A stretch of DNA of 39,979 bases, from the NCBI GenBank assembly GCA_029063085.1, contig JAIDOW010000049.1, forward strand, positions 1-39,979, written 5' to 3'. The first letter of the stretch is position 1. Each line of letters opens with the position of its first letter. A program made the position numbers and the translations under genes. Below are positions 1-39,979 of the stretch, in pieces. The notes beneath the pieces were generated by a model, which ran no database searches, was not told the origin of the DNA, and was given only the letters and a program-made list of their open reading frames with translations. This DNA is from Lachnospiraceae bacterium. Its GTDB lineage: Bacteria; Bacillota; Clostridia; Lachnospirales; Lachnospiraceae.

Positions 1-663
1 GTGCTTGCAATATTGATTATACTGTTTATAATGCTTTTTAAGAAAAAGAGAGGTGCTACAGTTATAATGTTAGTGTCTACAATTATTTTAGGTATAGTTG
101 GACTATTGCTATATAATACTGTTTTCTATAACAATTCAGATAGAGTAACAATTACTGATGGATATGATAAAGATTTTTCAATTAATGTGAAAAATCATTT
201 GATACAATATGAATATACCTATGCACAATTCAGTAGTGATCTATCTTTTAATGAAATACAAGACATATTGAATTCTCAATATAAAATTGCATTTTTTGAT
301 GAAGAATTTAATCAATTTGTATTTATAGATAATAATTTAATTTTTACTATTGAATATTATGGTCATTCTAATTTTTTATGGTCAGATAGGTATGAATATA
401 TGTTTTCTTCAAATACAGTAGGAATCGAAGAAAACTCTGAAAGGATTGAAGTACCATTTCCACGTCACGTAGTTGATAATAGTGAAGTATTCTATGGTAG
501 TGAAATGAACCTTAATTGCGATTATGAAAAAGTAAAATCATATTACACTTCATTTACAAATGCAGAATTTGGTGAAAATACAATCATATTAACATATGAT
601 AACTACAAGGTTGAACTTATATTTAAAGATAATTTTGTAAAGATTAATATTATCAAAGATTAA
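1..663 (+). CDS. Unknown AT-rich membrane-anchored protein, possibly 5' partial
   Basis: I do not recognise this protein. The frame opens with GTG at base 1, so the true start may lie outside the window. As seen it has two hydrophobic segments (about residues 2-13 and 20-38) separated by a short basic stretch, then about 180 residues rich in Asn, Asp, Phe and Tyr that would face outward. The DNA is visibly more AT-rich than the conjugation genes next to it, and the gene runs the opposite way, toward tcpC, ending at a strong hairpin shared with that gene. This suggests separately acquired cargo in the ICE. Possible roles (lipid-linked surface protein, exclusion or immunity protein) cannot be decided from sequence. 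Confidence 0.6.
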   Translation: MLAILIILFIMLFKKKRGATVIMLVSTIILGIVGLLLYNTVFYNNSDRVTITDGYDKDFSINVKNHLIQYEYTYAQFSSDLSFNEIQDILNSQYKIAFFDEEFNQFVFIDNNLIFTIEYYGHSNFLWSDRYEYMFSSNTVGIEENSERIEVPFPRHVVDNSEVFYGSEMNLNCDYEKVKSYYTSFTNAEFGENTIILTYDNYKVELIFKDNFVKINIIKD

Positions 664-683
664 TAAAATACTCTGTTAAATGG

Positions 684-721
684 AAAATACCGCAGGAAAT
701 TGATCCTGCGGTATTTTTTTA
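684..721. terminator. Bidirectional intrinsic terminator between convergent genes
   Basis: A perfect 14-bp inverted repeat (684-697 and 704-717, core ACCGCAGGA/TCCTGCGGT, 6-base loop) is flanked by A-rich sequence on the left and a T run on the right. It can end the rightward AT-rich gene and the leftward conjugation operon. The T run overlaps the tcpC stop codon at 719-721. Confidence 0.9.
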
Positions 722-1615
722 ATCAACAATAACCCAGTTTTCCCCTTTTTCAAGCGTAAGGGAAAATTGAGAAATCTGTGTTGCTTTTGTTCTGGTATCA
801 AGATATTTAACGGTTACGTATGCTTTAATCTGTTCATCTGTTAACTGTAATACAGGCTTTTCCAGTCCGGCAAATACATAACTGTCATTATTTATGGGAT
901 ATAGAGCATTATTTCTGACATAATAAGTGATTTCCGTTTCTGTAATCGTAGGATAAAGCTTAAAAAAGGTTTCCAAAAACTCAGTTATTTCAAGTGTTCT
1001 TTCTGCGTCAATCGTACTGTCTGATTCTTTAATCTTCGGCTCAAAATCTGACTTTTCTGGTAGACTGCATATGGTAGGATTCTTTGTAATCACCATATTG
1101 TTATAGCTATCCAAATGCACAGTAACGTTGAAAGATGATGTAAGAACGGTTGACTGTTCTCCCTCTGTAATTGTCTGCGTTACTGAATATATAACTTCAA
1201 AATCATTTCCGTTATCTTTAACACTCCATATCTGTACATCATTAACAGCGGAGCATGTGGGAATATCCATACGCACAGTATCAGTATTTAAAGCTTGCAG
1301 TTCTTTTGATATGTACTTACTGATAAAAACTGTCCTTGTATCAATGGATTCTTTTGTATTGTTCCACGTATAATAAACTTTAGCAAAATCCTTTACAAAA
1401 CATTCAATACTGTTTGTATCAACTACACGCTGTTCAATGATTTCTTTTTCATGGATTGTGTGTGTATCAATCGCAGTAAAATTCTTATATATTCCGAATC
1501 CAGTACTGCAAAGGAGCATTACCCAAAGTATGGCAACTGTTTTCTTGTGTGTTCCGATTTTCATAACAGGTATTTTCTTGTGCTTTCTTTCTCTTTTTAT
1601 TTTCTTCAATTTCAT
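719..1615 (-). CDS. TcpC-like conjugal transfer protein (Tn916 Orf13 family)
   Basis: This is a bitopic membrane protein of the Gram-positive conjugation channel; TcpC/ConG relatives are VirB8-like structural subunits. From the ATG at 1615 the protein has 298 residues: a strongly basic cytoplasmic tail (residues 1-25), one transmembrane helix (about 27-43) and an extracellular part of about 250 residues with the Ser/Thr-rich mixed composition typical of the two NTF2-like TcpC domains. The longer frame starting at 1672 would overlap the previous gene by 40 bases, whereas AAAGGA eight bases before 1615 supports the shorter start. It is the last gene of the visible leftward operon. The family call rests on position after the CwlT-like gene, size and topology more than on any single motif. 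Confidence 0.85.
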   Translation of the reverse strand: MKLKKIKRERKHKKIPVMKIGTHKKTVAILWVMLLCSTGFGIYKNFTAIDTHTIHEKEIIEQRVVDTNSIECFVKDFAKVYYTWNNTKESIDTRTVFISKYISKELQALNTDTVRMDIPTCSAVNDVQIWSVKDNGNDFEVIYSVTQTITEGEQSTVLTSSFNVTVHLDSYNNMVITKNPTICSLPEKSDFEPKIKESDSTIDAERTLEITEFLETFFKLYPTITETEITYYVRNNALYPINNDSYVFAGLEKPVLQLTDEQIKAYVTVKYLDTRTKATQISQFSLTLEKGENWVIVD

Positions 1616-1632
1616 ATCAACAATCCTTTCTA

Positions 1633-2634
1633 TTACTTGATTCTTCCAGCCCCTACTAAATGTTTTTGCCAATATTCCGAAGTAAGGTCAGCATAGCCTA
1701 TAGGGTCTCCTGCATGGAACATCTTATTATTTCCGGCGTAAATTCCTACATGGGTAATGTATCCGCTTGTATTATAAGTACTGTGAAAAAACACCAAATC
1801 TCCGGCTTTTGCCTGTTTAAGCGGTATATGTAATGTAGCATCATATTGTTGCTGTGCTGTTCTGGGAAGCGTGATTCCTGCCTTGTTATAACACCATTGA
1901 ACCAACCCTGAACAATCAAAGCTGGTGTCTGGATTTGAACCACCGTAAACATATTTCCACCCCTCATATTTCAATGCTTCATTAAATATCTTTTTTACAG
2001 TAGTATCATTAAAACCATTTGGAATAAGATATTGTGATACAAGTTGAACATAAAACATATTCCCGTAGTTATACCGCCAGCCGCCGTTGATGGGAATGGA
2101 TATATGATTCTTGTATTCAACTTTCCTGCCGCCGGATTTATCCTTTGAAAAATTCTGTGCCAAGTCAAATGTATACTTTTTGCCACAATTTGAAACATAA
2201 CCGATAAAACCACCGCCATAGTTATATGACTGTATAACAGTATTGATATCACATCCATTTTCTTCTGCGGTTTTAATAAGTGAGGAAAAATATTTACAGC
2301 CTTGTTCAATAGATTCTTCCGTATCAAGCGAGTTCGGCGGCAACCCCTTTGATTCCGAGGACTGCATTACATCTTTTGCATTACCGCCGGATTCCACCTG
2401 AATAATTGCAAGCAGATAATCTACATAGCTTTCAATCCCAAATTGTCGGGCATATTTATCTACTAATGGCTGATGCTGCAAAACTTCCGGTGATATATTT
2501 ACACCAGAGTTATATCCGTTGAATCCGCTGTTTTCGTCCGTATCGTCACTGGAAATCATTACACATAATATCAGTATCAGACTAAAAATCGAAAACAGAA
2601 TACCGCCGCAGATTAAAAATAATTTTCTTTTCAT
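1633..2634 (-). CDS. Bifunctional cell-wall hydrolase, lysozyme-like plus NlpC/P60 (CwlT/Orf14 family)
   Basis: This enzyme opens peptidoglycan locally so the conjugation channel can cross the wall. A signal-anchor helix (about residues 5-27) is followed by a lysozyme-like domain (about 50-205; likely catalytic Glu81 in QVESGG) and a C-terminal NlpC/P60 endopeptidase domain (about 215-333) with catalytic Cys241 in FDCSGLV, His295 in THVGIY and a third polar residue near His307. This two-domain layout is that of Tn916 Orf14 and ICEBs1 CwlT. It overlaps the upstream channel gene by four bases (2631-2634), which indicates translational coupling, and precedes tcpC. Catalytic residues look intact, so both activities are expected. 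Confidence 0.95.
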   Translation of the reverse strand: MKRKLFLICGGILFSIFSLILILCVMISSDDTDENSGFNGYNSGVNISPEVLQHQPLVDKYARQFGIESYVDYLLAIIQVESGGNAKDVMQSSESKGLPPNSLDTEESIEQGCKYFSSLIKTAEENGCDINTVIQSYNYGGGFIGYVSNCGKKYTFDLAQNFSKDKSGGRKVEYKNHISIPINGGWRYNYGNMFYVQLVSQYLIPNGFNDTTVKKIFNEALKYEGWKYVYGGSNPDTSFDCSGLVQWCYNKAGITLPRTAQQQYDATLHIPLKQAKAGDLVFFHSTYNTSGYITHVGIYAGNNKMFHAGDPIGYADLTSEYWQKHLVGAGRIK

Positions 2635-4436
2635 TTCTTTTGTCCTTTCTGTTCCGTTGGTTTACAGTCTCCTTTTTTCTTATCCTGTTTGGTATCCGTA
2701 ATGAGAGGACGTTTTTTAACGGTATCCGGCATTTGAACAACAGGACGTTTATATTTTGATTCATTTGTTTTTTTCTTGTCAGTTTTTTCACGCTTTGATG
2801 TGTTTTTATGATTGGTTTTCCTGTCTTTTGTATTCTGCACCTCCTTAACAATTTCACGTTTGCATACTGAATCTTTTTTTGTATTTTCACTTGAATTTGA
2901 ATGTGTGGAATTTGCTTTTGTCTGCTTAGAACCGCCTTTACCGTCAGATTTTTTATCCGGTTTACATTCCAGCATTTTAACTGGAACATTCTGTCTGTCA
3001 TAAGTAGGATTAGTAGAACCTGTCCGGTTATAATTATCCTTTTTGTGAGATTTATCCTTTGCTTTGTTTCTGAAAGTCTTGTTGAATTTTCTTTCTATGT
3101 GCTTTGCCCTGCGATTCATGTACATATATGGCTTATGAAAAATCCTGCGACCCATTTGTTGTGAATCCGTTGCCTGTAAACTAAACATACTCATAATGTC
3201 ACCAAGCTTAAAATAGATTCCTGCAAATGTCACTATCTGCAAGAATGCAATCATAAAGAATGGGTATTCACCGGATATGTTGTAAAACATGGTGGATATG
3301 CTAAACGCAACTGTTATGACAAGAGTTAATCCTGCCCTTAACATTATTGTATTGAACAGTTTGACAAGTGCCTTTTTTGAAGCATTCTCATGACCAGGCA
3401 ACATTGAAATTAAAAAGCTGACAGGCAGGAACATAGCAAATGCTATAAAAAGCACCTGTGAGAATATCATCATTCCACAGAGCAGAAAAACAAATATTGA
3501 AATACCGATATTAAAGATAAACAGAAAGACAACCGTTCCTAACCGGTTTATAGTTTTTCCAACTGACATATAACTGTTATTATTGTCCTCAATTTCCTCA
3601 ATAACTATTTCCACTCTGTCCTTAGAATCAGGAGTTTCACATAACAAATTCTGATATCTGTCCTTATCTACATTTGTCTTGCCATACTGGAGAAGAAGCC
3701 AAGGTTTTTGTACCTGAATGGAAAAAAGGCTGTCCCTGATAAGGTCTACACTGTCCCTGCCCTGACTATCTGAATCAGGAAGTACGATTTTTGTTCCGAT
3801 TGACAAAGAAGCATTGCTTACATCTGCGGAAAAGCTGTTTATTTTCTGTATATATTCAGGAGCATACGCTATAAAAGAAGCAGAGAGTATAAACACCAAA
3901 ACAAAATTTATAACGCTTCTGACAGCCTTAGTTGTTTCACGTTTCAATAGTCCTGTATAAGTTACATAAATACCGATAATCAGTATAAACAGCAGTAAAA
4001 AGCCTGTATAAAAACCCTGACCGGAAAATCCATTTTCATTTACTCCTGCCAAGGTTTGCATATTTTTACCTATAAATTCTGAAGTATCTGCTATGAAATC
4101 CAATTTATACGCCTGCTGAATGACATAACCTGTAGCACTGGAAATATATGTACTTAATGTCCATATAAAATTTGTTATAGCATATAATGCATACTGAACG
4201 CTTTTTCCTATTCCGTCCGACCAGTTCCATGGCAGCCAGTCCCAAGAAGTATCTACATAAAAATCAAGCTGATAGTTTTCCAGAGAAAATTTTGAGTATT
4301 CATTGGTAATGTTAATGGTGTTGTCAATAAGTCCTGCGGCTTGTGCGGCTGTTCCCAGCATGGAAAAGGATAGAAATACAGTAAATATGATTACCAGACA
4401 GATAAAAATGTATCTGCTTGTTTTTTGTTTCCGCAT
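2631..4436 (-). CDS. Polytopic conjugation channel membrane protein (Tn916 Orf15 family)
   Basis: This 601-residue protein is the likely VirB6-like membrane component of the mating channel. It has an N-terminal signal-like helix (about residues 8-33), a hydrophobic stretch near 85-110, then several transmembrane helices between about 140 and 410. A tail of roughly 170 residues follows that is extremely rich in Lys, Asn, Ser and Thr and probably cytoplasmic. It lies directly downstream of the VirB4-like ATPase gene with only 4 bases between them and overlaps the hydrolase gene by four bases. The basic tail is a plausible DNA- or protein-contact segment, but that is inference. Family assignment rests on size, topology and operon position. 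Confidence 0.88.
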   Translation of the reverse strand: MRKQKTSRYIFICLVIIFTVFLSFSMLGTAAQAAGLIDNTINITNEYSKFSLENYQLDFYVDTSWDWLPWNWSDGIGKSVQYALYAITNFIWTLSTYISSATGYVIQQAYKLDFIADTSEFIGKNMQTLAGVNENGFSGQGFYTGFLLLFILIIGIYVTYTGLLKRETTKAVRSVINFVLVFILSASFIAYAPEYIQKINSFSADVSNASLSIGTKIVLPDSDSQGRDSVDLIRDSLFSIQVQKPWLLLQYGKTNVDKDRYQNLLCETPDSKDRVEIVIEEIEDNNNSYMSVGKTINRLGTVVFLFIFNIGISIFVFLLCGMMIFSQVLFIAFAMFLPVSFLISMLPGHENASKKALVKLFNTIMLRAGLTLVITVAFSISTMFYNISGEYPFFMIAFLQIVTFAGIYFKLGDIMSMFSLQATDSQQMGRRIFHKPYMYMNRRAKHIERKFNKTFRNKAKDKSHKKDNYNRTGSTNPTYDRQNVPVKMLECKPDKKSDGKGGSKQTKANSTHSNSSENTKKDSVCKREIVKEVQNTKDRKTNHKNTSKREKTDKKKTNESKYKRPVVQMPDTVKKRPLITDTKQDKKKGDCKPTEQKGQKK

Positions 4437-4440
4437 AGCT

Positions 4441-6882
4441 TCACCTCATTTCTACCGGCGGTCTTGTATCAAAGGCATTAAATAACTGCTGAAAGACAGG
4501 GTGAATCTGAATCACACCCACACGACCATATAAATCTTGTATCAGACATTGACCGTTTTCCAGTTCACGCAATCGTTTCTGATTATGTTCGTCCTCACTG
4601 TCTACGCCGAAAAAGTCGAGAGTTTTCTTTATTTCATTCATGTCTGTGCTTCTGAATGCAAATTTCAAACCGATATTATTTTTTAATTTTTCGTCAAGTA
4701 AATCGTCTGCATTCTGTGTTACAAAATATACTCCAGCATTCATGGAACGTCCGGCACGTACTAACTTATTGGATAATGCTTTGCCTTGAGTAACCTGTAA
4801 AAAACTCCAAGCTTCGTCAAGGTCAACAATCTTAAAAATACTTCGGTCAGAATGTATAAAATCAAGTGCAAAAGTGCTGATAATCATAAGCATGGAGATG
4901 GACAGAAGTTCCATAGTTGTGTATTCTGTAAATGCTGTTTCAGAGTCCGGCAGAACAAGGTCAGATACTTGTATTATATTAAGTTGCTTTTCCAGACTAA
5001 TAGACTGACGTGTATTTCCGGCAGAAAAAAGCAGTCCTGCAAAATCATAATCAGTATAGCTTTCTATATGTCCGGCAATATTCCGTGATATCTCTGTGTT
5101 TTCTTTTTTGAGTTCATCTATCACAAGGAGTAGTCCACGTTTTTCACTTTGTGATACTTCTCTGACAGCTTTACGAAGAACAGGGAATTTTTCACCGTTC
5201 TGTGAAGAAATACCGGTCAGAAATGTTAGAATATCAACAGCAAGGCTTTCTGCGTCCTTTACGTTTTTCATGATCACAAACGGGTCAAGCATACCCTTGT
5301 TTTTATCCTCATTTGTAAGGTTTACAATATTGATTTCATGGGCAATGTCAGGCAATGATTTTTTCCAGTTTCCACGTTCGGATTTAGGGTCAAGTATGAC
5401 TGCCTGTCCTCCGAACATAACCGCATAATATACAAGCAGGTTATTAGCAAACGACTTTCCACCTCCAAGAGAACCTAAAAAGGCTGTCGCTAGAGCGTTC
5501 GTGACTGTACCTTTTACCCCTTGTGCCGCAATCCATGGTTTTAAATAGACGTTACGTCCGGTATCTATATTATATCCGATATAAATACCGTTGTTTTCTC
5601 CTAACATCTGTGCCGCACCAAATCCAAGTCCAGCAAGAAAATCAGACGTGACGTATTGTACATAGTCATTGATGTACCGCTTTCCAGATGGTATAAATTC
5701 TCCATGCAAGCCAATCATATCACCGAATGGTCGCACAAGTTTTACGTTCATATCATCATAAAAATCTTTTATCTCATCACAGCGGCGTTTCAATTCATCC
5801 AAGCTGTCAGCAGATACACGTATTACATAGCTAAGTTTATACATGGATTCCTTTGTAGTGTCTAAGTTTGTTTCAAGTTCGCTAACACTGTCTAAAGCCT
5901 CCTCGACATTAGAACCCGTGTCATTATCGGATTCCAGAGCATGATTATCCAAGTCAAGAAGTTCCTTTTTCTTATTGCGTACAGTAGCAAGAGCCTTTTT
6001 ATTTGTTATAATTTCAACATTCATACTTGTATCTATCGGAAAAGTAAACTGCTGTTGTTGATAGTAAAAAATCTCACAAGACGGAAAATCCAGTTCACCT
6101 ACTATGTTGCTGATTGTAAAGTATGATGTATATGTTGCCTTATCTTCACCGGTAATCTTAAGATAACGTTGCTTTTCTTCCACACAGTAACGTGATGGAC
6201 GGATAATATCATACCGCTTTACCAATGTTTCTTTTTTCAGCCTTTTAACCGGAAAATCATAATCATAATCTTCAAAGTCTGTGTCTGAATTTCCATGAAT
6301 ATGTTCTATAAGATAGCCAAAATCTTTTTTATCCAGTCTCCTTATTTTAAACCGGCGTGAAATTTTATTTTCAAGCAGTTTTTCAAGTTTTTGATACCTG
6401 CTTATTTCATCATTTGCCATTGAAACAAAATCACCCATAAGCCGGCTGTTTACACCATGGATAAAATCAGAAAAACTCATAGTGGCATTTTTCTTTACAT
6501 TTCTTAAACTGATTTCTTCTTCATTGACAATCAGCTTAAAACCGATAAAGAACCGGTAATCCATTTGATATTCTCCAATCATGTCGGTAAGAGCCTGTGT
6601 CTGCTGGTCTATTTTTTGAATAGCAATATTTTTTAGATTTCCGCTTATTTCTTTTTTGGAATGTTCTTGTACTGTCTTTATACTGCTTTGCGTACTTATC
6701 TGCAAAGCATGAATCGTACCGTCATGATTCTGTGCGATAAGCTGTCGGAAATTATCATGAAGCTGGAATTTTTCTTCTGCTGAAAGAAAAGAATAATTAT
6801 ATGGTATCATTTCATAGTAGGCATAGCATTCACCGTTATGGCTGAATACAAGGTTATTTTCAATGTACTTTATCGGGAACAT
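4441..6882 (-). CDS. VirB4-like conjugation ATPase (Tn916 Orf16 / ConE family)
   Basis: This is the cytoplasmic ATPase powering the type IV secretion-like channel. The 813-residue protein has the family's long N-terminal domain and a C-terminal P-loop ATPase with Walker A GSLGGGKS at about residues 470-477 and Walker B KIVDLDEAW near residue 690, followed by the motif VTQNADD typical of VirB4/TraE proteins. The start is set at the ATG ending at 6882: AAGGAG sits eight bases before it, while the longer frame needs a GTG that overlaps that ribosome site. It overlaps the 3' end of tcpE by 23 bases. The gene is complete and the nucleotide-binding motifs are canonical. Confidence 0.95.
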   Translation of the reverse strand: MFPIKYIENNLVFSHNGECYAYYEMIPYNYSFLSAEEKFQLHDNFRQLIAQNHDGTIHALQISTQSSIKTVQEHSKKEISGNLKNIAIQKIDQQTQALTDMIGEYQMDYRFFIGFKLIVNEEEISLRNVKKNATMSFSDFIHGVNSRLMGDFVSMANDEISRYQKLEKLLENKISRRFKIRRLDKKDFGYLIEHIHGNSDTDFEDYDYDFPVKRLKKETLVKRYDIIRPSRYCVEEKQRYLKITGEDKATYTSYFTISNIVGELDFPSCEIFYYQQQQFTFPIDTSMNVEIITNKKALATVRNKKKELLDLDNHALESDNDTGSNVEEALDSVSELETNLDTTKESMYKLSYVIRVSADSLDELKRRCDEIKDFYDDMNVKLVRPFGDMIGLHGEFIPSGKRYINDYVQYVTSDFLAGLGFGAAQMLGENNGIYIGYNIDTGRNVYLKPWIAAQGVKGTVTNALATAFLGSLGGGKSFANNLLVYYAVMFGGQAVILDPKSERGNWKKSLPDIAHEINIVNLTNEDKNKGMLDPFVIMKNVKDAESLAVDILTFLTGISSQNGEKFPVLRKAVREVSQSEKRGLLLVIDELKKENTEISRNIAGHIESYTDYDFAGLLFSAGNTRQSISLEKQLNIIQVSDLVLPDSETAFTEYTTMELLSISMLMIISTFALDFIHSDRSIFKIVDLDEAWSFLQVTQGKALSNKLVRAGRSMNAGVYFVTQNADDLLDEKLKNNIGLKFAFRSTDMNEIKKTLDFFGVDSEDEHNQKRLRELENGQCLIQDLYGRVGVIQIHPVFQQLFNAFDTRPPVEMR

Positions 6883-7258
6883 AAATTTCACTCCTTACTG
6901 ATGTTATAGCTTTATCAATGATTTCTTTTCTGTATTTTACAGATTTTCCGGCATACGTGATTTTAGGACGAAGAAAGTATGTACATACAGATTTAAGAAA
7001 ATTAACAGGCTTTTTTCCGTCAAAGGTTTTTTTATTCATAAAAAAGGTTACGGTAATAGGAATACCAAAATATTTTAACAGTGTGCCATTTATCATATTT
7101 AACGGCGGCAGACTTCCGAACATAATCACCAAAAGCAGTGTGATTATAAACCATGACATTTGATTAAAAGTAACAGGAAATGGAAGTCTGAAATCGTTTA
7201 TCGCATATATAACCTTTTCCACACTCCATATATTTGTGTAGCTTCTTAATTTTTTCAT
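6860..7258 (-). CDS. TcpE-like conjugal transfer membrane protein (Tn916 Orf17 family)
   Basis: TcpE proteins are small integral membrane subunits of the Gram-positive conjugation channel. From the ATG at 7258 (GAAAGGA upstream) it has 132 residues with hydrophobic segments at about 34-52 and 58-75 and a basic cytoplasmic C-terminal half. The gene lies immediately after a strong intrinsic terminator (7274-7312) and overlaps the VirB4-like gene by 23 bases, so it opens the channel sub-operon tcpE-virB4-orf15-cwlT-tcpC. Expression therefore seems to depend on read-through or on an unseen promoter. Confidence 0.88.
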   Translation of the reverse strand: MKKLRSYTNIWSVEKVIYAINDFRLPFPVTFNQMSWFIITLLLVIMFGSLPPLNMINGTLLKYFGIPITVTFFMNKKTFDGKKPVNFLKSVCTYFLRPKITYAGKSVKYRKEIIDKAITSVRSEIYVPDKVH

Positions 7259-7273
7259 ATTTTCATTCCTTTC

Positions 7274-7312
7274 AAAAAAAATACAGCAGTCCATAAAATA
7301 CAGACTGCTGTA
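7274..7312 (-). terminator. Intrinsic terminator inside the conjugation operon, between ardA and tcpE
   Basis: On the minus strand a perfect 10-bp stem (TACAGCAGTC paired with GACTGCTGTA; 7303-7312 and 7282-7291, 11-base loop) is followed by an eight-base U run (7281-7274). It lies 14 bases downstream of the tcpE start and just after the ardA stop. Its form is that of a full Rho-independent terminator. Confidence 0.88.
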
Positions 7313-7321
7313 AGTAAGTGT

Positions 7322-7819
7322 TTACCAAGGGCATTCAAAAATCCCATACTTTGTTTCGACAAATCGTCCTTCTAAATCAAGGTCACGTCCAAAGCTTTCA
7401 TAGTCTATATACCGGCTTAGATGATCCGGTATATCTCCTAAAGCACAGCATTCATCTATGTAATAATAGGCAACGTCTGTCATATCATTACAACCGGATA
7501 AATGTATTATATCGTCTTTATGTTCGCATAGTTCTTCTAAACTTCCGAATACTCCAACCAGTTCGTCTATGACTTCACACAAAGGATAATCCAATTCTTC
7601 TACCATTTCACAAAAACGGTTTATTTCTTCAATAGAAGTATATTCATCAATTTCAAAGGGAAGTTCATAATCATGGACTGCAAATTCTTCATACTCATCA
7701 TTCAGTCCTATTCGTTCTGCAACCTCATCATAATCAATGGGCGGTATAAACCAGTCACCGACTAATTCACCCTCGTTATATTTTCCTAAGTTTGCGATGT
7801 ATACCCTCATTTCCTCCAT
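7322..7819 (-). CDS. ardA: ArdA-family antirestriction protein (Tn916 Orf18 family)
   Basis: ArdA is a DNA-mimic protein that blocks type I restriction enzymes, protecting the single-stranded transfer copy once it becomes double-stranded in a recipient. The 165-residue product is very acidic (many Asp and Glu spread along the chain) and has the family opening RVYIANLGKYNEGEL and the segment DWFIPP typical of ArdA. It has the normal family length. A GAGGTG site precedes the ATG closely; a second in-frame ATG lies three codons inside. It sits in the position ardA takes in Tn916, between the TcpD-like gene and tcpE, and is followed by a terminator. Confidence 0.95.
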   Translation of the reverse strand: MEEMRVYIANLGKYNEGELVGDWFIPPIDYDEVAERIGLNDEYEEFAVHDYELPFEIDEYTSIEEINRFCEMVEELDYPLCEVIDELVGVFGSLEELCEHKDDIIHLSGCNDMTDVAYYYIDECCALGDIPDHLSRYIDYESFGRDLDLEGRFVETKYGIFECPW

Positions 7820-7839
7820 AGCTTCACCTCGCTATCGCA

Positions 7840-8058
7840 CTATTTTATAATCTGATTAAATAGTTTCAGCAACACATCTTTTACGCCTGTTGCATTAAAT
7901 ACCAGACCTACGGCAATCAGTGCGATTATAAGAAAACCTATCAGTTTTGTAAATTCACGCTTAAACCCTAGATATACGCCAATAAATACAATAGCCGTAA
8001 GCACAAGTGATTGTGCATTGTTCAAAAACCAGTCATACAGATTTTGTCCAAAATTCAT
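7840..8058 (-). CDS. TcpD-family small membrane protein
   Basis: The 72-residue protein is almost wholly hydrophobic with two transmembrane segments (about residues 17-32 and 38-56) joined by a short basic loop. Small proteins of this kind at this position, between the relaxase and ardA of Tn916-like elements, are classed with TcpD of clostridial conjugative plasmids, a subunit thought to lie in the channel. GGAGTGAA precedes the ATG. The assignment depends on size, topology and location. Confidence 0.8.
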   Translation of the reverse strand: MNFGQNLYDWFLNNAQSLVLTAIVFIGVYLGFKREFTKLIGFLIIALIAVGLVFNATGVKDVLLKLFNQIIK

Positions 8059-8071
8059 TTTTCTTCACTCC

Positions 8072-8173
8072 TTATTTTTTATCTGATTTACTGCTAATCT
8101 GCATAAGGCACATAGAAAACATTCCTATTGCCGCCCCTGCACTTAACAGTAAAAAATCAATTACTATTCTCAT
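8072..8173 (-). CDS. DUF3789-family micro-protein, 33 residues
   Basis: A short frame reads MRIVIDFLLLSAGAAIGMF and continues through CLMQISSKSD to a stop at 8072. It is one hydrophobic helix with a short polar tail, which matches the DUF3789 single-pass proteins found beside the relaxase in Tn916-like ICEs. AAGGAG lies seven bases before the ATG and overlaps the tail of the relaxase gene, which ends four bases away, implying coupled translation. Its function is unknown; a membrane accessory of the transfer channel is plausible from context. Confidence 0.85.
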   Translation of the reverse strand: MRIVIDFLLLSAGAAIGMFSMCLMQISSKSDKK

Positions 8174-8177
8174 TTCT

Positions 8178-9371
8178 TTACTCCTTGATAATCATTTCAT
8201 CTACCGAAACTGTCTGCTGTTTCAGTAGCTTTTTAAGCCTGTCAGTCAGTTTTGCATGTCTTAACATATCCTTGATATACGTTGTATCATTCACTTCATC
8301 TAATTTTATGGCGGCTTTAAGAGTAGGTGCGACCTGTCTGGAAAGCCAGTTTAATGTCCGATAAAATGAAAAAGGTTCAGGCTTTGTAGTCAGTTTCAAT
8401 CGTCTGCGGTTTTCTCCGATAAACCATGCCCACCGGTCATTAGTTTTCCAATCCCTGCGGTCTTTTGCATTATCTTTATCAACAAACCGTATATACCGGT
8501 TTATGATTGCAAATGCAGTCTTTTCAGCATCATAGTCAGTAAGCAGGTCTTTAACTGCATGATAGGCACGCTCATTTTTCAACCTGATTTCAAAGCGGTT
8601 TTTAATCGGTGTTTCCTCTACCGGAATATCATATTTTACGTACTGTTCATAATCTTTTTCGTATATGCAGAAGTAGACTTCCGATTTAAGTGAACCAATA
8701 TACAACGTATTTCCCATACCTGCTTTATTTTCTTCACTTCCTTTAACCAACTCACCAGAACGATAAGCTTTAAAACTGCGGAATACCGAGATACACTCCT
8801 CGTTTTTACATTTTTCTGTCAACATGGGAATGTCAAGGATTCCTGTCATATCATTTATGGCTAAATCCAGCCTTTTGAAAACTCCATTTTCACAAAGAAC
8901 GTCCATAAAGAAATCGTACCAGCTTCTATGCTGTGCCAGCAAAAAGCACTCATATTGTCTGCACCCCTGACCCTTAAGTTCAAGCAGAACACCTTTTTCA
9001 CTTTCCTGTGAAACAAGGATAAAAATATCGCCCATGCGGTAATGTTCCGTATATGAATAAAATCCAAAATTCTCATGCACCATAAAATCAAATTTGAGTT
9101 TCAGGATATTTTCAATAACATGCTTTACGTCCGTTGTAGGAAATCTTATCCTTACATAGTCAAATAGCATAGTCAGCGGCAAATCAGGATTATATCGTTC
9201 TAATGCTTCTGAAATAGAATCTTTCACATCTTCGGAGGGAACAGCTTTGCCGTTCTCTATATCACTTAAATACTGTCTTGAAATCCCTGCCGCTACTGCC
9301 AGTTTATTTTGAGATACACCGTATTCCATGCGTTTCTCTTTTAGTTTTTTTATCCAGTCAATTGTTATCAC
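8178..9371 (-). CDS. MobT/NicK-type relaxase with N-terminal HTH (Tn916 Orf20 family)
   Basis: This protein belongs to the replication initiation factor family (Rep_trans) that nicks oriT, starts rolling-circle replication and leads DNA transfer. Residues from about 5 to 60 form an XRE-type helix-turn-helix (SQNKLAVAAGISRQYLSDIE), and the catalytic Rep domain follows, with the characteristic segment LYIGSLKSEVYFCIYEKD in its middle. The frame is open back to a GTG at 9413, but that codon lies inside a 27-bp palindrome and lacks a proper ribosome site. I place the start at the in-frame GTG at 9371, just before the HTH, giving 397 residues; the exact start is uncertain. It lies directly downstream of the oriT hairpin. 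Confidence 0.9.
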   Translation of the reverse strand: MITIDWIKKLKEKRMEYGVSQNKLAVAAGISRQYLSDIENGKAVPSEDVKDSISEALERYNPDLPLTMLFDYVRIRFPTTDVKHVIENILKLKFDFMVHENFGFYSYTEHYRMGDIFILVSQESEKGVLLELKGQGCRQYECFLLAQHRSWYDFFMDVLCENGVFKRLDLAINDMTGILDIPMLTEKCKNEECISVFRSFKAYRSGELVKGSEENKAGMGNTLYIGSLKSEVYFCIYEKDYEQYVKYDIPVEETPIKNRFEIRLKNERAYHAVKDLLTDYDAEKTAFAIINRYIRFVDKDNAKDRRDWKTNDRWAWFIGENRRRLKLTTKPEPFSFYRTLNWLSRQVAPTLKAAIKLDEVNDTTYIKDMLRHAKLTDRLKKLLKQQTVSVDEMIIKE

Positions 9372-9385
9372 TCCAATCAAAAAGA

Positions 9386-9412
9386 TGTCAACTGACAGTC
9401 TGTTAGTTGACA
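9386..9412. repeat. 27-bp near-perfect palindrome upstream of the relaxase start
   Basis: Arms TGTCAACTGACAG (9386-9398) and CTGTTAGTTGACA (9400-9412) pair with a single mismatch around one central base. It sits between the oriT hairpin and the relaxase start, where an accessory oriT site or an operator for the HTH part of the relaxase would be expected. Confidence 0.8.
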
Positions 9413-9485
9413 CCTTTTAACATTATAGAAACCTTGATATTATCAGGTTTTTTTAGATTTAAAAATTGTTTTCAGCCGCATTTGT

Positions 9486-9510
9486 ACCCCCCTGTTAGAT
9501 ACAGGGGGGT
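9486..9510. other. oriT core hairpin of Tn916/ICEBs1 type
   Basis: A perfect 10-bp inverted repeat, ACCCCCCTGT and ACAGGGGGGT, surrounds a five-base loop. Read on the minus strand it contains CTAACAGGGGGGT followed by ACAAA, the pattern of the Tn916 and ICEBs1 transfer origins, where the relaxase nicks within the repeat. It lies in the 147-bp gap between the coupling ATPase stop (9519) and the relaxase start, as in Tn916. The exact nick position is not deduced here. Confidence 0.9.
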
Positions 9511-9518
9511 GAAACAGT

Positions 9519-10907
9519 TCAGTCCGTACCTGCGGCTTCCGCTTCGCTCGCCGCTTGTACGTCCTGACTGTTCCCTTGCAGTCTGCCTATTTCTTTTAAA
9601 AAATCATGTCCCTTGGGTACAAGAGGAGTATAAAACTCTGATATGACACTTTTTCCTGTATCTACATATCCACGTCCCCTTATCTGCTTTAGAAAAAACT
9701 GCTTGCTTGTCTCTCCGAACATCATGGAATAACCAAGTTCGGACATACGCCCTAAAGCTACCCTGAAATTAAACTGGTCACGTATCCCATCACCTAAATA
9801 TTTTGCGTCCGGTCTTTGACAGGCAAGGACAAGAAAAAATCCTGCCTGTCTGCCAAGCATTACAATCTGTTTCAGCTTGTTCAAAACAGCGGCATTTTCT
9901 TTCGTCCCCAGCATTTCCATAAATGCAACGTATTCATCAAATATGAGAAAATGCGGCGGCAGTCCTAAATAAGAATAGTTTTCACCTGTTTTATAACCAT
10001 TCATTTGTTTCATACTTTCGCTTCTTTTCATCATATTCTCATAAAAACGGTAAATACAGTCTATTATATCGTCTTTGCGGTAATAGACTTCCGGCAGGAC
10101 TGTTTCTAAGTCTGCAAGGTCAGCATTTTTAGGGTCTAATACCGATATTTCCGCATTTGTTTCTAACAATGCTTCAATTACAGTCAAAATAAAATAAGTT
10201 TTTCCACCGCCAGTCCCACCTGCAATCAGCATGTGTGGAAGTGCGTCATATTCCCAGAAGATATTTTTCATAAGCTTCATTTTGCCGTTTTCTACTTTAA
10301 CGTCAGTTATGGGTATGCGGTTCGCTATCATATCATAGAACAGGGTATATTCAACATAAGATTCATGCAGTTCTTTTTCCGTAAGTTCACAGAACAAACC
10401 GCTTTCCAGTTTCTTTTCCAGATTCAATAGCTGTTCCTGATACTTTCCTAAAGAAATTTCAGCTTGTATATGAAGCAATTCATTTTCCATACGGTAATAC
10501 ATTTTGGGGAAATAGGTTATTTTCTCTCTGTTTTCCCCAAAAGTCAGGTCTTTAAAATATCCGCTGTTTTCTGTTTTTTCTGATTCGTACCAGCCATTTT
10601 CCAGTATCATGCGAGCAAGTTTTTGACGGTGCTTCATTTGTTTCAGCTTGTCGAACTGGAATTTGTAATACAAATAAGATGTTATTACACATAGCAACAA
10701 GGCAATAACAATTGAAAATATCATATAAGGCGTGATTTTTATGTTCCTGATGAACTGATATGTTGTCCAGTCTGTTAAAATAATATGTTTCAAATTCAGC
10801 AGAATAACAGTCATTACAAAAATGCCGCTAAGAGAACATGCAGAGAATCGAAAAACCAGTGACTTGTCACTGGCTCTGATTCTATGTCCTTTTTTCCGAT
10901 TTATCAT
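9519..10907 (-). CDS. FtsK/SpoIIIE-type coupling ATPase (TcpA / Tn916 Orf21 family)
   Basis: This is the DNA-pumping coupling protein that delivers the relaxase-DNA complex to the channel. The 462-residue protein has two N-terminal transmembrane helices (about residues 18-38 and 58-80), a cytoplasmic linker and an FtsK motor domain with Walker A GGTGGGKT at 230-237, Walker B LIFDE at 321-325 and the sensor-like segment LACQRPDAKYLGDGIRDQF. Length and motif order match Tn916 Orf21. AAAGGC precedes the ATG; it starts two bases after the DUF961 gene ends and is followed by oriT. Confidence 0.95.
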   Translation of the reverse strand: MINRKKGHRIRASDKSLVFRFSACSLSGIFVMTVILLNLKHIILTDWTTYQFIRNIKITPYMIFSIVIALLLCVITSYLYYKFQFDKLKQMKHRQKLARMILENGWYESEKTENSGYFKDLTFGENREKITYFPKMYYRMENELLHIQAEISLGKYQEQLLNLEKKLESGLFCELTEKELHESYVEYTLFYDMIANRIPITDVKVENGKMKLMKNIFWEYDALPHMLIAGGTGGGKTYFILTVIEALLETNAEISVLDPKNADLADLETVLPEVYYRKDDIIDCIYRFYENMMKRSESMKQMNGYKTGENYSYLGLPPHFLIFDEYVAFMEMLGTKENAAVLNKLKQIVMLGRQAGFFLVLACQRPDAKYLGDGIRDQFNFRVALGRMSELGYSMMFGETSKQFFLKQIRGRGYVDTGKSVISEFYTPLVPKGHDFLKEIGRLQGNSQDVQAASEAEAAGTD

Positions 10908-10909
10908 AT

Positions 10910-11281
10910 TTATGCCTTTCCATTTTTATTATTCACATTTCCGGTTACTGCCGCTTTATTTTTTAACACAATATCGTCTGCTTTGATATACCAGTCGATA
11001 GTTGCACCCCTGAATGTAGCATTTGCAACGGTATCAGCTATCGGATTGATAATTTCTACTTCCGCATTATAATCAAATTCTTTTAGCGGAACGTCTGCTG
11101 GAACACTGACCTGAATCATGCGACCCTGTTCTTTAGATTTAAGGTCATAAGTACGCTCCTTGATTTCATCACTTAAAGTACCGTCCTCATTCTGAATACG
11201 GATTTCACGCCTTAATGCTGAAAACTTCAATACTCCAAATGTTTTTTCTTTCTCAATGATAATTCCGTTTGCTAATCTCAT
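10910..11281 (-). CDS. DUF961 (YdcP-like) conjugation accessory protein, copy 2
   Basis: DUF961 proteins are found immediately upstream of the coupling ATPase in Tn916 (Orf22/Orf23) and ICEBs1 (YdcP); reported roles involve processing or replication of the element. The 123-residue product has the family opening RLANGIIIEKEKTFGVLKFSAL and a C-terminal IDWYIKADDIVLK segment. It is separated from its paralogue (12,039-12,353) by the sortase gene, whereas in Tn916 the two lie together. It ends two bases before the coupling ATPase start. Confidence 0.88.
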   Translation of the reverse strand: MRLANGIIIEKEKTFGVLKFSALRREIRIQNEDGTLSDEIKERTYDLKSKEQGRMIQVSVPADVPLKEFDYNAEVEIINPIADTVANATFRGATIDWYIKADDIVLKNKAAVTGNVNNKNGKA

Positions 11282-11301
11282 ATTTTATTCTCCTTTTTTC
11301 C

Positions 11302-12039
11302 TTATATTTTTTTTGCAACAATTACAAGTCTGCTGTTATCAGCAGAGTATTCACAGGTGGACAGCGTTAAGAGTGTATCTCCATATACTGCTGATGTACC
11401 TGTATCATAGAAAGACAACTGCCTGCACTTATTTATGTATGCTGAAAAGTCACTTTCCTGTTCGGCTTCTACAAAAGCATTATAACGAAAACTGCCATAT
11501 GCATTTGTCCTGAATACGGCTGTTACTTCATAAACAGCGTGTTCCATAAGCGTATCAAATCGAATAAACTTATGTTTTTTATAAAAATCTTCTGACTTAT
11601 AACTTTCCAACGCTCCGAACATTACACCGCCTTTTATGTGATGTCCATAGATGATTAGATTATCGCTTTTATCAGGAATACAATTTTCCTGTAAATATGG
11701 CACTCCTAATCTGCTGTACTCCTTTTCAAAATTATGATTCAGATAATAGTCGGGATTGTCCGGTGTCTGCATTACCGGATAATTTATTTGTGTACCCTCA
11801 ATGCTTATCCAGCCTGCTAAATCATTATTTTTGTGATACAGATTGATATAATCCGGCAACATTTTCCTATTTTCTTGTAAGTAGATTTCTTCTTTTTCTG
11901 TTTCCTCTACAAGTTCTGCCAGATTATCAAATATCTGTATCTGCTCCTGTTCCTGTGAATATTCGGAATATGCTTTATGAAAGCAAAATGCCGTTACTGA
12001 TAAAAAAGCAACGGCAAGCAGTAGATATATTTTTCTCAT
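11302..12039 (-). CDS. Class B sortase (cargo sortase for the ICE adhesin)
   Basis: This is a membrane-anchored transpeptidase that links sorting-signal proteins to peptidoglycan. The 245-residue protein has an N-terminal signal-anchor (about residues 4-22), catalytic His133 in IIYGHH, catalytic Cys229 in TLSTCEYS and Arg237 in NSRLVIVAKK, which is the class B arrangement. It lies between two DUF961 genes, one base overlapping the upstream one, and 0.5 kb downstream of the TPQTG-bearing adhesin, its obvious substrate. Clostridioides difficile SrtB uses similar (S/P)PxTG signals, which supports the pairing. Confidence 0.94.
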   Translation of the reverse strand: MRKIYLLLAVAFLSVTAFCFHKAYSEYSQEQEQIQIFDNLAELVEETEKEEIYLQENRKMLPDYINLYHKNNDLAGWISIEGTQINYPVMQTPDNPDYYLNHNFEKEYSRLGVPYLQENCIPDKSDNLIIYGHHIKGGVMFGALESYKSEDFYKKHKFIRFDTLMEHAVYEVTAVFRTNAYGSFRYNAFVEAEQESDFSAYINKCRQLSFYDTGTSAVYGDTLLTLSTCEYSADNSRLVIVAKKI

Positions 12040-12353
12040 TATGCTTTTACCATATCATCTGCTGAAAGAATATAATTTGTGAAACCACGTTCACCAATTT
12101 TATATCCCTCTGCTGTAATTTTAGGATTTATCAGACTGATTTTTTCTTCGGCTTCAAAACTCTTTTCTCCGGCAGAAGCTGGGATTCTAACAACAATATC
12201 ATCTGCACGCTGTACATCTGAATAAAGGTTATAGCTTCTGCTGATAACTGCCATACGTCCGTTTACCCTGCGTTGTTCTACTTTATTTTCTCCTGCATAT
12301 TCTAAAGTTCCGAATGTTTTCTCCATATTTGGTACTACATACTTTAATTCCAT
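12039..12353 (-). CDS. DUF961 (YdcP-like) conjugation accessory protein, copy 1
   Basis: The product has 104 residues when started at the ATG at 12,353, which follows a GAGGT site; the longer frame begins seven codons upstream and overlaps that site. It resembles Tn916 Orf23: KYVVPNMEKTFGTLEY near the start, a basic YNLYSDVQ segment and a terminal NYILSADDMVKA. Its stop overlaps the sortase start by one base. It is paralogous to the DUF961 gene at 10,910. Its upstream gap (12,354-12,565) contains a long palindrome and no other gene. Confidence 0.85.
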   Translation of the reverse strand: MELKYVVPNMEKTFGTLEYAGENKVEQRRVNGRMAVISRSYNLYSDVQRADDIVVRIPASAGEKSFEAEEKISLINPKITAEGYKIGERGFTNYILSADDMVKA

Positions 12354-12385
12354 TTTGATTACCTCATCTTTCATTTTTTTATTTT

Positions 12386-12497
12386 ATTCTGCTTTTGAAA
12401 AGTATACCTATCAGCTTAAACCTGTAAAGGGCAAGCGTTGTGCTTACGCACCCTTGACAGGTTTAGCTTTGATAGGTTTTTAACAGTTAAGCAGAAT
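12386..12497. repeat. 112-bp imperfect palindrome between adhesin and conjugation genes
   Basis: Nested inverted arms run from ATTCTGCTT (12,386-12,394) with AAGCAGAAT (12,489-12,497), through ACCTATC (12,406) with GATAGGT (12,471-12,477), to AAACCTGTAAAGGG (12,418-12,431) with CCCTTGACAGGTTT (12,451-12,464), and an inner GCGT/ACGC. It is not followed by a strong T run on the minus strand, so it is not an ordinary terminator for the adhesin gene. It fills most of the only sizeable non-coding gap in this part of the operon. Confidence 0.8.
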
Positions 12498-12565
12498 TAA
12501 GTTGCACTGTCAGCTAAAGCTGAATGGCGGTGAACGGGATTTCACATTTATATCATACGCCATGC

Positions 12566-15500
12566 TTATTTACCTGATTTCTTTCTACGGTATATAATAA
12601 AAAGAAGTCCGGCTGAAACAGCAGAGAAGATACCAAATGCAAGGTAAATTCTTTTGTCCATGGAATTGTCACCTGTCTGTGGTGTAGACGGTGTAAACGG
12701 TTTATCTGGAATCTTTTCATTAACAGCATGAATTTCAATTATCTGTTCATGTTCAGCAACTGTAAAGGCATATATTTCTTCCTTATCAAACGTATATCCC
12801 TTTTTGGCTTCTAATTCCTGTAAATAGTAATCTCCATAATCCAAATCGGACAAGGAATACATACCGTCTTTATCTGTTTCAAATTCTAACAGTCTTGTAC
12901 CGTCCTTTTTAAACAGTCCGAATTTAACACCGCTCAAAGCTGTTCCGTTTTCATCTGTTTTCACCAAGCGAAAACCACCACGAATCAATTTATTTTCCAC
13001 TTCAACTACAGTTTTCTCCTTACTGACTGTTACTGTCTGACTATCAGGCAGGATATATCCAACTGTCTTATTGTCTTTAACTTCTGTAATTTCATATGTA
13101 CCGGCAGGAATATTTTCTATAAGGATTCTGCCGTCTTTATTTGTTACAAAAATCTGTTCAAAAGATGTTCCTATTTCCGTATTACCTTTTACCAGAAAAC
13201 TTATTCCCTCTATCTTGCTATCTTCACTGGTCTTTATAATTTCAATACTGCCTTTTATGAGATTGTTCATAATCGGCTTTCCCCCATTTAAGCAGATTGT
13301 AATATCTGCTTCTTTGCTGTCAGCATATTCAAAATGAATATCATATTCTTTTGTGTCTAAACAATACCCCTTTGCCGTTGAAAGTTCCTTTGCATAATAA
13401 TTTCCAGCAGGTAAATCAGCGTTAAATGTTCCTTTACCATGTTCATCTATATTAATAACATCTAAAAGAGAATCCTTTTTGATACCGGCTGTACTATTTT
13501 CGGTCATAATATCTTCACGAGCATACAGTCCGAACGTTACCTCATTATAAGGAATTTTTTCCTGACCGATAATTGTTTCCAGTTCCTTATGCATGGAAAT
13601 TTTTACTTTCTGCCTTTCATTTTCAAGATTGACAGAAGTTGAAACAATTTTTGTGTTCTGGTCTTGATAGGTTAATTCAAAAGCATAGGCTTTCGAATCA
13701 AGAACAAAACCATTTAATGTATTTTTTTCTACCGCCTGATACCTGCCTAGGTAAAGTTCCTTGCTTTCTGCTTTTCCGTTCTTATCTGTTGTTACAGTAT
13801 CTACTACAGTATCTTTTTGATACCGGATTGTACCGTCAGGTGTTGTTATATCTTCTGCGGCTATTATATCAAAGGTTACACCTTCTAAACCTTGACAATC
13901 ATATACCGGAGTATATATTTTTCCGTATTTACTGTCCCTGCTTTCTATTCCGGCAAATCGTTCTCCCTGCTTTTCAAAGGAAACAACACCCTTTACCGGT
14001 ATGTCAGAACAAACAATTTCAAGGACTGCTGACGGATTTTCTGACGATATGGAAAATGGGATTGGTGCTTCTGCCAATACATATCCGTATGGTGCTTTTA
14101 CCTCATAAAGTTCATATTTTCCATATTTCAGTGATTCAGGCAGAACCAGAGTTCCGTCCTCTGCTGTTTCAAAAATATCAAGGTCAGCAGGTACAGGATA
14201 ATTCAGTTTTTGAACAACCCAATTTCCGGTACTGTCCTTAATTTTAAACTGTGTTCCTGCAAGAGGGATATGCTTTCCTGTTTCAGCATCTTTTTTCACA
14301 ATTTTAACTTCTGATTCGTATACCTTGTTTTCTAAAATAAACTGATATATTTTTCCGTCTGTATCTATCATAACGTCAAAAGGTGCTATCTTCCGATAAC
14401 CCTCTTTTCCTGATGTTTCTTCTACTCTGTATAATCCATAAGGAATCAGCGGAGTGATAGCGTAGCCGTTTTTATCTGTAATAATTTTGCAAGCTTCTTT
14501 TCCTGTGGATTTTAATGTAAATGTAAACTCAATACCCTCTAACGGTTGTTTTATGCTGTTGTTTTCTGTTTTGTCTGAAACCGGTTTATCTGCAAATTTA
14601 ATGACAGCAACCTGACCTTTTATTACCTCATCATAAATACTTGTATCAAACCTGCTGATTTCCACTATCTGACCGTCAAAATCACCTTTAACGATAATCG
14701 GTTCGTTGTTCAGACTATACCCTTTAGGTGCATTTATCTCATATACCTTATATGTTCCTAGTGGCAGATATTTGCTTGTTGCATATCGACCGTCAGCCTT
14801 AATACGGTCTACAAGGTATCCCTGACTGTTATAGATTTCATATTCTACACCGTTCAGAATAGCATCACCCTGTGGTGTATCTCCTGTTTCACTGTCTCTT
14901 TTGGTTATGCGGATATTAAATTTCTTAAGAACATTATCAAAGGAAACACTTGTGGTCTGCGAAGCCTTGACAATAATATCCTGTGTTTTTGGATTTACAT
15001 ATCTGTTAGGTGTATCTACTTCTGTTATAGTATATTTTCCGGCTACCAGATTCTTAATGTCTATGTATCCGTCTGGATCTGTTGTATATACATTGTCAAT
15101 CCCGTTCCCGGTAATACGGAAACGCAAGCCGCTTACAACTCCGTCCTCAGACGTTTTCTTTAATCTGATGTTTCCTAGTTTCTGTGTATGCAGTTTAAAA
15201 CAAGCCGTTACCTTATATGCTCCGTCTAAATCTATAGAAGCGAAATCCTGTTTGTCAGGATTGACCCAATATACAGGCTGTCCGTTTACAAATCCGTCCG
15301 GCAGTTTTTTATTTGCCGTGATTGTTTTTGTATCAAATGCTTTATCTGATGACAGCAGAAGTTTATTGCCGTTTTTCTTTATGCTTATGTCAGTGCTTGA
15401 AAAATCAAATTGTGACAGTACGTTTTTACTGTCCTCTAAGGTTAATTCATACTTTCCGGTACTGTTGTTGTATTTCATTTCATAGTCTTTTGCTTTATCG

Positions 15501-16063
15501 GCAGTAGAAGCGGTAAAGCTGGGAATTATGTCTGCATTTTCGATATTGCTTTTTATCTTGTCATATATCTTTCTTGCCTTTGCATTATCTTTCAGCAGTT
15601 TGTCAGCTATTTTGGATTCCCAAGCAGAATCATAATGACCCTCTGTAATAACCCAGATAATTGCCTGTGTTGCCATTGCATTATCAAGCCATGAACCACC
15701 ATATACCGCACCTGATTTTACGTTATATCCGAAAATCAAAGCCTTTTTCAACAATATCTTTTGTTTTGATGTCAGATAGCTTACGCTTGTTTTTCTTTCA
15801 AAACTGTCACCGGTATTCACTTCATGACCGTATTCAATACAATACACCGGATTACCGGAAATTTGAAATGTCCACCATGGCTTGTCATCAAGTGTATATC
15901 CGAACGGTGCTGGAAAACTGCTGTCAAATTTGTATGTATACCCTGAATGATTTTCTAATACCACGCTTTTTGAAGCGGCATATATGCTTTGAACCGGTAT
16001 AGCAGTTAAAACCATTACTATTGTAAGTAAGCTTACTAATAAGCGTTTTAAAATCTTTTTCAT
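12566..16063 (-). CDS. Sortase-anchored adhesin: thioester domain plus about eight SpaA/CnaB repeats
   Basis: This is a 1165-residue surface protein from the ATG at 16,063 (AAAGGAAG just upstream; the longer GTG frame overlaps it). A signal peptide (about residues 1-30, ending near YAAS) precedes an N-terminal domain with Cys75 in NPVYCIEYG and Gln133 in MATQAIIW, the Cys-Gln pair of thioester adhesins that bond covalently to host targets. About eight SpaA/CnaB repeats follow, with repeated ITK or IVK starts and E-x-x-APKGY-type ends, expected to form internal Lys-Asn isopeptide bonds. The C terminus has TPQTG (about 1127-1131), a hydrophobic helix and a basic tail. A class B sortase lies nearby as partner. 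The gene is cargo in the conjugation operon; collagen-binding names used for such proteins are not proven here. Confidence 0.93.
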   Translation of the reverse strand: MKKILKRLLVSLLTIVMVLTAIPVQSIYAASKSVVLENHSGYTYKFDSSFPAPFGYTLDDKPWWTFQISGNPVYCIEYGHEVNTGDSFERKTSVSYLTSKQKILLKKALIFGYNVKSGAVYGGSWLDNAMATQAIIWVITEGHYDSAWESKIADKLLKDNAKARKIYDKIKSNIENADIIPSFTASTADKAKDYEMKYNNSTGKYELTLEDSKNVLSQFDFSSTDISIKKNGNKLLLSSDKAFDTKTITANKKLPDGFVNGQPVYWVNPDKQDFASIDLDGAYKVTACFKLHTQKLGNIRLKKTSEDGVVSGLRFRITGNGIDNVYTTDPDGYIDIKNLVAGKYTITEVDTPNRYVNPKTQDIIVKASQTTSVSFDNVLKKFNIRITKRDSETGDTPQGDAILNGVEYEIYNSQGYLVDRIKADGRYATSKYLPLGTYKVYEINAPKGYSLNNEPIIVKGDFDGQIVEISRFDTSIYDEVIKGQVAVIKFADKPVSDKTENNSIKQPLEGIEFTFTLKSTGKEACKIITDKNGYAITPLIPYGLYRVEETSGKEGYRKIAPFDVMIDTDGKIYQFILENKVYESEVKIVKKDAETGKHIPLAGTQFKIKDSTGNWVVQKLNYPVPADLDIFETAEDGTLVLPESLKYGKYELYEVKAPYGYVLAEAPIPFSISSENPSAVLEIVCSDIPVKGVVSFEKQGERFAGIESRDSKYGKIYTPVYDCQGLEGVTFDIIAAEDITTPDGTIRYQKDTVVDTVTTDKNGKAESKELYLGRYQAVEKNTLNGFVLDSKAYAFELTYQDQNTKIVSTSVNLENERQKVKISMHKELETIIGQEKIPYNEVTFGLYAREDIMTENSTAGIKKDSLLDVINIDEHGKGTFNADLPAGNYYAKELSTAKGYCLDTKEYDIHFEYADSKEADITICLNGGKPIMNNLIKGSIEIIKTSEDSKIEGISFLVKGNTEIGTSFEQIFVTNKDGRILIENIPAGTYEITEVKDNKTVGYILPDSQTVTVSKEKTVVEVENKLIRGGFRLVKTDENGTALSGVKFGLFKKDGTRLLEFETDKDGMYSLSDLDYGDYYLQELEAKKGYTFDKEEIYAFTVAEHEQIIEIHAVNEKIPDKPFTPSTPQTGDNSMDKRIYLAFGIFSAVSAGLLFIIYRRKKSGK

Positions 16064-16163
16064 TTTTCTTCCTTTCACGCTATTGTTACATACAAAAACA
16101 CCACTTGATTGGTTTTAACCTCTCAAATGGTGTCTATTGCATGATTATAGCTTTTTTTATTTT
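16061..16163. repeat. Adhesin leader repeat, copy 1 (promoter plus 5' hairpin)
   Basis: This leader matches 16,900-16,996 in the same orientation with small gaps: RBS-like GAAAGGA, a stem-loop with GG TTTT loop and a TATAAT box all recur. Copy 1 carries the adhesin start codon at its left edge. The spacing between the two TATAAT boxes is 833 bases. Confidence 0.85.
16094..16133 (-). terminator. 5' leader hairpin with U run upstream of the adhesin gene
   Basis: On the minus strand, an 11-bp stem (16,123-16,133 with 16,098-16,108, one mismatch) is followed by a five-base U run. It can end transcripts of the small gene at 16,169. It can also act as an attenuator for transcripts from the TATAAT box only a few bases upstream of it. 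Confidence 0.75.
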
Positions 16164-16173
16164 TACGTTTAAA
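16144..16173 (-). promoter_or_regulatory. Candidate promoter of the adhesin gene
   Basis: On the minus strand TATAAT (16,149-16,144) lies 18 bases after TTTAAA (16,173-16,168). The -35 region overlaps the stop codon of the upstream small gene. Transcription would begin a few bases before the leader hairpin. The -35 match is only four of six. Confidence 0.55.
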
Positions 16174-16522
16174 ACATATCACCAATATTCTTTTTATGCA
16201 TGTTCATACCCTGTCTAATCTGTTCTTTTATGTTCCTGCACATTTGTTCATCACCTATCTTTTCCCATTCTTTTACCCATGCTTCGGCTTGAAGTATTTC
16301 TATAGCTTCCGATATAACTATATGATTAACATTTCTCATTAAAAGAATATATATCAGTTCATATAGACCATCTTTTTCTAACATTTCAATAATTTCAAGG
16401 CATTCATCTGGTTCTATTGCGTATCCCTCCCAACATATCCTACGTTGAATCTTATTGTGATTTGACAACCACCTTATTATTTCTGCTGTTCTGTTTTCCA
16501 TTAAATTACTGTTGTTCTGCAT
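16169..16522 (-). CDS. Small unknown ICE protein, divergent from the XRE regulator
   Basis: I do not recognise a family. The product has 117 residues, starting at the ATG at 16,522 after AAAGGAGAGG; the longer frame starts with TTG inside the operator region and is rejected. The sequence is mostly helical, rich in Glu, Ile and Met (for example CLEIIEMLEKDGLYELIYILL), with no transmembrane segment or obvious DNA-binding motif. It is divergent from an XRE-family gene with which it shares a promoter region carrying palindromes, so it may be an antirepressor, a co-regulator of the ICE, or half of a toxin-antitoxin-like pair. None of these roles is shown by the sequence. Confidence 0.8.
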   Translation of the reverse strand: MQNNSNLMENRTAEIIRWLSNHNKIQRRICWEGYAIEPDECLEIIEMLEKDGLYELIYILLMRNVNHIVISEAIEILQAEAWVKEWEKIGDEQMCRNIKEQIRQGMNMHKKNIGDMF

Positions 16523-16551
16523 TTCTATTACCTCTCCTTTTAAAGAAAATT

Positions 16552-16578
16552 TTGGTATAGATACCAAGTGGTATCTAT
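16552..16578. promoter_or_regulatory. Overlapping palindromic operators, site 1
   Basis: ATAGATACC (16,557-16,565), four bases, then GGTATCTAT (16,570-16,578) form a perfect palindrome. TTGGTAT (16,552-16,558) and ATACCAA (16,561-16,567) form an overlapping one. The GATACC/GGTATC half-sites recur in site 2, so a dimeric regulator, probably the adjacent XRE protein, is expected to bind. Confidence 0.8.
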
Positions 16579-16605
16579 TTTACACTCAAAATGTGATATT
16601 ATCAA
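16577..16605 (-). promoter_or_regulatory. Sigma-A promoter for the leftward small gene
   Basis: On the minus strand TTGATA (16,605-16,600), a 17-base spacer and TAAAAT (16,582-16,577) make a good vegetative promoter. It is bracketed by operator site 2 upstream and overlapped at its -10 by operator site 1, so it should be repressible. Confidence 0.8.
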
Positions 16606-16611
16606 GTGCAA

Positions 16612-16627
16612 GATACTAAATAGTATC
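16612..16627. promoter_or_regulatory. Palindromic operator, site 2
   Basis: GATACT, AAAT, AGTATC is a perfect palindrome with the same 6-4-6 layout as the core of site 1 (GATACC, AAGT, GGTATC). It lies 18 bases upstream of the XRE start codon, just before its ribosome binding site, so binding here would favour autoregulation. Confidence 0.8.
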
Positions 16628-16645
16628 ATTTTGGAGGTTTAAATA

Positions 16646-16888
16646 ATGCAGAAATTATTGCAAGATGTTGGATTTGGCAAAAATCTACAACGACTACGTA
16701 AGTCACACAATCTGTCCCAGTATGATATGGCGTCTAAAATGGAATTGTTAGGACGTCCCATGTCTAGGGCTCAATATGCTCATATTGAACAGGGAATAAG
16801 AAACTTATATATTAGTGACCTTATGCTATTCAAAGAAATTCTGGACGTGGATTATGCAGATTTCTTTGAACCCCTTACTTATGATTGA
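16646..16888 (+). CDS. XRE-family transcriptional regulator of the ICE
   Basis: The 80-residue protein is a single helix-turn-helix domain: the recognition unit spans about residues 22-55 (LSQYDMASKMELLGRPMSRAQ followed by YAHIEQGIR), an XRE/Cro layout. GGAGG lies eight bases before the ATG. It is divergent from the small unknown gene, with two sets of GATACy palindromes between them, a lambda-like arrangement suggesting control of ICE gene expression or of the adhesin cargo. A perfect bidirectional hairpin follows the stop. No peptidase or sensor domain is attached, so induction must involve another factor. Confidence 0.9.
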   Translation: MQKLLQDVGFGKNLQRLRKSHNLSQYDMASKMELLGRPMSRAQYAHIEQGIRNLYISDLMLFKEILDVDYADFFEPLTYD

Positions 16889-16899
16889 TTTATTGTGTT

Positions 16900-16996
16900 T
16901 ATTTTTCTCCTTTCCTGCTATCATACAAAAAACACCATTTGATTGGTTTTCCTTTCAAATGGTGTTTTATTGTGTGATTATAGCTTTTTTATTTTA
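16900..16996. repeat. Adhesin leader repeat, copy 2 (orphan)
   Basis: This copy has the same order as copy 1 on the minus strand: TATAAT (16,982-16,977), a stem-loop, a U run, GTATG, and an AAAGGAGAAAAAT ribosome-site-like tail. Where copy 1 has the adhesin ATG, copy 2 has ATAAA, so no gene follows. It runs antisense into the end of the XRE gene. Confidence 0.85.
16929..16968. terminator. Bidirectional intrinsic terminator after the XRE gene
   Basis: Perfect 14-bp arms AAAACACCATTTGA (16,929-16,942) and TCAAATGGTGTTTT (16,955-16,968) with a 12-base loop give a terminator on both strands. It ends the rightward XRE transcript. It is the counterpart of the adhesin leader hairpin. Confidence 0.88.
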
Positions 16997-17049
16997 TTTT
17001 TTTGTTCTTTTCCACGTTTCTGTGGGCTTTGTTGCGGTTGTCTATATTT

Positions 17050-17178
17050 CTATGTCCCATTGGGACCTAAAAATCCAAAGATATCCCTCTGTTGTACCTG
17101 TAGTGAGAGATTGACCACTCCCCTCTGTTTTCCATAATCTTTAGTCAGATTACAAATTGATATTGCGTTCACTTCCAT
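17050..17178 (-). pseudogene. ABC transporter ATPase gene truncated in Walker A by the ICE
   Basis: From the ATG at 17,178 (AGGAGG just upstream) the frame reads a typical ABC ATPase start: AISICNLTKDYGKQRGVVNL, then QRDIFGFLGPNGT, and stops. GFLGPNG is the beginning of the Walker A motif (normally GPNGAGKST or GPNGTGKTT), so the gene breaks within the P-loop after 42 residues. It lies 48 bases downstream of the DUF3021 gene in the layout LytTR regulator, DUF3021, ABC exporter, where the ATPase would be about 230-300 residues followed by a permease. The remainder is expected at the far left end of the ICE, outside the window. The fragment cannot hydrolyse ATP. Confidence 0.9.
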
Positions 17179-17226
17179 AACTTCCTCCTGCTTTTTATAC
17201 TTCACTATCCCAATCTACTGTAATAT

Positions 17227-17691
17227 CTATTCCCGCTCCTCATCAGGCGGTATTTTTTCCCGGTTTTTAAAATCCTTCAGCTCCCTATTCAATTTTGCTG
17301 TATCAGCATCTCTCTTTATCTTGTAACAAAGAAATACACATAAATAGCACAGGATTACATACAAAAAGAAAAGAAAACTTGCCTTAATATCCCGGTCATA
17401 CCATTTTCCAAGGAAACTGACCACAGTATAGAGAATGGAGCAGCTAATAGAAAAAATTCCTTCTTTTATTCCAAAGTGCTCTGCTTCGTCAAAATTTCCC
17501 AAGAGATATACCTGTATATATCCTATTATATAAGTTGTAAATATCATTTCGGTCATGATAATAATGCTGGCATAAAAACTGCCACCCTTAATACGATACA
17601 AAAAATAAAAAAAGAGGATGATGCCAAAATAAAGACACGCTTTAAATTCAATGCCAATTTCAGAATACAAATATCTTTTTAACCAGTTCAT
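17227..17691 (-). CDS. DUF3021-family membrane protein, partner of the LytTR regulator
   Basis: The 154-residue protein has four predicted transmembrane helices (about residues 15-31, 42-64, 78-97 and 103-123) and a charged cytoplasmic tail rich in Lys and Glu. Four-helix DUF3021 proteins are regularly encoded just after a LytTR regulator and are thought to hold or modulate it at the membrane. Its ATG overlaps the LytTR stop (ATGA), so translation is coupled. The downstream ABC ATPase of this operon is destroyed by the ICE, so this signalling pair may now lack its transporter target. Confidence 0.88.
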   Translation of the reverse strand: MNWLKRYLYSEIGIEFKACLYFGIILFFYFLYRIKGGSFYASIIIMTEMIFTTYIIGYIQVYLLGNFDEAEHFGIKEGIFSISCSILYTVVSFLGKWYDRDIKASFLFFLYVILCYLCVFLCYKIKRDADTAKLNRELKDFKNREKIPPDEERE

Positions 17692-18131
17692 CTCATTTCC
17701 CCCTTTAATATATTCCTTAACTCTTTGGCATAACGCCTTGAAATTACAACATGTTCTCTGTTATCCATTGTCACATCAATCCTGTTTCCCGGCATACTCT
17801 GTAATTTCTGGACCCGGTATATATTGACTACCATGGATTTGCTGCACCGAAAGTATCCCTCATCTGCATAGGCTCGTTCTGCTGCCGCCAATGTAAGTCC
17901 TGAACGGTAGACCTCTTTTTCGGTATAAATGTAGACAGTCCCTTCTACACTTTCCAGATAGATCACATCATATGGCTTAATCACAAACTGCTGCCCATTT
18001 TTCATCCCAATCAGTTTCCCGCTCTGCCCCTCGATATAATGCACAATCCCTTCTATCTGCTCTGTCATCTGCCTGTAACGGATCCTTATTTCTTCACTTC
18101 CCTCTGATATCTGCTGCAATACAACCTTCAT
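17688..18131 (-). CDS. LytTR-family DNA-binding regulator
   Basis: The 147-residue protein has no receiver domain. Residues 1-37 are a short helical lead, and about 38-146 form a LytTR DNA-binding domain, with the usual DVIYLESVEGTVYIYT, FRCSKSMVVNI and VISRRYAKELR segments. Stand-alone LytTR proteins paired with DUF3021 usually control their own operon and a neighbouring ABC exporter. A candidate promoter lies at 18,165-18,193. The protein looks complete even though the downstream exporter is interrupted. Confidence 0.92.
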   Translation of the reverse strand: MKVVLQQISEGSEEIRIRYRQMTEQIEGIVHYIEGQSGKLIGMKNGQQFVIKPYDVIYLESVEGTVYIYTEKEVYRSGLTLAAAERAYADEGYFRCSKSMVVNIYRVQKLQSMPGNRIDVTMDNREHVVISRRYAKELRNILKGEMR

Positions 18132-18164
18132 CGCAGTTTTTCTCCCTTCCTGCTTTTACTATCA

Positions 18165-18193
18165 TTTATAATATGTTTTCAGAATAAATACAA
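18165..18193 (-). promoter_or_regulatory. Candidate promoter of the LytTR operon
   Basis: On the minus strand TTGTAT (18,193-18,188), a 17-base spacer and TATAAA (18,170-18,165) precede the LytTR start by about 34 bases. Each box matches the vegetative consensus at four or five of six positions. Confidence 0.6.
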
Positions 18194-18327
18194 GCAGTCA
18201 TCCCGCAAGATGCAGTATTCACTCCGTAAAGTACATTTCCTGTCTATATTTCAAAGGGAATAAATCCTTAATACAATTCTTAAAATTTTTTACGTTATAG
18301 AACAGTTCCAAATAGTTTTCCCATAAC

Positions 18328-18359
18328 GTAAAATAAGGGTATCAAACGACACCCTTATT
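18328..18359 (-). terminator. Intrinsic terminator after the ATC hydrolase-family gene
   Basis: On the minus strand AATAAGGGT (18,359-18,351) pairs perfectly with ACCCTTATT (18,340-18,332) around a ten-base loop, followed by TTTACG. It lies 84 bases beyond the stop at 18,443. The U run is short. Confidence 0.7.
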
Positions 18360-18442
18360 CTACAGATACCTGTTTTCTTCTCATCTCAAAATCCTAAAAA
18401 CAGAAATCTTCTAATATTTTTATATTTATAACTCCTTAAAAT

Positions 18443-19078
18443 TCAGACTGCATGAATATCTTGGGAATGGATATAATGACAGTCGCAGTATTCTCCTCCA
18501 TCAAACAAAGTCTGTTCCCTCAAAAATTCCGTGTTATTGACATATGCCATATCATAATCCAGCTTGCACATAGCAGGGGTGATTTCCGGGATTTTCCACT
18601 GCTTGTATAAATGACAGATTCCACAGGTCTTAAAATAGATTGTAAATTCCATAAGCGATTTTCCCGCTTGGAAAGTATACTGCCATGAGTAAGGGTTATT
18701 GTCGCTCTCGCTTTTCTTAGCTCCCTCAGCAAGTGTGTGCTGTCCCTTAACCGTATAATTTTTCTCGCTGATAATGCTTTTCAGCAATATTTTGTTATTC
18801 ATCACTGCTTCCCTATTGAAAATTATCATCTGCTCTATGGCAGGCTTTTCCTCTAGAGAAAGGTAAATTGAGCCTAGAATCGAACTCAGAATTATGTTTA
18901 CTACAAACCTGTTTCGGGGACGGAATTCCTGCACACTTTCAATCATCTCCCTGTATTTTTTATGTGCCTTTTTCATGACTTCACTGCTGTTCCCGATATG
19001 CAGCGTATGCTCTAATTCACGCTTGTAACCGCCCTTAAACGCCGTCCACATGAGCCTTTCCATCATGCCATACCTCAT
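18443..19078 (-). CDS. L-2-amino-thiazoline-4-carboxylic acid hydrolase-family protein
   Basis: From the ATG at 19,078 (AAAGGAGT upstream; the longer frame is rejected) the product has 211 residues. The C-terminal half shows the conserved features of this family: TCGICHLYKQWKIPEITPAM, then CKLDYDMAYV and a final GGEYCDCHY. Family members are named for one enzyme that opens the thiazoline ring in cysteine synthesis, but most are uncharacterised and often sit beside TetR-type regulators, so the substrate is unknown. It lies 38 bases downstream of a small gene that carries two operator-like palindromes at its promoter. Confidence 0.85.
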   Translation of the reverse strand: MRYGMMERLMWTAFKGGYKRELEHTLHIGNSSEVMKKAHKKYREMIESVQEFRPRNRFVVNIILSSILGSIYLSLEEKPAIEQMIIFNREAVMNNKILLKSIISEKNYTVKGQHTLAEGAKKSESDNNPYSWQYTFQAGKSLMEFTIYFKTCGICHLYKQWKIPEITPAMCKLDYDMAYVNNTEFLREQTLFDGGEYCDCHYIHSQDIHAV

Positions 19079-19116
19079 ATCAAATCCACTCCTTTGCATA
19101 TTGCATCATGTCCATA

Positions 19117-19326
19117 TCATTTTTCACTGCCTTCCACGATGCTGTTACTTCCATTTTTTAATAGCTTTTCTAACTCTCCGATCAATATCCTGACGGGTTT
19201 CTTTACATTCTTTTGGATATCAGCAAAATCTATATCCCGAAATGATCCGGCAGACGTAATTTCAACAGTTTTCCTTTGTATCTGTACTTTTTCCATTTCC
19301 TCTATACCCACTGTAAGCTTGACCAT
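19117..19326 (-). CDS. Small unknown protein, first gene of the ATC hydrolase operon
   Basis: I do not recognise this 69-residue protein. Starting at the ATG at 19,326 (GAGG upstream) it reads as a soluble protein with a beta-rich first half and a Lys/Glu-rich amphipathic second half (VRILIGELEKLLKNG). It has no membrane segment or clear HTH. It is co-oriented with, and just upstream of, the ATC hydrolase-family gene, and its leader carries two GTTAG-N6-CTAAC palindromes, so the pair is probably one regulated unit. Confidence 0.65.
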   Translation of the reverse strand: MVKLTVGIEEMEKVQIQRKTVEITSAGSFRDIDFADIQKNVKKPVRILIGELEKLLKNGSNSIVEGSEK

Positions 19327-19355
19327 AAAAACCTCTAAATTTCTTTCCAATTCGA

Positions 19356-19417
19356 GTTAGTAAAAACTAACCAGTATATTTAATAGATGCGGCCACCATA
19401 TGTTAGTAGCCGCTAAC
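19356..19417. promoter_or_regulatory. Two GTTAG-N6-CTAAC operator palindromes
   Basis: Sites lie at 19,356-19,371 and 19,402-19,417, centres 46 bases apart. A TATACT -10-like box (19,373-19,378, minus strand) lies between them, so one site would overlap the start of transcription and the other the -35 region of the small gene. The form suggests a TetR-like dimer. The adjacent TetR gene uses a different palindrome, so the binding protein is probably encoded elsewhere. Confidence 0.75.
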
Positions 19418-19484
19418 TAGTTTTGAGTATACTCCATAATTTATGCTTTTGTCAATAGAACACAAAACATTTTCCTCTACAGAT

Positions 19485-22232
19485 TTATTCTCTGTTTTTC
19501 AATACCTCTGCCGGCAAAATCCGATCAACACGACACATCAGAATTCGATTAATGATAAAATATAAAACCATGATTGCACCTAAGAGCCCTGCATACATCT
19601 GCCAGGGAAAAACAAGATTAATACCACAGGCAACATTAGATACCAGACACGGATACATACTGTCCATTATGATTTTAGAAAGCGGGATTCCAAGCAGGGC
19701 ACTCACTGCTACGATCAGCAGATTGCCATTCAGATACAGTTTTCTGATCTCCTTTTTCCGGTATCCAAATACCTTGATCAGCGAAATGGACATTGCCGAG
19801 CGGTCAATCATTACCTTCATCATCAGATACATGACAATCACAAAAATCAATGCGGATGCCACTGCCATTGTGACAATCATAGGCATCATCATTTCCACAA
19901 AGACGGAAGAATTCTTTTCAATTTCTTCCTTGGAAGTAGTGGCGTAAAGCCTGCCACTGTCAATATCAAGAGCATGATCAGCAAAAACAATGTTATAATA
20001 ATCCTCGTCCTCTCCCATCAGCTCCCTCATATCGTCAATATCCATAAAGGCAAAGAAGCTGGTGGAATATGGCACGATTTCCTCTATCGTAAAAGCATAA
20101 TTCCTGTCATTTTCTTCATCCTTTAAAACCAAATCAGCTCCCACAGTCAAATGATACTTCTGCGCCATTGCAGAAGAAATCTGTACTTTGTTTTTTCCGG
20201 AAAATAATTCGTCTTTATTTGTTTTCTTTATCTCAAAGTATGGATTGTCCCTGTCGATTCCCAAAAGTGTCACATCCAGATTATACCCTAGCACTTCCTT
20301 TTTCAGTGTAACGCCATAGGCAGCTTCTCCTCCCTCCGGCACCTGCTTTTCCGGATATTTATAGGTATACATATATGCAAACTTTGTATCTGCACTATTC
20401 CCTGTTTTAATGTGATTACAAAGCACATAGCAGTTCAACGAGAGCATGACAATCAATAAAGAAATGAACATCCCAAAAAATACGGTAAAGGCAGTTCTTT
20501 TCTCTCTGAGTAATTGCCGAATTTGAAAAATACGTACAAAGCCACCTCTATTAATCCTGATATTCTGAGTCCTTCCATTCTTCTGCTCATTTCGGATCAG
20601 CGAAAGTGCCGGTCTTTCCAGTTTTTGGCGGATAACCAGAAAATTGGTAAGTGCTGCTACCATCGGAGGCATGACAATACCATATACCAGCAGATATGGT
20701 TCATATATAGCATCTAAAACAGGAATTGAAAAATATCCATAGCAGTCCTGCATCTGCACTCTGACACCAAAATTGCTGTAACCCAGCACCGTTCCGATAA
20801 CTCCCGCAATCAGCGTAATCAACACCGGCAAAGCCAGATAATGCCGCAGAAGCTCATTTCTTCTTACCCCCATGGCGTAGAGTGTTCCAATGATGCCCGC
20901 TTCCTGCTCAATACTATGTACCACAAAAACCGATATCACATAAGCAAACAAAATCAACACGATAACACCTGCCGCAAGTCCCGCTGCCTTATTGATAAAC
21001 TGGTCATCTGCGGCACCTCCGATTCTGGTATTGTCACTTGCCGGAACAAACTGCGTCAGTTTGGATAGCTGTATTTCAAAATTATCATCGAGAAAGTCCT
21101 TTGTTTCCCCGGAAAATTCTGAAATGCCATCATAAAGCTCTTCTGCCCCGCCTGCTGTCCCAGATACTCCCTCTGTATATTCCTTCACACCTTTATCAAA
21201 GGAAGCCAAAGCATTCAGCTGGTCCAACACAGATTTCAGGCTCAGTCGCATAATTGCGTTCTCCCGGTCTGCAATCATTCCCTCCAGAACCATTTTGTAA
21301 TTTTCTTTTGTCAATTCCGAAACACCAAACGTAGAAAGGTTCTTTGATGCCTCTGCAAGATAAGCATCAAAAATTTCTGACGCACCGTCCATCAGATTCT
21401 CTCCGCCATCATTAAGTTCATCCAGTCCCTCCTTCAGTTCCTTTGCACCATCTGCCAGTTCATCAAGTGCTTTTCTAAAATCATCCAGCTTACCTCCAGT
21501 TCGTTCCCAGTACTCCTGAAAATAGCTGTCGTCAATATCCTCAGCTGCGATATCCAGTTCTTGTAGTTTTTCCTTGAATTCCTCCTGTGTCAGTTTTCCA
21601 TTTAGCAGATAAGCATAAATGTATTCCTCGGAGCGAATGCTCTTCTTTTCTTCGTTCAAATATTTGTAATCCTCATCCATCAAAAATCCCACACCAAACA
21701 AACTGCTGTCCACGGCACTGTCTGATAAATTGCGAAAGGGTGTATCATAATCCGGTGAGCTACCGATACCGCATACCTGAAAATGCTGCCCATCAATTAT
21801 GATTTCATCATCAACGGAAATATCCTGTTCCTCACAATACCTCTTTTCCAGAAAAATTTCGCCCGATTTCTTCGGCAGCCTTCCAAAATCTGCCTGTGGC
21901 AAATCAATTTCATTTCTCTCTGAAAACACACGCAGTACCGAATCATCCTCAAGGGAATAATCCAGATAAAAATGAGATTCTAATGTAACTCCTGCCTCTT
22001 CTAATACGGATTTTTCTTTCTCTGTCAATGGCACAAACAGGCTAAATTGTCCATCCTCTACCCTGTTTTTCTTCGCCGCCTCTGCCGTACCTCTCATAAT
22101 CGTATCTGCTGCCCCTACAAGGCTGATAATCATATACATCCCAAGGATAATCAGAAAGCCCAATGCCAGATAACGGAAAACATTTTCTTTCAAATCCCGG
22201 AGAATCCTTTTTCTCAGTATTTTCTGCATCAT
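19485..22232 (-). CDS. FtsX-type ABC transporter permease, large extracytoplasmic domain
   Basis: This is the 915-residue membrane partner of the ATPase next to it. It has an N-terminal transmembrane helix (about residues 18-42) and a large outer domain with an Asp/Gly/Glu-rich helical stretch near 250-300 (KALDELADGAKELKEGLDEL). Two FtsX/MacB-type permease modules follow: three helices at about 415-530, another at about 585-605, and three helices in the last 140 residues. It overlaps the ATPase stop by four bases. Such pairs export peptides or lipids or confer peptide resistance; the substrate is unknown. A TetR gene and its operators lie upstream. Confidence 0.92.
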   Translation of the reverse strand: MMQKILRKRILRDLKENVFRYLALGFLIILGMYMIISLVGAADTIMRGTAEAAKKNRVEDGQFSLFVPLTEKEKSVLEEAGVTLESHFYLDYSLEDDSVLRVFSERNEIDLPQADFGRLPKKSGEIFLEKRYCEEQDISVDDEIIIDGQHFQVCGIGSSPDYDTPFRNLSDSAVDSSLFGVGFLMDEDYKYLNEEKKSIRSEEYIYAYLLNGKLTQEEFKEKLQELDIAAEDIDDSYFQEYWERTGGKLDDFRKALDELADGAKELKEGLDELNDGGENLMDGASEIFDAYLAEASKNLSTFGVSELTKENYKMVLEGMIADRENAIMRLSLKSVLDQLNALASFDKGVKEYTEGVSGTAGGAEELYDGISEFSGETKDFLDDNFEIQLSKLTQFVPASDNTRIGGAADDQFINKAAGLAAGVIVLILFAYVISVFVVHSIEQEAGIIGTLYAMGVRRNELLRHYLALPVLITLIAGVIGTVLGYSNFGVRVQMQDCYGYFSIPVLDAIYEPYLLVYGIVMPPMVAALTNFLVIRQKLERPALSLIRNEQKNGRTQNIRINRGGFVRIFQIRQLLREKRTAFTVFFGMFISLLIVMLSLNCYVLCNHIKTGNSADTKFAYMYTYKYPEKQVPEGGEAAYGVTLKKEVLGYNLDVTLLGIDRDNPYFEIKKTNKDELFSGKNKVQISSAMAQKYHLTVGADLVLKDEENDRNYAFTIEEIVPYSTSFFAFMDIDDMRELMGEDEDYYNIVFADHALDIDSGRLYATTSKEEIEKNSSVFVEMMMPMIVTMAVASALIFVIVMYLMMKVMIDRSAMSISLIKVFGYRKKEIRKLYLNGNLLIVAVSALLGIPLSKIIMDSMYPCLVSNVACGINLVFPWQMYAGLLGAIMVLYFIINRILMCRVDRILPAEVLKNRE

Positions 22233-22930
22233 AAATCCTCCAATTCTGCCGCAGGCACCTTCTTCTCATTCCAGTAATCCTGTTTAATCTGCCCGTCTTT
22301 TAAGATAATAACCTGATCGACCATATTTTTAATGGAATTGTTGTGGGTAACAATCAGCATCGTTGTACCATATCTACGGTTTACTTCCTCTAACAGCATT
22401 AAAATATCCCTTGATGTTCTGGAATCAAGTGCTCCCGTCGGCTCATCACAGAGCAGCAGTTTCGGGTTCTTAATCAATGCTCTTGCAATGGCGCACCGCT
22501 GTTGCTGCCCACCGGAAAGCTGTGACGGAAATTTGTTCTGATGCACTGTCAATCCCAATGTTTCCAGCAGCTCCTCCAAATCCAAAGGACTGTCTGTCAG
22601 ATACTCACACACCTGAATATTTTCCCTAACGGTGAGATTCGGCACAAGATTATAAAACTGAAAAATAAAGCCAAGGTTTTCTCTCCTGTAATCCGATAAT
22701 TTATCTTGGGGCAATCCAAATATTTCCTTTCCATCTACCTGTATAGAACCTGAATCCATCAAATCCAATCCTCCGATACAATTTAGCAGTGTAGACTTGC
22801 CTGAACCACTGGTGCCCTGAATTACACACATATTACCCTGGCTGACAGAAACAGAAACCCCTTTCAATACCTGGGCAAAGCTTTCACCATCCCCATAACT
22901 TTTTTTGAGATTTTTTACTTCAAGATACAT
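22229..22930 (-). CDS. ABC transporter ATP-binding protein (MacB/LolD-like)
   Basis: The 233-residue ATPase has all motifs: Walker A GTSGSGKS at 39-46, signature LSGGQQQR, Walker B LLLCDEPTGALD and the switch His in IVTHN. This subfamily pairs with FtsX-type permeases. The start is the ATG at 22,930; the preceding in-frame ATG at 22,942 is immediately followed by the GGAGG that serves the inner start. It is translationally coupled to the permease. Two perfect ACATAAC-N3-GTTATGT palindromes lie 50-100 bases upstream, matching one at the TetR gene, so repression by TetR is likely. Confidence 0.96.
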   Translation of the reverse strand: MYLEVKNLKKSYGDGESFAQVLKGVSVSVSQGNMCVIQGTSGSGKSTLLNCIGGLDLMDSGSIQVDGKEIFGLPQDKLSDYRRENLGFIFQFYNLVPNLTVRENIQVCEYLTDSPLDLEELLETLGLTVHQNKFPSQLSGGQQQRCAIARALIKNPKLLLCDEPTGALDSRTSRDILMLLEEVNRRYGTTMLIVTHNNSIKNMVDQVIILKDGQIKQDYWNEKKVPAAELEDL

Positions 22931-22981
22931 AATTACCTCCATTCACCTTTTGTACATATAAATTTTTACAACTTCCTTCCA

Positions 22982-23002
22982 AAACATAACAATGTTATGT
23001 TT
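22982..23002. promoter_or_regulatory. TetR operator, site 1
   Basis: AAACATAAC, AAT, GTTATGTTT is a perfect palindrome with 9-base arms. It lies 52 bases upstream of the ABC ATPase start codon. Confidence 0.85.
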
Positions 23003-23016
23003 TTATCATATTTTGC

Positions 23017-23035
23017 CACATAACATCGTTATGTG
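23017..23035. promoter_or_regulatory. TetR operator, site 2
   Basis: CACATAAC, ATC, GTTATGTG is a perfect palindrome with 8-base arms. It shares the ACATAAC-N3-GTTATGT core with site 1, centre to centre 34 bases. Confidence 0.85.
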
Positions 23036-23086
23036 ACATGGCTAATAAGAGGCTATACAGCAAATTGTTCTCCTGCCATATAGCCG

Positions 23087-23704
23087 TTACCTTTTCGGTA
23101 AAAACAGACCATTCCAGCCTGATAAAAGATAAACAACGATTTCTCCAATATGCCTGACTGCCTTTTCCTCGTCCTGTTCATGGGTAAGCAAATGGATAAA
23201 AGAATCAATCTGGATATGTGACAGCCAGTGAATCATATAATGATCCGGTTTCTGGATACCAAACCTCTCTGCCATCCGCTCCGCCAGCGTATTATAATGT
23301 TCTTCTATTCTATCAGCAAACCGGCTCGTGATATCCTCATAAGCACTTCCCTGGCTTTTTGTCAAAAGAATCTGAAAGATATCATAGTTCTGGTACATAA
23401 AATGTACAATCTCCCTTGCCGCCTTGATATCCGCCGAATCATCCTGTATTGATACAAATGGCGATTCCATATTCATTTCTTCCAAAAAATGTGACTGTAT
23501 CCTCGAAATCAATTCTTTTAACGGTTCTTCCACAAGATTTTTTAATAAATCTTCTTTATCCTGAAAGAAAAAATACAAGGCACCGGTTGTTACCCCTGCA
23601 TTTTTGCAGATAGCACGCAAGGAGGCTTTCATATAGCCTTTTTCAAGGAACTCCTGCTTTGCACTGTCAAGAAGCTTTATTCTCGTTTCCTTATCCTCGC
23701 CCAA
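23087..23704 (-). CDS. TetR/AcrR-family transcriptional repressor
   Basis: The 205-residue protein has the N-terminal TetR helix-turn-helix (about residues 10-55: LDSAKQEFLEKGYMKASLRA, then GVTTGALYFFFQDKEDL) and a helical ligand-binding domain. The start is TTG, with GGGAGG eight bases before it. It lies directly upstream of the ABC exporter genes on the same strand. Identical half-sites occur in front of the ABC ATPase (twice) and in front of this gene (once), so it probably represses both itself and the exporter and responds to the exported compound. Confidence 0.93.
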   Translation of the reverse strand: MGEDKETRIKLLDSAKQEFLEKGYMKASLRAICKNAGVTTGALYFFFQDKEDLLKNLVEEPLKELISRIQSHFLEEMNMESPFVSIQDDSADIKAAREIVHFMYQNYDIFQILLTKSQGSAYEDITSRFADRIEEHYNTLAERMAERFGIQKPDHYMIHWLSHIQIDSFIHLLTHEQDEEKAVRHIGEIVVYLLSGWNGLFLPKR

Positions 23705-23722
23705 CCAATCCGCCTCCCTTCA

Positions 23723-23739
23723 ACATAACGCTGTTATCT
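23723..23739. promoter_or_regulatory. TetR operator, site 3 (autoregulatory)
   Basis: ACATAAC, GCT, GTTATCT has the core of sites 1 and 2 with one mismatched arm position. It lies 18 bases upstream of the TetR start codon, where it would block transcription. Confidence 0.75.
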
Positions 23740-23845
23740 TAGGCTTTAGTGTACTTTATCTTTCAAGTCTTGTCAATAGTTTTTAAAAATATCCCAGGGC
23801 AGCAATGTCCTAAGATTTAACACTGTAAAAGCATTTACACTTTTC

Positions 23846-25261
23846 TTACTTCTCAGAACTCACTGCATTGTTTCTTGTTCCAAAAATGGAAATCATTATC
23901 AACACCAGTGAACCGACCGCCATCCAGAAGAAAGACATATTCATACCGTGCATTAGTGCATTATCCCCATAATCTTTTACAGAACCTGCACTTACCACAG
24001 TCATAATCCCAACAAATACTGCTGAACCAATGGAGCCGGCAATAGTTCGGAAAGAGGTCAGGAGAGAGGACGCATCCGCCACCTTTTTAGGCGTCACATT
24101 ACTGGTGCCCCATGTCAACAGAGGCATCATCAGACTGCCGATGGAAATATTGCGGATTACATTAAAACCAGCTGCAACCCAGATAGGCGTGTTCATGGTA
24201 AGAAAAAACATTCCGATATTGCTGACCAGCAGAGCAGCAGAACCAGCCATAAAAATCTTTTTGATTCCCATTTTATCGTACAGTCTTCCAGCAAACGGGC
24301 TTACAACCGCAGTTGCAAAAGAACCCGGCAACGTAACCAGACCAGAAACAACAGCAGAATAACCCATGACACTTTGGACATACAATGGCATCATCACAGA
24401 TGAACCCATCATCACTAAATAAAGAACCATACTGGAAACCACACTGATTGCATAATTCCAATTGCTCAAAATTTTCACATCAAGAAAGGGCTTTTCCAAT
24501 CCACATTGGCGAATAATGAAAAGTGCACAGGTCACAGCACCTATCAGAAGAGGAATCCCCGCCTGAATGCTAATCAGTCCGAAGCTGCTGATATTTCCGA
24601 TACCCAGAGTAATGCCGCCAAAAGCGAAGATACTTTCCACAAAAGAAAGCATATCAAATTTTTTATCCTGAATTTCCAGCACATCTTCAAAAACGATACC
24701 AGAGACAACCAGAGAAATTATCATAATTACCATAACCAGATAGAAAATAGATTTCCAACCAAAAGCATCTATCATCAGCCCCGCAACTGTAGGCGCAATA
24801 ATGGGCGCAGCTGTTGTAGCCAGACCATAAGTACCCATCATCGTTCCCTTTTTTTCAACGGGATAAACTGTCAAAATAATGACCTGTGCCGCAGATACCA
24901 AAACACCATTGCCGCAGGCCTGAAGTACTCTGCCCACCATCATAAATCCAAAGTTTCCTGAAAAAATACTGAATAAAAGACCCGCAATAAAACAGCCAAT
25001 TCCGGTCATATACAGCTTTTTGGTAGGAAAACGAGTAATCAGGAAAGCCGTCAGAGGCATAACCATTCCCATAACAAGGGAATAGCCACTGGTAACCCAC
25101 TGGCCAATGGAAGTGCCGACTCCATAATATTCCACCAAACTAGGCAGTGCCGTGGTCATCGCCGTTGACAGAATGGATGTCGCAATACCTGAGACCACAA
25201 GGTTGATAAAAATAAAAGTGCGTCTCTCGTTCGTTAATTGTATAATTTTCTTATTCTCCAT
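23846..25261 (-). CDS. DHA2-family MFS drug efflux transporter (EmrB/QacA type)
   Basis: The 471-residue integral membrane protein has about 14 transmembrane helices. It shows the DHA2 features near the start (ILSTAMTTALPSLVEYYGVG, QWVTSGYSLVMGMVMPL) and motif C in helix 5 (GLATTAAPIIAPTVAG). These proton-coupled exporters remove multiple toxic compounds. The gene overlaps the end of the MarR-family gene by 11 bases, a common local-control pair. The substrate cannot be predicted. Confidence 0.95.
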   Translation of the reverse strand: MENKKIIQLTNERRTFIFINLVVSGIATSILSTAMTTALPSLVEYYGVGTSIGQWVTSGYSLVMGMVMPLTAFLITRFPTKKLYMTGIGCFIAGLLFSIFSGNFGFMMVGRVLQACGNGVLVSAAQVIILTVYPVEKKGTMMGTYGLATTAAPIIAPTVAGLMIDAFGWKSIFYLVMVIMIISLVVSGIVFEDVLEIQDKKFDMLSFVESIFAFGGITLGIGNISSFGLISIQAGIPLLIGAVTCALFIIRQCGLEKPFLDVKILSNWNYAISVVSSMVLYLVMMGSSVMMPLYVQSVMGYSAVVSGLVTLPGSFATAVVSPFAGRLYDKMGIKKIFMAGSAALLVSNIGMFFLTMNTPIWVAAGFNVIRNISIGSLMMPLLTWGTSNVTPKKVADASSLLTSFRTIAGSIGSAVFVGIMTVVSAGSVKDYGDNALMHGMNMSFFWMAVGSLVLIMISIFGTRNNAVSSEK

Positions 25262-25724
25262 GGAAATCCTCCATTCTATGCCAAACTTTTTGACTGATAT
25301 TTTCCATCATCTGTTCCATTGTCTTCTCTGCCTGCCGAATATCCAACGGTAGAATATTGGAACACAAAGCACTATAAAAGCTGCTATGTATCTCCTTAAT
25401 CCGCCTGGCAGCCGGAACAGCCTTGTCCGTTAAATAGAGCAGCTTGCTCCGCTTGTCATTTTCACTCCTGACAATCCTGATATATCCAATCTCTTTCAAC
25501 TTCTTAATTACCTTTGTCAGCGTGGCTTTATCAACCCGGATGCACTCTACCATCTCCTGTGCAGTTGCTCCCGGATGGTCATAGATGTATTCAACATAAA
25601 ACTGTTGTCCCCATCCAATTTCAAACTCCGCCAAACCATGGTCATAATACATCTTCATCAGCCGGTCCAGAATTGAAATGCAGCGTCCAAAATTCGAAAA
25701 ATTATTATTTATATACGTACTCAT
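25251..25724 (-). CDS. MarR-family transcriptional regulator
   Basis: From the ATG at 25,724 (AAAGGAGG upstream) the product has 157 residues with a MarR winged helix: GATAQEMVECIRVDKATLTK, then IKKLKEIGYIRIVRSENDKR as the wing. MarR proteins are dimeric repressors released by small phenolic or drug ligands. It leads the transcript that continues into the DHA2 transporter with an 11-base overlap, so it likely represses its own operon. A near-palindrome overlaps the -35 of a candidate promoter at 25,764-25,792. Confidence 0.94.
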   Translation of the reverse strand: MSTYINNNFSNFGRCISILDRLMKMYYDHGLAEFEIGWGQQFYVEYIYDHPGATAQEMVECIRVDKATLTKVIKKLKEIGYIRIVRSENDKRSKLLYLTDKAVPAARRIKEIHSSFYSALCSNILPLDIRQAEKTMEQMMENISQKVWHRMEDFHGE

Positions 25725-25763
25725 GCTATGAGCCTCCTTTACAAGCAAGCTAATGCTTTCCAT

Positions 25764-25792
25764 ACTTTACCACAAAAAGGTGGCGTACGCAA
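25764..25792 (-). promoter_or_regulatory. Candidate promoter and operator of the marR-efflux operon
   Basis: On the minus strand TTGCGT (25,792-25,787), a 17-base spacer and TAAAGT (25,769-25,764) form a moderate promoter. The -35 is part of a 12-base near-palindrome, TTGCGTACGCCA, and CCAC/GTGG repeats lie in the spacer, as for a MarR operator. Confidence 0.5.
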
Positions 25793-25882
25793 CTATATTA
25801 TTATACTTACTTTAATTGCTCCAAAAGATTATCGTATAATAAAATAAGCACCAGAAATTGAATTGCATAAAGGAAGATAACC

Positions 25883-25969
25883 GTGAGCAACTACAACAAT
25901 GAGAATCACGATTTGCGAGTTTCTCACGTTCGCGGCGGTGACAATCGGAATATAGGCATTCCCTCTTAG
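25883..25969 (+). CDS. Possible 28-residue peptide
   Basis: A GTG-initiated frame with AAAGGAAG upstream encodes a polar peptide beginning SNYNNENHDLRVSHVRGGDN and ending IGIPS. It is the only rightward frame in this gap and has no hydrophobic segment. It may be a gene remnant, or not a gene. The rest of the 25,725-26,068 gap holds the marR promoter on one side and the terminator of the coiled-coil gene on the other. Confidence 0.3.
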   Translation: MSNYNNENHDLRVSHVRGGDNRNIGIPS

Positions 25970-25983
25970 CTTACGCCTTCCAC

Positions 25984-26024
25984 GCAAAAAACAGCCCGCA
26001 ACATCTATAAAAATGCTACGGACT
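25984..26024 (-). terminator. Intrinsic terminator of the coiled-coil gene
   Basis: On the minus strand AGTCCGTAGCAT (26,024-26,013) pairs with ATGTTGCGGGCT (26,004-25,993) through 12 positions, three of them G-U, and a run of six U follows. It lies 45 bases after the stop at 26,069. Confidence 0.85.
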
Positions 26025-26068
26025 ATTTATTGCCTTCCTATTATGATATGAATGGAACCCGATATACT

Positions 26069-27142
26069 CTATACCGTATCATTCACTGCTGCACCCTTTA
26101 AATCCTCCTGTAAAAGGCTTAACTTATCCAGTAAATCCTTAATCTTCTGATCGATCTCTGCGGATTTATCAGCCCCATCGCTGATTTCACCCAATATATC
26201 GCCATTGATCTGATTCTGCATAGATACCTGACCTCGGTTCTTTGCTTTTGCTATCTGCTCTTCCACATGTTCCTGCGTGTTTTCCTGTGCCTTTTGAAGC
26301 ATAATCTCCCGTTCCAGTTCCTTTGCTTCCCTGACAGCTTCTTCCTTCTCTTCTTCCTTCTTCTCCTCTGCCTTTTCCTTCTGCTCTTCTTTTGCTTCCT
26401 CTATCTTTTCGTCGATATGCTCCTTTGATTCGTTATAGAGGTCGGATATCATATCCTTCCTTGCAGCCTCCAGATACTTTGCAGCATTTTTTGCTGCATC
26501 TTTCATAGGATGCTTCTTCATACGCTGCATATCCGTATTCTTAATCGTATCCTCTTCTATCGCAATCTCTTTCTCATTATCTGCCATCACACCCTGCAAT
26601 TCTTCTGCCGCCTCGTCTAATGAAAGAACCCTTTCCTGATATTCGGTAAGTCCCTGCTCGGTAATCTTTTCGTATCGTTCCTGTTCCTCTTTTGTCAGCT
26701 TATCTTTGGCAAACGGATCCTTGGAATTGCGGACCTTACGAACCAGTTCCAAATCCTTCTGCTCCTGGCTATCCTCTGTCAGTCCATACTGTTCCATAAG
26801 ATTATCCTGCATATCCTCAATATCCTTCAGACCAGACTTTGCTTTCTCATTCTGACGTTTCATCTCTTCAATATGCTGCTCTCTTGCCTTTTGCTCCACA
26901 TCTGTTTTCATATCGGCATCAAACACATCCTTAAGCATTTTCATAGCTTCTTTCTGTGCTCTCTGCTTCTTGGCAAGAATACTGTCCTGCCCCATATTCA
27001 AATCTCCTGCAAAAACTGTGGAATTTTTCTTCTTACTCCCAGCCTGTTCTTTCAGACTGTCTGCATCCAGTCTTCCTGCCCGATTTGCATTCACTGTAAA
27101 CATACCCTGACTATTTCCCTGTATTCCTGTTAATTTGTTCAT
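26069..27142 (-). CDS. Unknown soluble coiled-coil protein, Lys/Glu-rich
   Basis: From the ATG at 27,142 (GGGAGG upstream; the longer frame is rejected) the product has 357 residues. It has no signal or transmembrane segment. The start (NKLTGIQGNSQGMFTVNANR) looks disordered. From about residue 60 to 330 it is almost continuously charged helix with heptad-like patterns, notably a Glu/Lys/Ala block near 240-300 (EEAKEEQKEKAEEKKEEEKE). It is followed by its own terminator and is divergent from the spore coat genes. A structural or spore-related role is possible but not shown. Confidence 0.75.
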   Translation of the reverse strand: MNKLTGIQGNSQGMFTVNANRAGRLDADSLKEQAGSKKKNSTVFAGDLNMGQDSILAKKQRAQKEAMKMLKDVFDADMKTDVEQKAREQHIEEMKRQNEKAKSGLKDIEDMQDNLMEQYGLTEDSQEQKDLELVRKVRNSKDPFAKDKLTKEEQERYEKITEQGLTEYQERVLSLDEAAEELQGVMADNEKEIAIEEDTIKNTDMQRMKKHPMKDAAKNAAKYLEAARKDMISDLYNESKEHIDEKIEEAKEEQKEKAEEKKEEEKEEAVREAKELEREIMLQKAQENTQEHVEEQIAKAKNRGQVSMQNQINGDILGEISDGADKSAEIDQKIKDLLDKLSLLQEDLKGAAVNDTV

Positions 27143-27320
27143 ATCTCTTTCCTCCCTGACTGTACTTACCAGCTTCCATGCTTTATAAATACTATACAAT
27201 ATATATCGGAAATTGAAAAGAACTTCTGCACTAAATTGCACAAACAGACTATTTTAGAATCTTTTTTATCCATACATACTATAATAAACGAAAAAAACGA
27301 CAGGTATATTTTTCTTTTTT

Positions 27321-27396
27321 TTGTCTATACTACCACATATCAAGTAGACAATTCCAAAGTTCTGTTTTTCATGATATAGAATTTAACAATTGTCTA
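27321..27396. repeat. Three TTGTCTA repeats upstream of the spore coat genes
   Basis: TTGTCTA occurs at 27,321-27,327 and 27,390-27,396 in the same orientation and inverted as TAGACAA at 27,345-27,351. All lie in the 281-bp divergent gap (27,143-27,423). They could bind a sporulation regulator; no clear vegetative promoter was found near them. Confidence 0.5.
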
Positions 27397-27423
27397 TCTA
27401 TAAAAATAAAAAGGAGAGTCCAA

Positions 27424-27609
27424 ATGAGTCAATTATCAGAAAAAGAATTATCTGCACTACATGATTTATTATCTGAAGAAGAATTGCTGGTAAAGAAATT
27501 CCAGATGCTGGCAAGCCATGCTACAGATACTAATGTAAGAGAAGAAATGGAAGAAATTTCCCAAAGACACCAGTCACATTTTAATAAACTTTATAACCAT
27601 TTAAGTTAG
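27424..27609 (+). CDS. Small spore coat-like protein
   Basis: The 61-residue protein is a helical hairpin rich in Glu, Leu and His (LSEEELLVKKFQMLASHATD), resembling the short companions of CotF in Clostridia, which share the ferritin-like two-helix fold. AGGAGAG precedes the ATG. It lies nine bases upstream of the CotF-like gene, so the two form an operon. It would be expected in the mother cell during sporulation; that timing is inferred from the family. Confidence 0.75.
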   Translation: MSQLSEKELSALHDLLSEEELLVKKFQMLASHATDTNVREEMEEISQRHQSHFNKLYNHLS

Positions 27610-27618
27610 GAGGGTACT

Positions 27619-27885
27619 ATGGACTTATATCAGGAAAAAGAAATTTTAGGTGATGCTTTAGCTGCCCAGAAAGCCGCTACTAATTTGTTTAACACCTTCT
27701 CCAATGAATGTGTGCACGAGGGGCTTCGCTCAACCATGTTAGACATCTTAGCCGATGAACACACGATGCAGCAGGACGTTTTTTCCTCCATGCATGAAAG
27801 AGGATTCTATCCAACACCAGATGCTGAACAGAGCAAGATTGACGAAACAAAACAGAAATATTCATGCTCTTATAAACCACTTTAA
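27619..27885 (+). CDS. CotF-family spore coat protein
   Basis: The 88-residue protein has the Coat F domain pattern: LGDALAAQKAATNLFNTFSN, then LRSTMLDILADEHTMQQDVF, and a C-terminal MHERGFYPTPDAEQSKID. These are the paired helices and the terminal HERGWYP-like signature of clostridial CotF proteins. AGGAGG lies seven bases before the ATG. With its smaller companion upstream it marks a spore-forming organism. Confidence 0.9.
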   Translation: MDLYQEKEILGDALAAQKAATNLFNTFSNECVHEGLRSTMLDILADEHTMQQDVFSSMHERGFYPTPDAEQSKIDETKQKYSCSYKPL

Positions 27886-27968
27886 TATCAGGGATTTTAT
27901 AATATCTGATACGGAAAATGTTTTATAACTAGAGTACAACGTGTGCATAAAAAGCAGCGTATTTAGAA

Positions 27969-28001
27969 ACTGCGGTCAGAGACTCCTTCTCCGGCCGCAG
28001 T
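27969..28001. terminator. Hairpin between coat and SUFU genes, possible terminator
   Basis: ACTGCGG (27,969-27,975) and CCGCAGT (27,995-28,001) are perfect arms with a further GAG/CTC pairing inside. On the minus strand only TTTCTAAAT follows, so it is a weak terminator candidate for the SUFU gene. Confidence 0.45.
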
Positions 28002-28038
28002 AAAAAAATAATGATATTGGCATATTACATCTACATAA

Positions 28039-28731
28039 TTACGATACACAGTAATTCTTTCTCTTAATATTTAAAATGGGGACTATATCCTCATCACTAA
28101 ACAGCTCCAATAACTCCTCCATCGAATGCTCCATTTTATATTCCAGCTCTTCCTGATAGAGTGGAAATAACTGATAAAAATTAATCTTTTTTCCGGAACT
28201 TAACCTTAAATCCAGATTTTCATACAGTAAGTTGCATGCATTTACCAAAAGCAGGCTATTAAGCTCTGTATTCTCTGCAAAAGGCTCCTTCTCCTCATTG
28301 CCATGAACCGTGTGACCATATCCCAGCCATGTATCATACTCAATCGGCAGCCTTCCCAATATCTTTAAATAGCGGATTGGCCAGTAATCCTTTTCATCCG
28401 GTGATTCAATATTCCAGTACTTTGGCAGATATAATACCAGTTCCGCATGCTCCAATTCGTACTCCTTTAAATCCTTAGGCACATTCATGGAATACGCTCC
28501 CATCCCCATGGTGATCAGCTTATAATAATTATCCTCTGCTGTTGGCGGCACAATGATTATATCCAAATGAATATCCGGAGAAACAATCTCGTGTAATACC
28601 TTCTCAAAAGGACCAAAATTCTCTTGTATAAAAGCCTCATACTCATCCAGTTCTTTTTCGGAATACAAATACATGTCATCCATTGTCGCCTTTTTACCCA
28701 TTTTTTCTTTCAGCTTATCAAACAACCCCAT
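28039..28731 (-). CDS. Suppressor-of-fused (SUFU) domain protein
   Basis: The 230-residue cytoplasmic protein has the bacterial SUFU fold: IHLDIIIVPPTAEDNYYKLI, then TMGMGAYSMNVPKD, ELVLYLPKYWNI and WPIRYLKILGRLPIEYDTWL. In bacteria, SUFU-domain proteins are often immunity proteins of polymorphic toxin systems, but many are lone genes without known function. No toxin gene is recognisable beside it. It lies 28 bases downstream of porB on the same strand and may be carried on the same transcript. Confidence 0.9.
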   Translation of the reverse strand: MGLFDKLKEKMGKKATMDDMYLYSEKELDEYEAFIQENFGPFEKVLHEIVSPDIHLDIIIVPPTAEDNYYKLITMGMGAYSMNVPKDLKEYELEHAELVLYLPKYWNIESPDEKDYWPIRYLKILGRLPIEYDTWLGYGHTVHGNEEKEPFAENTELNSLLLVNACNLLYENLDLRLSSGKKINFYQLFPLYQEELEYKMEHSMEELLELFSDEDIVPILNIKRKNYCVS

Positions 28732-28759
28732 TTTATTCCCCTCTTTTTATTATAATCCT

Positions 28760-29695
28760 TTAATACCTTGAACATTTGAACTGAAGTTCTTCCCACCTTC
28801 TGTCCACTTCCTCCTGAAACTGGACAATCAGGTCTTCATTTCCCTTTTTAAACAGATGCTTGAACCTTCCCTGCGGTCTTAGAAAATCCTCAATCGGAAG
28901 CTTTTTCTTGGGCTCATAATTAAGAATCCACTTGCCATGGTCTACCTCAAACAGAGGCCAGTAGCAGGTCTCTACTCCTAATTTGCAGATTTCCATAATA
29001 TCCTCTGTAGGATATCTCCATCCTCTCGGACACGGAGCCATTACATTTAAGAAACATGCACCTTCTGTATAAATCGCCTTCTCTGCCTTAGTATGTAAGT
29101 CCTTGAAATTACCGAGCAGCGTTGATTGTCCTACATAAGGGACATCATGGGCAGCAATAATAGATGCCAGATCCTTACGGTTCTGCATTTTACCATTGGA
29201 CTGGCTTCCTACTGGCGTTGTAGTCGTATCTGCATACATCGGAGTTGCAGAAGAACGCTGGATGCCTGTATTCATATAAGCCCCATTGTCATAGCATACA
29301 TAAACAAAATCATGATTCCTCTCCATGGCACCTGATAGCGACTGAAAACCGATATCATAAGTTCCCCCATCTCCGCCAAAGGTAATAAATTTATAATCAT
29401 CCTTTATCTTCCCTTTTCGCTTTAACACATTGTAAGCCGTCTCCACACCTCCCATGGTTGCCCCTGCATTTTCAAATGCATTATGAATGTAGCTGTCCTC
29501 GTAAGATGTATATGGATACATAAAGGTAGATACTTCCAGACATCCCGTTGCATTTCCAATGACTGCTTTATCTCCTTCATGCAGAGCACGGAGCACCGCA
29601 CGGACTGCAATGGTTCCGCCACATCCAGCACACATTCTGTGACCAGGAGCCAAACGTTCCGGTTTATTCATTTCTTCTTTAAAATTATAACTCAT
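28760..29695 (-). CDS. porB: Pyruvate/2-oxoacid:ferredoxin oxidoreductase, beta subunit
   Basis: This is the thiamine diphosphate-binding subunit of the complex that oxidatively decarboxylates pyruvate (or a related 2-oxoacid) to acyl-CoA with ferredoxin reduction. The 311-residue protein has MCAGCGG and the later ATGCLEVS and APCPRGW cysteines, which bind a [4Fe-4S] cluster. It also has the diphosphate motif GGDGGTYDIGFQSLSGAMER with YDNGAYMNTG. AGGAGG lies nine bases before the chosen ATG; a second ATG two codons earlier is too close to it. It follows porA by 14 bases. The YMNTG and GDGGTYDIG features favour pyruvate as substrate. Confidence 0.93.
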   Translation of the reverse strand: MSYNFKEEMNKPERLAPGHRMCAGCGGTIAVRAVLRALHEGDKAVIGNATGCLEVSTFMYPYTSYEDSYIHNAFENAGATMGGVETAYNVLKRKGKIKDDYKFITFGGDGGTYDIGFQSLSGAMERNHDFVYVCYDNGAYMNTGIQRSSATPMYADTTTTPVGSQSNGKMQNRKDLASIIAAHDVPYVGQSTLLGNFKDLHTKAEKAIYTEGACFLNVMAPCPRGWRYPTEDIMEICKLGVETCYWPLFEVDHGKWILNYEPKKKLPIEDFLRPQGRFKHLFKKGNEDLIVQFQEEVDRRWEELQFKCSRY

Positions 29696-29709
29696 TTTCA
29701 TTTGCCTCC

Positions 29710-30891
29710 TTACCCTCTAAGTCCTATGTAACGGTATTCTTCAAGCGGCTTACCGTCTTTGTCATATGCCTGTAATGCTTTATAAATCTCCTCTGCTTCT
29801 TCCACTGTAAAATCCCTACCGCCTAAACCGTAAATGAGATTAAATGCCTTTACATCCTTTGCGTAATCATATAAAGCTGCCTTAATCTCGGCACCTAACG
29901 GTCCCCCTTTGCCCCGGAAGCCCTCACTTCTATCCATAATGGCAACAGCCTTACAGTTTTTAAGGGCTGCTGCAATCTCTTCATCAGGGAACGGACGGAA
30001 TACCCTTAATTTCAACAGACCAGCTTTGATTCCCTGTTCTCTTAATGCATCCACCGCATCCTTTGTAGTTCCTGCCGCAGAACCAATCATGATCAGGGCA
30101 TAGTCTGCATCCTCAAGGCGGTACTCTTCAAAAAAGCCATAACCTCTTCCTGATATTTCACCAAATTCCTTCCCAACCTCTAAAATAACCTGCTTTGCAT
30201 TCTGCATTGCCGTATTTTGTGCCATCTTTGTTTCCATATAGTAGTTGGAAACGGCATATGGTCCTAAGGACATAGGCTGGTCAGCATTTAACAGGAAATT
30301 CTCCGGCTCATATTCACCCACAAATTTTTTCACCTTGTCATCTTCCAATAACTCAATATTTTCTACTGCATGACTGGTGATAAATCCATCCTGGCAGATC
30401 ATGATCGGAAGCCTTACATCCTTATGCTCGGAAATGCGGTATGCCTGAATAAAGTTATCATATACCTCCTGATTGTTCTCTGCATAAATCTGAATAAATC
30501 CGGTATCCCTTGCACCCATGGAATCCGAATGGTCACAGTTAATATTGATCGGACCAGATAGAGCCCTGTTTACCAGACAAAGTGCCAGCGGTAAGCGGTT
30601 AGATGCCGCAACATAAAGCTCCTCCCACATCAGTGCAAGTCCACAGGAAGACGTAGCTGTCAGTGCCCTTGCTCCCGCTGCCGAAGCACCAATCGTCGCA
30701 CTCATGGAGCTGTGCTCACTTTCTACAGGAATAAAATCTGTATCCATCTCACCATTTGCAATATAATTTGCCACATACTGTGGAATCTCGGTGGACGGTG
30801 TAATTGGAAATGCAGGCATAACATCTGGATTTACCTGCTTTATCGCATAGGAAATGGCTTCATTTCCTGATAAACGTTCTCGAATTGCCAT
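29710..30891 (-). CDS. porA: Pyruvate/2-oxoacid:ferredoxin oxidoreductase, alpha subunit
   Basis: The 393-residue alpha subunit supplies the pyrimidine-binding half of the thiamine diphosphate site. It begins RERLSGNEAISYAIKQVNPD and has the typical AFPITPSTEIPQ motif, the ESEHSSMSATIGASAAGAR segment and a C-terminal transketolase-C-like domain (IMIGSAAGTTKDAVDALREQ, AIMDRSEGFRGKGGPL). The start at 30,891 is preceded by AAGGAGG; the longer frame is rejected. A 133-bp non-coding gap separates it from porD, unusual for this otherwise tight operon. Confidence 0.94.
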   Translation of the reverse strand: MAIRERLSGNEAISYAIKQVNPDVMPAFPITPSTEIPQYVANYIANGEMDTDFIPVESEHSSMSATIGASAAGARALTATSSCGLALMWEELYVAASNRLPLALCLVNRALSGPININCDHSDSMGARDTGFIQIYAENNQEVYDNFIQAYRISEHKDVRLPIMICQDGFITSHAVENIELLEDDKVKKFVGEYEPENFLLNADQPMSLGPYAVSNYYMETKMAQNTAMQNAKQVILEVGKEFGEISGRGYGFFEEYRLEDADYALIMIGSAAGTTKDAVDALREQGIKAGLLKLRVFRPFPDEEIAAALKNCKAVAIMDRSEGFRGKGGPLGAEIKAALYDYAKDVKAFNLIYGLGGRDFTVEEAEEIYKALQAYDKDGKPLEEYRYIGLRG

Positions 30892-31024
30892 CTTAAATGT
30901 TCCTCCTTCATATCTTGTAACCAATCACAACGTGATTGATTCCCGCAAACGACGAGCCAAGTAGCTGCTTGTGCTCCTATCCTGCTTCGCAAGATTTGTA
31001 TGGGCACAATTCCCCTTCTTTATA

Positions 31025-31330
31025 CTACTGACCCTCTTTCATAGAAATCGCATCAAAAGGGCACACCTTCGCACAAATGCCGCATCCCTTGCAATGGTCA
31101 TAATCAAAATCTTCTCTCTTACTGTCACAGACCGGAATGGAACTATCCGGGCATACCGGTACACACAACAGACACTGCTTGCATTTCTCACTATGAAAAA
31201 CCGGTGTCTGTGTTCTCCATTCTCCCGTATTAAATAATTTGGAAGTACCGGCAGCATAAATCTGGTTTCCTTCCGTAATATCCTGCCAGCTGCTTTTTTC
31301 CGTAATCTTTGTAATATCCGTTGCCGCCAT
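31025..31330 (-). CDS. porD: Pyruvate/2-oxoacid:ferredoxin oxidoreductase, delta (ferredoxin) subunit
   Basis: The 101-residue subunit carries two [4Fe-4S] clusters in CKQCLLCVPVCPDSSIPV and CKGCGICAKVCPFDAISM and passes electrons from the catalytic subunits to soluble ferredoxin. The N-terminal third has the conserved SWQDITEGN segment. Its ATG follows the porG stop directly (TAGATG), with a GAGGAGGTG ribosome site inside the end of porG, so translation is coupled. Confidence 0.95.
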   Translation of the reverse strand: MAATDITKITEKSSWQDITEGNQIYAAGTSKLFNTGEWRTQTPVFHSEKCKQCLLCVPVCPDSSIPVCDSKREDFDYDHCKGCGICAKVCPFDAISMKEGQ

Positions 31331-31903
31331 CTACTTCACCTCCTCATATGCCATATGTAACGCCTTCAGGTTGCCTTCCACCACTTCCGGCTTCTTTGCA
31401 AATTTATGCCTGTAAGAACCCTCCATTTCCCGGAAAAAATCCTCCTTGCTCATAACACCACTGATCGCTACAATCGCCGCAAGCATCGGAGAATTGGGGA
31501 AATATTTTCCAAGACATTTCTCTGAAATCTCCCTCGCATCCAGTGTATGTACTCCACCCTTATATCCTTTTAAATGCGGTTTTACTTCATCCACACTCTT
31601 GGTGGTATTAATGATAATCGCTCCCTCTGGATTCAGTCCGGCTGTCACATCCACGCTTTCCAACAGTGTCTCATCCACTACTACAACGTAATCCGGATCA
31701 TAAATATTGGAATGTACACGGATTGGGTCATCACTGATCCTGTTATATGCCGTAATCGGCGCTCCCATTCTTTCCGGACCATATTCCGGAAATCCCTGTA
31801 CATGTTTTCCTGTCATAAATGCTGCATCTGCAAGCATCAGTGCAGCCGATTTGGCACCCTGTCCGCCTCTGCCATGCCATCTGATTTCTACTGTGTTTTT
31901 CAC
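31331..31903 (-). CDS. porG: Pyruvate/2-oxoacid:ferredoxin oxidoreductase, gamma subunit
   Basis: This is the first gene of the por operon. The 190-residue subunit has the family signature EIRWHGRGGQGAKSAALMLA and GFPEYGPERMGAPITAYNRI, and ends in a long Glu/Lys helix. The start is the GTG at 31,903, eight bases after AAGGAG; another GTG three codons earlier overlaps that site. Gene order gamma-delta-alpha-beta is usual for four-subunit enzymes. A TTTACA/TAAAAT promoter-like region with an ATAGTT/AACTAT inverted repeat lies just upstream, but spacing is not ideal. Confidence 0.94.
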   Translation of the reverse strand: MKNTVEIRWHGRGGQGAKSAALMLADAAFMTGKHVQGFPEYGPERMGAPITAYNRISDDPIRVHSNIYDPDYVVVVDETLLESVDVTAGLNPEGAIIINTTKSVDEVKPHLKGYKGGVHTLDAREISEKCLGKYFPNSPMLAAIVAISGVMSKEDFFREMEGSYRHKFAKKPEVVEGNLKALHMAYEEVK

Positions 31904-32028
31904 TTTTAACACTCCTTATTTTCCCTTGTTATCATTTTAAACTAATAGTTTTTATGTAAAATAACTATGTCGGGCTCGGCACTTCAAATCCTGCCATGTT
32001 CACGATAATTTAATTCATTTTATCAAGA

Positions 32029-32071
32029 AAGCCCATAGCACACTATCCGTTATTATAGGTGCTATGGGCTT
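32029..32071. terminator. Hairpin terminator between the LRR gene and the por operon
   Basis: AAGCCCATAGCAC (32,029-32,041) and GTGCTATGGGCTT (32,059-32,071) are perfect 13-bp arms with a 17-base loop. On the minus strand TTTCTTGAT trails the stem, so it likely ends the leucine-rich-repeat gene transcript. The remaining 31,904-32,157 gap holds the por leader and no gene. Confidence 0.75.
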
Positions 32072-32157
32072 AAAAGTAAAGTGAAAATATGAAAAGCTTT
32101 CATTGTGCAGGTGAAAGAAATTTAATATCCTTCCCTTGCACTTGATACTCTATAAGA

Positions 32158-33690
32158 CTATTTTTTAATCTTTGCTTTTGTGGATCTTATCCCCCGCGCT
32201 CTTAAAAGCTTTTTATAACTATTTAATTTACTACCTGGTACTTTTATCGTTACTTTGGAATAAGTGAATGAAAAAGCATATTTACCAACATTTTTCTTGG
32301 TAAGTTTACGGGTCTTGATCGTTATATTTTTAAGCTTACTACATCCGTAGAATGCCTTCTTACCAATCCTGTTTACCTTTGCCGGAATAACAATCTTCGT
32401 AAGCTTATCACAACCATAAAAAGCCCTATCATTAATTGTCGTTACATTTGCTCTCATACTGACAGTCTTTAATTTACTGGTTTTTTCTTCGTCGAAAAGA
32501 GGAAAGGAAAAAGCTCCATCTCCAATGGTTTTTACATTCTTGCCAATAGTTACTTTGGTAACCCAAATATTATTCTCAAATGCTTTTGCTGCAATGGAAG
32601 TTACCTTATATCCTACACCGTCTATTGTAATTTTATCAGGAATCACAATATTGGTTTTTTTGCTTTTCGGTGCAATATACTCTACTGTTTTGTTATGGGA
32701 ATCTAGTTGTGTCACCTTGTAAACTGCCTGAGAAACCGGATCTGCCACAAAATCCCCTTTCATGAGATTTTTCTGCTCCTCTGGTTGTTTTTCTCCTTCC
32801 GTACTGCTTCCGTCACTGCTCACCGTGCCGGCATAAGACCAGAATTCAGAAGATGAAAGACTCAGATGTAATGCCGGGCAGACCCCATCTTCACGATTGA
32901 CATCCGTTCCCATATAAGGAATATGACCACAATATTCCATGGATATCACACACTTAGAAGGTTCTCCTGCCGCTTCCCCATAATAACCTGGTGTCCGTAG
33001 CAGCCACGAATCATCGATGCCTTTACTCTTCATATTATTAGAACCAATCGCCCCTCCTGCCGCAACATAAGCTGTATTTTTCCGTAATCGTGCATTATCA
33101 TCTTCGAGATAATTAATAGAGAATCCATAATCCGGATTTGTCACCTCCTCAAAGGATAACAAAAACAATTTATCATGGGTATCCTTTCCCCCAGTTGCTT
33201 TACCAATCGGATTACCTGCAGTCACAACAGTAACCGTCTTAATCGCACTCTGCTCTGATGCGGTAAAGGCACGGTTTATAAAATTATCACTGGTATAATC
33301 TATACCGCAGGCATTACTGCTGCTTCCATATCCGTTAAGCCAGCTTCTCATGGTACATGTTTCCCATGTAACAGCTTTGTCCGTGGCATTGTATCTTTGC
33401 ACATCCAAATTTGTATCTGCCACTAAAAAAACATCATCACCGTCAACGGAAAGCACTCTCCATTTAATTGGTTCTTTGGTATTTCCTGTTGCATCCGACT
33501 GTGGATAATTGCCAAAATACACACAGTCCCATGTCATCACACCTTTTCTGTCAATACGGGGATTATTAAGGGTGGCTGCCTGTACCACAGACATATCCTG
33601 TTCCAGTATGCCCGTAAATAATGTTATTGCCATAACTAAGGTAAACATGACAGGTAAGAGCTTTTTAGCCATTTTCTTTGTTGTTTTCAT
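32158..33690 (-). CDS. Secreted DUF6273 plus BspA-like leucine-rich-repeat protein
   Basis: From the ATG at 33,690 (AGGAGGAG upstream) the 510-residue protein has a signal peptide (about residues 1-39, ending VVQAA). A DUF6273 domain follows (about 50-300: WDCVYFGNYPQSDATGNTKE, PIKWRVLSVDGDDVFLVAD, CTMRSWLNGYG). A Glu/Gln linker leads to about 170 residues of LRR_5/BspA-type repeats (YKVTSIAAKAFENN, TTINDRAFYGCDKLTKIVIP, RIGKKAFYGCSKLKNITIKT) ending in a basic tail. No sorting signal is visible, so it is probably released or held by charge. BspA-like repeats in gut bacteria are associated with adhesion. It has its own terminator and a weak promoter candidate. Confidence 0.9.
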   Translation of the reverse strand: MKTTKKMAKKLLPVMFTLVMAITLFTGILEQDMSVVQAATLNNPRIDRKGVMTWDCVYFGNYPQSDATGNTKEPIKWRVLSVDGDDVFLVADTNLDVQRYNATDKAVTWETCTMRSWLNGYGSSSNACGIDYTSDNFINRAFTASEQSAIKTVTVVTAGNPIGKATGGKDTHDKLFLLSFEEVTNPDYGFSINYLEDDNARLRKNTAYVAAGGAIGSNNMKSKGIDDSWLLRTPGYYGEAAGEPSKCVISMEYCGHIPYMGTDVNREDGVCPALHLSLSSSEFWSYAGTVSSDGSSTEGEKQPEEQKNLMKGDFVADPVSQAVYKVTQLDSHNKTVEYIAPKSKKTNIVIPDKITIDGVGYKVTSIAAKAFENNIWVTKVTIGKNVKTIGDGAFSFPLFDEEKTSKLKTVSMRANVTTINDRAFYGCDKLTKIVIPAKVNRIGKKAFYGCSKLKNITIKTRKLTKKNVGKYAFSFTYSKVTIKVPGSKLNSYKKLLRARGIRSTKAKIKK

Positions 33691-33818
33691 CCTTCTCCTC
33701 CTTTTATTTTGTAAATATGTTCTTTGGTTACACGACAAATTCACACCATTAATTGTATGCTTAATGTGTAATCTGTGTATTTAGTACCACCAGAAAAATC
33801 CATAGTACTTTATGTATT

Positions 33819-33847
33819 AGTGTACATCTTGTGGGAATAATTGTAAA
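33819..33847 (-). promoter_or_regulatory. Weak promoter candidate for the LRR gene
   Basis: On the minus strand TTTACA (33,847-33,842), a 17-base spacer and TACACT (33,824-33,819) lie 129 bases before the LRR start codon. The match is moderate and the leader would be long. Confidence 0.4.
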
Positions 33848-33926
33848 GTGAACATATACAGTTTTTCCTATGAACTCTAGTAAATTTTATTTAATGATTA
33901 GCTAAATATTTTTATATCGGCTATAC

Positions 33927-33955
33927 TTGACAAACAACCACCTGCACCATATACT
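33927..33955 (+). promoter_or_regulatory. Strong sigma-A promoter for the unknown membrane gene
   Basis: TTGACA (33,927-33,932), a 17-base spacer and TATACT (33,950-33,955) give a near-consensus vegetative promoter 51 bases before the ATG at 34,007. Confidence 0.85.
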
Positions 33956-34006
33956 CATGTTTAGGCAATTACGAAACTTAAAGACTGAGAGTGAGAGGAT
34001 GAAAAA

Positions 34007-34651
34007 ATGGAACAAACAAGCCTACAGTTAACTGAAAATCTTATTCAGGAGGTTCGGGATCGTTTTCCCAAAAAAAAGAATACTCAGGCATCAGAAAACA
34101 TGAAATCACTCTCACTCTTTCTGACTGGATTAGGAGTTGTATTTTTAATCAGTGCCATATTTAGTATAGCTAGCGGAAAACTGTCGTTCCTTTATCGTTT
34201 TTTGGGTTTCCTTATCAATTTACTTGCATGGGCACCAGGCAAATACTATCATGCTCCAGTTGATTTAAACCAGTCAGCCTATTCGGGAATTCCAGCTGGA
34301 CTGTTCCTTACAGGTATGGGCATTTACGGACTGATTTTGGTACACGACCGAATCAGTCCATATTACCACACTGTGGAAGGTATCTTGTATGAATTGGAAC
34401 AAAATTATCACACGTCAGATATCATGTTAAGTTGTGATTTTACCGATGATGTTTTGATTTATCGCATTAACCAGACTCCATTTTCTTATCCTGTCAAAGC
34501 ATTAGAAAAACTACCGCACTACAAAACCGAAAACGGTATTTGTTTTGAACTAAGTGATAAGCAACATATCAAAATGCACTTTCCCTTTTTAATCATCCAG
34601 GACAATATGTTGTCTGAATCAAAATTTAAAGCACTTAACTCCCTATTTTAA
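34007..34651 (+). CDS. Unknown two-helix membrane protein
   Basis: I do not recognise this 214-residue protein. Residues 1-33 are cytoplasmic and Lys-rich; transmembrane segments lie at about 34-54 and 92-113, with a hydrophobic, Tyr/Pro-containing loop between (FLYRFLGFLINLLAWAPGKY). About 95 soluble C-terminal residues follow with alternating beta-like hydrophobics. GAGAGG lies nine bases before the ATG and a near-consensus promoter lies upstream. It converges on the MATE gene with a four-base overlap of their ends. Confidence 0.75.
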   Translation: MEQTSLQLTENLIQEVRDRFPKKKNTQASENMKSLSLFLTGLGVVFLISAIFSIASGKLSFLYRFLGFLINLLAWAPGKYYHAPVDLNQSAYSGIPAGLFLTGMGIYGLILVHDRISPYYHTVEGILYELEQNYHTSDIMLSCDFTDDVLIYRINQTPFSYPVKALEKLPHYKTENGICFELSDKQHIKMHFPFLIIQDNMLSESKFKALNSLF

Positions 34652-36015
34652 TGATTTTCTTCTTCAAACCGGGTAAAATACTTCCGGCAGATAACGATAA
34701 ACAAAATCACTGCCAACCCTGTCGAAAGATAATCGGTTACCGGCTGTGCCATGGCAATCATTCTTGCCGAATCAAAAATATGACTGAATACAAACAAAAT
34801 CGGCATATACAAAAGTCCCTGCCTGCTGACAGACAAGATCAGAGACGGTACTGCCGCACCAGTGGATTGTATCGCATTGATCATAACAAACAAAATTCCC
34901 ATAACTGGTCCGGATAATATGTAAATCCTTGCAAACTTCATTCCGTATTCAAACGCATCCGCATTATCCAAAAATGCAGTGACCAAAGGTCCTGCACCAC
35001 AATAACAGATTACCGTCATGACTAAACTTAGCCCAAATGCAAGAAACAGGGAAAAACGCAGTACCGCCATATACCGCTTCTTATTCCCCGCTCCAAAGCA
35101 AAAGCCCAGCAACGGCTGGATACCAGTTCCCAAACCAATCAGGAGCATCACCACAATCATATTGACTTTCATGGCAACACCCAGACCTGCTACTGCCATG
35201 TCTCCATATTCCACCATAACTTTGTTAATCAGAATATTGGACACACTCATTAAAACACTGTTCAAAGAAGCAGGAATTCCGATTGCCATTACACCGGTCG
35301 CAATGCAATCCGATGCCCTGTAATCCCTGATCCTGATAGACAATATACTACGCTTAGAGATCAGATGGCTGATGTAAAACCCAGCAGAAAAAACATTGCC
35401 GATTACCGTTGCTACAGCTGCTCCTGCTACATTCCAGTGAAATCCCAATATCATAATGGGATCTAATATGATATTCATCAGATTACCAATGATCATTCCG
35501 CTCATAGCCGTCTTTGCACGTCCCTCTGAACGGATGATATTGCTAAAGGAATTACTGATGATCAAAAACGGGATTCCCACTGCTACAATATTCAGATACT
35601 GAGCTGCGTATTCTACCGTATCATCACTGGCCCCCACTAATCTGCATAAAGGCTTAACAAAAATCCAGATAAATATCATGGCCGCCACTCCGATAGCCAG
35701 CCCCGTCCAAAAACAAAAAGCAGATATTTTTTTTGCCTTCTCCTCTTCTCCTTCTCCTAACTTTCTGGAAATCAGGGAAGTCCCGCCAATTCCAAAAAGC
35801 ATTCCCACTGCCATAAAAATCAAAAATACCGGTGTAGCGACAGAAACCGCTGCCACCATATATGCATTTTTCGTCTGTCCAATAAAAAAGGTATCTGCCA
35901 GATTATACAACAATACCATGATCATACTGATAATTGAAGGTATGATATTACTGATAACCGCCTTAGGTACTGGAGCATTTTTAAATATCTCAATCGTTTT
36001 ATCTTTCTTGTTCAT
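34648..36015 (-). CDS. MATE-family multidrug exporter
   Basis: The 455-residue membrane protein has 12 predicted helices in two halves, with the MATE features IISMIMVLLYNLADTFFIGQ near the start, GTSLISRKLGEG after helix 2, and GIQPLLGFCFGAGNKKR in the second half. These Na+ or H+ antiporters export organic cations and drugs. The start is the ATG at 36,015 (AAGGAAAAGG upstream). It is single and not coupled to a regulator; its 3' end overlaps the convergent unknown gene by four bases. Confidence 0.94.
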   Translation of the reverse strand: MNKKDKTIEIFKNAPVPKAVISNIIPSIISMIMVLLYNLADTFFIGQTKNAYMVAAVSVATPVFLIFMAVGMLFGIGGTSLISRKLGEGEEEKAKKISAFCFWTGLAIGVAAMIFIWIFVKPLCRLVGASDDTVEYAAQYLNIVAVGIPFLIISNSFSNIIRSEGRAKTAMSGMIIGNLMNIILDPIMILGFHWNVAGAAVATVIGNVFSAGFYISHLISKRSILSIRIRDYRASDCIATGVMAIGIPASLNSVLMSVSNILINKVMVEYGDMAVAGLGVAMKVNMIVVMLLIGLGTGIQPLLGFCFGAGNKKRYMAVLRFSLFLAFGLSLVMTVICYCGAGPLVTAFLDNADAFEYGMKFARIYILSGPVMGILFVMINAIQSTGAAVPSLILSVSRQGLLYMPILFVFSHIFDSARMIAMAQPVTDYLSTGLAVILFIVICRKYFTRFEEENH

Positions 36016-36100
36016 ATCCTTTTCCTTTCTCCCCACCCCGGTTTTGCGAATACATTAATCCCTGTTCCCCTTATCTTTCTTTTTGTAACAATTCTTACAG

Positions 36101-36266
36101 CTAGTACATCGTTCATTAAATAACTGTTCTTTTGCGCAGAAAATTTTTCTGAGAGCGCTGCTTCACAAACGTAAGCGTAGCGGTGGCTGCACTAAGGCTT
36201 GAGGAGTAGTTCTCTCAGAGAAATCAGCAAGCAAAAGGACTAGTTATTTAGTAAATGATGCACTAG
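36101..36266. repeat. 166-bp palindromic element, MITE-like or structured RNA
   Basis: Ends CTAGTACATCGTTCATTAAA (36,101-36,120) and the region to 36,266 (ending GATGCACTAG) are imperfect inverted repeats of about 38 bases. They continue through CTTTTGC/GCAAAAG and an inner CTGAGAG/CTCTCAG pair. The centre is a GC-richer 50-base core. No open frame lies within it. It occupies nearly the whole gap between the MATE gene and the ABC exporter. Confidence 0.75.
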
Positions 36267-36273
36267 TGTACTA

Positions 36274-38169
36274 TTATGCTGTCTTTCCCGTATACAGCTG
36301 ATAATATTTCCCTTTCTGCTCGATCAGTTCATTATGGGTTCCCTTTTCAATAATCCGCCCATGCTCCAATACGATAATGCAGTCACTATTTCTTACCGTT
36401 GACAATCTGTGTGCAATCACAAATGTGGTTCTGCCTTCCATCAGTTTATCCATACCGTCCTGTACAAGACGTTCTGTACGCGTATCAATAGACGAAGTTG
36501 CCTCATCCAGAATCAATGCAGGAGGATTGGCAATGGCCGCCCTGGCAATAGCCAGCAGCTGTCTCTGACCCTGGCTTAAATTTGCACCGTCACCAGTAAG
36601 CACAGTATCATATCCCTTGGGCAGATGTTTAATAAAATTATGGGCATTGGCAAGCTTCGCTGCCGCAACCACTTCTTCATCTGTTGCATCCAGATTTCCA
36701 TAACGGATATTTTCCCTGACTGTATTTGTAAACAAATGGGTATCCTGCAATACAATTCCAAGGGAATGCCTTAAATCCGCCTTTTTTATCTTATTTACAT
36801 TGATCCCGTCATACCGGATTTTTCCATCCTGAATGTCATAAAACCGGTTGATCAAATTGGTTATCGTTGTCTTACCTGCACCAGTGGAGCCCACAAATGC
36901 AATCTTTTGTCCCGGCTTTGCATAAAGCTTTACATCATGCAGAACCATCTTACTGTCATCATAACCGAAATCCACCCCGTCAAATACAACACCACCCTGA
37001 AGGGGTTCATAAGTAACACTTCCGTCTGCCTGATGTTCATGTTTCCATGCCCATTTTCCGGTATATTTTTTATCGCTTTCTGTTAATTCCCCATCTTGCT
37101 CCTTTGCTACCACCAGTTTTACATAGCCATCATCTGCTTCCGGTTCCTCATCCAACAGACGAAATACCCTGTCCGCTCCGGCAAGTGCCATTACGATAGA
37201 ATTTAGCTGCATGCTGATCTGGTTTATGGGCATATTAAAACTTTTGTTAAAGCTCAAAAAACTGGCAAGTGTTCCAAGTGTGAGACCACCAAACCCGTTA
37301 AGTGCCATAACACCTCCCACAATAGTACAGACCACATAACTCATATTTCCAAGCTGTGCATTGACAGGTCCCAACATATTTGCATACATATTTGCCTGAT
37401 AGGCACTGTCAAAAAGCCGGTCATTTAATACATTAAACTCTTTGACACTTTCCTCTTCATGACAGAACACCTTTACTACCTTCTGCCCGGACATCATTTC
37501 CTCAATATATCCATTTACAGTACCGATATCCTTTTGCTGCTGCATAAAATATTTTCCAGAACTTCCGGCTACCTTTTTTGTCACCACCAGCATAATACCC
37601 ACCATAACAAGCGTAACTAAAGTAAGAGGAATATTCAGCCTGATCATACATACAAGTACCGTTACAATCGTAATTCCACTGTTTAAAAGCTGAGGCATGC
37701 TCTGGGAAATGACCTGACGAAGCGTATCAATATCATTTGTGTATACCGACATGATATCTCCATGGGCATGGGTATCAAAATACTTGATTGGAAGCCCTTC
37801 CATATGCAAAAACAAATCATTTCTCAGATTTCTCAAAGTCCCCTGCGTAACATTTACCATCAGCCGATTATAGAGCCATGATGCAAAAACACCCAATGCA
37901 TAAAAACCTGCCACCCTTCCAATCGCTCCTGCAAGCCCTGAAAAGTCAGGATTCTCACTTCCTAAAAGCGGTGTAATATATCCATCGATCAACGTCTGCA
38001 TAAACATGGTTCCCTGTGCATTACAAAGCACACTGATAAAAATACAGATTACCACTGTAATTACATGGAATTTATAAAATTTCATTACATAACTGCCTAA
38101 CCGCCCTAAAACCTTTACCGGATTTTCTACTGCCGGTTTTTGTCCTCTTGGAATTCTATTTCCTGCCAT
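36274..38169 (-). CDS. Heterodimeric ABC multidrug exporter, canonical subunit
   Basis: This 631-residue half-transporter has six transmembrane helices (within about residues 30-330) and a nucleotide-binding domain with all canonical catalytic residues: Walker A GSTGAGKT, signature LSQGQRQ, Walker B with catalytic Glu in LILDEATS and switch His in VIAHRLST. An insertion of about 50 charged residues (about 345-400) lies before the ATPase core. AGGAGG precedes the ATG. It lies 30 bases downstream of the other half-transporter. Together they fit the BmrCD/LmrCD type of asymmetric exporter; drug or lipid substrates are likely. Confidence 0.95.
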   Translation of the reverse strand: MAGNRIPRGQKPAVENPVKVLGRLGSYVMKFYKFHVITVVICIFISVLCNAQGTMFMQTLIDGYITPLLGSENPDFSGLAGAIGRVAGFYALGVFASWLYNRLMVNVTQGTLRNLRNDLFLHMEGLPIKYFDTHAHGDIMSVYTNDIDTLRQVISQSMPQLLNSGITIVTVLVCMIRLNIPLTLVTLVMVGIMLVVTKKVAGSSGKYFMQQQKDIGTVNGYIEEMMSGQKVVKVFCHEEESVKEFNVLNDRLFDSAYQANMYANMLGPVNAQLGNMSYVVCTIVGGVMALNGFGGLTLGTLASFLSFNKSFNMPINQISMQLNSIVMALAGADRVFRLLDEEPEADDGYVKLVVAKEQDGELTESDKKYTGKWAWKHEHQADGSVTYEPLQGGVVFDGVDFGYDDSKMVLHDVKLYAKPGQKIAFVGSTGAGKTTITNLINRFYDIQDGKIRYDGINVNKIKKADLRHSLGIVLQDTHLFTNTVRENIRYGNLDATDEEVVAAAKLANAHNFIKHLPKGYDTVLTGDGANLSQGQRQLLAIARAAIANPPALILDEATSSIDTRTERLVQDGMDKLMEGRTTFVIAHRLSTVRNSDCIIVLEHGRIIEKGTHNELIEQKGKYYQLYTGKTA

Positions 38170-38199
38170 CTCTTTACACCTCCTGATTTATTCCCTTTA

Positions 38200-39936
38200 T
38201 CAGTCATCAAAATCACCACTGCCGCTAGTCTGCGATTCATAGATGTCCCTGTAAATTTCATTATGTTCAAGCAATTCCTCATGCGTACCGAAGCCATGGA
38301 TTCTACCATCTTCCATCACAATGATACGGTCCGCACTTTCCACACTGGAAATTCTTTGTGCAATGATAAGCTTTGTAGTCCCCGGAATCTCCTCTTTAAA
38401 TGCTCTCCTTATCTTTGCATCCGTCGCCGTATCTACAGCACTTGTAGAATCATCCAGAATCAGTATCTTCGGTTTTTTGAGCAGTGCCCTTGCGATACAG
38501 ATTCTCTGCTTCTGTCCTCCCGAAACATTCGTTCCACCCTGTTCTATATAAGTGTCATAACCTTCCGGAAAGCTTTCAATAAAGTCATCCGCACAGGCAA
38601 GCTTGCAGGCATGAATGCACTCCTCTCTGGATGCATTTTCATCCCCCCATCTCAAATTCTCTAAAATAGTTCCCGAAAACAGAACATTTTTCTGCAATAC
38701 TACCGCCACCTGATTTCGAAGCGTTTCCAGATCATAAGAACGAACATCTTTACCGCCTACCTTAACACAGCCTTCCGATACGTCATAAATGCGGCTTATC
38801 AGATTTGCCAGTGATGTCTTGGAACTTCCCGTTCCACCGATAATTCCTATGGTTTCCCCGGAATGAATCTCCAAATTAATATCCTTAAGCACCCATTCCT
38901 CAGCACCTTCATGATAACTGAAATTCACATGATCAAAAATGATACTTCCATCTTCCACCTCCATATCCGGGGATTCCGGATTTGTCAGCGTACTCTTTTC
39001 CTCCAGTACCTCCGCAATACGCTTTGCACTGGCAGTACTCATGGAAATCATGACAAACACCATGGAAAGCATCATCAGGCTCATCAGAATATTCATACAG
39101 TATGTAAACAAACTCATCAATTCTCCAGTGGCAAGCTCTGACCCCACTATCATCTTCGCCCCAACCCATGAAATCAGCATAATACAGGTGTAAACCGTCG
39201 CCATCATAACAGGTGCATTCAACGAAACGATAGTTTCCGCTTTCACAAACATTTTATAAAGATTACCGCTTGCTTTCGTAAAACGCTCTCTCTCATAATC
39301 TTCTCTGACAAATGCTTTTACCACACGGATTGCAGATACATTTTCCTGTACACTCTCGTTCAGATCATCATATTTTGGAAAAACCTGATTAAAGTATTTC
39401 ATTGCAAAAGAAATGATCACTGCAAGGATACATCCCAAAACCAGCACTGCCATTAAATAGATGGTGGCAAGTCTCGGACTGATAAAAAAAGACATGCACA
39501 TAGCACAGATCAGACTGAAAAATGCCCTGATGCACATACGCAGGATCATCTGATACGCATTCTGGATATTCGTTACATCCGTTGTCATACGGGTTACCAG
39601 ACCCGCAGTTGAAAATTTATCAATATTGGCAAAGGAAAATGTCTGAATGTTCTCATACATTCCCTTTCTCAGATTTCTTGCCAGACCTGCGGAAGCTTTT
39701 GCCCCGTATTTACCGCCCAGTATTCCTGCCGTTAATCCGATTCCCGCTGCAATCACCATATAAATCCCCATCTTATATATGTGGTTGAGATCTCCCACTT
39801 CTACACCATCATCAATAATGGATGCCATCATTAACGGTATGATCATTTCCATAATGACTTCCAAAATCATAAAACAAGGGGTAAGGATAGAATCTTTTCG
39901 ATATTCTTTTAGTTGTTTCATTAAAGTCTTTAACAT
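38200..39936 (-). CDS. Heterodimeric ABC multidrug exporter, degenerate subunit
   Basis: The 578-residue half-transporter has six helices (about residues 18-310) and a nucleotide-binding domain. Its catalytic residues deviate: Walker A is GGTGSSKT, the Walker B Glu is Asp (LILDDSTSAVD) and the switch His is Gln (IIAQRISS). The signature VSGGQKQR is intact. This is the known pattern of the non-catalytic partner in BmrCD, LmrCD and TM287/288-type exporters, so it should work only together with the neighbouring canonical subunit. AAGGAGTGA precedes the ATG; any regulator would be right of the window. Confidence 0.94.
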   Translation of the reverse strand: MLKTLMKQLKEYRKDSILTPCFMILEVIMEMIIPLMMASIIDDGVEVGDLNHIYKMGIYMVIAAGIGLTAGILGGKYGAKASAGLARNLRKGMYENIQTFSFANIDKFSTAGLVTRMTTDVTNIQNAYQMILRMCIRAFFSLICAMCMSFFISPRLATIYLMAVLVLGCILAVIISFAMKYFNQVFPKYDDLNESVQENVSAIRVVKAFVREDYERERFTKASGNLYKMFVKAETIVSLNAPVMMATVYTCIMLISWVGAKMIVGSELATGELMSLFTYCMNILMSLMMLSMVFVMISMSTASAKRIAEVLEEKSTLTNPESPDMEVEDGSIIFDHVNFSYHEGAEEWVLKDINLEIHSGETIGIIGGTGSSKTSLANLISRIYDVSEGCVKVGGKDVRSYDLETLRNQVAVVLQKNVLFSGTILENLRWGDENASREECIHACKLACADDFIESFPEGYDTYIEQGGTNVSGGQKQRICIARALLKKPKILILDDSTSAVDTATDAKIRRAFKEEIPGTTKLIIAQRISSVESADRIIVMEDGRIHGFGTHEELLEHNEIYRDIYESQTSGSGDFDD

Positions 39937-39979
39937 GCTGTCACTCCTTTTTATAATGATTCATTTCTTCTTAAAAAGT

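Follow-up and report, generated by a model that had tools for sequence, protein, structure and literature searches.

The window (the whole stretch of DNA analysed, 39,979 nt, contig G000:C56 of a Lachnospiraceae bacterium) contains a minus-strand operon, read at 17050-18131, which is cut short by a conjugative element (ICE) at its downstream end (Table 1). Genes for a LytTR regulator and a DUF3021 protein lie upstream of, and on the same strand as, a 42-codon frame (17178-17050, minus strand) that reads MEVNAISICNLTKDYGKQRGVVNLSLQVQQRDIFGFLGPNGT and ends in ..DIFGFLGPNGT. From the break down to position 1 the window is ICE DNA, with a conjugation module of the Tn916 family (eight Pfam families matched); neither the ICE end nor the ICE body had a match in the plasmid or phage collections.

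Table 1. Features of the interrupted operon and of the adjoining element in the window.
Feature	Position	Strand	Remarks
ICE portion within window	1..17059		Contig starts inside element
TcpC-like conjugation protein	719..1672	-	PF12642
Lysozyme/NlpC-P60 conjugation hydrolase	1633..2634	-	PF13702, PF00877
VirB4-like conjugation ATPase	4441..6891	-	PF12846
TcpE	6860..7294	-	PF12648
ArdA antirestriction protein	7322..7819	-	PF07275
Rep_trans relaxase/replication initiator with HTH	8178..9413	-	PF02486, PF18106
FtsK-like coupling protein	9519..10907	-	PF01580
Sortase	11302..12039	-	PF04203; cargo
DUF961 protein, conjugation module	12039..12374	-	PF06125
Thioester/SpaA-repeat surface protein	12566..16078	-	PF08341, PF17802; cargo, 1170 aa
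Small helix-turn-helix gene beside ICE end	16646..16888	+	PF01381
23-nt element arm, ICE non-LSR end	17037..17059	-	TGGGACATAGAAATATAGACAAC; 16/23 positions match other arm
Chimeric ORF, 42 codons	17050..17178	-	Host codons plus stop supplied by element
13-base palindrome	17054..17066		GTCCCATTGGGAC; half host, half element
Crossover dinucleotide, AA on gene strand (TT on +)	17060..17061	-	Common to both junctions (window/L015 intersected with L064); symmetry centre
ABC ATPase 5′ end, host part	17062..17178	-	To GGT CCC of Gly-Pro; orthologues L016:6446-7276, L017:8120-8950
DUF3021 gene, interrupted operon	17227..17691	-	PF11457; order as in L016, L017
LytTR regulator gene, interrupted operon	17688..18131	-	PF04397

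Alone, the 42-aa piece is not recognized by Pfam; it was identified through two congeneric orthologues and through an in-frame continuation at the start of a second contig, G000:C110. As the original prediction had it, this is the start of an ABC ATPase ending in mid P-loop: the gene is broken at GPN|GAGKST, and DNA homology to the congeneric intact gene ends at 17057. The LytTR and DUF3021 genes predicted upstream were recognized by Pfam, and both congeners (G025 and G020) have the same gene order, LytTR-DUF3021-ABC-permease, with an intact ABC gene (GFLGPNGAGKSTTIRSLL). Whether the relatives' orthologue also ended at this stop had been set beforehand as a point of refutation; in the two congeners it runs on past it, as GPNGAGKSTT.

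The missing part of the ATPase, expected beyond the other end of the ICE, is found at C110. One of the genome's 102 PF00005 rows starts at profile position 19 (C110:144, near the contig start); here the ABC_tran profile is matched in the frame ..SNGAGKSTTIRSLLGLIK.., and an ABC-2 permease gene follows. This 3′ half is preceded by the tail of a large serine recombinase (LSR), which forms that end of the element (L015:2-109); the enzyme is classed as an LSR by relationship, since it is known by its last 36 residues only. In a search of 397 family genomes with this 36-aa query the nearest relative was L027 (76% over 33 aa), which also sits in an ABC gene. The body of the window LSR was not found in the assembly, from which the stretch between window position 1 and C110 is absent; a further integrase might lie in that stretch. 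Five LSRs did turn up in the genome, with 26-38% identity to the LSR of L061, a relative discussed below. Three LSR genes of the window genome stand side by side, at G000:C51:4076-7734.

The window junction reads GGTCCC-AA-TGGGACATAG and the C110 junction TATGTCTCT-AA-TGGTGCCGG, while the congeners have GGACCC-AA-TGGTGCCGG at this position. That the two junctions belong to one insertion is something we infer, as they lie on two contigs. The assembly is MAG-like, with 111 contigs, and the ICE crosses contig breaks, so that the ICE end might have been wrongly joined to the start of an ABC gene. Against such a chimera, both junctions lie within contigs (at 17060 of 39979 and at about 145 of 57425), the element arms are symmetric, and other genomes (L071, L064) show the same arrangement on contigs without a break; a misjoin can for practical purposes be dismissed.

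The original prediction had also pointed to a near-palindrome at the break, encoded by the conserved GPNG codons. The palindrome is there, but it is a composite: it joins a host half-site (17062-17066) to an element half-site (17054-17059) across the dinucleotide that both have in common (17060-17061). Since 17054-17059 is ICE DNA, the final codons of the frame, GGG ACA TAG (Gly-Thr-stop), derive from the element.

Relatives of the LSR were collected from three sources: the 397 family genomes searched with the 36-aa query (25 with a match), genome_contigs (the best 80 of 121 confirmed) and viral_contigs (4 loci). Among the listed loci 114 could be oriented, 113 of them with readable sequence past the LSR stop. 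An ABC gene broken at identical codons, either its start or its remainder, makes up the flank in the window and in L027, L060-L068, L070, L071 and L112. Two of these genomes have a second LSR copy (L155, L156), which likewise lies in ABC Walker A codons. Among the matches listed, all 16 insertions of the clade, in 14 genomes, are thus in ABC genes at Walker A codons (G-x-[NK]-G-A). The survey of relatives' junctions for P-loop codons that had been proposed, here a screen of the 113 listed loci for the lead part of the Walker A motif, gave 14/14 clade loci against 1/99 others, the exception (L125) having no following GK. In plasmids the LSR protein had two records, at less than 60% identity; viral_contigs, queried with the LSR of L061, gave 11 loci of 29-39% identity, all outside the clade. 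A further sample, of 392 genomes of the order, yielded neither an ABC case nor a contrary one, so that the ABC rule rests on 16 insertions.

The interrupted genes are diverse, while some of the enzymes are nearly identical. Each LSR of L060-L068 and L070 either is the query or matches it at 97-99% identity; the corresponding 5′ halves (not whole proteins) reach at least 50% identity only in the pairs L061/L067, L061/L062 and L062/L067. Over all sixteen 5′ halves median pairwise identity is 35% (120 pairs); two of the pairs are close (L067/L155, 72%; window/L068, 62%), which leaves 14 groups at that level. In two genomes L063 and L064 carry an identical 28,496-bp element stretch in different ABC genes, that of L064 being LivG-like. 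The L063 element appears by eye to be cut, at the start of contig G462:C9 (L142), by a sequence like a group II intron end.

Both ABC halves can be read in five of the 16 cases (window, L064, L071, L112, L156) and the 5′ half alone in the other 11; for L065, no ABC 3′ half came to light in the sequence as far back as the contig start. In all five the 3′ half resumes at NGAGK[ST], and outside the window the ABC_tran profile is matched from position 19-21. Pfam finds ABC_tran in just three of ten 5′ halves, all below the cut-off (with one odd match to NRIP1), because these halves are only about 40 aa long. An element-borne stop lies at most 2 codons from the junction codon in 14/16 insertions. 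GG precedes the AA at -6/-5 in 16/16, and CC at -3/-2 in 11/16. The LSR end of the element adjoins the 3′ half in the window and the 5′ half in the other 15 insertions; near-symmetric arms would allow either polarity.

The possibility left in the original prediction that this was a one-off, in which an element of relaxed specificity strikes a P-loop by chance, is refuted by this recurrence. Relaxed sites have been described for multi-targeting LSRs (PMC10083194), but none of the clade's 16 listed insertions falls outside Walker A codons, all are in identical phase, and the sole motif match among the 99 other LSR loci lacks GK; a chance strike is hardly credible. The companion suggestion, that an integrase aimed at the conserved motif could enter many different ABC genes, is borne out by the same insertions, with a correction of the enzyme type to serine recombinase.

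Used as a marker, TcpC is present in 4 of 13 relatives' genomes, and only the copy in the L071 genome has been shown to lie within an ABC-borne element. That element is Tn916-like and about 25 kb long; the L064 element (about 37 kb) has a TraG/VirD4-type coupling protein, a topoisomerase and ArdC/YodL domains. Since these backbones differ, one recombination module appears to drive unrelated conjugative elements. The LSRs of L061, L028, L071 and L029 contain PF00239, PF07508 and PF13408 (Resolvase catalytic, Recombinase and zinc ribbon domains). PF14287 (DUF4368) was below threshold in L071 (22.9 bits, cut-off 25) and had no match in L061, L028 or L029. In three elements (window, L064, L071) a hairpin was seen by eye near the non-LSR end, with TGTGATTATAG or a similar sequence after it; the window sites are 16930-16985 and 16090-16150 (the second copy 83% similar), and L144 and L152 have such sequences near distal element ends.

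Intersecting the window and L064 junctions leaves AA, part of the GPNGAGK Asn codon, as the 2-bp core common to both ends. The host base after AA differs between the L064 junctions and the base before it between those of the window, which places the exchange at AA itself. The arms are symmetric about AA in all five ABC elements (16-18 of 23 positions matched), and attP arms were near-palindromic in 6/6 elements tested, with none of 2000 shuffles as good.

These observations can be drawn together as follows. The break would mark where a Tn916-like conjugative element, moved by an LSR, has its right attachment junction, and the window insertion was probably made by the enzyme whose last 36 residues remain at the other end. 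LSRs of this clade would recombine a near-palindromic 48-bp attP, made up of two 23-nt arms flanking AA, with a putative attB in the Walker A-coding DNA of ABC ATPases, GGN-NNN-AA|Y-GGN-GCN-GGN-AAA, the crossover being predicted to fall on AA in the GxNGAGK Asn codon. The LSR presumably reads Walker A DNA directly, and the many ABC paralogues of a genome may serve as alternative landing sites. On sequence grounds, we put the probability that a Tn916-like element, with an LSR clade using ABC Walker A codons as attB, explains the break at about 90%. The same break in many ABC genes of the relatives suggests that the enzyme lands on one of the protein motifs most frequently repeated in bacteria. 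In the window genome the pattern GGNNNNAAYGGNGCNGG has 27 sites, 23 of them in ABC domains (PF00005 rows), and the reversed pattern has none: at the DNA level the site is specific, and biologically it exists in many copies.

A different way to arrive at this distribution is selection after random insertion, with the tolerated insertions surviving, rather than recognition of Walker A DNA. In its favor, loss of an ABC exporter can often be tolerated, but selection would not put every break at the identical two bases, and the arms of the element agree with the core of the target; this account is highly improbable. The predicted inactivity of the exporter follows from the gene break: the interrupted gene cannot yield a working ATPase while the element is present. 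It is plausible that excision restores it, as the original prediction proposed. A further reading is a host-kept regulatory switch, comparable to sigK-type interruptions, for which a precise 2-bp core would give clean restoration. The interrupted ABC genes vary among genomes, however, which leaves such a switch without a conserved host gene to act on, and it is very unlikely.

The ABC-borne LSRs were placed among their relatives in a tree of 104 LSRs (of 108, leaving out L044, L050, L094 and L131), which does not include L112 and L025 (no usable LSR protein) or L155 and L156 (fetched by place). The 12 ABC rows form a single branch (SH-aLRT 100); the others comprise 49 labelled collagen-like, 5 labelled SpoVAD and 38 other. 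Collagen labels were assigned automatically (at least 4 GXY triplets), three of them by hand, and those of L096 and L110 are probably due to chance. A separate LSR branch (L114, L119, L123, L124, L133) adjoins SpoVAD genes; these labels were given by eye except one, a flank confirmed by Pfam (PF07451).

The centre of the arm differs between the two main target types. In the clade around the ABC branch it is AA/TT in 14/14 ABC loci (the arm pattern matched twice in 10 of them, where the match at the junction was used). The 21 collagen-labelled loci with an arm have AC in 15 (L030 and L072 sharing a single sequence, and L137-L139 another), GT in 2, AG in 2 (L056, L106), CA in 1 (L082) and CC in 1 (L075); the arm was not usable in 4 collagen loci and in 5 of 6 others, and L136, without a clear target label, has GT. 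Both ends are available for four collagen cases, G109 and G284 by sequence and G333 and G680 by reading frame; they have 23-nt arms as in the ABC elements, centred on AC in G109 and G284.

The further sample of the order had a match in 10 of its genomes, at 11 loci, three of which (L167, L172, L173) are the same as L029, L032 and L126. Among the eight new loci L166, L168, L171 and L176 are clearly collagen-like, L174 and L175 have short GXY runs, and L169 and L170 have no clear target label; the centres are GT (3), AC (2), AG (2) and CT (1), none is AA/TT, and none of the eight has a Walker A motif. No collagen-like locus with an arm, this sample included, is centred on AA/TT. Collagen-type centres are not one strict dinucleotide, AG, CA and CC being seen besides the usual AC/GT. 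AG stands where most show AC or GT in the collagen-like targets L056, L106, L174 and L175.

GGNCC-N-AC-N-GGNGC encodes GPTGA, and with AA in place of AC it encodes GPNGA. A scaffold GGNCCN-xx-NGGNGC would therefore be common to both targets, with xx = AC in collagen-like repeats and AA in Walker A, and the dinucleotide may pick the gene family; this selector reading is drawn from an association, as those very bases enter into how both columns of the comparison are defined. The odds are slightly in favor of the attP central dinucleotide acting as target selector, an ancestral change from AC to AA having moved an LSR lineage from collagen-like to ABC genes; the direction is one that we infer from a quick tree with midpoint rooting and long-branch warnings.

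Integrases face a trade-off between specificity, with one safe site that is often occupied or absent, and looseness, with harmful hits. The clade appears to offer a third answer, a long specific site with dozens of copies in every genome, because the protein motif that it codes for has no freedom to vary; in the window genome the scale is 102 PF00005 rows and 27 short-motif matches. According to the model, the vulnerable ABC genes are those that have GxNGAGK with an AAY codon, and not those with GxSGSGK; truncated ABC genes of gut Firmicutes may be element junctions. The natural attB variants are a ready set for LSR engineering, and what part the core dinucleotide plays in choosing a target becomes directly testable. 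In the open-licence full-text literature, no report was found of an integrase that targets collagen-like repeats or the Walker A codons of ABC genes, nor of a target set by a protein motif or of an AC/AA switch.

Among known elements, Tn5397 has a Tn916-type conjugation module in which an LSR, TndX, replaces Int, and its core dinucleotide is GA; to our knowledge it has no Walker A targeting. The window element shares the combination of module and LSR, and differs in its core (AA). Its ICE resembles Tn916 itself in TcpC, lysozyme/NlpC, AAA_10, TcpE, ArdA, Rep_trans, FtsK and DUF961. Tn916, however, uses a tyrosine integrase and many sites, according to the available part of one report (PMC12084037), while the window element has the tail of an LSR at one end and a GC-rich coding motif.

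Multi-targeting LSRs have been published for a TndX-like/DUF4368 clade, 63% of which has the DUF4368 domain (PMC10083194, accessible portion). Like the present clade, these are LSRs with a 2-bp core and many target genes per LSR cluster; the many targets of the present clade, in contrast, are one protein motif, and the accessible main text of that report has no mention of ABC transporter, ATP-binding or collagen. MTI_6538, another multi-targeting LSR, has an AA core and 21 attB sites (PMC13137831, in part), and its flanks, rich in A/G and C/G, are also like those found here. Its target genes are unnamed in the text, the likeness is one of description, and the terms ABC transporter, ATPase, motif and P-loop are absent from the accessible main text; it may be a member of the present ABC-targeting group.

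The nearest analogue in target is provided by P-loop inteins with homing endonucleases, which are likewise selfish DNA in the conserved P-loop codons of ATPases (PMC8966425, PMC5874633, available sections). Inteins splice out, spare the protein and home to one allele each, whereas the present element leaves its target gene destroyed and would move from one paralogue to another.
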